Notes under the pieces: model-generated
What the model was told of the DNA's origin: nothing
The model's database searches: none
Seen by the model: the letters and a program-made list of their open reading frames with translations, nothing else
Shown: positions 1 to 64,000 of the stretch, one piece after another
Layout of the letters: every line of letters begins with the position of its first letter
Numbering within the stretch: position 1 is the stretch's first letter
Source: Diphasiastrum complanatum
Taxonomy: Eukaryota > Streptophyta > Lycopodiopsida > Lycopodiales > Lycopodiaceae
NCBI GenBank assembly: GCA_029204225.1
Contig: CM055109.1
Coordinates: 481,688 to 545,687, forward strand
Length of the DNA stretch: 64,000 bases
Direction: 5' to 3'
Made by a program: the position numbers and the translations under genes

Positions 1-1879
1 GGAGGGCTACTACTACATCGGATCGAAGACCCTATATCGAAGTTTTCGATATCTTTCAAGTCGAGCAGCTCTATCTGACATGCATTAGGGATGGAGATAG
101 AAATGTCATTTTGCATCAACTTGTTTGGTAATCTCCGACAACGGTGCCAAAAATTGGTATATGTCCCAATATAACAACACAAAATTGTTATATTTATGTA
201 GTATTTAGATCGTTCCCCAAGGATATAGCTCTTAAAAGATGTTAAGTTGATATTTTATTGACTTATTTCCAATGAAATTGGTCTGAATGAGAAGCTGGTT
301 GTCATCAGCCATTTTGTAAGTAGCCAGTATACTTTTAGAAAAGGTGTGTAGAGAAATGAGTGCTAAAATACATTCTTCCATTATCAAACTGAATGTAAAG
401 CGTTCTGCAAATGAGATGTTATCAGAATAGCTCAAAGGAATTACACTCCGATTGATTAAGTTGTCAGCAAGGATCTGTGATCTGTTCGATGCAGGTGCAT
501 ACGAACAGGCAAAATGTTAAACCAATGTATTCTAGGCGGAAGTCCTTAACAACTAAAGTCCAATTATGCTTAAAGAACTCAAGTGATTTGCAAATATGTT
601 AGAAACGTTTATCTTTGTTACTAACATGAATATAGATCAATAACTCAGTTCCTCAGTCAGGGACTATCATTTCACAACATACATACTTTTCTATTAGCAA
701 TTGTGGAAAATTGCACCAAGAGTATGTTTACTCGAATGCCGAACACAAAGTATTCACTCATACGGGCAAAGCGATTTTAGGATAGTTCTTTAAATCAAGT
801 TTACGAATACACAACAAACGACTATAATAACCTTCAGCGCTCTATTCATTTCTCCAATCTCAAACATACAATAACTCTCTCTCTCTTTTGATAATTTGAG
901 AATAAAGAGTGTCTAGTTTTATAATCTATGGAGCAAACAAACACACCTCTAGGAATTCTTGGTGCGTCGCTTTATTTACGAATTCTAATTATCATATAAG
1001 TTACAAGTACAAATAAATTGTACAGTTGATGATTCAATGTGACAATTCGAAATCAGTCGCTTCGTATCCAAGTGTCATTTCATTTCAGGAGGTCATGAAT
1101 TCCTAAGTATAAATTGTCATTTTTGATTAAGTATACAAATATGTGATATCACACCTCAGGCCTTTCTCTTTGTCTTACAAAGCCTTTCAATGTTTTCATG
1201 AATCGTTCCAAGAAAAACATCCAACGACTATGGACAGTGCCTGAATTAAAAATACATATCAATGTTAGTGCGAGAACATGGGAATTACCACAATAACAAT
1301 AGTCTAGCATGGACTAAGAATAGGCAATTGACGCAAGTATATGATGTACCTGCAATGCCCACCTCAACTACCAAATGCACAATGAGATGCATTTTGAATG
1401 GTGAGAATGGATGTGGAAAAGTGCTTTACACACTGCCTCGATGGAGCTTTGTCTTGCTGCCTCAATGAATGCCAATGGTATCTCTTTGGATAAAATGTAT
1501 CTTCATAAGAAAGAGAAACAACAATGACATACATGTTAGTAAGGTCATCATCTTGAATCACCCCAAGAAAAAATGATGTGAATCACATGCGCATTCACCA
1601 TACCTCACGAAACCACTGATTTTGTAGATTGCACTCCTTAACTCCTCTATCAAAAACCCTCTCAACACCAAGCTGCATGCACAAAAACAATTTGGTCATC
1701 GAGATACATATATGCGCAATGAGATCATCATGAAATCACAAGACATGCTATAAAATGTGATTGACAATGTTGAGATGGATGAAATGTCAAAATACATGCC
1801 ACGCCAACCTGTAAAAATTTATGCCAGTCATGAGACTTTAGTCCACTTAGCTTGTTGTCCCTTCTGAAGACACGCTTTA
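1..1879. other. AT-rich stretch with no recognisable gene
   Basis: I see only short open frames below 70 codons, none with a recognisable motif. A short inverted repeat built on TATCGAA lies near position 35. The sequence probably belongs to the flank of the CACTA relic that begins near 1880, but nothing in it proves this. Confidence 0.3.
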
Positions 1880-4197
1880 GGCATCGCATGTGTCATGTTG
1901 GAGTTTGAAAGGAGGCTATTGCCCTCTTTACAATCATTTCTCCTCGAGAAGATCCATGGGGCCTTTGGTAGGACAATGAAAGTCCCAACCACAGTGTGGC
2001 CATAAATTAGCCATCTTTGCCACTTCTTTTAAATCATCTCATACGTCTTTTTTATCTTTCGACCTGGTCAAGTGCTCCCAAATCCTACTCCCGACATTCT
2101 TGAATATGTGCATCAGATCCAAAGGATGGTTTATCAACAATTCCTCCCAATATGGGAGTTCATGAAATATTGATAACCTCTTCATGCCGGGAGGGAGTCG
2201 CCCTAGATATTGATTGGATCTCCAAATCTGAAACCAATCACTTGGCTACAATATTAACAAACAAGCACACACATTTAATTCAGATTATATATTGTTAGAA
2301 GAAATATAAAGAGAGTAATTATAAAATAAATAAATGACATGTACCATTAATTGGCCCAAATATGTATTGTACTTTCATGGAATGAGGACGTTGACCAACA
2401 AGTCCATCACGCATAGGGTGATCGAGTGGAAGGTATCGAGTGTGTGTGGCCCTCATAAACCATCTTTCGCAGATGTTGTGAGTGACGTGCTTGCAAATAC
2501 TCGTCACAAACGGGGCACGCATTGTAACCACTAGTTTAGAGCCCTACATTGAGACCAAACAACCTAGTTAATCGTGGGTCAAATGCTTGAATTGAAAGTA
2601 ATTTTGTGGATGCACATAAAATTTAATATATTAGCATAAATCGAACCACTAGCAAGGACATTTCACCTGAATATTTTCCATATTTAGGAAAGTCATGCAT
2701 CGTCCACATCAAGATGCCCTTTACCACAAAATCTCTTTGTCTCAGTGGACTTGATATATCGCTCACTTGAACTCCTTGCCATAGAATCTTTAGCTCATAT
2801 ATCAAGGGAGCCATATACACGTCTATACTTTTTACCTTGTATTTTTCCGGGATAAGAAGGGTGAGCATTAGGTGCTCCTTCTTTATAATTTGCCAAGATG
2901 TTGTAGTTTACAAGGACAACCGGCCAAGTGGACCATGAATGCAAACCGAATGGATTCATGCCATCCATGCCCAACCCCAAATGCAAATGGCGAGGCTCGT
3001 CCCTAAAGTCATGCCAGGTAGCATCCACGTGCTTCCTTGCTGGAGAATTGATATGGATTCTCATAGTATCGTCCGATGAACGATTGCTCGAATTCCATGT
3101 CATTAGCTCCACGCTGAAATTATCCTTAAACATGTGGTGTATGTTGGGTATGATGGAAAAATGTCTTACCACCTTGGTAGATATGGTCGTTCCTTGTAAA
3201 TCTTGCTTGTAGCAGTGTTTCCCACAGCATGGACACGTGCTTGCCTCTAGCAAACTCATCTTGATATAAGATGCAATCATTGGGACATGCATGAATACTC
3301 TTGTAATCCATGCCAACCGCGGATAGCATTTTCTTCGCTTCTTGTCGAGACGCCGCCATGGTGTTATTTGGGAGCCACATTTTTTTGAACAAACTGTGAC
3401 AAAATATATGTTTATGTAATTAGTTATATATAGTTTCTCACAGCGCATGAATTAAAAATAAAACGAGATTAGAGCAATTTGTATATAACACACATGAAGC
3501 TAGCAAGCTTACCCAAACAACTTCGTGATGCTCGTATCTGACCACCCGTACTTAGTTTGCAAGCTCAAAAGTAACAAACAAGCTCGCAACTTTGACATTT
3601 GTGCACCCTCGTACAAAAGAATAGATGCCAAGCCATGCATCATCTCTTCGTCCCTTGTCAATGTGGCCTCGGGTGGGTCTGTGAAGAATGGATCCTTGTG
3701 TGTTGTGTCTCCTCGGGACATATCTTTGTGCAAGTACACAGGTGGTGTATGCGAGGAAAGTACTGGCTCTCGTGCGCTTGCATGTCTAAATCTTGCGGAT
3801 TGCATGGCAACATCGGGTTGAATTCTTTCATAGTCATGTGAGTGTGAGTCATCGTCCTACACAATACAAGTGAGACAAACAATCAAGAATAATAGAATAT
3901 TCTTCCAATCAGACAAGGCGCCAAACAACATACATGGAAAAGAAGCATGCAGTGATGTCTTTAGCAATACAAAGAGCTTTGCAAAGTAGAACTGACCATC
4001 CACACAAATAATGACTCTCTCTCAATTTGACCATACGTGTGAACATGTGATATATTGGTATGTCGCTCTCGTTGCAGTGTGTACTTACATCGTGCACATG
4101 GGCATGGTATTCTCTGGTGGAACCAGGCCTCTGATCCTATATGTGATAGCCTTGTCTCATCATCTGAAGATGAGGAATGTGAACTCGCCATTTGCAT
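1880..4197 (-). pseudogene. CACTA (En/Spm) TNP2-like transposase relic, minus strand
   Basis: Reading the minus strand downwards, the order matches plant TNP2 transposases. Near 4190-4060 is a transposase-associated domain (CPCARCKYTL). Near 3600-3510 is the segment ending KYGWSDTSITKLF. Near 3330-3270 is YKSIHACPNDCILYQDEF. Near 3230 is a CPCCGKHCYK knuckle. Near 3080-2890 lie the catalytic-core signatures LGLGMDGMNPFG and WPVVLVNYNIL. Near 2830-2680 are IDVYMAPLIYELKILW and WTMHDFPKYG. Near 2500 is CPVCDEY. Near 2170-1900 are LPYWEELL and HPLDLMHIFKNV. The two Asp-bearing core motifs (DGMNPFG and HDFP) are both visible. The reading frame changes repeatedly and contains stops, for example near 2035, so no protein can be made. 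Introns may account for some gaps. CACTA transposases cut and paste the element by binding its terminal repeats in the nucleus. I did not find a CACTA terminus with confidence. Confidence 0.88.
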
Positions 4198-4245
4198 TGG
4201 TGCACCTTGGGAGTTGACAATGGATGGAATACAAAATTAGAGAGC

Positions 4246-4589
4246 GAGGGATATGGAGAGAGAGAAATCATGAAAGAGTTAAAGGTAACCAACACTCCCA
4301 ATTCTAGGAAGGTGTGTAGCCCTTGTTTTTTTCCGATAAAGATGTGATTCAAATGTTTTCTGTTGGACGATAAGTTCCACAAGAAAGCCCAAATGCCGTA
4401 GGCAGGGAGCATGTGGTGACATTTTGGAATAGGATATAGCTATATAGTTCGGGAGTTTTGATTAGCACTCTACTATGTTCTTTCTTTGTTTTCTCCTCGT
4501 GTGTGTTTAGGTTTTAGGGTTTAGGGTGTGCGTGTGCATGTGTGATGACATTCATTTATGTTTCGTGATTTGTTAGATCTTAATTCATT

Positions 4590-4628
<39 letters not shown>

Positions 4629-5815
4629 TTCCCGTATCATAGTCCGAGCTATTATAGGTATTGAGTCAAAGCTATGTGGGAAATACTAATTCATGCTACC
4701 CTCATAATTTTTGACATAAATGTTTATCTCCTATCTTTTGTTGTAGATGCACATTTTGTAGTGTAGAAATACATTCAATTTTATTACACTAGGTTTTATG
4801 AAAATAGATCTACACATCTTAGAAACAAATCTATACTTTTATCTATAAATATGTTGATAATGAGTACATCTATCAACTCGGGGGTGGGAATCAGTTGAGG
4901 TCAGAACAGACCTCGGAATATCTTGATTTGTTTAAGACAGTATACCATCTCTTATTCTGAGGTCCGTTCTGACCTCTGCTCATACATTTGCTATAGTTCA
5001 TAAACAAATTATATGCTAGAATGTTACCAGCTCATATGCTAGATTATATACCTCTGCTCATAAATTTTTACATAAATCTTCATCTACTATCTTTTGTTGT
5101 AGATGCACGTTTTGTACTGTAGGACTACATTCAATTTTATTTGTATTAGGTTTAATGAAAACATATCTACACATATTAGAAACAAATCTGTACTTTTATT
5201 TATAAATCTATTGATAATGGATACATCCATCAACTGGGGTGGGAATCAGTTGAGGTCGAAACAGACCTCGGAATATGTAGATCTGTTCAAGACAATATAC
5301 CATCTCTTATTTTGAGGTCCATTCTGACCTCTGCTCATACATTTGTTACAGTTCATAAATAGATTAATATATGCTAGATTGTTACCAGTGCATAAATGAT
5401 AGACTATATACCTCTGCTCATAAATTTTTACATAAATGTTTATCTCCTATCTTTTGTTGTAGATGCACATTTTGTAGAGAGAGAGAGAGAGATCGTGAAA
5501 GAGCTAAAGGTAACCAACACTCCCAATTATAGGAAGGTGTATAGCCTTTGTTTTCTTCCTTTAAAGGCATGGTTCAAATGTTTCTTGTTGGACGATAAGT
5601 TCCACAAGAAAGCCCAAACGTCGTAGGGAGGGAGCATGTGGTGACATTCTAGAATAGGATATAATTGTATGGTTCGAGAGTTTTGATTAGCACTGTACTA
5701 TGTTCTTTCTTTTTTTCTCCTCATGTGTGTTTAGTTTTAGGGTTTAGAGTCCTGTATCATAGTCCGAGCTTTTATATGTATTGAGTCAAAGCTACGAGGG
5801 CAATACCAACATATA
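4246..5815. repeat. Duplicated block with ~357-bp tandem units carrying hairpins
   Basis: A unit of about 357 bp beginning near 4700 (TTTATCTCCTATCTTTTGTT) is repeated from about 5060, and a third partial copy starts near 5420 and stops near 5478. There it joins a second copy of the sequence first seen at 4250-4690 (starting GAAAGAG, including ACGATAAGTTCCACAAGAAA). Copies differ by scattered substitutions. Each full unit holds an imperfect hairpin: arms 4896-4913 and 4958-4975 in the first, 5252-5269 and 5314-5331 in the second (arm core GAGGTC, ACAGACCTC). The first flank copy touches the 5' end of the TNP2 relic, so the block may be CACTA subterminal sequence. No coding function is seen. 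Confidence 0.75.
4592..4627. repeat. (TG)n microsatellite
   Basis: About 18 uninterrupted TG dinucleotides lie inside the duplicated block. The second copy of the block near 5750 lacks them. Confidence 0.95.
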
Positions 5816-6457
5816 AATCATTTTTCCATCTCCAATTAACCACAAACCATAACCCTAACAATATTAATGATGACACAAATCCATTGAGGATGCAAAGGGG
5901 GCTAATTGGCTCCTCGATCGAGTTGTCTGTGCCGATTGGGTGTCTTGTCTATAAATGACGACACCAAAGAGGCATATGGTATGCAGGCTGTTGACATCCT
6001 TGAACTCATAATTCACCACATGGAAATGAGAAGAGTGTGTATGATACTTCAAACTCAATAACTCTAAAAGGTTGCATAAGGTTTATTTGGATTCAAACAA
6101 GTTTCCATATGTAACCACTTTGAAGTGTTGAGTTCAAAGTAGTAGTATCATTTTCTCTCTTTGATGCTATGAATCGCAAGGTTCAAGGACTGCCATGGGC
6201 CAACACACCATACTCCTCTTTTGCGTCTTCATATAAGAGACACGCCCTCGTAATATACGAGTCACTTGTGGGGCCAGTGAGCCTCTTATTGATGTCTATT
6301 CCTAAATGTGGTTCAATTTGGATCATCATTCCTTGAACTCGAAATGATCGTGAACGGACAATATATGTGTTGGTACTGACGTTGTAGCTATGAGTCAGTA
6401 TACATAAAATTTTTGGCATCTGTTTCACCAAACTCTATTTTTTTAAGTCCACAGGAT

Positions 6458-6536
<79 letters not shown>

Positions 6537-7394
6537 CATGGTGATGTTACTTTGTTTACTATTTTTGAGACTTCCCTTGGTTGTCTGCAGTATTTATCCC
6601 TCTTATTCTGTTGCACCCATTATGTTAGATGATGGATCCCCTACTCAGAGGTCAGGCGATAGTCGCGGGTCATCCCACCTTTCCTCTATGAGCGAGAGTG
6701 AATGCAGAAATCTACTGTATAGTGGTCCTCTTTCAAGTTCAGTTGACCAGTTTCAAACTGGTCAACTGGACTTGAAAGAGATATCGGGTTGACCAAGCAT
6801 TGACCGACCAAAACTTTTGACTGGCCATAACTTCTTTGTCGGAACTTGGTCATGTTGGGGGTCGTTGAAAAGCTCTCGTTGAGGGATTTCTAATGGCACC
6901 ATAATCGTCGTTCAAAAGTTACACTGTTTTTTTGTAGAGTTGCATACTATACTACAAATAAAATGGCTTATTTACGGGCTGTCCCTGACGCAAAATTATA
7001 GTTCTTTGAAAAAAAAAAACAAATCAATTTGAAGGAGCTACGTTGAGAAAAAAAATAAAGAGTATCCATTTGAAAGGCCTCTTTTGTGTTCAGATTTTCT
7101 CTAATGATGGGGACGATTCAGCTGCAACCTTGTTGGTACCCAATCTTATAGTCGACATTCGTGTATTTTCTCTCAAAATCTCTTTCCTATAAAAACACGA
7201 ATGCAATCATTTAGATACGAAACATGATTAGTAATAAAAAACATATCTAAAATAATTATAATAAAATCAAACTAAAAAAGAAAAACTTAGAAATTGGGCT
7301 TGTAAATTGGATTTCCCACCCGAGCCAAGGTGAGATTGGCCCAAGAGATTGATCTCGTTGTTGTTTGAAGCGATCAGGATTGGGATGCTTGGAC
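5816..7394. other. No gene; (GA)n tract and a near-perfect 53-bp palindrome
   Basis: No protein similarity was recognised. The stretch contains a (GA)n microsatellite at about 6460-6532. It also contains a palindrome at 6728-6780: two 26-nt arms around one base with a single mismatch, arm core TTGACCAGTTT. TTGAC-type sequences recur just downstream (6790-6830). The palindrome would form a long hairpin if transcribed. Confidence 0.6.
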
Positions 7395-7401
7395 TCGTGT
7401 A

Positions 7402-7735
7402 TCACCTTTGCCCAATCTTTCTTTGAAGCCCACGTCGGCCTTTTTTTGCCATTTTAACATATCTTCGTAAGAATTGATGCTTATGACGAATATGCATACA
7501 CATATTCGTCAATGCCCACACCTCCCCAAATCTATTTGATTGAAGAAACTCACTATTCAAAATCGCAAGTATCTTATTCTTGTCATCTTGGTCTTGTTGC
7601 TCCCAAGGAGTGAATAAGTTGTGGCCAAAATATTTGAGTGCAAGGTCATGCATCCTATTGATGACGACGTTTCCCTTGGTATCTTTGATGATGGAACCAT
7701 CATCTTCTAAATTTTGTATGATTCCTCCAATGGGA
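7402..7735 (-). pseudogene. Plant transposase-associated ORF fragment (CACTA-like)
   Basis: The minus strand encodes DGSIIKDTKGNVV, then HDLALKYFGHNLF, PWEQQDQDDKNKILAI and NSEFLQ. This pattern (a short beta-rich lead, then W, then a charged DDK-KI-IL helix) resembles the second ORF found next to plant En/Spm transposases, often annotated as a plant transposase-related family. I judge this from pattern only. The frame stops at 7402. It lies between CACTA relics, which fits. It could instead be an unrelated short gene. Confidence 0.4.
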
Positions 7736-7753
7736 TATTCATCGAAAGATTAC

Positions 7754-8017
7754 CTCGTCCGAATCGCATTTGTCTACAATCGTTACAAAAACCCCCGGAT
7801 CCTGTGTGTTGCAAGCCGGATTGTCGAGGCACGATACTAGAAGACATTTGCCACAGACATTGGAGAGATCAAAGATACTCTTTTTCAGTGAGACAACGAG
7901 GTTTCCTGGGGGGAAGTCTGAATGGTCTGTGTTGTAGCATGAGGTGTCTGTTTTTGTTTTCTCGATCAAACAGAAAAGTAGGAGGCCGAGAGAGTTAGAA
8001 AACGAGACAACAAGCAA
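7754..8017 (-). pseudogene. Expansin/EG45-like double-psi barrel exon fragment
   Basis: The minus strand encodes a Leu-rich start that could be a signal peptide (LGLLLFCLIE), then CYNTDHSDFPPGNLVV, then VCGKCLLVSCLDNPAC and PGVFVTIVDKC. The order C...CGKC...C...C...VTIVDKC is that of the N-terminal double-psi beta-barrel of expansins and EG45/barwin-like secreted wall proteins. The exon ends in a good donor (GAG|GTAATC, GT at 7753-7752). The following expansin exon is not found. The next recognisable sequence is the transposase-like fragment at 7402-7735, so this is probably a host-gene piece captured by, or stranded among, transposons. Loss of the rest makes it non-functional. A small intact host gene is the alternative. 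Confidence 0.45.
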
Positions 8018-8099
8018 TATTTACAAAAGAAATGGAAACCTATGCAGAGAAAGAGGGCTATGATGGTGTCAGGTGAGAGGCATCATCACAGCCCACATT

Positions 8100-9560
8100 A
8101 CTATATTTCAAAAGCAAGGAACCCAAGAATTAGTATGGTCACTTTTGGTAGGCTGTGATAGTGAGATTCATCAACCCACATTACTTGAAGCAGGGAAACC
8201 CAAGCATTAGTATGATGTAGATGGATGTGTGACAAGGAGATTTGTGAGATAGATGTGGAAAAAAAACATGAAGATATAGTGGAGGCTATATGTATGCTTG
8301 AGAGATATTTTCCAACCTCCATCTTGGACATACAAGTGCATTTGGTTGTGCACTTGGTCCAAGAAATTGATATTGTTGGTCCTATGTGCACTCAAGGTAC
8401 AAAATATACGATTTTGATTTTTGTGGCCTCAATGTATTTAGCATCATTTTTTTACTATGTCATTGACCACTGCTCTCATCATTGCAATAAATGTTTATAA
8501 CTAGATGTTTTTTTTGGAGAGATTCATGAAAGTTTTGAAAGATTTTGTGCGTCAAAAGACAAGACCAGAGGGAAGCATGGTCGATGGGTGGTTAGTGCAA
8601 GAATCTCTTATCTATGTCACTGAAATTTTGCTTAAAATACATCCATCTACTCCATGGCTATGGAATGATGAGGAGAACAATGAGGTAAAAGGCAAAAAAC
8701 CACAAGGTACAGGTTCTCTTAAGAAAAGGACCCTTTTCTAAGAGAAAAATTTTCTACTTTCATGCTCTATAATTCTAAAGTGATGGATAAGTGGTTGGAA
8801 TTATACGAAGGGATAAGTCATATCTGACACGAAATGGGAATTTGCAAGAGGACGTGATTTTTTTTTATTGTTTTTTTTTTTGTAAAAATACAATGTACAT
8901 GTATAAAAATTGATTATTGTCCTAATTACAGTTAGTATGTGGCAGTATTGAAAGTATAGTGCAATGTAGGCATATGGTCGTCGTCATCACGTTGAACGAG
9001 TTGACATGAAACGAGAAACTTATGATTGTGTTGTGATGGCATCTTTCAATCAAGAAAGTCCGAGCAGTGCACGAGACCAAAGTCCAATCTCTGGAGAGCT
9101 TGAGTATGTAGGAATTATTCAAGATATATATGAAGTGTGTTTCAGTGAAAATGGTAAATAGTTTTTGTTTGATGTTAAATGGTTCAAAATCAATTATCAA
9201 GGGTCAAATGCAACCGTGAAAAGAGATCGTAGTGGATTTTTTGCTATCGATTCAACCAAGACATTAAGCATGGATTTTTCAAACACGTTGGTGTTGCCTT
9301 GTCATTGTGAACAGATGTGTCACATGAGTTTGACATCCATTTTTTCTCAATCATAATCAGTAATATACACTATTTCATTGCAATTCCATGACATTGTTTG
9401 AACAAACTTTTTAGCTTAACATTGTTAAATGTGCAGGTATTTTTTCAACCAGATCGACTAAACAACAAGTGGTGGTATGTTGTTCAAGTTAGCCACACAC
9501 AAGACATGTATTTGAAAATGCATACATTGAGAATGAAATGGATGACTTGAATATTGACAA
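8100..9560 (+). pseudogene. CACTA transposase C-terminal region (DUF4218/DUF4216-like), plus strand
   Basis: At about 8280-8390 the frame reads ICMLERYFPTSILDIQVHL then HLVQEIDIVGP. After an insertion, at 8510-8620 it reads ERFMKVLKDFVRQKTRPEGS. This is the DUF4218 segment that follows the core of plant CACTA transposases. From about 9100 follow YVGIIQDIYEV, FDVKWFKINYQGS and, near 9440-9500, VFFQPDRLNNKWWYVVQVS, which is the DUF4216 tail. A stop near 9160 and several frame changes break it. It is on the opposite strand from the TNP2 relic at 1.9-4.2 kb, so the two are either different elements or one rearranged by inversion. Confidence 0.82.
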
Positions 9561-9758
9561 CACAAACATGGATGTTGATGAGGATATAGAAATATCTCCA
9601 AGTTTTTTAAATATTATAGAAAATACTATAAATGAATCGAATAATTCGGACACAAACGACAATATTGAGAGAGTCCGATTACTATAGTACTGATGATGAA
9701 ATTCATCTAAGCGGAGATGAGTTGCAAGATGTACTAGCTAATGAATCTTGGTATGGTT

Positions 9759-9793
<35 letters not shown>

Positions 9794-10134
9794 ACATATA
9801 TATATATATCACAACCATTTATGATAAAATAATAGTTTGCATAATTATTGGATCTGTATAATGCATTCTTGTATTTTTCAAGTTCATCTTGAGTTCTATC
9901 TGACAATCACTTATGATTCATTTTAAATCAAATGCTTTCACCGCAATCTATATCTTATTAAAGATCTAGCTAAAATTGATTGACCAAATAAAACAATTAG
10001 TGAACATACGTTGATCATTTATATACGCTTCAAAAATAATTATCTTTTGAAACAACCTTACTATACTGAAAATCTATATATTAAAGCAATATCTTCATAT
10101 CTTCACTCTGGTTGAAATAATGACGGGCTTTCTC
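9561..10134. other. No gene; (TA)n palindrome at 9754-9817
   Basis: The first 100 bp may still belong to the transposon tail. At 9754-9817 a (TA)n tract is bracketed by TGGTTGTGATAT and ATATCACAACCA, so the whole 64 bp is self-complementary. The rest shows nothing recognisable. Confidence 0.6.
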
Positions 10135-12259
10135 TACTGCTAACACTTAACTGCCATCAATCTTGTTTCACACAATTTGTGCAACGCTTCATGACATAGC
10201 TGCAAAGACCTATCATCATTTAGCTGCTTTGTCGATGCTATACGTAGAGATGGTATTAAAAATTCAATCGGCATGACAACATCTTGACCATAGACTAGTT
10301 GAAATGGTATTTCATTTGTACTACTGTTGTAAGTAGTTATGAATGCCCATAATGTTGCATGCAGTTTATGCTCCCAATCAGATCAACTCACTGTTTTCAT
10401 CATAATAGTGTAGAGAATCTTATTGGAAGATTCAGCTTGGCCATTCCCTCTAGGATAATAAGGAGTACTAAATCTTTGTATAACAAAAAAATCATCCAGT
10501 AAACACTTTATCGTTTGATTAGCAAAGTGTGTACCCCGGTCACTGACAATCTCGATCGGACATCCAAATATAATAATAATATTTTCATAGAGAAACTTGG
10601 TTGTAGATTTCGCATTAGCAACTTTGACAGCTTTGGCTTCAACCCACTTGGTCATATTATCAGTTGCTACGATAATATATCGGGCCTGAGATTCTCGCGT
10701 AGCAGGATGAATAGGACCAATATAATCCAGTCTCCATTTTTCAAATGGTGCTTGCGATAAAACCAGATGTAAAGGTTCATAGTTCTATCTAGTAGGCCGT
10801 CGTGCTCGCTGGCAAACATCACATGTCTGAATATAGTTTTCTGTGTTCTTATGAAGCGTAGGCCACCAACAACCTAATTGCAAAAGTTTGCGGACAGTAA
10901 TATCTATGGAGAAGTGTCCTCTGCCCATGCCATCATGTGAAAACGTGATTAAATTTGATATTTAATGCGTTTTGACACATCTACGTAGAATATTGTCTGA
11001 TCCATGACGATATAATTTTTCTGCAATCAATTGATAAGGTTCAGCCTTATGAATCAATTGCATCTTTTGTACTTTTGTCAAAGAGTCATTCGGTTGTCCT
11101 AGCGTCAGGTACTCAACAATATCTGCTGCCCACTCAAGTATCACTTGTACATAGAATAATGTAGCGTCTGGTAATTCATCATCCACTTAAGTATTAACTA
11201 GTGCGGATTCAATTTGCGAAACATGGTCGTCTAGATAATATTGCTTTTCCTTATGAACCACAATTCGAAAGTCAAATTCAGTCAATAACAGTAACCATCT
11301 TGCAATACACCCAGTATTGCACGTCTTGTTTACCAAGTAAAGTAACGACTGGTGATCCGTATAACATGAAAAGTGCATTTCCATGAGGTAATGCCGAAAT
11401 GGCACCAACTTCAGGAACTCTCCCAACGAAATATTGATCTTACTAGACAAAATATTCATGAGCAGTTCTGTTTGCGGTGCTTCTGGTTCAGTCATCTTGA
11501 AGGGTTCTTCATGATGATGCAACTAGGCATTCATTTTTGTTCATGAATTTTTCGGTTGCTGCAATGGTGAAGAACGAACTTTGGCTGTTGCTCTAGTCGC
11601 TTCAAGCTTCTCTTCTTCTTGTAGATGTTTAATCCATTGCCTCATATCCTGATATCTTCTTTTTTCTGCATGAAGATTTGGATAGACTCCAGATGTTGTT
11701 GGTATATCAGTTAATGGTATATAATCAGCAGGTACTGGATCTGCTACCAGTTCTTCCTACTTTTGTGCCGTGGTGACCACCATCAAGGGTCCACTTGGTT
11801 TATTCTGAGCTACTTGTCTTTGCTTGGTTGTTATCAAATTTGCAGAAGTTGTAGCCAGCGGTGGCTTTGGTTTTGCTGGACATTCCTTATAGCAATGCCC
11901 ATAACCACAGTCACGACATAATAATACAAATTTTCTTTTATTTGGACATTCTGCAACTCTGTGATTTTTTTTCACATGCAAAGCATCCAAGTGGTGTTCT
12001 GGTCCAATTTCTAGATGCTGTTTGTTGCGCGACAACCTAAATAGCATATTGTTCTGAAGATCCACCTGCTGGATCATTACCATAGTTCAATTGCTCGGCA
12101 CTTTTGTAAGGTTCTGGTTCCATCAAATTGGCAGGAGGGGCGGGGTGCTTTGGTGGGGCAAGTAAGACTAGCCGTTCCGAGTATCCAAGAGTAGATTGAC
12201 GAGGTCTAGCTGTCGGATTTTCTCCATAATGTGGTTCTTGATATCCCATATGGGCATAC
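10135..12259 (-). mobile_element. Ty3/Gypsy pol-gag relic lacking reverse transcriptase
   Basis: Minus-strand order: a gag end with a zinc knuckle (CRDCGYGHCYKEC, about 11980-11890). Then the RNase H region at about 11460-11190 (TDHQSLLYLVN; the usual catalytic context is degraded). Then an integrase zinc-binding remnant near 11080-10970 (KAEPYQLIAEKLYRHG). Then the integrase core at 10655-10383 (TKWVEAKAVKVANAKST, EIVSDRGTHF, YYPRGNGQAESSNKI), continuing to about 10140 (PFQLVYGQDVVMPIEF). The D and E of the core are visible (SDRG, QAESSN). Reverse transcriptase is missing between gag/protease and RNase H, and stops interrupt all parts. The upstream end is cut by the young Copia element at 12,260. 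Confidence 0.85.
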
Positions 12260-12913
12260 TGTGAGAGATTTCAACTAGTTTAGTCTAGTTTAGTCACATT
12301 TTGGTAAATTGTTAATAAGAGGCCAAAACTCATTTTAGACTTAGAGATAAACTTTTTGAAGTTATATTAGTTTAAACTACATTCAATAAACACTTTTGGA
12401 AAGTGTGGGAAAGTTGGTAGTCGAGTTTGAGAGAGATTCAAATTTGAACTTTGGGTACATTGAATCTAGACCCAAAAATAGTAGGGTTTACATTTTGGAG
12501 GGAAAGCCAAGTGGCCAAATAGGGTTTGGAAACTCTATAAAAGGATGTAACTATTGGAGAGACACATCTTCTCTCTTCTCTCTCTCATTTCATCATTATA
12601 CATGGTTCTCTTTGGGTTCTACTACTCATTGGTGCACTATCTTGGTGTTATCTTGCAATCTTGTGTGTAGAATGATCATTTATTGCTATTTTCGGTTCCA
12701 CACGTGTGAAATACAGTAGGGTATTGTAATTGTACGAACAGCAAACATATTTTATGTTTTGGTTCATGTTTGATCAATATCTCTTAGAGTTTGCATCTCA
12801 TTTTGTATGTAGATGCTGATTTTTCTACATTGGCAGGATTGTTGGTTTGCTCCTTATTGTAACCAAAGATTTGGGACTTGGATTGGATCTTGAATGATCT
12901 GAAATCCTTCACA
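12260..12913 (+). repeat. 5' LTR of the young Copia element
   Basis: TG...CA bounded. A TATA box (CTATAAAAGG) lies near 12535, and a CACACGTGTG palindrome (G-box type) near 12690. The 107-codon frame inside it is repeated unchanged in the 3' LTR and is not a gene. Confidence 0.95.
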
Positions 12914-12925
12914 TGGTATCAAAGC
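12914..12925 (+). promoter_or_regulatory. tRNA primer-binding site
   Basis: TGGTATCAAAGC directly after the LTR. It matches the initiator Met-tRNA 3' end used by plant Copia elements, with one difference from the common form TGGTATCAGAGC. Confidence 0.85.
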
Positions 12926-13514
12926 TATTGTGTCTCAGGTTATGAAAGGATCAGCCATCTTTAGCAAGAAGTTTGAGGAGTTACCAATGCTAGAGCATGC
13001 TAGATTGATCTCTACTCAAAAATCAGCATTTTTGCATGTGTAGAATTGATCTTTTGTAGGTCAAAACTCAATATAGGGTTATATACTTGATCAATTCCGA
13101 TTTAACACTTGGCTTACTGGAATTAGATGATTTTTGGTGCATTAGGAAGGTCTCATTGGAGTCTACAAGAAGATATACCAAGTTTCTAGAAATTGCATGT
13201 AGAATTTGAGATATTCAATTTTTTGTGATTTTGTCAAAACCCTAATTTTGATTGGATCTCTAGTTTGTGAGGTTACTGAACTTTATTTGAGTGTGTTTCA
13301 ATCTTAGGAAGTGGCAAGAATCATTAGATTGAGGATAGATCATAGGTTGATCAAGATTTCACTATTCTATGTGTTGATTTTCTAGTTAGAAGTGCTAGAA
13401 GAGATTTGAGAGGTTCCATATCTTTGTGATTTCTTCTTGAGTTCATTTTTTGACATTCAAGAGAGTGCTTTGTGCATTGGAACAGGTTGAAAGAGAAGAT
13501 CAGGTCACTTCAAC

Positions 13515-16500
13515 ATGGCTACAAGTGGTGGATTTATGTTGGAGAGCAATGATAGGCTTACCTCAATCAACTATTCTACTTGGAAGGTGAGGATGGAGTC
13601 CTTATTGGAGATGAATGAGTTGATGGAGATTGTTGCAGGTGTGGAGGAGAGACCTCAAGCACCTCAAGATCAAGTGAGGTATGACAAGAGAGCAAAGAAA
13701 GCTCTACACATGATTAAGATGAATGTTACCAATGAACTTCTCAAGGAAGTTGGTAAGTGCACATCATCTTTGGAGGCTTGGGAAATTTTGAAAAAGCTTT
13801 ATGAATCCAAGTCTACATCAAGAGTGCTTACTCTTAGGAGGCAAATCTTTCAAAGTTTGCAAAAGAGGGAAGAGAGTACTCATGCTTTTGTTTTGAGGGT
13901 TAAGGCATTCAATGATGAGTTAGCATGTATTGATGAAAGCATTAAGGAGGTAGAGCTTGTTCAAGTTATACTTAATGGCTTGTTGGATGATCATGCTAAT
14001 CTTGTTCAAAGTTTTGCTATTCAAAAGACTTTGCCAAGTATTGTGGATTTGCAAGAGATCTTGGTGAATGAGGAGTATAGGCTTCAATCAAGAGGAGGTG
14101 GATCTACATCGACATCTCATTATGAAGAGGATGCTATGTTCATCAAAGGCAAGTTCAAGGGCAAAGGCAAAGGCAAGTGGTCTAAAGGGCAAGATCAAGG
14201 TGAGACTTCTTCTTTTGGAAAAAAGAAAGATAAGTCTAAGTTGAAATGCTTTTATTGTGGAATCAAAGGGCATTTTGCAAATGAATGTTTGAAGAAGCAA
14301 AGAGATGAAGGTAGCAAGCAAATCAACTTTACTACTAATGATGAGGGTCTAGGTGGTGGTGATTCTCTTTTGATGTGTTCATCAAGTCCAATATCAAGTG
14401 AAGGTGACAAAGATTCATGGTGGATTGATAGTGGAGCTAGCTCACACATGACTAGTCACAAGGAGTTCTTTACTTCTTTGGTCACTTATGATGGAGCCAA
14501 GAAAGCAATTCACATGGCCAATGGTGGTGAGTGTGTGATTGAAGGTATTGGTTCAATTCCTATTTGTCTCTCTACTAATAGGAAAGCAAGACTTGATGGT
14601 GTTCTTTACATTCCTTCACTTTCAAAGAATTTGCTAAGTGTTGGTCAAATGATAAAGAAAGGATACATGGTAAAGTTTGGTGGTGATGCTTGTTTCATTA
14701 CAAAGGAAGAAATCTTGGTTGCTAGGGGCAATAGACAAGGTAGACTTTTAAAGCTTGATGCTTTTGTTATGGCTAACAAAAAGGATGGAATGGAAAAGGA
14801 GATTGGTCTCAACTTTCCAAAGTTATCTTTTAGCATCAATAAGATTGTTGGATCTTATGCAAAGTCTAACAAGCTTCCTTATGCTAGATCTAGGTCAAGA
14901 TCTAATATGCTTCTTGGAGATGTTCATCTTTGTGCTAACTTGGCTAGTCTTGAGGATAATGATGGTGTTTCAATGGTTCTTCATGGCAAGTGCAAGCATG
15001 CAAAAGATAAGGAAAGAGCTAACTTCATCAATGGAGGTGAAGGTTCTTCCTTGGAAAAGATTGTTGTTAATGATTTCTTTGATCATATGTCAAAAGATGT
15101 TGCTAGGTGCATTCATGAAGGAGGTGGTTCTTCTACATTTTTTAGTGATGAGTCCAAGAAAGTCATTTTTGCAGCAAGTGGAGTCACATTTCCTCATAAA
15201 GAGAGTAGATCAAATGGTTCTATCAAGAGACTTGGTGAGGGAGATAGTCACAAGTCAAGAAGAAGAGAAGTATGTGAAGAGTTCAAAGTAGGATGTACTT
15301 TGAATGATGTCATTTTGAATGATAGTGAGGAGGAATCATTATCATGTGAGTCATTACCTAAAACATTGAGTAGAAGTTCTTGTTTGAAAAAAGAGAGTAC
15401 TTCAATCATTCTTATGTTGAATGTACTAATCATTTTTTTCATGGCTTCTAATGTTTTTGAGGTTTCTACTTCTTATGATGCAATCATTAAGAGGGAGTCT
15501 TATGAAGGAAAGAGCAATGAAAGATTGGTTCTTGGGAAGATCCAAGGCATGGATCTCACATCTCTTCATCAACTCAAAGGATTCTATGATTATGAATTGA
15601 TCACTCATGATCAAGATGGCAAAAAGTTGGTTGGAGAAGACTACATGGAACAAATCGAGAGGCAATTTCTTCAAGGCAAGGGAGATCTCATTGGTGAGCT
15701 TATTGAGGTTTGTTATGGACTCAAGAGGGCTGGATTTATTAGGTTTGATACTCATCTTCACCTACTCTACTTCATGTTGGATGGAAAATTTGGAATCTAT
15801 CTTTTGGATTATGATGGTGACATTGATGACATTGTTTTCACTAACCTTTGTGGGAGATCGAGATCAAGCATTGATGAGATCTTGTTGAATCTAGATCATA
15901 TGTTTGAGAGGGAGTATTTCCAGAGGTTCAGGTCTGAAGATATTCATATCTTTGATATCTTTGATGATCAAGAGAAAGGTAAGCACATGGAAGCGACTCA
16001 CTTTGCTTTATTCACATGTTTTGAAGAATTTTCTTGTGTAGATGAAGCTATGCAAGTGGATATTGGTTCTCATGTTTTTCATACTAGAAAATCAAGTAAT
16101 GGATCTGGAAAAAAAAGTTTGTTTAATGACTTTGATGATCAAGAGGAAGATCAAGAGGTTGGTCTTAAAGGGCTTCAACAACACAAAAGGAAAGGTGGCA
16201 ATTTGGAGCTAGTCAAGAGTATCAAAGGAAGGTTATTTGGCAAAGATGTTATGGATCTATTTTTGCAGCTTATTGAAGACTCAAGTAAGGTCAAAGGAGC
16301 AGCAAGGAAGTGTTGTTCAAGTTTACTTTACTTGTTCTATCTCATGTTTGAGCTATTTCATGTGGATGTGTGCAAATTGTCAAGATATGGACAAACTAGC
16401 TACATTGTCTTGCAATATCTTATTGTTGGAGTTGTACTAGCATTCTTGGCTGGTTTTGCTGATGGAAATGAAGTTATTGGAGGTTCATTATGTCACTCAT

Positions 16501-17102
16501 CCATGGCTAAGTTCTCAAGTGTTGAGCTACTTGGTGCCAATACTTGGGGATTGTCAATTTTTGGTGAATTCATGGTCATTTTCTTGTGTCAAGTAGATCT
16601 TGAAGATGGACTAGTGCAAATTACTTGGTTTATGGAGTCATGTGGTGCTAGATTTGCATCATGTATATACTCACCTACTCATGGATTTCCAAGGTTTGAT
16701 GGTGTCTTGTGGCAAGATGGAGATGGAGGCACATTCATGGAGTTTTATGGTGAAGACATATCAAGAAAGGACAAAGTTGGAGGAGACAAGCAAGCAAATG
16801 GTCATCACTCACATTTATTGTTTGGTTGCTGTAATTTTCCAGAGAGTTCAAAGTTTGAAACATGGAGGAATCATTTCATTTACATTCTATTTGGTTCTTC
16901 ATGTTCTAGTTATATCTTGATGTGTAAAATTGATGTAAGAAATAGTGAAGCATCCAATTTGGACACTATTCTCTATATCAATTATGAAAGATACTTTAGA
17001 ACCTTAGAAAGAAGATCTATACTTAGGATGGAGATCATTCTAAAGTTGGATCAAAGTTCTATTGTCAAAACTATGCCAAAACTAGTTGAAGAGGGAGTGT
17101 GA
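13515..17102 (+). CDS. Gag-protease polyprotein with unrecognised ~780-residue C-terminal part
   Basis: The single open frame is 1195 codons. Residues 1-200 are a Copia gag (UBN2 type: YSTWKVRMESLL, EAWEILKKLYES). Residues 245-258 are a CCHC knuckle (CFYCGIKGHFANEC). Around residue 302 is the aspartic protease active site (WWIDSGASSHMT), followed by YIPSLSKNLLSVGQM. The usual pre-integrase, integrase, RT and RNase H signatures do not follow. Short echoes remain: VCYGLKRAGF near residue 731 resembles the RT motif LYGLKQAP, DYDGDIDDIVF near residue 765 sits where YVDD should be, and VLQYLIVGVV...LAGFADGN near 975 recalls the RT/RNase H boundary. Two hydrophobic stretches (near residues 634 and 965) could span a membrane. 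The stop codon lies inside the first bases of the 3' LTR. Catalytic residues of RT and integrase appear lost while the frame is kept open, which suggests selection on the protein or very recent origin. Confidence 0.85.
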   Translation: MATSGGFMLESNDRLTSINYSTWKVRMESLLEMNELMEIVAGVEERPQAPQDQVRYDKRAKKALHMIKMNVTNELLKEVGKCTSSLEAWEILKKLYESKSTSRVLTLRRQIFQSLQKREESTHAFVLRVKAFNDELACIDESIKEVELVQVILNGLLDDHANLVQSFAIQKTLPSIVDLQEILVNEEYRLQSRGGGSTSTSHYEEDAMFIKGKFKGKGKGKWSKGQDQGETSSFGKKKDKSKLKCFYCGIKGHFANECLKKQRDEGSKQINFTTNDEGLGGGDSLLMCSSSPISSEGDKDSWWIDSGASSHMTSHKEFFTSLVTYDGAKKAIHMANGGECVIEGIGSIPICLSTNRKARLDGVLYIPSLSKNLLSVGQMIKKGYMVKFGGDACFITKEEILVARGNRQGRLLKLDAFVMANKKDGMEKEIGLNFPKLSFSINKIVGSYAKSNKLPYARSRSRSNMLLGDVHLCANLASLEDNDGVSMVLHGKCKHAKDKERANFINGGEGSSLEKIVVNDFFDHMSKDVARCIHEGGGSSTFFSDESKKVIFAASGVTFPHKESRSNGSIKRLGEGDSHKSRRREVCEEFKVGCTLNDVILNDSEEESLSCESLPKTLSRSSCLKKESTSIILMLNVLIIFFMASNVFEVSTSYDAIIKRESYEGKSNERLVLGKIQGMDLTSLHQLKGFYDYELITHDQDGKKLVGEDYMEQIERQFLQGKGDLIGELIEVCYGLKRAGFIRFDTHLHLLYFMLDGKFGIYLLDYDGDIDDIVFTNLCGRSRSSIDEILLNLDHMFEREYFQRFRSEDIHIFDIFDDQEKGKHMEATHFALFTCFEEFSCVDEAMQVDIGSHVFHTRKSSNGSGKKSLFNDFDDQEEDQEVGLKGLQQHKRKGGNLELVKSIKGRLFGKDVMDLFLQLIEDSSKVKGAARKCCSSLLYLFYLMFELFHVDVCKLSRYGQTSYIVLQYLIVGVVLAFLAGFADGNEVIGGSLCHSSMAKFSSVELLGANTWGLSIFGEFMVIFLCQVDLEDGLVQITWFMESCGARFASCIYSPTHGFPRFDGVLWQDGDGGTFMEFYGEDISRKDKVGGDKQANGHHSHLLFGCCNFPESSKFETWRNHFIYILFGSSCSSYILMCKIDVRNSEASNLDTILYINYERYFRTLERRSILRMEIILKLDQSSIVKTMPKLVEEGV

Positions 17103-17751
17103 GAGATTTCAACTAGTTTAGTCTAGTTTAGTCACATTTTGGTAAATTGTTAATAAGAGGCCAAAACTCATTTTAGACTTAGAGATAAACTTTTTGAAGT
17201 TATATTAGTTTAAACTACATTCAATAAACACTTTTGGAAAGTGTGGGAAAGTTGGTAGTCGAGTTTGAGAGAGATTCAAATTTGAACTTTGGGTACATTG
17301 AATCTAGACCCAAAAATAGTAGGGTTTACATTTTGGAGGGAAAGCCAAGTGGCCAAATAGGGTTTGGAAACTCTATAAAAGGATGTAACTATTGGAGAGA
17401 CACATCTTCTCTCTTCTCTCTCTCATTTCATCATTATACATGGTTCTCTTTGGGTTCTACTACTCATTGGTGCACTATCTTGGTGTTATCTTGCAATCTT
17501 GTGTGTAGAATGATCATTTATTGCTATTTTCGGTTCCACACGTGTGAAATACAGTAGGGTATTGTAATTGTACGAACAGCAAACATATTTTATGTTTTGG
17601 TTCATGTTTGATCAATATCTCTTAGAGTTTGCATCTCATTTTGTATGTAGATGCTGATTTTTCTACATTGGCAGGATTGTTGGTTTGCTCCTTATTGTAA
17701 CCAAAGATTTGGGACTTGGATTGGATCTTGAATGATCTGAAATCCTTCACA
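17098..17751 (+). repeat. 3' LTR of the young Copia element
   Basis: Same length as the 5' LTR, with no difference seen by eye. It is preceded by the purine tract and overlaps the last five bases of the polyprotein frame. Confidence 0.95.
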
Positions 17752-17842
17752 GCTTACAAGTCGTTCGATCCCATCAAGTCGAAGATATTCACTAGTCGGG
17801 ATGTCATCTTCATCAAAGATCTTCCATTAGGGGATATTAGAA
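17752..17842 (+). pseudogene. Copia integrase-RT linker fragment (left part of an interrupted Copia)
   Basis: Encodes YKSFDPIKSKIFTSRDVIF then LPLGDI, the usual post-integrase segment of Copia pol. It stops where the 10.4-kb DNA transposon begins. The continuation of the same pol region is at 28,260-28,960. Confidence 0.75.
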
Positions 17843-17859
17843 CTCAAAATGGGCCCTTT
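17843..17859 (+). repeat. Left terminal inverted repeat of the H3-Ulp1 transposon
   Basis: CTCAAAATGGGCCCTTT, the exact complement of 28243-28259. The preceding bases are ATATTAGAA. Confidence 0.75.
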
Positions 17860-18272
17860 GTCAAGATATTGTTTTTGACTTTGCACGCTTTCAACACTTA
17901 TGTGTCCCAATGAATGGTGTCCATTTGTGACGAACTATAACAATGGTTGACGGACGAAAATTGTATTTAACTTTCCTGGCCAAATTTTCATGATTTTCAA
18001 ATATCCTGCCGGGCAGAACAAACAATTGTGATTGGACCACAGTTACTGTTCGAATACTCTTATGTTGCCCGTCATTGTTCACTCGAGGTTGATTTGACTT
18101 CAGTAGTCATAAACTGTGGTTAACTAATCCTTGTAGTTAAGGAACTTCTTGTCATTCATAGGTATACCTCTCATTTTCTTCATTCTATCTCTCATTTTCT
18201 TGTCATTCTTAGGTTTACCTCACAATCTCTACATTCTCTCTGATCTCAGCTTGTGTACTCGTATTTTCAACT

Positions 18273-19440
18273 AATGGCTACACATAATCGGAGACCAAGA
18301 GGAACCATTGATGCAATCAATATTTGCAATGAAAAAAATGCAAAAGATCAATGGATACCATTAATATATCGAAAATATCAATGGATCTTGATGCATCCCT
18401 CTGCAAAAGGCTCATTCCGAAAAAGAAAAAGATCGGATAACATATATAGAAGCTCTTGGAAAGGCAGGATAATGGATTTTAAAGTATCACATGCCGGTCA
18501 ATCTATCACGGAAGTTTTAGTTCAGCATGTTTATCTTCACAATGAGCTCAACATTCATGATCTGAATCCAAATGATAGAAGGAAATACAATTGTAAGTTT
18601 TCATATTCAATTTTTTTAGATTTAGCATTTTCTTTAAATTATATTTTTCTTGAGATGTTTTTGTTGGTTTTGCAGACTTGTATCCATCAAATTTTTTTGA
18701 ATGGCAATCAGTTCAATCGATTGTAGGAATAATCGTATCATACATTCAGATATCGGTATTTTACAATATAAAGGTCATTCTCCAAAATCACTTTTAGAGT
18801 CAGGAGTTTTTTTTATGATCACACCTATTTTCCTGATAAAAATGGTTTAGTTGGTAAATTAGAGCCATATCCTCTACCAGATTTTTCGAGTGAGGAATGG
18901 ATTTTTCTTGATGCAGCAATTTCAAAAAGTTTTCAATCTAGGCTATATATTGATATTCAGAGTATATTAAAATGTAGCACTGGATCAAAGAATAATAGAT
19001 TAAGTTGGTATCTACCTTTTACTATTTTGTTGATTTTTTTTTCAAATGCAATGTTCGAAGAACGAAAACAATGTTTATTTGTAAGGACTTGAGTGCTAAT
19101 ATAACCGCCGAGTTGTTAGATGATGGTTGGGATACAAAACAAAATTAGTAAGTTGAGTGCAGAGTATGTTACTCATCCATGACATTTGGATATCACATCG
19201 AAAAACAATGCTCACTTTGCTGCTGTATTATAGAAGATGGATTAAATGCAAAAATGTTTGAAAGCCACTTGATCAAGATTTTGGTATAAACCCTCAAGAG
19301 CAACTTCAGATAACATTGAAAAGAAATGACAACATTCTTGCAATGGTTGAGGTCGAGGAAGATTGGTGTCTCAATCACATTTGATCAGAACTAGACATGT
19401 TGCAATTCGATTTACCTCAGTACTATCAATTTTGATTGAA
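18273..19440 (+). pseudogene. Gene A of the H3-Ulp1 transposon, unrecognised
   Basis: Begins MATHNRRPRGTID and is very basic around residues 45-60 (KGSFRKRKRSDN). Exon 1 ends at a donor near 18592 (AATT|GTAAGT). An acceptor near 18675 (TTTGCAG) leads to LYPSNFFEWQSVQ. After frame changes the sequence continues with HSPKSLLESGVF, FPDKNGLVGKLEPYPLPDFS, EEWIFLDAAISKSF and KNNRLSWYLPF, then a Cys-rich part (CRVCYSSMTFGYHIEKQCSLC, about 19150-19225) that may bind zinc. Its end converges on the Ulp1 gene. No known family is recognised. The basic segment and possible zinc knuckle would fit a DNA-binding protein, but that is inference. Several frameshifts and stops make it a pseudogene. Confidence 0.5.
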
Positions 19441-19714
19441 TGGTGTAAAGGTACGTTATGCCATATAAAAACAATTTTTTTTTTTCTATTTCTAAGTGAA
19501 TCAGTTTCATAAAATATATAACTAAAACAATTTCTCTTGTGCAGGTAAGAGTAAGGCAGAAAGAGCATATAAAATACAAAGACATTAGAATATCCATCGG
19601 AATTGAAGATCCATAGATTATGAACTATGGAATTTTGTATTATGTAATACATTTTTTTGTATACATCATTTTTGAAAATATATAAACCATTTTTTCTATG
19701 AGGCCCTTTCATTT

Positions 19715-19858
19715 CTATGATCTCCATTTCCATGGTGCAAAACACAATGTAATTGCAACTGGATAATATGAGTTTTCTATAGCAAGATTCATTGTCTCCT
19801 GCAGGAAATGCACTATCTCCATTGGGGAGATCTTCAGTCGCTTGAACTCCAATGATCA
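19715..19858 (-). pseudogene. Second, internally deleted copy of the Ulp1-gene 3' end
   Basis: The minus strand encodes ISPMEIVHFLQETMNLAIEN, clearly homologous to the last exon of the H3-Ulp1 gene at 20294-20452 (VSSMEIMHFRQETIKLVIEN). Immediately upstream, 19847-19858 equals the first 12 bases of that gene's second exon (TGATCATTGGAG). In this copy exon 2 is therefore joined directly to the final exon, with the sequence between deleted. It indicates a duplication within the transposon or a nested second element. Confidence 0.65.
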
Positions 19859-20293
19859 CTACAGTTGATGCTTGCCCTTGTTGAAGTCTCGTATATATCG
19901 ATGTATTTTTGGTCTTCATTGCCTTGGTCTGTATTGTTCTTGTCTTGGCATATTTGCATATGTTCAGATGATGATCTGATTAAAGCTTTGCTTCAACAAA
20001 TCTAAGTGAACTAATGTCGCATGTTTGGATTGGTTGTGGCAAAGGTTCGATCATATCATCATTCTGAACTTATCCAAAAAAGACCATGGTAAAGGCAAGG
20101 CAAACCAAGGCAACAAAAAAAAAAAACATGTCAAAAAACAGTAGAAATTAAAGATGAATGAATCATAACCTGAATTGATAAGAGGAAAAATAACAAGTAA
20201 GAACAACCATAGAAAAACTGTAAGTATATTTCTATTAAAAAAATTTGTACATGTGTCTCATCCACATCAAGTGAGACGAATATAATCTCTAAA

Positions 20294-22314
20294 TCAACTA
20301 TCTATAATCTCTAAATCCATTTCTCCAGTTGGAAGTAGCTTGGGTGGAGAACACTCGGCCACTACAACTAGATATGAATTTTCAATCACAAGCTTTATGG
20401 TCTCCTGTCTGAAGTGCATTATCTCCATTGAGGAGACCTTCGGACATTTAAACTAAAAAAAAACATACACAGTTGAATGTAATTAATCAAAAATCAGTTA
20501 ATAGGAGTTTGTATATGAAAAGTAATTAATCAAATATTACCTCTTCCAGATTTGGAAGTCCATCTTGTAACGCAAGCCAATAACCACAGTTGACAAAATC
20601 AACTTGCTGGGAGGACTGCAGAATCCAAATTTGAACATTATGAGATATCGGATCAACGCGCAGGATGTAAGAATAAAATCTACAACCGGAAACAAGCGCG
20701 CGTCAAACCGATATCAAAAGAATTCGATTGAATATCGGATCAGCGCGCACATTGGAAAAATAAACCAATCAATAACTACAAGGGCGCGTCGAACTGATAT
20801 CGAAAATTTTATACCTCTGCATCAACCATTTAAAACTTCGAGTATGCTTTTGCATTTAGTACTAGAAAGAGTTTCAGTATTTTATATATATGGGTCCTGG
20901 CAATTTTGTGTGTGTGTGTAATAGAGTTCATCCTCAAACAAACTGGATTACACACACCCTCATCATTGACGTACAGAGACAACACATATAAGCTCCAATG
21001 ATCACTGAAATCAAAAAACAAGAAATTTATGAGAATCAATGTGAAATCAAAATTCATATGAAAAATTCAATAAAATAAAATCTGAAAAATAGATACTTAC
21101 TTTGTTCTGTATGGTAGCATGAGAATTTAATTCCTCAATCTAACGTATTGGAGCATATCGTCGTGCAAAATTTTGAAATCAGGGAAATCAAATGCTGCCA
21201 TGAATTGAAAGGGAAACAATGCAACATCTATAAACAATGGGGTCTGGAAGAACTCCATCTAGTACTGAATTGCCCCACCTCCTACATTGTCCCCAAGCAT
21301 TTTATCCCTACTTTCTAATTCACCAGTATCTAAACTAGAAAGGGGGAGACCAACATTGGTCTTCGGCATCCTAAAACTGTATCGAGGACCTAAATCTTTA
21401 AGATATGTGTTTAACAATTGATCATACTGTACATATTGAGAACTATTTACAAAGGCAAATGCAGGGGGTGACGGAAGTAGCACTGATAAACCACCTAAAG
21501 AATTGTCATTCAAGATTGATTCTACCTTTACACTGATAAAATCATCTAAATCGCTTCCAACAACAGGAGGAGGTGAACTAATATTTACGGGTTTAGGAGG
21601 AGGAGGAGATTTAGGAGGTGGAAATTGGTTAGGAGAGGAAGATTTAGCAGGAGAAGTTAAAAATGGAGTGGAAGGAGAAGAAGGAGACTTAGGAGGAGAA
21701 TGCCTAGAAGAAAGAATAATATTCAGAGGAGATGGCTTGGAAAAATCCCTCGTTTTAGATGGAGGGTCGAGAGACCTGTTCTTCTTTGAAACACTCCCAC
21801 TCTGTATACGAATAACAAGTCGTGTTGGTTGAGATTGCTTTCGTTTTCTCCTCTCTGAATCTTGTTTTGGAGGAGAGGAGGGAGCAGGTCTAAAGTATTC
21901 AGCAAACTTGTCATATGTGTCCCAAAGCCTGAACACAATGTTGAAATCCTTGGGCGTGATGGTCACCCTCTTGGCATGGACAGCTGCAACAATAGTATCA
22001 GAAAAAAATTTCATCTGGAAATCCTCATATGCTATGTGTAGTGCCTCAATTGCCATTACCGTCCATCTCACATCTGCAGATAGACTTCTTGTCACTTGCC
22101 TGATGGACCTCTGTATGTGAGATTTCAGAATCAGAAGATTGTTTGTCTTATGAAGCTTCCGAATATCCTTGAGCTAGGGTGGGTCTCTTCTTCTGCCCCT
22201 TGGCCTAGGAGGAGGTGGTGGTGGATGAGGTGGTGGTTGTGGATTTCCCTGACCCGCACCTGAAATTGGTATTCCACCTGAATGCCCTCGTGTTATCTGC
22301 TTGGTCCGCGCCAT
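20294..22314 (-). pseudogene. Histone H3-like / Ulp1 (C48) protease fusion gene
   Basis: Four exons in one frame: 22314-21101, 21004-20815, 20615-20541 and 20452-20294, all with GT-AG borders, about 545 codons. Residues 1-18 are an H3-like tail (MARTKQITRGHSGG) keeping R2, T3, K4, R8, G12 and G13 but with G for K9, H for S10 and I for K14. A proline/arginine segment follows. Residues 48 to about 135 match the H3 fold without gaps (LKDIRKLHKTNNLLI, VMAIEALHIAYEDF, VHAKRVTITPKDFNI). Then comes a linker of about 110 residues rich in Pro and Ser, then an Ulp1-type protease: DHWSLYVL (His), LRMNSI (Asn where Asp is expected), QQVDFVNCGYW (Gln and Cys). Four in-frame stops (codon 47 at 22176, plus 21261, 21129, 20832) are the only breaks, each explicable by one C-to-T or G-to-A change. 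Ulp1 enzymes remove SUMO from proteins. Fusion of this fold to a histone is not something I know from other genes. Confidence 0.85.
20644..20802. promoter_or_regulatory. Motif cluster 1 (four sites, F-R-F-R) in intron 2 of the H3-Ulp1 gene
   Basis: Sites at 20644-20661 (F), 20696-20715 (R), 20731-20750 (F) and 20783-20802 (R). F consensus is GATATCGRWTCARCGCGC and R is its complement. F and R starts are 52 bp apart in both pairs. The cluster lies wholly within the intron between 20814 and 20616. Confidence 0.8.
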
Positions 22315-22323
22315 TACTGTGTA

Positions 22324-22488
22324 GTAGCGGATCAGCGCGCGATAATGTTGATTTCAGGATCAAACCTCAAGTCGGACGCGTCGAAGTGATACCTGAGCTA
22401 AATAATTATGTTAATTGGTAGCGGATGGGCGCGAGCGAGTAGGAACGAATTGAAGGAAGTTGTTTTCGAACGCGCTGAATCGATATCG
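22324..22488. promoter_or_regulatory. Motif cluster 2 (F-R-F-R) directly upstream of the H3-Ulp1 start codon
   Basis: Sites at 22324-22340, 22375-22392, 22418-22434 and 22468-22488, alternating F and R with 51- and 50-bp spacing. The first site ends 9 bp from the ATG at 22314, so binding there would block or control transcription start or the 5' leader. Confidence 0.8.
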
Positions 22489-22841
22489 CATGGATACAAA
22501 TAACTATAAGCAAAAAAATTTCAGCGTCGTCGATCAGTATATATAGAGAAAATCAGAAATGATTGCAAACGTGGTGATTTGCAAACGTGGTGGTTCGTAT
22601 TACGATGATGATTATTTAGAGGGTTGTCAATCAAATCAATCTAAATATCCATCAGTCATCAAAATGATTAGTCCATATCGAATTAACTAGAACTAATTTC
22701 AAATAAAGTATGGTCACATCTACAATTAATCACACTTCTACCATTAATGCTGAAACTGACAACGTTAAGCTTTAAATATAAGACTTTTTTTATATCTGAT
22801 AATTATAATTTTGAAAAATTCCAAAGGCCAGATTTTCACCT

Positions 22842-23122
22842 GATAGCTAGTCAACGCGCATATAAAGCATTTGACAATCATAGTATGTATTTTCGCGCGC
22901 TCATCTAATATTGGACGCAATATGAATGATCAGAACTTGATTCGATAGATTCTGCATAACTTTGGCCAGTATGAAGAGTCTTCTGAATCAAGCTTTGATC
23001 ATGCATATAGGGTCCAATAGTTTCAAAAATTTCAAAAATATTTTGGTCCTGGAATAGCGATTCGACGCGCGCAGTCCAAATGCAGCAAATACATCGTCTA
23101 TCAGGCGTGTTGATCTGATATC
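22842..23122. promoter_or_regulatory. Motif cluster 3 (two F-R pairs) in the divergent intergenic region
   Basis: Pairs at 22842-22860 with 22895-22913, and 23054-23071 with 23104-23122. The sites are more diverged than in clusters 2 and 4, but orientation and 50-53 bp spacing are kept. Confidence 0.65.
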
Positions 23123-23597
23123 CCATATTTAGAAAAATCATACTGGAACGCATAATGAAAGACTTATGAAAATGTTCTGAATGAACATTATCTCAAAAGA
23201 AAAATTTTCATCTTTACGGTGTTTAAATAGGGCGAGAGATTGTAATAATTCTCCTCGTTCACATTTTTCAATGATATCCATTAATCAATTGTTTATAATT
23301 TTTTTAATGATTATTCTAGGAGGCTAGTAATTGTCTATTTAATGTATTCCGATGCAGGGCTAATGATGATTCGTTGAATCTAATACTAGACTAGTTAATG
23401 TATTTCGACGTAGATACAAATTAGTCTCATTCTGATTGGTGGATAGATACAGGTTGTAAATCACTATTCATTATTTGACAAATGTATGGTTGTGATCAAC
23501 AAGAATTGGCTATAAATATGTGCACCACTTTCCATATTTCGATTCCGTAATCTTTTATTCTGAACTCTCTAGTCTTCTTGTTTTTCTTCATTCTCCC

Positions 23598-23789
23598 GAT
23601 ATCGAATCGACACGCGCCATCCCTTGTTGTGCATGCTCGTATTCGTTCAGGCGTGCTGAATCGATATCAGCCACTTCCGACCAGTGCTTTTCGAAAAATT
23701 TCATTCTCGGCCTTACCATATCGGATCAGTGTGCGCACTTTGCTTTATTCCTCTACCGATATTTATCTGACGCGTTTAACCGATATCGG
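23598..23789. promoter_or_regulatory. Motif cluster 4 (F-R-F-R) directly upstream of gene B
   Basis: Sites at 23598-23617, 23650-23668, 23717-23736 and 23769-23789, with 52-bp spacing in both pairs. The last site ends 7 bp before the ATG at 23797. This mirrors cluster 2, so in each gene the site nearest the ATG has the same orientation relative to the gene. Confidence 0.8.
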
Positions 23790-23796
23790 ATTCAAT

Positions 23797-25230
23797 ATGG
23801 CTAGTTCTTCCATGGTCTCTAGTATTTTTTCTGCTCCCTTCGATATCGATAGCTAGTTTATGAGAATCGTTATAATTTAATTTCTTATCTTGATAATTTT
23901 TCTCAGATTATTAGTACTCCTGTTATGGATATAGATAATTTTTGTTTTGTTCATTATCAGGACCTTGTACATTCCCAACCATCCTCTAAGCATAAACACA
24001 ATCGAAAGTACTCTAACCTACATGACCGTTTCAAAAGAAATATATACTGTGATATCCACAAAAGAATATGTCGCCTTCTAATCAAAGGAATGGCTTTTGT
24101 GTTCTACATATCTACTAAAATTTTCAGATGATGAGTCTGTTGAATCTTCAACTATTTCATTGATCGAAGCATCTACACCTGCTCCAGTTGATGTAAATGA
24201 TGCAGATACTGATATAGGGGTTGAAGTTGAAGTTTCTATGGCTTCAGATTATCAAAAAACTCTCCCTCGTTCTATAATCCTCTCTGATTCTCTTCCATCT
24301 GCATCTTCTATTAATCTATCAACTCTACTTGATGTTCCCTTATATTTTATAAATAATGAACATTATATTTCATTTAATGATATAGAAGATGTATTGAATC
24401 TGAGAGAGGACGAAATCCTCTCAATTTTTGCTCAAAATTTATCAGAATTTTCTGACATTGTTGATTACTCATATGATGACCTTGAAAGTGAGATAGATTA
24501 TGATAAAAATGGCAATTGGAAATCTGGCCTTGGAGGCCATGATTGAAAAAACTAAAGCCTATGAAAAGACTTTGCTTATAGAGGAGGAATTTTTGGAATT
24601 TCAAAAAAAATATCCCCCTAGGGCTAGATATATCCCCTCCGGAAATGTAGAGGCCATTGGAGAACATGACATCAGCAGAACAAATGTCATTGATTACGAT
24701 GATTATGATCTAGTAAGTAGATATTATATTGGTATTGATATTGTCCAGTTTTCTTATTTCTTATTCGAATTGATATTGTTTAGTTTTCTTATTGAGTTTG
24801 CAGTGTTATGTATCGTTCTAAATTTATTTTCTTTTCTCGTTTACAGGATGCTATTGAAATAGATGCCTTTGGTATGAGACATAGAGGCGTCCGAGGTGTA
24901 TTAGCTGAGAGAAAAGATGTTTCTCTATCTCATTATTTGAAAAACTTTCAAAATCATGAGATTTGTATATATCATTCATCTTATAATCCATATGCAACCA
25001 CTGTCATTATGGCCATCAAATCATTATTAGTTTGTTTAGGAGGCCATAACTACGCAAGAGAAACATATAAAATAATTTTTGTGAAGAGAGATTTGGTTAT
25101 TAAGATATTGGGTTATACTCCCAATGAGCAAGAGAAAAAATTTAGAATTTTTGGATCCATATGAAAGGAGATTATTCCTTCATGACAATACCATCCGTCT
25201 AAATCTTGAAGAGGATGATGATGATACTTA
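23797..25230 (+). pseudogene. Gene B of the H3-Ulp1 transposon, unrecognised acidic protein
   Basis: Starts MASSSMVSSIFSAPFDIDS just after motif cluster 4. After a frame change it gives LISYLDNFSQIISTPVMDID and HDRFKRNIYCDIHKRICRLL, then an acidic region (SDDESVESST, about 24125 on) with DIEDVLNLREDEILSIFAQ. Next come ALEAMIEKTKAYEKTLLIEE and an intron at 24713-24846 (GTAAGT...TTACAG). The last exon has AFGMRHRGVRGVLAERKDVS, ICIYHSSYNPYATTVIMAI and KRDLVIKILGYTPNEQEKK. A late frameshift hides an acidic end (NLEEDDDDT) with a stop at 25228-25230. I recognise no family. Its position opposite the H3-Ulp1 gene, sharing the motif-rich divergent promoter, suggests co-regulation. At least three frame breaks make it non-functional. 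Confidence 0.5.
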
Positions 25231-25299
25231 AATAACTTTCTGTAATAGATTTTTGATATATTACAAGGATCTCTCTTTTGTAATGAATTTGAATGCCTT

Positions 25300-27853
25300 T
25301 CAAAATATCGTAATACTTGGCGAGGTTTTAGCTTGATATCTAAATTGTGCTCTTCTGTAAAACCACTGAAAAAGTTGAACTAAATATTTATTTCTTGAAT
25401 TGTGTCCTCCATGATTTGTTGCTCTATGAAATGCTCCCCTTGCTTGCCAATGAGATTTTTCCATGCCTTGTGATGACCAGATACTTAAGCTCCCATATTC
25501 TTTTGCAAAATAAGTTGCATGATGAAGAAGGATGTGCTGCAAACAATAGTTTTGATTAGTTACATCAGTAGAAAAAAATATAAGCCTGAATGAGAAAAGT
25601 ACCACATAATGATATAGATTAGCACCATGTAATGAGTAACGTTGTCTTTTCCCCAATAATCATGTACAGATTTTACAAATGTGGTGCAATGATTTTGCAA
25701 AGTCCTCATATCTTCTAATGATAGGTTTTCTTTCCTGATAATACCTATGAGTTTGTCTAAGTTGGTCCACACTTGTCCCTTTTCCACTCGATTACTTCCT
25801 TCCAATGTTCGTGTGGCTTGAACAATTTCTCTCCAAATTTCGTATCTGACACTTGATTCTTTGCATGTGTGATTGGATAAAAATCTTCTTGCTTTAGCAC
25901 CTCCAATTGATGGCTTATTAGGAACGTTTCTTTTTTTCCCTGAGAGTCTGTCACTTTCTTCAATTGTGACATTCCCTTTATGTAGTCCTGCATTTGACAG
26001 AACTATTTTCAACCTCCTAATTGCTGCTTTAGCCACTGACTCTAGTTTATGATTCCATGCTAGTAGAATATGCAGGGAAATTAGTTTTTCAATAATACGA
26101 ACCTCAGCATGCAATGTGCATATGTGAACATATTTTAATGGAATTGGCAGAACACTTTTCATATTTGGATCTTCAGCTTCTCGTGTTGGGCCAGTGTTTG
26201 TTGATCGTCCCAAATTCATATTGTAACAATCCTTCATGCAATAAAGACATGGATGCTTTGATGTTGCCCCATGAGAGACATTATACATACATTTTAATGT
26301 TTTCAGATCCCCTGCAAGGTGCCATTGAATTTGAAAACTTCTATGGCACCTTGCAGGGGATCTGAAAACATGGATGCTTTGATGTTGCCCCATGAGAGAC
26401 ATTATACATACATTTTAATGTTTTCAGATCCCCTGGCAATGTATGAATTGTTACTATAGATATTCTAAATGAAGATTGAAATGTATATCTGGAATGTCGC
26501 CAACACCATATGTGATTTTCCGATTGAACACTAAACGTCAGATCATCTGTATCTAAAATTTTGTTCATCAAAGTGACACTCACACATTTCAACTTCTAAC
26601 ACTTGATGATTTCAGATTCATCCAATCTTATTACAATAATAATCTTTCCATTTACTTGATGTTCATCTAGTTTATAGAATCGAATAATGTATTTTAGAAC
26701 ATTTTCAATATCAAGAAAAATATTATTGCAATCGTTGTAATTGAGCTCACCATATTCTTATTTGTATAATTCAGTTATATAAAGTGGTTGGCCAACTACT
26801 TTGAACATTCCGTCATTATAAAAATTTCTAGCTAATTTTACCCGATATGGATGCGAAAGATTAATTTTCTTCACCATCACTTGGAAAAAAACTTCTTTAA
26901 CTATTCTAAAAAAAGTAGAATAAGCATTTCTGCTAATTTCAGATACATCACATGCACCTTGTATCACATTCGTATCCAAGTATGATTGAACCTGAATCAA
27001 ATAGTCTCTACAATTTCATTTTTCATTTTTTCAAACTGAGCATTTTTTATCATTTGCTTTGTTGATCCAATGCATGAACGATCTGTTAAATAGTTCTTTG
27101 CCACCAAACATGATCTGCAACAAACATATGAAACTCAAATTATGTTTAATAAATAAAAAATCCATGTTATCAAGCGCAAATCAAACTTAAATGACATATA
27201 CAAATCAAATAAACAGATTAGATGACAACATACTTGAATGCTCGGATTTTTTTTTTCTGATTGCCGCTATGTGTAGATAGGTCATCAATATTCCTCATCG
27301 GTACTCTCTTTCTTTTTCTCTTCATCATTGCCTTATTGATAACTTTTAGATCAACAGTAGATTTTAAACTCTTGGATCGCAACTTTTCCATGGATTCTAA
27401 CATTTCTTGGTTTGATCCTCGAAGAGTAGTGACAGTAGCATTCAACTCTGACATAGCATTCTTGAGTGCATTGTTTTCAGCACTAGTGTGTTGCACATAA
27501 TGAAGCAATTGTTGATTTGCAAGTTGCAATTGTTGATTAGCAAACTATAATTGTTGATTCAGACAAGATATGCTATGCATTCCAATATCTCGCAACCTTT
27601 GACAATATCCAAGTAATCCGCTATTTCCTTCACATACATATCTGAGAAGATGAGTTACGGACTTAAAATCTGGACACAAATTGGTAGCTGGATCATTAGG
27701 ATAAATTGATCCATCCACCCACAAATCTATATTCATATGATTATTCATCAATTCTCTAACTATTGTTGCAGCATTCTCTACAACTTTCGCATTTTTCTTA
27801 AGAATTGGAGTGCATTCCATCGGAAGATCAACATGCAAATGGAACATTGCCAT
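25300..27853 (-). pseudogene. Transposase-like gene of the H3-Ulp1 transposon (family not assigned)
   Basis: Exon 1 (27853-27234) begins MAMFHLHVDLPMEC and has a Gln/Asn heptad coiled coil (NQQLQLANQQLLHYV), broken once by TAG where the repeat predicts CAG. Exon 2 starts at 27114 (CLVAKNYLTDRSCIG). The core reads KIIIVIRLDESEI, LPGDLKTLKCMYNVSHGATS with KHPCLYCMKDC, then PIPLKYVHICTLHAEVRIIE. The last exon (25536-25300) reads HHATYFAKEYGSLSIWSSQG, MEKSHWQARGAF and QWFYRRAQFRYQ. The RLDES and PGDLK motifs, followed by C-x2-C, look like the first two Asp of a DDE-type nuclease with a zinc knuckle. I recall similar unnamed proteins in other eukaryotes but cannot name the family. A frameshift near 27003, several stops and a local duplication disable it. 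It is the best candidate for the element's transposase. Confidence 0.6.
26248..26435. repeat. 67-bp direct duplication joined by a perfect 26-bp inverted repeat
   Basis: 26248-26314 and 26369-26435 are the same 67 bp. Between them the end of the first copy is followed by its own complement: arms 26300-26325 and 26343-26368 (26 bp, perfect) around a 17-bp spacer. It lies in the transposase-like gene, right after the PGDLK motif, and disrupts it. The structure looks like a template-switch (snap-back) replication error. Confidence 0.9.
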
Positions 27854-28242
27854 TGTTAAAGCTACAATCATGTAAATGAATATACCTACAGTAAATCAAT
27901 ATGAATAGATCTAGCATTCCTTACTTTTGTAGTTTTATGTCGCATTGAAAAATCGTCCCGCCTCATATTTCACTATAAGCATATAGTGATTTCAAAAGTT
28001 TTGTCTCTCCTGCTTCAGTTTTTGCATTGAGCACACCAAGATATTTAGTCTTAAAGCTCTAGTCCCGAATTTGGGAACGAGCATGAAGAGAAGTTATTAC
28101 ATCTCATGCTAAACTAACTATTGTCTGAAGTTAACCATACTAGTTAAACGTCGGGCAAGGTCAAAAACTCAAAAAACGGCGACCAGAAGTTACCGGTTTG
28201 CATTCTCTCTCTACGTAACCTCTCTCTAAAGTGAAATTTCTT

Positions 28243-28259
28243 AAAGGGCCCATTTTGAG
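28243..28259 (-). repeat. Right terminal inverted repeat of the H3-Ulp1 transposon
   Basis: Complement of the left 17-mer. It is followed by CCCATATT and then Copia coding sequence. Confidence 0.75.
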
Positions 28260-28960
28260 CCCATATTTCTCCTAATGAAAGGAAAAGGCAAAGCCCATGT
28301 AGCTGACTTGTCTGACTCGTCCGACATATTGAACTTCGAGGTTTCGCAGTTGACTATTCCCATTGAAGGTCCAAGCTCATCGACTTTCGACGAACAACAT
28401 ATCAACGACAAATCCGAAGATGATGATGTTGCAATGCAGCAACTACAGTATGATGAATTTCATCAATTTCCTCTATTCCCCAGAAGATCATCAAGAACTA
28501 GCAGACCACCTATCAGGTATATCAATGAGTTTGCAGCCTACCTTATTCAGGAGCAACCAACTGTCGAAGAGGCACTTAGTCAACCCGATTCCGATCTCTG
28601 GAAAGAAGCTATGGATAAAGAGTATTCATCTCTTATCAAGAACCAGACATGGACGATTGTTGTATTACCTACTAATAGAAACGTAGTTGATTGCAAATGG
28701 ATTTTCAAAGTCAAGTACAAAGCAGACGGAAGCATTGATAGAAGAAAAGTCCGACTTGTCGCCAGAGGATTTTCTGTATACAACGTCGATTATATTGAGA
28801 CCTTCAGTCCAGTAGTCAAACTTTCTTCTATTTGACTTTCATTATCATTTACTGTTGCAGCAGATTTGGAAATACATCAAATGGATGTACATACAACATA
28901 TCTCAATGGAGTTATCGAAGAAGACATTTACAGTAAGAGCATGTAGAGCATATGTGTACT
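28260..28960 (+). pseudogene. Copia pol fragment (linker and first RT motifs)
   Basis: Encodes the linker (GKGKAHVADLSDSSDI, FPRRSSRTSRPPIRYINEF), then the RT start (DLWKEAMDKEYSSLIKNQTW, VVDCKWIFKVKYKADGS, VRLVARGFS, YIETFSPVVKLSS). After a stop near 28835 it gives DLEIHQMDVHTTYLNGVIEE. It is cut off before YVDD. It is the right-hand continuation of the Copia interrupted by the transposon at 17.84-28.26 kb. Confidence 0.85.
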
Positions 28961-28982
28961 ATCTTAAGGATCGTAAAAAAAA

Positions 28983-29095
28983 GAGAAGCTTTTTGCTAAA
29001 GAATCTAAGCATAAATTCTTTAAAAAAGAACTTCTTTACCTTGGTCATAAGATCACCACTCAAGGGATCAAAGTTGACAAAGAGAAAGTAAGGAT
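28983..29095 (+). pseudogene. Small Gypsy RT fragment
   Basis: Encodes HKFFKKELLYLGHKITTQGI then KVDKEKV, the segment after the catalytic core of Gypsy RT. It abuts the Copia fragment and nothing else of the element is seen. Confidence 0.55.
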
Positions 29096-30975
29096 GATAG
29101 TAGTTTGAACGTTTATTGAAGAATGTTTAAAAATTGTAGCTCTTCTTAATAATATTCAAAGGAGATAATAAGTCGAAAAGGTAGCCTAGCTCTCTAATAA
29201 AATGGAATAAAAATTTAGATGAGAGTTTTCAAAAGCTCAAGCGTCTATTCATCTCGGCTCTTATCTTGAGAATAATAGATAATAAGACACAGATTCAAAA
29301 TGTACATACATTGACAGATTGAATGTCATGTACTCTCTTGCGTTCTAATCAAGCTATTTCAAAGGGAGATTGTTTTGTGTCATTGCAGAATTTTTTGTTA
29401 CGTCTTATTTACATTCGAAGATAGATGATTCATGAATTGAACATAATTGTTTGATGGTGAATGTTGAATGCCTCCTGTTATTTCGGTTTTCGCACATCAA
29501 TGAATTTATTTTTGGCAATGTAATCAATTTCATAGATTCTAACGATTTCAAAGTCTAAATCAAGTAGAGCTCATAAATTTATTCTGAGCTTGAATCTAAT
29601 AGGTGTAGTTCGATGCACCAAAAAAATAGATCATTTTGTTTTCGATATTTTTTGTGAGTTTAGATAAGTCTAATAGGCACAAAAAGAGTGCAGGTTGTAT
29701 CAATCAAGGTTGATCAAGTTTGTCATGGATTTATTCAAAGCTTTACGTAATGGTCTTGAAAAGTGCGAAGGGTTATGCATACAACTTCTTCTAAATCTTA
29801 TTGTTCTCTGGTTTGAGTCAAGAGATTCCTTTGTGAATCACTTCCATAATGTATTTAGAAGGGAAAAAGAGTTTTCAAACCATTTTATTTGGCTTGTGGT
29901 CAAGTTGTTTCAAATCTACTCAAGTTTATTCAAGACGTCTCATTCTAGTTTAACATATAGAAGTTGTGATAGATGTAGTTGCCCAAACAATCTAAAAGTA
30001 AATAAGTGTAGTTGTGGTTTGTTGTTAAGTCATATTTGTACTTACTTCATAATGGTATCCATGTGTGTGGGAACCTACCGGTAAGTGACCTAATATTGGA
30101 CATCCTATAACCTCCATGAATCTTTTCTTGCTCCCAAATGTCCCCCACACATGGGGGCCTCTTGAAATGGCTTCATCAACCAATCAAAGAAGATGATTTG
30201 GGCCCTCTCCCACCTACAACTCTCTAAAGTATATTGTTTCTCTTGTATTCCTAAAATGTATTATTTTGGGTTTATCCCTATTTCTATTCTTTCTAAGGTT
30301 AAGAATTTGTTAACAACGCAAGCTAATCAAGTAGTTCCAATCAAGTCAAACAAGGAATATTTGCAAGTAAACAAAAAATCTAGCATCACGTCACAAATAG
30401 TTTGAAGCAACTTGACATTTTGTCATATATATTTATGGTCCTCTTTGGATTCTACAGAAAATAATCACATGTAAAATGCACAAAATTGAAAAGTCAAACT
30501 CACATGTCTCAAAGTGATTCATATTCTAACTCTATGATTTAACTTTGCTTTTCATGTATATCTCATTTTTTTTTCTTGAACTTAACTATTTGACCCACCT
30601 TATTCTTAGGAAAGGATCTCTCTCCATGCTAGACCCGTTAACTCTAAGCAACTAACAACCCTCACTCCATCATAGGCTCTTGGTTTTTATGATCATCATC
30701 CCTTTTCTTGAGAGGGCTCTCAGGGTTACCATTTTAGCCCACACATGTGGATGTCTACCACAGGTTCCAATCGGTTCTTGTATGATCATTGTTGTGCAAT
30801 ACATGAAAAGTATCTGAGCAATGTCAAAAAAATATCCAACAATGGAATACTAGAATCGCTCTTCAACATTGAAAGTAGTTTCATAGGCATCTTCGTGGCA
30901 AGCATTAGCATCAACAACACTTGCCAAATAGATATGTTTACAATATTGGAATTAAGAGATTCTATTGCGAGATCC
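29096..30975. other. No recognisable gene
   Basis: AT-rich. Open frames up to 130 codons (29695-30084) show no recognisable domain and no coding pattern beyond low complexity. It probably holds old non-coding transposon sequence. Confidence 0.3.
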
Positions 30976-31290
30976 CCCATTGTACACTTTCATCCAACGG
31001 GGTTGGCTCAATTGGTTAGCTTGACATCCAAAGTTTCTTTGGTCTCAAGTTCGAGCCTCCCCTTGGAAACCAAAAAGCATTTTACACTTTCAACCAACGG
31101 GGTTGGCTCAGTTGGTTAGCTTGACATCCAAAGTTTCTTTGGTCTCAGGTTCGAGCCTCCCCTTGGAAACCAAAAAGCATTTTACACTTTCAGTCAAGGG
31201 TGTTGGCTCAATTGGTCATCTTGACATCCAAAGTTTCTTTGGTCTAAAGTTTGAGCCTCCCCTTGGAAATCAAGAAGCATTTTACACTTT
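30976..31290 (+). repeat. Tandem array of three 100-bp tRNA-like (SINE) units, plus strand
   Basis: Units start at about 30999, 31099 and 31199, exactly 100 bp apart. Each has a pol III A box (TGGCTCAGTTGG or one base different), a stem CCAAAGTTTCTTTGG, and a B box (GGTTCGAGCC or close) with GGGG/CCCC closing ends, followed by a tail ending CATTTTACACTTTCA. This is a tRNA-derived SINE head. It is unusual to find it tandemly repeated. Confidence 0.75.
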
Positions 31291-31964
31291 CAAACGCCTC
31301 CTCCATTGAAGTCTTTGAATTTCACCTCTCTTGTTGATAATTGATAAATTATAATAACTCTTTCTGTTATTCGTCCATCGGAGGTGAATTATCAATAGCA
31401 AACTTAGCTTGGGATCGACTTATTTCTCATCATGACCTAAGGTGCAGGAAGGGCCTAACCATTGTCCAAGCGGTGTAGGGTGTAGGAAATATCATGAAAG
31501 TGAATCTCTTAGGACCTCTTCACACACATATCTCGTCCCCAAGATTGTCATGGAATTCAAGACAATTCTCTTCTCTGTCTAGCCCACCCATTTTATAATT
31601 CCTCTTTACATGTTGAAATCTTGTTGACTCGTGATAATAATCCATTTATGCCATTGATGAATGATGTTTTTCTTGAATCTCTTCAAGTTGAGATCATTAG
31701 TTTTGTTTGCAGCTGATCATCCGATTGATTTGTAGGTGATCATCAGGTGTCTTGCAGTTGGCAGCTAACCCATGGAAGCCAAACGGGTTGGCTGGGAAGC
31801 CCGACTTGGCACCGAGTGAGGCAACAAGTTTTAGCCATGAGAATATGCCAGCCCCACCAGGAACCAGCTCTTGACATCGAGATTGGGCCGGATGAGGGCT
31901 CATGTGAAGAGGCCCTTTATCATGTCAGTTTGTGATCTTCCTACACCGTTGGATGAATGTAGGG
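31291..31964. other. Spacer between the two SINE arrays, no gene
   Basis: Unique-looking sequence. Near 31950 CCGTTGGATGAA mirrors the CATCCAACGG that opens the left array, so the spacer is flanked by inverted copies of the repeat edge. Confidence 0.4.
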
Positions 31965-32630
31965 CCATTTCGAAATGATCGACCCTGGCGACAAAATGCT
32001 TCTTGGTTTCCAAGGGAGGCTTGAACTTGGGACCAAAGAAACTTTGGATGCCAAGTTAACCAACTTAGGCCAACCCCTTTGGCTGACTTCCCAAAATGCT
32101 TCTTGGTTTCCAAGGGGAGGTTCGAACTTGAGACCAAAGAAACTTTGGATGTCAAAATAACCAATTGAGCCAGCACCCTTGATTGACTTCCCAAAATGCT
32201 TCTTGGTTTCCAAGGGGAGGCTCGAACTTGGGACCAAAGAAACTTTGGATGCCAAGCCAACCAACTGAGCCAACCCCGTTGGGTGAATGACTTCCCAAAA
32301 TGCTTCTTGGTTTCCAAGGGGAGGCTCGAACCTGGGACCAAAGAAACTTTGGATGCCAAGCTAACCAGTTGAGCCAACCCCGTTGGGTGACTTCCCAAAC
32401 CCCGTTGGGTGACTTCCCAAAATGCTTCTTGGTTTTCAAGGGGAGGTTCGAACCTGGGACCAAAGAAACTTTGGATGCCAAGCTAACCAGTTGAGCCAAC
32501 CCCGTTGGGTGACTTCCCAAAATGCTTCTTGGTTTTCAAGGGAGGCTCGAACTTGGGACCAAAGAAACTTTGGATGCCAAGTTAACCAACTAGGCCAACC
32601 CCTTTGGGCTACTTCCCAAAATGACAGGAG
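31965..32630 (-). repeat. Tandem array of six tRNA-like (SINE) units, minus strand
   Basis: Six copies of the same tRNA-like unit in opposite orientation, with period about 100-125 bp. The complement of the A box recurs near 32070, 32165, 32270, 32375, 32495 and 32600, and the B box complement (GGCTCGAACC type) precedes each. One junction (32370-32420) repeats GTTGGGTGACTTCCC, suggesting unequal exchange. Confidence 0.75.
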
Positions 32631-35600
32631 ATATACCTCGAAGATAATTCAACGGAGGATGGGAACATCCAACGATGGCATGGGAAGATCCAACGATGGC
32701 AGGAGGAGTTGCGAGGTTGGAGAGTTTATCGTCTATTTTGTACGAGCACATTCGTCAATGCTTGTCCTGATCGTCGTTTTTGCATTGTGCAGAAGCAGAT
32801 GGTTAAGCTTGGCATCCAAAGTATATCGTCGTTTCCATTGTGGAAGAAACACGATCCAAGGGCTGGCATCCAAAGGTTTTTTCGTCCTACGTTAAGATTT
32901 TTTTCTTCCAAACCAAGATGCATTTTGGAAAAGCAACAACAGCAGCACGACTGATAGCCGATCTTATAATCTGTTTTGTTGCGTTATGATCATTGTCGCG
33001 ATTTTAGCTGTGGTTCAGATTTAAGACCTTGTGATGTTTGATGTTTGATTCTTGAAAGCTCTTGTATGTGGAAGCTAGGAGGTTTGTTTGGGTATAATTC
33101 ATGGCGTTTCTCAACACATCTGCTGCAGACTTCTTTCAATAGAGAGTCTGTGATGAGCCTAGATTCAGATTTATGATGTTTCATGTTTGATTCTTGAAAG
33201 CTTTCGTATATTTGGAAGTTTGGAGGCTTGTTTGTTTAGTCTCAACAAATCTATGCTGCAGACTTCTTCAAGAAAGAGCTCTGATGAGCCTAGACACCAC
33301 ATTTCATCTTCAGTAACTAAGATGGTTGCGTGGCCTTCACTTCAGTCGAAAATCTCCTCTCTGACAGATTATTCTCTTTTTCATGCAGTTGTGGCTAGTT
33401 GGATTTTCATGTTATGTTTTGACTTGATTTCAGGAAAATGATGGCATCCAATGCTCTGGCAGGTTTCTCAGCCTACAATGCGAAGCAGGAGGGGCCTCCT
33501 CTGTCGCAAACTACAGTAATATAAATCGTACCGTCAGGATTGTTCGTGAAGAATCTACATGTTATTTTGATAAAAGATTCTTGTCCTCAAATCATGGGCA
33601 GGCTGCTACTTGCCGTTCCCGTTTTCACGAGATTTCAGAAGAAACCAAACCTCGCATCAAAGGAGCCGATGCTTCCATATCACAAGCAATTTCATATCAT
33701 GACACTTGCAAATTTTTATGAGCCATTTGTGAGTTGTATGCTTGGTTTGTCCGAATCTCGTGAAACATGTCCAGTGTTCCTATGTCTCGTAGAAGTGTTA
33801 TTGCGTTCTATTAGCAAGACCGAATTACCTGAATGGTAATATATTATAAGGTCACAAGTCACAATGGTACTAAGTTATGCTTCGGCTGATTATTTCATTT
33901 AGAACTGGAAGAATAACGTTGTGGATCTCTGAGAATCAAGCATATTGTTATACAGCTTACATGTGTAGGGTTTGAATCTTTTCTGACACGAGAAAAACCT
34001 CATTTGAAGGAAAAGCATCACATTGAAACGAAGGTATTGCAATTCAATAGCTCCTAGCAATTTAAGACTCTATTTGTTAAAAACCTTGGCAGAGATTACA
34101 TGGAAAAGGCAAAGTACTTATGATTTCTTTAGGAAGATGCATTAGCTTGCATATCATTTCACTTAATTTTCTGTTTAATCAAAATCATGTGATTGCAGAT
34201 CAATCAAGTTGGTAATTGATCTCGAAGCTTAAAATTTCAGGATATCTTAGTATTTAAGTAGTGGGTAATGAACTGCAGGTATTTGAAGTTCGTTGAATAG
34301 CTTCTCAGGAGCATAACAAAACTTTGATGCATTGAAACTTTAATGGATTTTGTTATGAAGGGCATTGATAGTGGGATTGTAACTTGCTGCTCAGTAAACA
34401 AAAGGCAAAAGATCCGCTTCAAATGATATTGTGACAATAATTGATTCTCCAACATCATTTTTCAGCTGGAGAGGAAGCCTATCCTAAAACATCGCTTTCA
34501 TTAAGAAAATTTAGCCACTTGAAGACCGACCCATGGTTGTAAATAAGAATTTGCTAAAGCAATTTTCATTCCAAATCTTAGCCAAGGTGGATGCATGCTA
34601 GCTGCAGCAACTAGTCCTATTGCAACAAACAAATTAAAAAAAAACATTTAATCACTACAAGTGATAACACAAATTCATCATTTAAAATTCAAATTTCAAA
34701 AGCAAAAGAATCAGTCCTTAGGTCACAAGTGTATGATGCTCACCTACAGCTGGAAGAATGATTTACTCTCTTTGAATAGCTCCCGGTCTTGCAATTGTGG
34801 TGCATGTGGGTATGGTCTGACCTCGTAGCCACACAAACAAAGGAGGTGTACTTGAATATGCACTGGACCACCTTTGTAGCTCACATGACAATATTGCATG
34901 TCTATATTTTTGTGAAGAGCTACCGTATGCCAACGAAACTGTGACATGGCCTCATATGGAATCTCTGGATCTCACCATGATTATGTCTAGAGTCTAGTCC
35001 CTAACTCCTAAAAGCTAACTCTGGTTTCAACTCTCTTGATTTCTAACTATCAACTCTCAATCATTACTTTCCTATTTTGGTAAAGGTTTGCTATTTTTGT
35101 CTATGTTCTTGATTTTTGAATAGTTTTTTTGATTTCTTGTATTTCCATTATAATTTGAAGTTCATGAATTGTTTGGATGTTTTAATGCTAAGGTTGGCAC
35201 ATGACAAGCATCATAAAGTGAAGCAAATTTTAGGATACTTGGTTGCTATCTGCCACCATCCCACAAAACACAACCACATGAGTAAGTTTAGTGAGGAAGA
35301 CAGGTGTCATAGCTTAGCATCAGTTACCATCCACGTCCAAAACAAGATTCACTATCAGCTTAAATAAAACTAACAATCATTAGTCCAATCTTCCCTACCA
35401 CGCATTCTACCATATCGTAGGTCTTGCCCTAATACCACCGTATCAAGGCATCCTCCATACTGATCAGTATAAGACAAGTAGTCCTATAGTTACATAACAT
35501 TAACATAGCTTTACATTGATGAAGCCCTAATCAATCACAACAAGTGGAAAAGGTGTAGTTTGGTCATAGAGGTCGGTAACAAGGCATATCCATGTCATCC

Positions 35601-35939
35601 TGCACCCATCAGTACCGTAGTGAAGTTTTTTGGTACTTGATGGACCCTATGTACAAACTCTTGGGCAAATTCATGCCATTCAAGCTGCCCTGGGCAAATC
35701 CATGCCATTTAGGTTAACCAAACATTGCATCGATTCATCAAATTAAGATGCCAAACAACTATAAGTTAACTAACCGCTATAGTCCATTATTGTGTTTTGA
35801 TGCAACAAGTAAAGTGTGTGTAAGTTCTCGTAGGTATCGGGGTACCTTCGTACCCTCCTGACCCGTAGTTAGCATAAGACCCCAGGGGGGATGTTAATTG
35901 CTTGTCAAGAATAACCTATCACCATCAGGTAATATATAT
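32631..35939. other. No recognised gene; one local tandem duplication
   Basis: A segment near 33017-33166 (TTTGATTCTTGAAAGCT, CTGCAGACTTCTT, GATGAGCCTAGA) is repeated at about 33164-33293 with changes. At 33434 a possible acceptor (TTGATTTCAG) opens an 85-codon frame beginning ENDGIQCSGRFLSLQC, with no recognised domain. It could be a decayed exon. The remainder to 35.9 kb shows nothing I can support. Confidence 0.3.
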
Positions 35940-37950
35940 TTAAGTCCAAAAGATTGTTTGCTCTTAACGATATTGGTGACAATTTTGTATAATTTGTCTT
36001 TCATGAAACCCCATTCCTTTGAAAAGCATTCATCAGTTTTTCCACCTCATTAATCAAGGTATTTTGGTCATTACAACAGTACATAAACAGCTATAACTTG
36101 TAAAACAATCACTTTGTATGAGTTAAAGATAGGCTTGTTTGATGCTAGGTGGATGAATTGACAGACAGAGGAGGGTAGAGCCATCCTCTTATCATATTTA
36201 GACACATGGAAAGCACCGGTAATCGGATCAAATCTGGTAGTGATGTTTAAGAAGTTGACAGTATAATTTTCAACATCCTCAAATTTAATCTCTAGGTATT
36301 CCAGAGGGTAAATCCAAAATTACTCTCTAATCGGGATTTTTTTAGATCCAAAAATTGTACGACCACATGATTAGTAATTAAACATACATCATCAATGTAT
36401 CAGAAGGTGTACTTAAAATTTCTCATATATTCGAGAGCTCCAAGCTTGGCGAGTCTTTTGGTAAATGCATCTCATAATAAGTTAGATACCAGTTACACCA
36501 TACCAGAGAGGATGAGAAACCCATAGGCATACTACAAATTTGTCTCCATTTTTGTCGCCTAGTCTGACAATACTCTATCATCAAGTCATTTCATTCACAC
36601 GAATTATCCTTATCAATAGTTTTCCATTCATTGGACTTCTTTAATTTCCATGTCCATTTGAACAACCCATCTCTAGATTTCCATTTATAGGTAATAGCCT
36701 TAAGTTTAGTATGCTTTAAGGCAAATCCTACAAGTTCACTTATAACTATTTTTAGTCCATCGGATCCATTCCATGGAATGTTCTCATAGCATTTAGCTAT
36801 GTTAGTAGTCCACATAGAATTGATTTTTGTTGGAACATTGAGGTAGAACTCAAAAGATGAATCGCACTGCCAGAAAATATTACTGTCCACATGAAGGATA
36901 CTTTGGTAAGTATTTGTCGTAAGGCATGCTCCCTCCATGAGGAGAGGAGTCAACATACCAAGAGCTCCAGTCAAGAACGTGGCTAATTTAGAGAAACAGT
37001 AGTCATGTGCGTTTGTAATCCATCTGAACTTGTTTTTGTGGGCTTTGAATGTACATAATATATATGGGAGAATTTCTTTGCCGTGTAAGTCATCTGGTAT
37101 AGTCTTGTCAAAAGAAGCCTTTAATGCATTCACAGATATTTCAATTGAGTTATCAATATTATCAGGGAACGGGACAAAGTCCGGGCTAGATAATCTTTGT
37201 AAGGCAAGACTTCTGACAAACTGAATGCACATAAAACAAGGATTATGTTGCACTTTATCCATACCATTGATATATAAATGGTAGGTAATCCAATCAATCT
37301 CACAACACTTTTAAGACGATTTCCAACTAAGGAGTTGCAGTGTAGCCATTTAGTATTTTTCAAGTAATTTAAAGCCATTTCTTTGCATAGTTGTGCTTGT
37401 TCCTTTTCAGTATCCATATCAATGTTTTTGTAAAAAGGTAATAGTGTTGCTAATCTTAGACAACCATAATATAACTCTATAGCTACTTCATTAATGTTGG
37501 AACGTCGCAAAGCAATATGATTCAAACCTATACATAAGTCTTTTCTTAATGGTTTATTGTAAATGATATTGCAATCCATTGTGATAACATGCATGCATTC
37601 TTTCGAAACAAACTCTTTTAAATGTTTACTTGTAAGACATCAGCAAATAATCACATCTATAAAGGAAAAGTTGCAAAAAACATCATAAGTTTTATACCAA
37701 AGTGATTTAATGTGAGGCAGATAAGTCCAAGCAAAGACAATGTCATCATAGGATTCATCAATAGAGCCAAAAAAAAAATAAAGTAAGGTTTCAACAAAAA
37801 ATTGCTTGACATCGTACCGTAAATGCAAAAATGCCTTCCCTTTATCACTTTGATTTCTAAGCTGGATTCGCTTTACCACATTGACGACAAGCACCCTTTT
37901 TTTTCCTCTTCGTCTTGCACAAGGATCAATCCTTGTAGAAGTTAATGCTT
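35940..37950 (-). pseudogene. Reverse transcriptase relic, neither Copia nor Gypsy type
   Basis: Minus-strand order: LHLRYDVKQFFVETLL and FAWTYLPHIKSLWYK (37.85-37.7 kb), ECMHVITMDCNIIYNK and LCIGLNHIALRRSNINEVAI (37.6-37.5 kb), then IDMDTEKEQAQLCKEMAL. Next NPCFMCIQFVRSLALQRL and SPDFVPFPDN, then ILPYILCTFKAHKNKFRWIT, TNIAKCYENIP, CSMPMGFSSSLVWCNWYL, YIDDVCLIT, VNFLNITTRFDPITGAF and a tail near 36.1-35.95 kb. KFRWIT, CYENIP, PMGFSSS and YIDD are the ordered RT motifs 1, A, B and C. The Asp expected before CYENIP is Asn here, and frameshifts and stops follow motif B. There is no LTR or integrase. It looks like a non-LTR, Penelope-like or solitary RT. I cannot name the family. Confidence 0.7.
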
Positions 37951-38207
37951 TCTCATCTCTATAAAGGTAGTCTGAGGGATATCGAACCTGTGTGTGATAG
38001 TGAGATATGAAGGAAAAGGGTGTAACGTGGGTCGTAGAGAAGAGATATGTACGGATGGCATGTTATATCGCTTTTGTGCGCACCTAGTATAACAAAGTAT
38101 GAAAGTAGATGGAAGAGGGTCGCACAAAAGCGACATGCGGAGGTACGGGGTATATCGGAGACAAAGCAAAAAAAATGCATCGGGGGCGAGGACTTTTATC
38201 ACACGGC

Positions 38208-39095
38208 TCACACGTGTAAACGGATAGTAATTTTCTTGATGTTGATACTGAAGTGTTTCGAGAAACTTTCATTGGCTCTAATATTAGTGCTGATGAATCA
38301 ATGTCTGGAGATAAATCTAAATGTTTTCTTAATTTGCATGTGTATCATATAAATGACGATGTATATATTACTACAACTGATTTGTGTACGTTTTTTTGAC
38401 TATCATGAGGATGAGGTGCTTTGTTTATTATCCGGCACAATTTTTGAATTCTTCGACATCGTAGATTTTGATCATGATAGGATCTCACACGTGTGGAGCC
38501 TGGTCCCACGTGTGAAGGGATGTACATAACCTACTTTTATAAAGTTTAGATTGATTTTAGATGGATCTACACAAGTGTGAAATTGACCTTTGAGTAGAAT
38601 CTAGAAAAAAGTCATTTTGGTAAAACTTTTTGTAAATAGATTGCACTTCCCTGTGAATGAGTAAATGCTCCCACATGTCAAGATGTTATTCACATGTGTA
38701 AATAAGATTGTAGATGATAAGATAGAGAGATTCCATTATATTCTATTTTAGGAAATATTCTTATAATTGTGGAAGACTAGCTTTTTTGTTTCTAGCCAAT
38801 GAGAATAGTCAACTTTGGAAAATGAGAATATATGGCTCCCATTGGTGGATCTGAATGACTAGGCACTCTTCACACGTGTGAAGGCTTGTTGGACAGTACT
38901 CAGCTCATGGATGTACTTGATCTACAAGGGGATCAACCAAATCAATGAGAAGTTGATGAGACATTGGCAATTTCTAGCTTTGCTTGTAATTCTCACATTT
39001 GTCTTGAGTTTTTATGATTGGAATGCATTTGTATGTAAAAGTACTTCACTCTCAGTTAACAGTACATACTGGTATTGTCCTCCACACGTGTGAGG
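38208..39095. promoter_or_regulatory. Cluster of eight CACACGTGTG-type palindromes
   Basis: Sites at 38208-38219, 38484-38497, 38505-38517, 38567-38581, 38670-38680 (half), 38689-38701, 38869-38883 (TTCACACGTGTGAAG, perfect) and 39081-39095. All share the G-box core CACGTG or one variant (CAAGTG, CATGTG). No coding sequence is seen between 37.95 and 39.25 kb, so the stretch may be the LTR or promoter of an unidentified element. G-boxes bind bZIP and bHLH factors in plants. Confidence 0.55.
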
Positions 39096-39271
39096 CCGCT
39101 CTTAATAGTTTTCAATCATTTGATCCATTGCTCTTGCTAAAATCACACATAGAACTTGATCGATCTTTGGGTTTAGCAATCAATAACTCTTAGTGATTAT
39201 GATTAATAAATCTTGTGAAAATCATTGATAATGTGTTGTTTTTGAACTTTACTTGAGTGGGCGAGATATAC

Positions 39272-39850
39272 TCAGTCATCAATTTTAAAATATTTGGGAG
39301 ATCTCTTAAGATTGGCATAGTGTTTGGCTCTATCCTGAGCAACTATTTGCAGCCACTTGCAACAATCTTGCATATCATGCAGGAAATCTGCAACCTTCTG
39401 GATCTTAACAGATTTCGTCTCCACATGAACAAAAGATCTAGTTTGAAAACCGTACATAAGCTTAAAAGGACTGTAACCTCTAGCAAAATGTTTTCTACTA
39501 TTGTATGCAAACTCAATCAAAATAATGTAAACTTTCCAATGAGATTGCCTCAACATATACTCCATAGTCTGATTAGTCATTATTTCCATCTGGCCATCTA
39601 ATTCAGGATGATCAGAAGAACTAAAACTAAGAGAAGTTTCTAGTTTATGAAAGACTGCTGACCAGAAATAACCTGTGAACTTAGGATCTCTATCACTAAT
39701 AATGTCACTCGGCAGTCCATACAACTGAAATAATCTTTCAACAAAGATCTAGGCTAATTCAGAAGTCTTGATAGTTGACTTAATTGGTATGAGCATAGCT
39801 AACTTAGTTCACTCCTATATGTCTTATAGTACAAAAAAATTCATTCATCT
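39272..39850 (-). pseudogene. Gypsy integrase fragment
   Basis: Encodes MYGLPSDIISDRDPKFTGYF, SSSDHPELDGQMEIMTNQ and FKLMYGFQTRS. These are the second Asp and the Glu region of a Ty3/Gypsy integrase with its C-terminal extension (DRAKHYANLKRS). A second element boundary is not visible. Confidence 0.8.
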
Positions 39851-40224
39851 TGGCGATGATAGTACACACAGTTAAGAAAACAGTTTAAAAACCTAACTAG
39901 ATCAATCACCACAGCACAACGTCAAGTGAAATAAGACAAGACAACAAAATTGCTCTCCACAAACTGTATATTCAACTGATAAGCAAGTACAAAGATAAAG
40001 TTGCTTAAAAGCACTCAAAGGGCTCGTAAAAGAAAGACGGCCCGATGAATCTAGAACTGAGCACACGTGGTGCCGTCGAAATAAGAAAGCATTGTATAAG
40101 TCGATCATTGCTATTTTAACTCTCTCCCTCAATGATCAATGTCTCTCTTTATTTTAGAGTTTACTCTATTCATGGAACATACCTCCATGATAGTATTACA
40201 AGTAAAAACTTTTTTTTTGTTTCT
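39851..40224 (-). other. Probable 3' non-coding end or LTR of the Copia at 40.2-43.5 kb
   Basis: No coding motif. On minus it follows the RNase H end directly and starts with an A-rich/G-rich tract, as a polypurine tract and LTR would. I could not find a matching 5' LTR near 43.5 kb. Confidence 0.3.
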
Positions 40225-41874
40225 TTACATAACCAGATCTAAGCCAAGTTTGGCTCTAAAAGTTTCAAAGTTCTCTTTACTTAGAGCTTTCGTAAATATA
40301 TCAGCAACTTGTAATAACGTAGAACATTGTACAACACTTATATCTCTAGATTGTATCTTCTCACGCACAAAGTGATATTTTACCTCAATATGTTTTGTCC
40401 TTGTGTGAAAGACAGGATTCTTGGCCAATTGTATTCCACTTTGGCTGTCACAGAAAATAACAATAGGATTTACCTGCTTCATGCCAATCTCACATAACAA
40501 CTTACGCAGCCAAATAGCTTCCTGGGTGGCAGAACTTAACGCTTTATATTTGGCTTCTGTAGAAGAAAGAGAAATAGTATCTTGCTTCTTGCTAGACCAT
40601 GAAAAACAACCGCTACCAAAATTGAAGGCATAACATGCTGTTGACTTTCTATCATCTACATTTCCTACCCAATCAGTGTCAACATAATCTTGCAACTTAG
40701 GTATAGCACCTTGTCTTTTGTAGATCAGACCAAGGTTAGGTGTACCTTTCACATACCTTAAAATCCTTTTCGCAGTTTTCCAATGGTCCATAGTGGGTGA
40801 TGACATGAATTGGCTAAGCAGACTTACAACAGAGCATATATCAGAACGTGTGGTCGTAAGATATATCAAACTCCCAACTAGCTGACGAAATAAAGTAGCG
40901 TCAACATGTGTACTATCATCAATACGAGATAATTTCTTACCAGCTTCGCAAGGGGTGATGGAAGGTTTGCACTCTGTCATGCGAAATCTCTCCAATACCT
41001 CGCGCACATACTTGTTTTGACATAACCTGATATCATTGCCAGTTTGCCATACTTCGACACCCAAGCAATAGTGCATAAGATCTAAATCTGTCATCTCAAA
41101 TTGCTTGCATAAGTTGGCTTTGATAGAATGAGTGAGGTTCTCATCATTGCCCATGATAATGATATCATCAACATAAAGTACAATCAAGGCATTGTTATCT
41201 TCGTTTATAAGAACATAAAGATTTGGATCTGAATTTGTTCTTACAAACCCATGAGAAAGAAAGTAATTGTCAATGCGTCCATACCATGCACATGGCACTT
41301 GCTTAAGGCCATAAAGTGCTACCTTTTGTTCTTGTCCTTTTGCCATGAAGCCCTGCGGTTGGACCATGTAAACTTCTTCCTCTAAGTCACTATTCAAAAA
41401 TGCGGACTTCACATCCATTTGATGGATCTTCCACCCAAAATGAGATGCTAGGGCAATGATAAGGCATAGCGTAGTCCACTTAGCCACTGGAGCAAATGTC
41501 TCTTCATAGTCAATTCCTTTATTTTGCTCATAGCCCTTCACTACTAGGCGTGCCTTATGCTTTGTTATCGTGCCATCCGCATGAAACTTTGATCTAAACA
41601 CCCATTTGTTGTCAATGGGTTTCTTTCCAAGTGGTAGATCAACCAACTCCCATGTATCATGATTGTGGATGGATTCCATCTCCTCTTCTATTGCCCTTTG
41701 CCACTCTTTGTGATCCTTTGCTTCATCAAAGGTTGATGGATCTCGACACTTCAATATGTCACTCATTAGGGCATAGTTTACATGATAACGATCGGGGGGG
41801 CCCCACTCCCGCGTTGATCTTCTCACTTCTCCTTGTGTGCTAGATCCCTGTTGATTTAGCTTTGTGTCCTTCAT
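40225..41874 (-). pseudogene. Copia reverse transcriptase and RNase H (long open frame)
   Basis: 549 codons, open throughout. After the linker (STREWGPPDRYHVNYALM) come RT motifs DNKWVFRSKFHADGTITKHK, ETFAPVAKW, HQMDVKSAFLNSDLEEEVY, VALYGLKQVPCAWY and LYVDDIIIMG (catalytic DD present). Then follow the Copia RNase H motifs GNVDDRKSTACYAF, SLSSTEAKYKAL, VIFCDSQSGIQLAKNP and HTRTKHIEVKYHF. These would copy RNA into DNA in the element's particle. It continues from the integrase frame above 41871 with an overlap of a few bases, meaning one frameshift lies at the join. The element cannot work as a whole because the integrase is damaged. Confidence 0.93.
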
Positions 41875-43500
41875 GATCTTTTCATACCATTTTGGTATGT
41901 TAGATTCAGGTGGTACACTACGTGGAGAGTATGTGTCTCAAGGAGTGTCCAAACCGCAATTGTAGGGCTCCTGTTTTGCAAGAACGTTGCTGCACTGCAC
42001 GCTTCCAACCAAAGTGAATCGGTCAAGCCCATTTGCTTTATCATGGAGCGTGCACTCTCCATAATAGTCCTGTTTTTCCTTTTAGCTACACCATTACTAT
42101 GCGGCGTGTGTGATTGTGTGAATTGTCTTTTGATGTCGTGTTCCTTGCAAAAGTCCTCAAAATCATCATATTTGTATTCGCCCCCTCTATCAAATCTTAG
42201 CACTTTGATGCATGCATCCAGTTGGTTCTCTACTACAGTCTTAAACTCCTTAAAGCGAGCAAAAGCGTCAAATTTCTTCTTCAAGAAATAAATCCATGTC
42301 CTCCTAGAGTAATTATCTATGAAAGTCATAAAATAATATGTTTTTCCCAATGACATGGTCTTCATTGGGCCGCACAGGTCGCTGTGAATAAGTTCAAGTG
42401 GTTTCTTAGCTCTTGCAGCTCCACCTTTCTTGAATGTCTCCCTGTGATGCTTTCCCATGACGCATCATTCACATATTGTGTGATGATCATCCTGCAATGC
42501 TGGTAATCCTATTATCACCTTCAGATTTGCCATCAATCTTAAGCTCCCATAGTTCAAGTGACCAAGTCTTCTGTGCCACAACTCAGATTGAGATGTTGTT
42601 AAGATAGCCAAACCATATTCTCCTGGTTTTGCAGCATCCAATTTATAAAGGCCACAATTACTATCTCTATAACCTTTCGTCACCACTTTATGGTTGTAGT
42701 TCATATCCCTCATAAGGCATCCATCCTTGACAAATTCAACCTTAAGATATTGATTTGCCATTACTCCAACAGAAAGTAAACTCTTTTTGTGTCCAGGAAC
42801 ATAAAACACATTAGGGATATTCTTGATTTTACCATCAGAAAATTGCACAGGTACATTGCCAACACCCTGTATTTGGCATTCTTCCCCATTGGCTTGAGTG
42901 ACCTTGTCCCCATCATGGATTGGTGAGAATTTCTCAAACCAATCGCGTTTTCCAGTCATATGCCTTGTGGCGCCTGAATCTATGAACCATCTGGCACCAT
43001 CATCAACCTGGGATGCCAATGCTGATGAGAAGACACTTGTTTCGTCATCTTCCCCATCATCTTCGGCAATGTTGCCTTGTTGTTTCACTTTTCCCGCCTT
43101 TATGTCCACTTTCTTCTTGTAACACTCGCGTGCCCAATGACCCGATTTGTGGCAATAGTAACATTTGTCTTTCTTTTTCTTTTTCGCCTTCGATGACGAC
43201 TCTCCCTCGTTGGGAATTCTTTTCCATCCTTTCTGCTTGGCTTTAGCAAGCAAGACTTGATCCTTCTGTGGGGTTTGCCTTGACTTCACCACTTCACGGC
43301 GATGCTCTTTCTGCAACATGATTCTGTGGAAGTCTTCAAAAGTAGGCAATCTCTCCCTTGAAACGATGTCGTTCACAAACATCTGTAGCCCTTCTGAGAC
43401 ACCGCTCATAATGGTATTGTAGGCTGATATTCCAAGGAATATTCTAGCCATCCTGCGGAACATCTTTAAAAATACAAGCAGGATAAAATTTAAACGCAGA
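41871..43500 (-). pseudogene. Copia gag-protease-integrase, truncated and mutated
   Basis: From 43463 down: the second half of gag (RMARIFLGISAYNTIMSGVS), zinc knuckle CYYCHKSGHWAREC, protease WFIDSGATRHMTG, pre-integrase LWHRRLGHLNYGS, and ICE followed by a TGA stop at 42469 where an Arg or Ala is usual. Integrase then reads IHSDLCGPMKTM, LRFDRGGEYKYDDF and HTPHSNGVAKRKNRTIMESA. The catalytic Glu of the NGVAERKN motif is replaced by Lys, so strand transfer would fail. The N-terminal half of gag and the 5' LTR are missing. Upstream DNA is of another element. Confidence 0.92.
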
Positions 43501-45600
43501 ACTTGCCCATCAAGTTTAGGCTTTTACTTTATCCGTAATGGCTTAAGTTATTCAGTTCTAAGTTTAAATTGTCATGGGCACTGCACATAGATATGTGATT
43601 TCAAGATATGTAAAAGTTAGTCACAAAGGCCTATTGGGGGTTTGTCCCATGGCACCAATGTGATTCAAAGTTAATTTAGTCCCATAATGCCTTTTTGTAA
43701 GTGACCACCACTCCAAGTATATATAGGAGTGGACGAGTCCATTTTCAAGAAGAACCTCATTTGCAATACATGCCTATCTTTCTCTCTGAGTGTTCTTCCT
43801 TGTGTAGTTTCATATATTGTGTTACTTCACATTGTATTGTACATTATTTATCTGGCAACAAGTTAAGTTAATCTAGGCCCTCCATTCTCTAGGGGTAAGC
43901 CTTAGAGGAGGAGATTTAGATTAGGGTTTTACCATTTAGGTTAAGCCGTCATTTGTAGTTGTTAAGGAGAGAAAGAGAGAAGAGTGGATCTTACCCATCA
44001 AAATACTCACCACCATGCTCAGTACTGTCTTTCTTGCATCCATATCCAAGCTAGTTGGAGAAACCATAGCATAGACTAGTTGGGAGACTGCCATAGTCAT
44101 GTTAGTTGGAGCCATAGCCGATGTGGATGCTGAAGATACAACATTGGCGTCGTTGCTGCTCCTTTTCTCGATTTATTTACGTTTCTAGCTAAGTTTTTTG
44201 CTTTCTCTATGTTTCTAGCTAAACACCCTTTGTTTTTTTAAGTTCTTTCTTACTTGCTATTTTTTGCTTGTTGCTTGCTAGGTTTTTTGCTTCTTTTAAC
44301 ATCTTGCTAGGTTTTTAGAGTTTTGAATATTGTTCTTTCCACTCTTTTCCATGCCCTAAAAGATATTCTAAGCCCATCTAGTTGATTTGGGAGCAGGCCA
44401 TTTCTTGAATGTTTGCACCCAGCCGCGTTCTAACACCATTTGTTAATGTGCCCCCAGCCACGTTGTTAGCCACTCTCATCAGTTTTGCCTCTTTCCAAGA
44501 CCCTAGAGCTGCGTTTCAGCAGGGGGAGCACCAACAACCATCACCAAAAAAAAAAACTTCGTTTTCAGCAGGGGAGCACCAACGGCCATCAACAGAGGGA
44601 GAGCTTTCAACGGCCTTCTTTCTGATATTTTTTTTGCTTGCTGTTTTTTGCTTGTTCAGCTAAGTAGCAACAGCGGTCCTAGCTTGATCAGGGCATCAGT
44701 CGCTGCTTTTCGTCAGCATCATAATTCATTTGTCCAACTAATCTACCAGGAGTTCTATCTCTATACTCCAGCTACTCGTTTGTAGCATTTGATTAATTTG
44801 GGAGGAGGAGCAGCTGATTTATGGGGCCATCACTTTTGTAGCTCATCCTTTCCCTAAATATCCTTGTTTTGCAACAACATCCTTTCCCTGAATATCTTTC
44901 TTGTGCTCAGATTCTGTTTGTTTAGGTGTTCAAGGTCCGTTAGAGCTCTTTCTCAGCCATTTTTTTCAGCTGCTATCAACCGTTTGGCAAAGAGATGTGT
45001 CTCCACGTTTTTCGGAGGTTGTGGGAGCAGCCATGATCTGCTTCTGATTTGATCTTCCACAATCTTCAAGGTTATGCACAAAGACCTCAGTACATCAAGT
45101 GCTGCCACTCGCACAGGTCACTTTCTTGCTATCCACGGGCCTTCTTGCAAAGCACGTCCAGCGCTAGACTTTCACGCCCTTCTTCCCACAGCTTTTGTCC
45201 TTGAACTACGGTTTCAAGCTGCCATCAGCCGTTTTTTGCTATTGTTCTACTGTTTGCTAACATTTGTTTGTTTCTTACTTGTTTTTAGTGTAAATCTTGC
45301 TCAAATTTTGCTCATCTCTAGTGTTTTGTTGTTTTGTTGTCTTCCTACTTGTTTGCAACTTCACCAAAGTAAGAGAGAGAATAGAAATCTCAGAATCTAT
45401 AGTGTTTGCCACACTAATATAGAGAGTTTAAATCCATTCCTGAGTTTTTGGCACAAACTATGATGTAAACTTTGCTGATATGCGGCCAGACTAGAGTGTG
45501 CTAGTTTCAGCTGGTGTGTTTTGCCTATAGCCCATACGTTTTCTTCAGTCCTAGCACGTTTTCAGCACCTTGTCTATGCAAGTAAGTAAGTTCCCGTGTA
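43501..45600 (+). other. Probable LTR/leader of an unidentified plus-strand element
   Basis: A promoter-like stretch (TATATATAGGAGTGG near 43720) is followed by a CT-rich leader and a duplicated Ser/Gln-rich segment near 44515 and 44560 (CAGCAGGGGGAGCACCAAC). Many Phe/Leu-rich open frames exist, none recognisable. I infer untranslated retroelement sequence from its texture only. Confidence 0.3.
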
Positions 45601-45639
45601 CAAGTCGTGTACGAGTCATTTTTTTGCGCGAGCCATTTT

Positions 45640-46112
45640 CTGTACGAATCATATGCGAGTAGTAAGTTACCCTTCCACGAGTCATTTTTTTTTGTGCGAG
45701 TCATCTTCTGTGCAAGTACCCCACGGTTTCTAGCTCCACGAGTCCACGGTTGTGCGAATCATCTTCTGTGCGAGTCGTTCGTTTCCGTCCACGAGTTGCT
45801 TTTTTTGCGCGTCATCTTTTGTGCGAGTTCTGTGCGAGTCGTCTGTTTTCGTCCACGAGTCATTTTTTTGCGCGAGTCCTGTGCGAGTCGTCTGTTTCCG
45901 TCCACAAGTCATTTTTTTGCGCGAGTCATCTTCTGTGCGAGTCCTGTACGAGTCGTCCGTTTATGTCCACGAGTCTTTTTTTGCGCGAGTCATCTTCTGT
46001 GCGAGTCCTGTGCGAGTCGTCTGTTTCCGTCCAAGAGTCATTTTTTTGTGCGAGTCATCTTCTGTGCGAGTCCTGTACGAGTCGTCCGTTTCCGTCCACG
46101 AGTCATTTATAT
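45640..46112 (+). repeat. ~65-bp CGAGTC-rich tandem repeat
   Basis: The anchor GTCCACGAG recurs at 45787, 45851, 45900, 45966, 46029 and 46093 (intervals 64, 49, 66, 63, 64), with degenerate units before. Each unit holds three or four CGAGTC hexamers, a T tract and TGCGCGAGTCATCTTCTGTG. The 49-bp unit lacks one internal block. The unit has no stop codon in any plus frame, so three long overlapping frames appear, an artefact of the repeat. One inverted unit lies at 47198-47265. Confidence 0.85.
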
Positions 46113-47197
46113 GCAAAAATAGCCATTTTTGCTCTGTATCTTACAATTGGTGCTAACATAGAGTCTCATAATATTTTCGAGCTATTCCAATGAAATCTGA
46201 TCCTGGTTTGACATGTTTGGCATTGTTGACACGCCACTGTCATTTGCCTCACTAGAGTCTCATGTTCTCAAATTACCACTTGAGGGTGGCAGTACCTGGA
46301 CAGGCCTCTTCATTGGCGGTCTCGAGATTTGAAGGCAATGGATTGATCCCCACCGGTCAGTAGTAACTCAGCATACAAAACTGTCACTCAGAAAACTCAA
46401 CGTTTGTTAGCTTGAGATTATGACAGGCCATTTGCTCCTTGCCATTTGCTCCTTGCCATGAACGCTCTTAACATACCATTGAACTCCTTACAAGAAAAAC
46501 AGTTGTCTCACGCAAACTTGTTTCAAAACAAGCGCTCTCTATGTCGAGATTCTATGCACTTAGGTGATGGGTGATGGATGTTGATATCGACAGATTTGGC
46601 AAACTTATCGTGACGGATCTATGGTTTCCTACTAGGACACTTCTAAGGCATTCCCTACTAGAGGTGGCTAAGACTATCAAAACAGATTCATCATTATAGG
46701 ATTGTCGATGATGGAAGATGGATATGTACAATTCTAGGTGCAACGTGTATCTGTAAGAGCTTGGAGTTTCCTGAGTGGAACCATATGATGTTGATCTTAG
46801 AGGATTTTACTAAGTTTCAAGTGCTTGAAATTATGGGTCTTCGTTGTGATCACAAATGAACCTCTCTGGATAGAATTCGCATGCATGTCTGGGACTCGCA
46901 CAAGTCCAGATCTTGTCAAAAAATAGGCTATGCGAGTACTAGATATTCTATTTTAGGAGAGATCAGAGATTTTGCACTTGAAAGTATTTCTACAAGTTTG
47001 TTTTGGGTTTTCTTACCTTATTTGGGACTTCTTCTTTTTTTCTTTTTTTTCTTTTTTGAAATCACTCACCTCCTCTAGGATTCTTGTAGCTGACAAAAGT
47101 CGTTGCGAAATTCAGGGAATGACTCGTATAGTTGTGCGAGTTATTTCGGACCTAGTCAACTCAAATGGACCACAGAGCAAGAAAATTACTGGGGGCT
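46113..47197. other. No gene recognised; possible gag-like remnant
   Basis: Around 46560-46800 frames read DISRFGKLIVTDLWFPTRTL-like sequence, vaguely as in plant retroelement gag, with stops. This is too weak to assign. A T-rich tract lies at 47030-47060. Confidence 0.25.
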
Positions 47198-47265
47198 CGT
47201 ACAAAAAATGACTCGTGGACGGAAACGGACGACTCGCACAGGACTTGCACAGAAGATGACTCACG
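47198..47265 (-). repeat. Single inverted copy of the CGAGTC repeat unit
   Basis: Reads as the complement of one 65-bp unit of the array at 45.6-46.1 kb (ATGACTCGTGGACGGAAACG), 1.1 kb away. It ends where Copia sequence begins. Confidence 0.75.
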
Positions 47266-47461
47266 TCAATGCTTGATGAACTAGCCTTGATGTCCGCTTG
47301 GCTTTTGATTTGTAGTAGGCTCTTCAACATCAACATCCAAAGTATCATCAATGTCATCAACATCAAGAATGTTAGATCCAACATCCGCACCACCACTTGA
47401 AGAAACTTTTAAAAAGTTTCCATCATAAAAAATGACATCTCTTTCAATGACCACTTTTGCA
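47266..47461 (-). pseudogene. Copia integrase-RT linker fragment, minus strand
   Basis: Encodes VVIERDVIFYDGNFLKVSSS and LDVDDIDDTLDVDVEEPTTN, the acidic linker after Copia integrase. It meets a plus-strand Copia RT head-on at about 47,462. Confidence 0.6.
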
Positions 47462-48370
47462 TAGATTGAAGTATAACCAAGATGGATCAATAAGCAAATA
47501 TAAGTCAAGGATTGTGGCAAAAGGGTTTTCGCAAACCACGGGAGTACACTATGATGAAACATTTGCTCTAGTTGCTAAGCCTTGTAACTATTAGATTGAT
47601 CATCTCTCACACTACTACTTTCGATTAGAAGTCTATCTACTTGATGTAACTAATGCTTTCCTCAATGGATACTTGGAGGAAGAGATCTACGTGAGGCAAC
47701 CCGAGGGCTTCATCAAGAAGGGATTTAAAGACAAAGTGTGGTTTTTGCAAAAGAGTCTTTATGGACTCAAACGAGCACCACTAGAGCCTGGTACTCTACG
47801 GCCAACATCTTTCTAAACTCTATTAATTCTGTGTTAAGCTCTTATGATCCTTCTTTGTATATAAGATTTAGAGATAGCAAGATCATTGTACCTGTTTTAT
47901 ATGTAGATGACATCATTCTAAGTTGAAATTATTTTGATGGCATAAGAGATGTAAAAATTGTATTCTCAAACGAGTTTAGAATGGAAGATCTTGGCCTAAT
48001 TCATTTCATTCTTGGCATAGAAAAGAGGCATGGATTTTAGCTTCATTTGTCAATCTAAATATGCATCATCCATTCTAGAAAGATTTGGAATGAAGAATTG
48101 TAAAGGCACAGAGACACTATGGAGTGAGATGTAATCTATAAGTGATGATGAAGCATGCTATGAGGACATCACACTTTATAGAAAACTTATAGGCTCCTTG
48201 ATCTATTTGACTATAACTAGACCTGATTTTAATTATAGTGTAGGAAGATTAAGCCAATTTATGCAAAGTCCATTGTTTTTCATTGGAAAATGGCCAAAAG
48301 AGTTCTTAGGTACACCTTGGCCACTAGAAATTTTTGCATAGCTTATCAAGACACTACTCTCTCTGTTGGA
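47462..48370 (+). pseudogene. Copia reverse transcriptase relic
   Basis: RT motifs in order: HRLKYNQDGSISKYKSRIVA, GFSQTTGVHYDETFA, VYLLDVTNAFLNGYLEEEIY, VWFLQKSLYGLKRAP, VLYVDDIIL, then FSNEFRMEDLGLIHFILGI-like and GSLIYLTITRPDFNYSVGRL sequence. Stops and frameshifts occur after KRAP and after YVDD. RNase H is cut off near 48,370. Confidence 0.85.
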
Positions 48371-48423
48371 TTATTTTACTATCGGGAGTAATTCATCCGA
48401 ACAATTGATTTTTAATCTACATC

Positions 48424-49075
48424 CATTTATTCACACTCAAGATGTCGAAGGGTGATTCACTTCAGAATCATGTTAACCAGTTTAAGCATCTCTTGCAACA
48501 GACGACAGCTGTTAGGATCATCCATCGAGATCAAGACACAATTATGACATTGCTATCGAGCTTGCCCTCTATGTATGAAAATTGGGTGATGATCATATCA
48601 ACACACTCAGATTTAACTCTCACTAAAGTTATCACTATGTTGCTACAGGAAGATAATCGAAGAAGGAAGATGCTTCAGGTGTGGGAAAAAGGGACACCTT
48701 TTCTTCAAATGCCCTCTCAAAGATGCCAAAGCTTCAAGATTCACATCAAAGTCAAGAGCAATACTCAAGTCCACAGTCGAAGAAGAATATGTTCTGTAAG
48801 TATTGCAAACACACTAATCATGAGATCCAGGATTGTAGGATTCTAAAAGCAAAGAACGGCAATAAGCAACCAGATCAACAGACGAATGCAGTCACCGTAT
48901 CATCTCAATCTCCTACAATCGACATGGACAAAGGAGCGTTTATGGTCAAAGATCAAAAGGCGCAAGTCAATAATTTTTGGTTTCTGGATTCTTGTGCTAA
49001 TCAACATATGAAATTTGTCATTGGGTCTTTGGAGGTCCAACTACAAAGTCCATCGATATACTTTCTCATCTTTTA
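48424..49075 (+). pseudogene. Copia gag-protease relic
   Basis: Gag end (SLQNHVNQFKHLLQQT, LSSLPSMYENWVMII, ITMLLQEDNRRR), zinc knuckle CKYCKHTNHEIQDC in a shifted frame, and a protease with WFLDSCANQHM, where the active-site Gly-Ala of DSGA is Cys-Ala. It lies downstream of the RT relic although gag should precede it, so it is from another element. Confidence 0.8.
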
Positions 49076-49910
49076 TCAAAGATATTCAATGGATGCAACA
49101 AACCACAAGCTTTAAGGCATTCAACCTTAGCTAGTTGACAAGGCTTGCACTTAATCACATATGACTCAACATATGGCTTGAGTTTTGGCCAATAAAATTC
49201 TCTTCTGACCAAGTCAAGAGTCTTGTGTATAACGGGATGTCCGACACAGGGTATGTCATGACATTCAAACAAAATCATGCATTTGTGCTGATCTTCCCCA
49301 AGTACACAAACTTTTCCATTCCAAAATAACAATCTATCTGGAATGCTAAACTGTTTTACAATCTTCTTATATTTCTTTGTTAGTTGAGAGCTCTGCGAAT
49401 TTGACTCAGCATTGTTATCATTTCTTTCGGTCCGAACATTGTTCCAAATACGAACAAAATGGGAATCATTTTTATATTTTTCTCTCATCAAAAGATATAG
49501 ATCCGTAGAAATTTGGGTGAATGACAACTAATTCAATTCACCAATTTGACTAAGAACATCCGCAACTTGATTTAAGCTGCCTCTTATATAACAGATTTCA
49601 TGATTGAAATCTTACATCAATTCAACCCATCAAATTTTCCTACCTCGAAGATCATGCTACTTGCAAAAGTTCTTAAGAAGCTAGTGATCCGTAATATAAA
49701 CTTACCACCATATAAGTTTTTAAGTGTCTCCAGGTCTTAAGTGCATGGATAACTGCAAATAATTCATTTTCCTACATAGTATAACGCAACTGAGGACCGG
49801 TGAATGTTTTGCTTTCAAACGCTAGTGGCCTATCATTTTATAATAGAACTGCTCCAATTGTAGTATCACTCACGTCAGTTCTCACGATGTAAGGTAAGTC
49901 TGGATCTGCA
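49066..49910 (-). pseudogene. Gypsy RNase H and integrase zinc-binding relic
   Basis: From 49.9 kb down: LTSVMRTDVSDTTIGAVLL, DRPLAFESKTF, ENELFAVIHALKTWRH (RNase H, with stops), then RLLFWNGKVCVLGEDQHKC, HDIPCVGHPVIHKTLDLV, REFYWPKLKPYVESYV and CKPCQLAK (the H2C2 zinc domain of integrase). It is truncated before the catalytic core. Confidence 0.85.
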
Positions 49911-50533
49911 ATCTAGCAGGGTGAGGCAGCGGCATGTGCTTTACGGTGGCAGAGGAGACCAACTAGGGGGTGGGAGAGGGGACGATGAGGGCTGAAAGGG
50001 AGGAGAGGAGCTCGAGGCTGATTATCTGAAAGCGTGGGTAGAGGACGAAGACATCAAGGGAGATTAGGAGGACAAGAGGGGAGCAGGGGCACATGGGGAT
50101 GACTTGGTTGATCTCTTGGTGGACCCAAACACAGAGACATAAGCGGAGCCGACCATTCCTTCCCATAGGCATAGGGGGGCGACCCAGATGTTCCAAAGGG
50201 GGGCTGAGTAGACTTTATGTCGAGAGAAGCGGAACATTGCAGGCAACCACTGGCCAAGCATCATCCGAGTGAATAGGGCAAGGGATACGGGTGGAGGAGA
50301 GATAGCCAGACGTATGGGGAGGGGCCAAAGAGAGCACTAACAACAGGCAACAACAACAACAACAGAGGTAGAGGCTCACCACGACACATGGTTCCTTCAA
50401 ATTCATCTAGACTCCTTCAATCTTAGTTTTATTTTACTTTTTCATTATATTCATCAAACATTACTATACTCCATTATGGTGTCATATGACCCGATTTTAT
50501 AGGGTGTTTCTTTTGCACATGTGCCACAAGGAT

Positions 50534-50605
<72 letters not shown>

Positions 50606-52142
50606 ATGCATCAAGTTGGTGGTTCAATGTTCATATGAATGTGTCGTGATTGTTGAATCACATATTCATATCTACATCTTCGTCTTTTTCCAATAAATAG
50701 GCTTACGCAATTTGCTATGCTGTAATCTGTAATCTATAATCAATATGGTTTTTTACAATTCAGTGGGGCTTTTTACAGTTCAATACGGTTTGTTGTGGTT
50801 CAATAGGATGTACTCCAATTCAGTAGCATTGTCACAGTTTAGGGTTGTTCAGTACAGTTTAGTAGGGTTTGGCATGGTTCAGTGTGCATTTCAGTAAAGT
50901 GAAAGTGCCAAATGTCCGTTCAACAGTATATGTAAAATTTTTGTCACTCAGGTTTATGAAATTAATCAAGATTTCACCTACCTACTTGTGGTGAACATAA
51001 ACCTACTGGAGACTTGTGTATATGCAATCCTCTAATTTCTCTCTCTACTGATTCCCATATTGCCTGGTTTATATTTAAAAAACAAAAATTCACAGCGAAT
51101 CGCTGTTTTTTTTACAGCGATTCGCGAATCACGATTTGAACCGCGATTCGAGAATCGCTGCTGCAACTGTCCTGGATAGAACATGAGTGATGGAAATTTT
51201 TATATTATGGGATCAACATACAAAGTATATAGCCATTAACTCGTGTCATCAATAGGCTAAGATAAACATGATGCAACAACCTGAATATGTGAAATATATC
51301 TACCTGAAACCACAACTACCCCAAAGCTAATATGCAGCATTTTCCTTGCTTGTCGTACATATATGGTTTTCTGACAGGCTTTAAATGCAGGAAAGCGTAG
51401 TATGAAATGGTAAACAGCCTTCAGCATTAACAGTCCTTGACCAGATAGAATGAAACTTGAATCACTACAGTTTCTACAATATACATAGCTTCTTCTGTGA
51501 CCTGTCTATGAGGGTCTCATTGCCCCAGCCTTTAAGGGTAACGTTTTGTTCACCCCTTTGATGCTTTTTAATAGTAGTCAGTTTCTTTTTTAATAGAGAT
51601 TACTTTCTTGCTGCAACTTTTGATGCCAAAATACGTAAGATGATGTCTACTTGATTTCCCCATATGCACCAACAACGCAATGAATAAGCAGCCAAGAAGA
51701 AGCAAAAAAGTATATAAACCTATTTCCTCCTAAATATTTTCTGCGATTTTGGACAAAAAGTTGGCTAACTACTTGTTTCCTCACCTTGAGGTCTACAGTA
51801 TAACCCCACTCAAGGAAGTGCTGCTAATGCCTCTTCAAAGAACTCTGTAAACACAATGCAACCTTATCCTTCCAATAGCATTGGAATCTAAAACCAGAAA
51901 AGTAGTTTAATGTGTGAAAGATTGCTTATACCTGATGTAAATACATTCTAAATAAAGCGTAAGGCAACCTGTTTGAAGGCTTTCCAGGGATACTACTGAG
52001 TCATGTATCATGGCTGTGGTAAGCGGGAAAGATCAAACTGTCATTGCAAAGCATATTTGGGTAGGTCGCACCTCACAAACGGCACACATTATAGCGACTT
52101 CCTCAAACACATCCAATTAGATACAACTAGAGAAAAGCGGAA
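49911..52142. other. No gene; purine-rich tract, (GA)n and small inverted repeats
   Basis: 49,930-50,110 is strikingly G+A rich on plus and of higher GC than its surroundings. A (GA)n microsatellite lies at 50536-50602. At 50740-50900 short phrases like CAGTTTAGTAGGGTT and GGTTCAAT recur. At 51091-51165 CAGCGAATCGCTG, CAGCGATTCGCGAATC and GATTCGAGAATCGCTG overlap as nested palindromes. No coding sequence is recognised. It may include the 3' flank of RPAC1. Confidence 0.4.
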
Positions 52143-52511
52143 CATAGTTGTCAGGGAACATGTTCCCACTTTTTGGGAATCAGGGAACACCGTTCCCACC
52201 AGCTCCCCAAGATGGGAACATGGGGGAATGTTCCCATAGCAAGGTGAACACATTCATAGCCGTTCCCCTTGTAGCTTAGGTTTTCGGACCATTTTTTGTC
52301 CCATTTGGCCCAATCTTTATTCATTTTGAACCAAATTTTTCAATTGCCAAGCCTAATTTTTCCCTCTCAGCTTACATACTATCTGAGTGCTTGAACTTTA
52401 TTCTGAAGAAAACATAGACAATTAGAAAATGACTATGTGATGACTCCCCAGAGAACACTCGAGTTGCCAGGGTTACAGACATTCCCTTGTTTCCATTCCC
52501 TGCCAACTATG
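52143..52511. mobile_element. MITE-like element with 17-bp terminal inverted repeats
   Basis: CATAGTTGTCAGGGAAC at 52143-52159 is matched, inverted, by 52495-52511 (complement CATAGTTGGCAGGGAAT), 15 of 17 bases. The 369-bp interior has no coding capacity and is built of repeated GGGAAC/GTTCCC words at the left end. I see no clear target duplication. It lies about 500 bp beyond the RPAC1 stop codon. Confidence 0.55.
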
Positions 52512-53011
52512 AGTATATGTAAGAAAACTTCAATTCCATGATTTTCTGATATCATTTATTCATGGAATAATATATGCAATCAACACTGACACTCCAGAAA
52601 AACCAGGAAAAGCAATGCTCTCATGCTTTGAGCCTGATCCCACTGCTTCACTAAAATACACGATGGCATCAAAAAGATATTGAAATAGCATCATATAGCT
52701 GAACCCAAACTACGAAAAGAGAATCGAAAACATGCAGATAAGCTCCAAAATTGGCCACAGCTAGGAAGATGCTTGATCTGAATCTGATCCCTGGGAAGAA
52801 TATCAAAGCCTTTTCTTTCTTTCTTGTGTCAAAGTAAACCAACTGATACAAATTTCACAAGAGCTGACCTTGAATTTTTTTCTTTGAGAATTGAACTTGA
52901 AAGAATGGCAAAAATCTTCACTGGCCAAAACTTCACAGTCCTATATTATCTGACAGTGAGATGATAGTTAACATGTACAAAGCTAAAAAGTTCTATATAT
53001 GATAATGTTTG

Positions 53012-56000
53012 TTATGAAAGTTCAGTCAAGACTCTTTGGCACTTCTCAACAAGAATCTTAATAGCTTCAACAAAAAGCTCTTCCGGAGGTAAGGCTCCTG
53101 TCGATTCAATTGAAACTGAAAAAAATTCAAAGAAACAAACAGATTCAGATAAAAGCATCAAAGACTACATAGAAAAATACAGGCAGATTCTAGACTTGAG
53201 TTAAGCTTCCAAAATTGCTCCTAAGAAGCATAAACATACACATGAAGTGTTCTTTCACACGACGCAATTGCACCCGCTTCTCCCAATCGTCACCTCTAAC
53301 GCATTCCCGACACAGAGTGCAAGCCCTTGGTCGTGCAACTTTTGCCCTTTTCCCTATGAAAAAAACAGTCAGCAACTGTTAAAAAAAGACATACCATTTG
53401 AACGGTAGGTGGACTACACAAAAATCAGGTCTAACCTGGCAGCTTATGAAACTCAAGCGAACTGGGAAACCAACTACCACAAATGAACTAAGTACAGGCA
53501 TCTGGCAACTGGTACACCACCCTTTAATGTCCTATTAACAGCTCCCTGATACAGATTGCTTGGGCAAGTCAAATCGTGACTGCTCAGAATACAACAAGCA
53601 AAAAACGTGGCATGGCAAAGTGGATAACTTTGAATTTTTCTAGCTTGTCCGTGTCAAAGGCTTAGTCTAATGTTTGAAAAAATTGAAGGTGAGCATAATT
53701 TAACTTGATTTTGATAAGTTTGGATATTCTCAGTAGCTTGAAGCAACTATTCTACAAACCTATGAGGTACTGGAATCTACTGGACAATAGATGTAAATCC
53801 AATGTGATGGGAAGCACAAGATTGTACTTTTTACCAACTTGACAAATGCAGGTTAAAATGGAGATGCATTCACATGGCACAGAAGATGAAGTAACAAGCA
53901 TAACAAGGCTGGTCCATATTTACATCTGAACTTCTAGGTTGTCACTTGAAAGATACCTAAATGAGTTGCATTCATAGCAACAGCTTTCTGTGTCTAATTG
54001 AGCCAAAGCACTCAAATTTTTTGTGTTGAAGAGGTAGTCTCATGTTCTGCAGAAGAATGATAATGCCTCTAAATGACCAGAATTCCAAATAGGAAGTCAG
54101 CCGATATCCATACGATGTTGGCTACTTTAGTGAACTTGTAAGGGGCAACTATTTTATTAACTGACATATTGTGCATCTTCAAGGTGGCTACCTTGCTAGC
54201 CAAGTCAAGTGCTTGGGTGTGATCTTAAGGTAACTCCTCAAGCGTACAGGGGTGCCGAACATCATGGTTGGCCAAAATCTTCTAGGACTATGCTATAAGA
54301 ACATAGTACTGATAAACATCTTCTAGTACTGCTAAAAGATGGAGAGGAAAGATATGTGGTTTGGATTGACATTTGAGCAGGTACTGATAAACATCTTCCA
54401 AATGGAGTGGACGGAAAGCAACAAAGGGTGCAAGATGCTTGATGTGTGACCCTTGGGTGGGTGTGGCCTTATTATCCTAATCCCTATACATGTGCAAATG
54501 GAGATTGGGATGCAGGTACCTATGTAGTTCGGACAAAATGCAATGCAAGGTACATATAGTGAGAAGCAGAAAGTTCTAATGCTTAAGTGCGATCAAGATG
54601 AAAAAAAGTAAAATTTAAGTGCAAGTCCTCATTTGTGTCAAGAGTAGAACTCGTGATCTCAAATAGAGGAAATGAGACCTTCACCAACACACTTATTTGG
54701 AGGACCCAGTCTCTAAATTTCTAAACACTTCTTAAAATTTTGACCTCTTCACAAACTACCTTCTTTGACCCACCCACTTGAGCAGATATTGTGGTAGCAA
54801 AGTCATGACTTAATAAGGTTTTTTTTACACTTGACTGCCCAACAAGTCTTTTATTTATTTTGGAGGCCTTCCATTGTCCAATGGGTAAAAAACAGCTTCT
54901 CCCTCTTGCATATTGCCTTTGAGTTGCCACTGGCACATGAGGTGGAAGGGGGGTCCCTTGCCAGGTGAGAGGAACTGAAGCAAAATGGACCAATGGCATG
55001 GCATGGATTCTAAGGGGCCAATCATCCACAATAGAAGAGCTGGGAAGCGAAAACGGCAAGCATGTGGTAGTCCTTAAAATTCAGCTTCAGAAGGTTTTAC
55101 TTCAATATTTGAATACATGCTTCCTTCACAATAGGGATGCCACAAGTGCATAAAATTTCCACGGCAAAATAGCCTAGAGGACAGAAGATGTCCTAAGTAT
55201 ATTTGTCATATAATTTTATAAGTGGAAAGCAAAATATCAAGCATGGCCATTCCCCTATATTGTTGACAATTTTCAAGACAACAAACCATTTTAAGATTTT
55301 GACAAACTATTCTGACATTCTCATTGCGCATGCTTGATAGGGAAAAAGAATCTTAGAATCGTATCAAGTAACTCCAAAAGAGCTACTTTTAATGATCACA
55401 GACAGCTCAGCTTTCCATCCCCTCCAATCAAAAGCAAACAAAGAACTCATAACAGTCTCATGTGGATTGATTCTTAAAGAAGTACCTTTTCCCAAATCTT
55501 CTAGTTCAAAAACATTCACTGGACATTTTTGTACCAACTCTTCAGCGAAATTGTCCTCCACATCCTCCATCAAAATAACCTGTGTGAGATGTAATTTACA
55601 GCTGTGAGAAAGCCAGAACTGTGTTAATAATGAATAACTTCCATTCACAACCACATAAGTTCAGCATAAACTTGTCAATAGAAGCTTATTGAATTTCAAA
55701 ATGCTCTTTAGGCCAAACATTGAGAATACAACAATGTCATTTTGGTTTCACAGGCACAGGAGTAATAACCCCCAACTTCAGGGATAATGCAAACTAAAAA
55801 ACTGCAAAACAAGTCAAGTGTGAATTCTTAACATGATATATGACTATATATGTGCTTTAAATACGTTAAAATGGCATCTGACTTACGCTGAATTTGCAAA
55901 CTAGAGAATGTGTGCTTTCTTCAGTGATGTGTCCCTTATGAAGCTGATTGGACTCTGGAATCTCACTCCTAACCTCAAGGAGAGGAGGATTTCACCAATA

Positions 56001-58131
56001 CACCACTCGGGGGGGCAAAACATTCTAGAACTCTTGGTTGGGAAGACAAAGTCCACCCCTACACTGAGGTCAAACTCAACCTTCCTCGAGCATAGGCTTT
56101 TGTGGAACATCGTCACGGAATCTACACCCATGAACAAAAAAACTTGTAGAGTATGTGGTCAATATTAATACGAAAGGTTGCTATACATAAGCCCTCAATA
56201 TCTGAAATTCTCTTTGTCTCTGTCTGTCTTCCCATTACATTTCTATGTAGAGTCCGTACTTCTTGCATGGCAAACTTTCTCAATACCCTCGTATAGTGCC
56301 ATAAATACAAGTATCAAGTCCGGTGAAAATTTAAGATCGCTCAATCTATTTATAACAACAAAAGTCTACAAAACAGTACATAACCCTCTCACGTATGTAC
56401 CTGATTTTCTCTATGTGTGTCCTCTGTGCAAGATATGATTTGCAGCAGAGTAGTGTGCCTGGAAACCAGCCTGACCTATAGCATGCAATTGACATGTCTT
56501 TGCTCCCCTCACTCAATGTTGTCTCAAGAATAGTCCCATACAACTTGCCAATAAGATGGCCAATTTTAACGGTGTGATAGATTTATAAAGTTGACTATAG
56601 AAACAAGTTGGAGGTCAGAGAGATATTGGAGAATGAGGTGAGTCACAAATATTTGCAATTGTCACATGACGTATATATGAATCCATTTAAAAAAAAGTTA
56701 TGCCTTTTTTCTTGTTGCAAAAAGTGGGTGAGTGAGTGGATAGGAAGAGAGAGGGCATAGTAGGTCGAGTAGGGAAAGATAGGGGATGTTTACAAAGAGA
56801 ATATTCTATTTTTGTGTACCATTGATGGGCTATATGCACGGCAATGAGCATAGTATATCACAATATGGAATAGAGTTCTCCATGTTGCTACTTCACTTCA
56901 ACCTTCCCATTCCAATCAAAACATTATTGATGAAGGGGTACTTTAGACATACTTACTATTTTTGCACCTTCTTCAACAACATATTACTTTGGCATCGCCT
57001 AGGATATATGGAACCACAGATTTTAGGTTCCATCTTGAATATATGCATTTGATAATATATGTAATCTACTTTCCAGCATCACCATTTCTTTTTATCAACA
57101 TTGAGCAGTGTCTCTTTGAGGAGGGAGAGCTATAGTTCATCTACCTTGAGGTTTGGGTCCCCAACCCTGGCTATACTTTATGCTCCAAGGACTTGGGCCC
57201 TTGCTTGGCATGATCATGCATTTGGACACTAACTCGATCCCTTGGCAATATTGTCCTACAGATTAGGCACGGACCTAGCCCTAACTTCTGGCTCCTTGAA
57301 CTAGTATATAATAAATAAAGGCATTGATCATTGTGATCATTGATGCCACATTGAGAGACGGTGAATTTTTTACTCTCTCTAGAAATAGCTTGTATTTGCT
57401 ACCGTAGGTAAGAGGCAGCTTAGCATAGCATTAAATGATATAGAAATACTTACGAGAGGTTATTGTTCTCCATAATTTCCATGATGGATTTCAATAACTT
57501 GCATATACTTGAACTTTCCTCTCTCTACTCTCTATAGTTTGAAATGTGTATATGCTTCTTCTATGATAGCTTTGTGACACTTGAGTATTGTGTTCATACA
57601 TAGAAATTTAACCGTGCATATTAGACTTGAGTCGAAATAGTACCTCTGGAAGCATCCGATATCTTGCAGTTGCCACTGGTGACCATTTGGCATGAACTTT
57701 CCCCAAACCTTTAACTGCATGGGCTTCAAGCTCTATTGTCTACTAGGAAACAAATAAATCGTATCACATCACGTGAAAATGACCCACATTCTAAATCTTA
57801 TCAAGATACTCACTTCTCAAACAAATAGGACACAAAATTTGATAGATTCAAATAAAGAGAACAACTATTTACACCCCAACAGGCAAGTAACATATAAAAT
57901 GCAAACTAATAGATAAAATATACTTTGCTACTTGTAAGTAGTAGCTTACCTGACCTGGCCTAAGTTTGGCAAGAAGGATATCAGGATGACGAGGACAAAT
58001 GATGTCTTTGTCAAATGGTGGAATAGAATCTTGACTACAACTAAACGACGTGTAAGTTTTTAACTTGGAATCAGCAGACGTCATCTCATACTCACTTCCT
58101 TTTGGTAACCATTTCAATTGGTCGGACTTAA
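53012..58131 (-). CDS. RPAC1: RNA polymerase I and III subunit RPAC1 (AC40), C-terminal five exons
   Basis: Exons 58131-57950, 57739-57644, 55579-55486, 53353-53240 and 53115-53012, all GT-AG, stop TAA at 53014-53012. They encode 195 residues in a continuous frame: [115 protein letters not shown] and [20 protein letters not shown]. This is the second half of RPAC1, the alpha-like subunit that pairs with RPAC2 to seed assembly of nuclear RNA polymerases I and III. The family is usually about 340-385 residues, so some 150-190 N-terminal residues, including the first dimerisation segment, are not seen. Introns reach 2.1 kb. A gap-free frame with good splice sites argues that these exons are functional. 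Upstream of 58.1 kb only retroelements are recognisable, so the 5' exons lie beyond the window or are lost. Confidence 0.92.
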
Positions 58132-58441
58132 CTGCACAACATCAATGGTCAAAGAACTCACAAATCTGTACATAAAATTCTCAAAAAAGTTTCATTAATC
58201 TATGCAAAGACACCTACAACAAGACTGACTAGGCAAACTAAATACAAAATGTAGTGTCTCCTGAACTAGGTGTGTCTTTGCTCGAGAGTCGCATTTCTAT
58301 GTGCAACTCAAGAGTGTACCATCTATGTTTGTGTAAATGGCCACATAATGAACTGAATGTTAGAATCTCAATTTAGAAACCCTATAAACCAACAAATTCA
58401 ATACTTCAAACTTTTAAAGCTTGAAGGTATAATACAATTAC

Positions 58442-58493
58442 CTTCAGCATGAATAAAATCTATAACCAGACTCAATACACAATTTTCATCAAA
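58442..58493 (-). CDS. Possible additional RPAC1 exon (uncertain)
   Basis: A 52-nt stretch with acceptor TTTTCAG and donor GAAG|GTAATT encodes FDENCVLSLVIDFIHAE and ends with one base that joins TT of the next exon to give Val, exactly the residue expected before KSDQLKWLP. The phase fits. The residues resemble RPAC1 only loosely (compare NEKNTIVFKLHV). It may be chance. Confidence 0.2.
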
Positions 58494-59029
58494 CTGAAAA
58501 GTGCATCAAGAAAAACTGTGTACAATTGCAAAGTCATGTTTTGACAATTTCCTCAAAAAAATTTCATGGAGAAGAAAAAAATTTAAAGAGTTTTTAAAAA
58601 AAGTAATTTCTTGTTCCGGATTTACTAATTCTCTGACTTTGTAAAAAGATTTTTATTGTTTTCAAAGAACTTTTTTGAGGATTTTCAGTTTTGATTGGTT
58701 TTTGATCTCTAGAACAAAAATTTATATGTTAAGCGCGTTCCCAAGAAGATTTTGCTATCCAAAATCAGATGTTGTGGGAAGCATTCTACTGCATCTATGC
58801 TATATTACTGCATCTACGTTGCGAAACGCAAGCATTCTGGAATGTAAAATGCTAGCTAGAACCCAAGAAAAAAAACATATCCAAGGAAAAACCATTATTT
58901 TGTTGGAAATTTTTTTGTTAGTATAGGTAAAGATGGCTAGAAACATCATAATCAAAAGCTATAGTCAAGAGGCTAGGAAAACTTCCAAGAAACTGCCAAT
59001 TAGGGTAATTGGGTCCCAGAAAATTTTGT
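58494..59029. other. No recognisable gene
   Basis: AT-rich, with A and T runs. It is probably intron or upstream sequence of RPAC1. Confidence 0.4.
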
Positions 59030-59661
59030 CTCATACAACTTGGCCACTGGCCTAGTAAGTCCCAAATGGTTAGTACAATAGTTTTTTGCCCATCATATAC
59101 TAAACAAGCCTCCGAGTCTTGTTCTTTAGGATTAAGTTATACTCCTCATCCATAGCTTTCCTCCAAATATTCTCTTTTTCAGCTTTTCTTAAAGTAGATG
59201 GATCCTTAGTTTCCAATACTATAGCCATATATGCAAAGTGTACATCCTCATCCTCATGATGATCCTCCTGTTGATCCTCCTGTAGATCTTGATCCTCATG
59301 ATGCTTTTCAAGCCTAGAAGATTCCTAGTTCCCTATGTACTAGACTCTCCCTGTTCCAAAATAACACTATCCTTGAAAGTTTCATAGTACCATCTAAGTA
59401 ATCTTCTAGTATCTGATGTAGGATGATTCCTGCCTGGGGAAGCCGGAGGTGAACAAGTATCCCATGTACTTGATCTGTCCTTTCTTTTTCCTTTCTCAAC
59501 CATGGTCACTCTATAGGTACTTGAATTGGTGTAGGAGGTACATGTGTCGACTCAAGCTCCTGTAACAACTCATCACAAAAGATAGGAATTCCTCCATCTT
59601 GCTTCATATCATAAGATACTTCTACATCTTTATGAGATCCATCCTCATCAAAGATTACACC
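59030..59661 (-). pseudogene. Copia integrase-end/RT-start relic
   Basis: From 59661 down: VIFDEDGSHKDVEVSYDMKQ, DGGIPIFCDELLQELEST, PPTPIQVPIE, then after stops WRKAMDEEYNLILKNKTRRL. This is Copia pol around the linker. It is interrupted at 59,661 by the Gypsy element, whose other side is beyond the window. Confidence 0.75.
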
Positions 59662-60308
59662 TGTTGCACACAAGCTCACAAACCCTAAGTAAATACACAG
59701 AATTACCCAGCAAATCCGTCACTTTATTAATCTCAAGCAAATGTACATAGATCAACAAGCAAACATGAGAGCTCTGCTGCAAGTCTCCTCCCAACCATAG
59801 CTGCATAGGAATACCATAATGAGGAATGCCTGACAAGGCTCACACTATATTCTGTCAAGCACCCCTTAACCCTGACACATCCTAACGTCAACACATGGCA
59901 AACTCCATGCACAGTCGACACTTGCCACTTGGCAGTAACCTGACACATAGGCAAGCTAGTAGGTGGACAGTCTGACACGTGTCACTCATGCATTGGACCA
60001 AGTGTCCCAATGAGCATATGACACATGTCCTATTGACTCGTCCATTGACCGTCCGACAAGTGTCACTCCTCAGTGAGCATATGACACGTGTCACATTGAC
60101 CGGTCAACCCTTCCTACTTTTAGGAGGTCAGTCCAGCAGACTCTCATGAGACCCAGTACCCCCTTGTCCATCTCGGATTTAATCACTATAACAAATATTT
60201 ACATTGCAATTTACAATTGTCTCCACAGGCTGGTGATTTAGCCATTTACGATTTAATAATTACAATTTACCATTTACATTGGGCAAGGGATTCAAAGTAC
60301 ATGTGACA
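59662..60308 (-). repeat. 3' LTR of the chromovirus
   Basis: 647 bp, on minus beginning TGTCACAT and ending GTGTGCAACA, directly after the purine tract GAGGAGGGAAGGGA. Its end matches the 81 bp of 5' LTR visible at 63920-64000 with one substitution and one indel of about 5 bp. It contains a cluster of TGACACGTGTCA-type palindromes. Confidence 0.9.
59973..60107. promoter_or_regulatory. G-box/W-box palindrome cluster in the chromovirus LTR
   Basis: TGACACGTGTCA (59973-59984), TGACACATGTCC (60019-60030), CGACAAGTGTCA (60054-60065), TGACACGTGTCA (60082-60093) and TTGACCGGTCAA (60096-60107). Half sites TGACACAT occur near 59873 and 59941. On minus these lie upstream in the LTR, where U3 enhancers are expected. 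Core CACGTG binds bZIP/bHLH factors and TTGAC binds WRKY factors. Confidence 0.6.
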
Positions 60309-61447
60309 TCCCTTCCCTCCTCAGATGACATCGTCCTCGATGGCAAAGTCTGGATATTGTGCGTGCAACCCATGCACGGTCTCCTAGGTAGCATCACTGA
60401 GAGGTCGTCCATGCCATGCAACCAAGTACTCACGGAGCAAACGACTCTGCAACCGTCTATGACTCCAGTCCAATACTCTCGCTGGTCCATGCATCACCTC
60501 CCCATGCTCCTGAAACAATACAAGGCCATTAGCCAACAAGTTATCACCGTCATGTAAAACTTTCTTTAAGCGTGAAACATGAAAAATAGGATGAACCTTA
60601 CAACCAACAGGCAAATCCAATTCATAAGCAACGCTGTTAATCTTTGTAACAATTTTCCAAGGTCCACAGTATCTAGGTGACAACTTATAACACTTCCCTG
60701 TCTTTAGGGTTTTCGAGTCCTTTGGAATCTTGAGAAATACCATATCTCCTTCCTCGAACTCTCTTGGCGTACGATCCAGGACAACATATGTCTTTGCCCG
60801 ATCCATCGCCGCTTCTACATTTTCCTTTGCTAACTCCAACATCTGTTGCATGTGAGTTAGAAATTCCATAGCACTAGGTGTCTTATGAGGCATACCTATA
60901 GTAACTGGACTGGCTGGTCTCAAACCATAATTTAGTAAAGGACTCATCTTCGTAGATGCATTCTTGTTATCATTATAGGCAAACTCCAACAATGGTAGGT
61001 AACGTTCCCATTGCGTTTGCCTTTCACTCACATATGCCCTAAGCATGTCTTCCAAGGTTTGGTTAACTCTCTCAGTTTGCCCATCTATTTCAGGATGATC
61101 AGAACTACTCATTCCCACCTGCACCTCTAAAATTTGCCAGTCAAACGAGAATCCCTGTCAAACACAATGGATCTAGGTAATCCATGAAGTCTGAATACAT
61201 GCTGTATAAACAAATCAGCCATACCAAGTGCATCAATCTTATTACTAGTTGGGATAAAATGAGCCATTTTCGTGACTCTGTCAACCACAACTAGGATAGC
61301 ATTATGTTGTTGCTGCGTATGCGGTAAACATGTAATAAAGTCCATGGAAATACTCTCCCATCTCCCTTCTGGTATGGGTAACGGGCGTAATAATCCAAGC
61401 TTAATCCTTTCAGCCTTATTAATTTGACACTTAAAACAATGTGTCAC
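60309..61447 (-). pseudogene. Chromovirus integrase and chromodomain
   Basis: HCFKCQINKAER (zinc domain end), MDFITCLPHTQQQHNAILVV (first Asp), RSIVFDRDSRLTGKF (second Asp) and then a stop and short deletion near 61,126. Next SSSDHPEIDGQTERVNQTLE (Glu), the GPWKIV/VHPIFHVSRLKKVL region and a chromodomain ending (RVLDWSHRRL, REYLVAWHGRPLSDAT, then TAG where W is expected, then VHGLHAQYPDF and IEDDVI). Chromodomains steer integration to marked chromatin. The stop at the conserved Trp and the missing residues after TGKF disable the protein. Confidence 0.9.
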
Positions 61448-61480
61448 ATAATGGTTTACTTCTTTCTTAAGTCTAGACCA

Positions 61481-62276
61481 CTAAAAGTTACGTCGTGTCA
61501 ACTCATAGGTCCTATCCACACCAGGATGACCAGCACTAGGGCTATCTTGACAGAGATGCAAGATCCTCTCACAAGCTGGAATAAGAGCCTTGCCATTTCT
61601 CATCACTATTCCATCTTCTATGGAATACTTAAGATAAGTGCGAACCAAGGTAGAAGAGTTTTCCTCTTGAGACTCTGCATAGCCATGACTCACCTCATGT
61701 TCCACTTTCTTACAGTGAGGATCTTCCTGCTGAGCCTTTCTTATCTCAGACAGTAAGTCATTTTCAATGACGACAAATGACATCTGATACCATATACGAG
61801 ATAGTGCATCTGCCACACGATTCTCGGCACCTTTCTTGTACCAAATCTCCATTAGTAATTCTTGCATGAGCTCAGACCATCTGGCTTGCCGGTCTCTAAG
61901 GTCTGGCTGCTTACAAAAGTATCTCAAGGTATCATGATCAGCGAATACCTCAAATTCTGATCCATACAGATAATGCCTCCATGCCTTTAATGCATGAACT
62001 ATGGCATACAACTCCTTTTCATGAGTTGGATAATTTTTCTGAGCAGGGTTGAGCTTCTTGCTCTCAAGGATCACATGAGAACAGCTCCCACAGCAATGTC
62101 ACTCGCACCCGTATCTATAACATAGGGCTTTTGAGGGTCTACAATCTTTAGAGTGACGCACTCAGCAATAGCTTGCTTCAACTGATCAAAGCTTGCTTGT
62201 TGCAGTTCGATCCACTCACCAAATCTATTCTTTTGAGTCAAATCAGTCAAAGGTGTTGCAATATAGGAGTATCCCT
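61481..62276 (-). pseudogene. Chromovirus RT end and RNase H
   Basis: GYSYIATPLTDLTQKNRFGE and KPYVIDTGASDIAVGAVL (RT thumb and first RNase H motif; the usual DAS is GAS), then NYPTHEKELYAIVHALKAWR, FEVFADHDTLRYFCKQPDL, ADALSR and the start of the integrase zinc domain (HPGVDRTYELTRRNF). A frame change lies near 62,075. Above 62,276 the sequence switches abruptly to the Copia LTR. Confidence 0.88.
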
Positions 62277-62895
62277 TGTTGGAATGTAAATGGAATTGCT
62301 TACATTACCATAGGTTACTTTGACCCAAAAGGTCGAGAGTTGTGTAACCATGGTCATTTATTATATTAGGCCTACTAAACTTAGAGTTAGCTAAGTTAGT
62401 ATGAAATTAACTTGGTAGGGACTCATGGGTCCACTAGGCCTAATTGTGACATTAGGTACCCCAACTTGACATATTGGAGGTACCTTATTCTTTCTATGTA
62501 ACTTATAGAAAGTTGGATAGTCAATAGTCAAGTAGTTGGACAGCCAATAGTCAAGTAGTTGGATAGCCAATAGTCATGAAGTTAGATAGTCATCTTGGAC
62601 TATATATATGTGTGCATCCCATTTGTATAAGACACTTTTGTAAGCAATACTGACTATTCTCCTTGGCTGTCCACGAGTTTCTACAAGAGGGTTCCTAGCC
62701 ATCTCTCTCTTTCTTTTGAGAATGCTTTGTGTGATTGAATAGTTAAGATTCTGGATCCTTAGGCTTCTATTTCCTACATGGTATCAAAGCCTTTAGGTGA
62801 TCATATTGCTTGCAGGAGGGCGCCCAATAGGAAGCTATCTTCTTCCCCTTTTGGTTGCAGAAAATCATCAAGCTGCTGATTTTTGCAGGAGAAGA
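62277..62895 (+). mobile_element. Copia LTR (502 bp) with primer site and leader, inside the chromovirus
   Basis: LTR 62277-62778 begins TGTTGGAATG and ends TCCTACA. Primer site TGGTATCAAAGCC follows at 62779, then about 110 bp of leader, and Gypsy pol resumes near 62,900. No second LTR or coding region is present, so this is a truncated 5' end. It sits where the Gypsy RT palm should be, in opposite orientation to Gypsy. Confidence 0.8.
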
Positions 62896-63905
62896 ATCAG
62901 TTTTCCTCTTAGGAAGGAAAACTGATGGAAGATCATCTATGAACACATCTGAAAACTCTCTCCTAATCTCTTGATCCAAATTGGTAATAGTACTGGTTTG
63001 CAAACACTGCATGCTACTCAGACTAGTATTAGTTGACATATCAAGTAGAAAACAAACACACATGTACTCACAATGGATCCTACGCAATTGCGTAGCTGAA
63101 ACAAGCGGTCCAGGAGGCACATCCCGCTCACCCGAAGGGAATGCCTCACACCATCAAACTGAAACTCATACACATGAGTATTCCAGGCTATGTGTGGCTT
63201 CCGCATCGTGTGCCAACAAATGCCCAACACCACATCAAACCACCCAAGTTGTGTTATCTCAAAATCCAACTCTTCTGTGTAACTTTGTACAGTTAGTGGA
63301 ATGCCCACAACCCTCTTATCCCAAATCTCTGTACCCTTTCCATTAGCCATTTCCACTGTGTACTGGGATAGTTGAGTATTCACACCCTAACTTCCGCACC
63401 AAAGTTAAATTCAACACTTTATGAGAGGACCCAGTGTCAAATAGAACCTGAACATCTCTACCACATAGTTGTCCTCGCATAACAATAAGAGAAGTGTTAG
63501 GAAATTGATACCCTTGGCGAGCCGATTTTGACAAAAGCGCTGGTGGAGCCGTGTCCACTCTCCCGACCACCGAAACATTCGTGAGGCGTGGAACATCTGG
63601 ATTGGCTTCCTGCTCGATCTCTTCCACTGCCATAGGGTCATCACCCTAGTTCGTCTGGTCCACCTGAAGATTATATGTGGTCCGCATCAAGTTCCGTGGA
63701 CATTCCTTCCAGCTATGTTGCCCCAAACATCCAAAACAGAGGTTCTCCCTCTCTGCACATTCTTGGTCCTGAGGCGACAGTCAATCTGCTATCTTATGGG
63801 ATCCCAATCTGCCAACAGATCACCTGCAGGAGGGCGTTGGCTCTCCAAGAATGCTCCAAACCCTAACTGAAGATGCCAAATCCCACACAAGTCTTGAAAG
63901 CAACT
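62896..63905 (-). pseudogene. Chromovirus gag remnant, protease and RT start
   Basis: From 63.9 kb down: a short non-gag-like lead, a zinc knuckle CFGCLGQHSWKEC with three instead of four residues between Cys2 and His, then VRKLGCEY and VLFDTGSSHKVLN (aspartic protease, active site DTG), FDVVLGICWH, and REFSDVFIDDLPSVFLPKRK (start of RT). Most of gag is absent between the primer site and the knuckle. Frame changes lie between protease and RT. Confidence 0.8.
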
Positions 63906-63919
63906 GCTCTGATACCAAA

Positions 63920-64000
63920 TGTTGCACACAACAAACCCTAAGTAAATACACAGAATTACCCAGCAAATCCGTCACTTTATTTATCTCAAGCAAATGTACA
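63920..64000 (-). repeat. 5' LTR of the chromovirus (window edge)
   Basis: The last 81 bp of the LTR (minus end GTGTGCAACA), two bases before the primer site TGGTATCAGAGC. The remainder lies beyond the window. Confidence 0.9.

Follow-up and report, generated by a model that had tools for sequence, protein, structure and literature searches.

To our knowledge, few transposon proteins are known to fight silencing, and their action on chromatin is, in our judgement, largely obscure. KIU (Kaonashi Ulp1-like) and VANC of Arabidopsis are described, in the available parts of the published accounts, as genes of VANDAL/MULE transposons with a C48/Ulp1 domain (PMC13317346, PMC6117577, PMC10398659). Their proteins reportedly bind motifs within the elements' own non-coding DNA and relieve silencing there (PMC13317346, PMC10398659), and motif-bearing VANDAL/MULE elements are reportedly hypomethylated (PMC13317346, PMC6117577, PMC10398659). 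In Pseudocercospora and its relatives, a hAT transposon has, according to the part of the paper available, captured histone H3 and amplified it to hundreds of copies (PMC6710886).

The locus analysed here lies in a 64,000-nucleotide stretch of the Diphasiastrum complanatum genome (the window). A preliminary description, made from the sequence alone, had proposed that one gene inside a transposon joins an H3-like tail and histone fold to a C48/Ulp1 protease. According to the present analysis, this gene is a broken-down copy, and the accessory gene that it derives from is conserved in a group of DNA transposons present in very large numbers in the genome. The coordinates are collected in Table 1.

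Table 1. Positions in the window of the H3-C48 gene, the element carrying it and a related fragment
Feature	Position	Strand	Basis or details
H3-C48 fusion gene, broken copy	20294..22314	-	exons 22314-21101, 21004-20815, 20615-20541, 20452-20294; structure as in L011
H3-like N-terminal tail MARTKQITRG..GG, then Pro/Arg-rich stretch	22177..22314	-	sequence read
H3 histone fold, gap-free	21925..22173	-	PF00125 6e-17 (ORF residues 1-83) and PDB H3 matches
Pro-rich linker and pre-protease region	21130..21924	-	pooled dN/dS 0.72 (linker), 0.27 (pre-C48)
C48-like catalytic core, exons 1-3	20541..21129	-	His-Trp 21000-20995; exon 2, Asn at Asp position; exon 3, Gln and Cys (20588-20586)
Exon 4, conserved C-terminal block	20294..20452	-	second, diverged copy of part at 19766-19848
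Transposable element, about 10.46 kb, within copia pol gene	17821..28281		inverted repeats, copy boundaries, split copia
Gene X, head-to-head partner of the H3-C48 gene, broken here	23797..24546	+	start codon chosen at 23797
Further element gene(s), candidate transposase, broken here	25161..27895	-	no recognised domain
Six inverted motif pairs (GATATCGGATCAGCGCGC-like arms) between divergent start codons	22323..23787		arm spacing 52-53 bp
Two more motif pairs, intron 2	20644..20801		starts 20644, 20731; spacing 54 and 53
Family-2-like element fragment	37978..38397	+	pair 38064/38120 by scan; weaker pair 37978/38032 by eye

The window gene and the element that carries it

The coordinates, strand, four exons and reading frame first given for the gene were all correct, and the introns are bounded by GT..AG, with phases 2, 0 and 0. 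The statement that the four exons share one frame stood in part: the frame is kept across all three introns but is not open, being interrupted by TAG at 22176-22174 and 21258-21256 and by TAA at 21129-21127 and 20832-20830. That this copy is broken had been overlooked, as had the Asn at the Asp position of the protease and the lack of Lys9 in the H3-like tail. Exon 3 is 75 nt long in the window copy; of 28 loci in which it was measured, 20 have 107-108 nt. As the internal stops were all TAA or TAG, an alternative genetic code reading both as Gln was considered; it was ruled out because other copies also had TGA, as well as various sense codons, at those sites. Rfam and tRNA scans gave no matches. 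Part of the last exon recurs in diverged form (77%) at 19766-19848, preceded by 12 nt that, by eye, are identical to the first bases of exon 2. This has the look of an internally deleted duplicate downstream of the gene.

The placement of the gene inside a transposon was borne out by the element termini and by the copia pol gene that the insertion had split. The termini are 39-nt inverted repeats (17821-17859 and 28243-28281) with 82% complementarity. Homology of the copy L021, which has both ends, to the window extended from 17825 to 28277. CATTAG was found at the ends, and the flanks outside were unrelated in L021, L053 and L055, the latter two at their right ends, the left flanks having been missed, probably because of indels. 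From the range of copy homology, the inverted repeats and the flanks, the element length was estimated at about 10.46 kb. The end of a copia SH3_retrovirus domain lies just to the left (1.7e-4, under the Pfam cut-off) and the start of RVT_2 just to the right (4.9e-12), which indicates that the element splits one copia pol. No target-site duplication was seen in either of the two copies with both flanks (window and L021). Queries with the element ends yielded 1479 and 1609 first-look candidates; the 40 scored for each end all matched. One copy on another chromosome-sized contig, L002 (G000:C6:3350201-3360654), has both ends 100% identical to those of the window and a slightly different gene, and is either a recent copy or a segmental duplication.

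Gene X had nothing above the Pfam cut-off, and a homologue occupies the same place in the second family described below (36% identity over 69 aa). For the candidate transposase, relatives were absent above the Pfam cut-off and from the PDB and IMG/VR, and IMG/VR scans found no relatives of the element pieces tried. Pfam searches of the element's other genes, which are broken in the copies read, found no MULE transposase (best sub-threshold match BLYB, 0.0012); Transposase_21, expected of CACTA (En/Spm) elements, was absent from the pieces scanned, and the ends read CATTAG. In the window copy, the candidate transposase gene contains an inverted and direct duplication at 26244-26435, and in several other copies the parts that correspond to 26346 and 26433 are separated by about 145 bp of different sequence.

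Other repeats were observed elsewhere in the window. A very young copia-type element at 12260-17751 has two 654-bp LTRs that are 100% identical and a CpG observed/expected ratio (o/e) of 0.08; its 1203-aa frame matches copia gag, a zinc knuckle and Pol_BBD, and integrase and reverse transcriptase were not found in it by Pfam. Tandem repeat arrays of about 100 bp lie in opposite orientations at 30978-31293 and 31992-32623, and a separate CACTA-type transposase fragment lies at 2795-3451 (Transposase_21, 1.9e-12).

Two gene families and their H3 and C48 domains

The 1.74-Gb assembly that contains the window was searched with the H3 exon, and 137 matches were obtained from 130 scored places out of 10332 first-look candidates, a lower bound for the family of the window gene (family 1). 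Forty-eight family-1 loci were collected: 8 returned directly, a further 20 fetched at a length of 9.9 kb and another 20 at about 2.7 kb. A single one, L011, had a gene of 562 codons with no stop, no frameshift and three GT..AG introns. Leaving out the near-identical L001 (the window itself), L004, L007, L008 and L019 gave the set of 43 copies used below.

Querying the genome with canonical H3 revealed numerous H3-like frames with identities of 44-57% (154 matches, with 150 scored of 6060 candidates) and 13 full-length matches with 97-99% identity to a plant H3 sequence, corresponding to near-canonical H3 genes. Repeated H3-like genes may thus be very numerous in this genome. Four H3-like loci were read. 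Three of them (L049, L051 and L052) constitute a third H3-like group, in which the N-termini are Pro-rich and C48 motifs are absent within 3.2 kb. The fourth, L050, is a second H3-C48 gene, stop-free, with four exons and intron phases identical to those of the window gene. Its 491-aa product, checked letter for letter, matched both Histone (1.5e-24) and Peptidase_C48 (7.9e-9) above the cut-offs. The possibility raised at the outset, that profile matches would be lacking or the two domains always be encoded by separate genes elsewhere, is thus contradicted by one stop-free gene. A search for this second family gave 120 matches from 120 scored places out of 9573 candidates, and its sequence evidence comes from a single gene together with the 1.8 kb that precedes it. 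The places in these counts include some near-identical duplicates that lie on small contigs. With more than 100 places in each of two families and common exon phases, the view that H3 and C48 form one gene was upheld.

The products of L050 and family 1 aligned colinearly. Their N-terminal parts were 35% identical over 173 positions and their C-terminal parts 28% identical over 241, and the intervening linker gave no alignment. A small H3 tree had low supports and did not resolve whether the H3 domains of both families derive from a single capture. The colinear alignment and the intron phases provide the better argument, and point to one origin of the two families' genes.

The H3 assignment was confirmed. 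The ORF at 22173-21259 of the window matched the Pfam Histone family at the E-value listed in Table 1, and the fold aligned without gaps over 83 residues to solved H3 chains in the PDB (best E 2.6e-14). Five H3-like proteins were found at E ≤ 0.001 among 2798 candidates when the same ORF was compared with the protein database. Identity to plant H3 was 36-40% for four family-1 copies and 56% for L050. The HAKRVTIMPKD block, a part of canonical H3 that is turned towards DNA and the second H3 molecule, was conserved in the 43 family-1 copies at H (42), K (41), R (42), T (42), K (43) and D (43). In the tail, K4 was retained in 40 of the 43, and the K9 position was occupied by Gly in 37; K9 was absent from the L050 tail too.

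For the protease part, the window copy alone offered the motifs HWSL and QQVDFVNCG. It had no match in Pfam, and its sole match in the PDB was to an unrelated lipase (E 1.6). Pfam C48 was not found in segments of three family-1 copies, and a two-sequence C48 HMM gave a weak score on the window copy, equalled by 53 of 5000 shuffles (3844 shuffles gave scores). The X-joined product found nothing in the protein database at E ≤ 0.1 among 8000 candidates scored, probably because the search was swamped by poly-Pro words, and its C48 region found nothing at E ≤ 10 among 172. When a profile of eight family-1 copies was compared with 177635 PDB sequences, the best match was the C48 protease SENP8 (E 0.068), aligned at the QQ..CG region. 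The L050 match to Peptidase_C48 (PF02902) reached 36.1 bits against a curated cut-off of 20.7 and spanned positions 82-203 of the 217 in the domain, and its best PDB match was yeast Ulp1 (E 0.0014). The C48 parts of family 1 and L050 were in turn joined by hhalign with a probability of 99.6. The C48/Ulp1 identity therefore holds by way of these relatives, though not from a Pfam match of the window copy itself.

The catalytic residues were then compared across the 43 family-1 copies. His was present in 36, Gln in 30 and Cys in 35, with the Trp after His in 35, and L050 has His, Gln and Cys. The stop-free L011 keeps the His, with Ser in place of the following Trp. At the catalytic Asp position, Asn was found in 36 of the 43 and in L050, and Asp in one listed copy, L035. 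This substitution would suit a non-catalytic, C48-like module that binds SUMO or a ubiquitin-like protein and recruits the H3-like part or its partners. Such a pseudo-protease is possible though doubtful, given the retention of the other three residues and the fact that Asn is the third catalytic residue of papain, so that proteolytic activity could persist despite the change.

Selection on family 1 was estimated from the 43 copies. Pooled pairwise dN/dS (bootstrap intervals in parentheses) was 0.72 (0.49-1.05) for the tail, 0.52 (0.37-0.75) for the H3 fold, 0.72 (0.57-0.92) for the linker, 0.27 (0.16-0.45) for the pre-C48 region and 0.66 (0.57-0.77) for C48. In a rough parsimony count, the values for the tail, H3 fold, linker and pre-C48 region were 0.51, 0.62, 0.94 and 0.30 on internal branches and 1.37, 0.78, 1.09 and 0.54 on terminal branches. 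The C48 part was no more strongly constrained on internal (0.76) than on terminal branches (0.69). Of 672 internal-branch changes, 29 create stops, which implies that broken copies have also multiplied. Together, these values suggest a weak to moderate constraint that is blurred by dead copies.

The extent of decay also bears on whether the gene is mere cargo, that is, whether host H3 and C48 genes were captured and are carried along without function. Stops, frameshifts or both were present in 47 of the 48 fetched gene loci, and a decaying TE-captured H3 is known from fungi, in the part of that paper available (PMC6710886). This reading is nevertheless most unlikely: the fusion, exon phases, partner gene and motif geometry are common to two families only 28-35% identical in protein, dN/dS is below 1 in H3 and pre-C48, and no stop interrupts the matched stretch at 26 of the 120 family-2 places (in exon 1) and 18 of the 130 family-1 places, the window's included (304 residues), each stretch being less than the whole gene.

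Paired motifs and a proposed role

Eight pairs of an 18-bp motif were found at 20644-23787, with arms 52-54 bp apart. Six of them separate the H3-C48 start codon (22314) from that of gene X, with left arms beginning at 22323, 22417, 22842, 23053, 23598 and 23717. No further pairs were seen elsewhere in the element at the scan threshold, and five mononucleotide shuffles of the window gave none. Between units, arms were 70% alike and loops 29%, compared with 26.5% for random sequence. Pairs were carried by 19 of the 20 long family-1 loci (the exception being L028), and the spacing was 53 bp in 150 of 197 pair calls from L009-L052, overlapping double calls included. Four pairs, of which the fourth is weak, were found in family 2 (L057 plus L050), with arms 53-56 bp apart and likewise between the start codons of its H3-C48 gene and gene X; none occurred in 100 shuffles. 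Its core reads CACTTG in place of GATCAR, and the outer halves ATATCG and GCGC are common to both families. The gap between the array and the start codon is 9-16 bp on either side in the two families.

The family-2-like fragment in the window includes part of gene X (38220-38396), with 53% identity over 57 aa to the family-2 gene X. The CpG o/e around it is 1.27 (38001-38500), and the adjoining frames at 36591-38062 (-) had no Pfam match above the cut-off.

The inverted pairs could act as hairpins in the 5' leader of each mRNA instead of as DNA sites, as their closeness to both start codons would allow. Complementarity between the arms of a pair (0.667) was, however, no higher than the likeness among all arms (0.698), which gives no sign of compensatory change and argues for protein sites on DNA. 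With other pairs located hundreds of bp upstream and inside an intron, the hairpin explanation is very unlikely.

The array DNA is rich in CpG. In the window, CpG o/e was 0.93 for the array with arms masked versus 0.37 for exon 1; the corresponding means were 0.87 (11 copies) and 0.34 (20 copies). Two other parts of the element averaged 0.48 and 0.37 (8 copies each) and the candidate-transposase part 0.70 (2 copies). The family-2 array gave 1.26 (arms unmasked) versus 0.37 for exon 1. CpG-rich patches also occur elsewhere in the window (0.92 at 33501-34000), and the richness could be a plain property of promoters.

The product of the H3-C48 gene was postulated to be a transposon-encoded regulator that probably opposes silencing. 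With moderate confidence, we propose that it acts against silencing chromatin at the element's own promoter, where an array of paired 18-bp motifs separates the gene from its head-to-head partner. Through its H3-like part it would engage H4, histone chaperones or nucleosomes and would present a tail with Lys4 and without Lys9, and its C48 part would free local silencing factors or transposon proteins of SUMO or of a similar modifier. DNA targeting, engagement of nucleosomes or chaperones, protease activity and anti-silencing are all predictions from sequence; no DNA-binding domain besides the histone fold was recognised. The anti-silencing role suggested in the preliminary description is thus plausible, and the motif array and the richness of the promoter in CpG lend it some support. 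It is weakened by several observations. The arms diverge between copies as much as the loops and flanks (13.4%, 14.4% and 13.2%, respectively), the catalytic Asp is Asn, most copies are broken, C48 lacks an internal-terminal contrast in dN/dS, and the candidate-transposase part is also CpG-rich.

A more specific version of this proposal, which we consider unlikely, is that a Lys9-less H3 substitute would be loaded at the motif-marked bidirectional promoter, bringing a SUMO/ubiquitin-like protease to strip away the machinery of silencing. The promoter nucleosomes would escape H3K9 methylation and the DNA would escape methylation, and the private motif cores would stop the families from waking each other.

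The same motifs would also suit an accessory of transposition. Here a TnpA-like product would bind the motif pairs to assemble the element or activate it, its C48 part would act on the transposase by de-modifying or processing it, and silencing would not be the target. The arrays are in the element's non-coding DNA and in an intron, their near-constant 53-bp spacing would fit a bound multimer, and plant MULEs carry C48 domains, as stated in the available parts of two papers (PMC13317346, PMC6117577). Yet the arrays lie between two start codons, away from the termini, and the near-complete conservation of HAKRVTIMPKD in the 43 copies would exceed the needs of a generic DNA binder. This alternative is regarded as rather unlikely.

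Comparison with known systems

The fusion suggests that the elements may disturb how their own DNA is packaged and silenced. A histone fold coupled to a deSUMOylase-type domain in two large, diverged families, together with matching arrays, would offer a direct handle on whether transposons can edit the nucleosomes of their own promoters. No published H3-Ulp1 fusion was found in a literature search, which reached few subscription papers, and as far as the searches reach, the domain architecture is new for both histones and C48 proteases.

In common with canonical H3 and CENH3, the gene has a gap-free H3 fold and the HAKRVTIMPKD block, with an ARTKQTAR-like tail start in family 1; unlike them, it lacks Lys9 and has a long Pro-rich linker and a protease downstream. 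His, Gln and Cys are kept as in SENP8/NEDP1 and yeast Ulp1 of peptidase family C48, whereas the Asn for the catalytic Asp and the fused H3 fold set it apart from these. The hAT-captured H3 of fungi is likewise an H3-like sequence multiplied by a DNA transposon. In the available part of the account, that H3 is unfused, mostly inactivated (RIP) and associated with a hAT domain and an 8-bp target-site duplication (PMC6710886), whereas here the gene is a fused, multi-exon one in two diverged families, with no hAT match.

The closest parallel is with KIU and VANC, in which, from the parts of the accounts available, a C48/Ulp1 transposon gene likewise occurs with short, family-specific motifs in the non-coding DNA of the element. 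H3 is unmentioned in those parts, whereas here it is fused to the protease. The KIU and VANC carriers are MULEs, whereas no MULE transposase was recognised in the H3-C48 element, the other genes of which are broken. The VANC motifs are described there as tandem repeats, in contrast to the spaced inverted pairs between divergent start codons. The H3-C48 system is best read as resembling VANC/KIU in its logic, with an architecture that is new.
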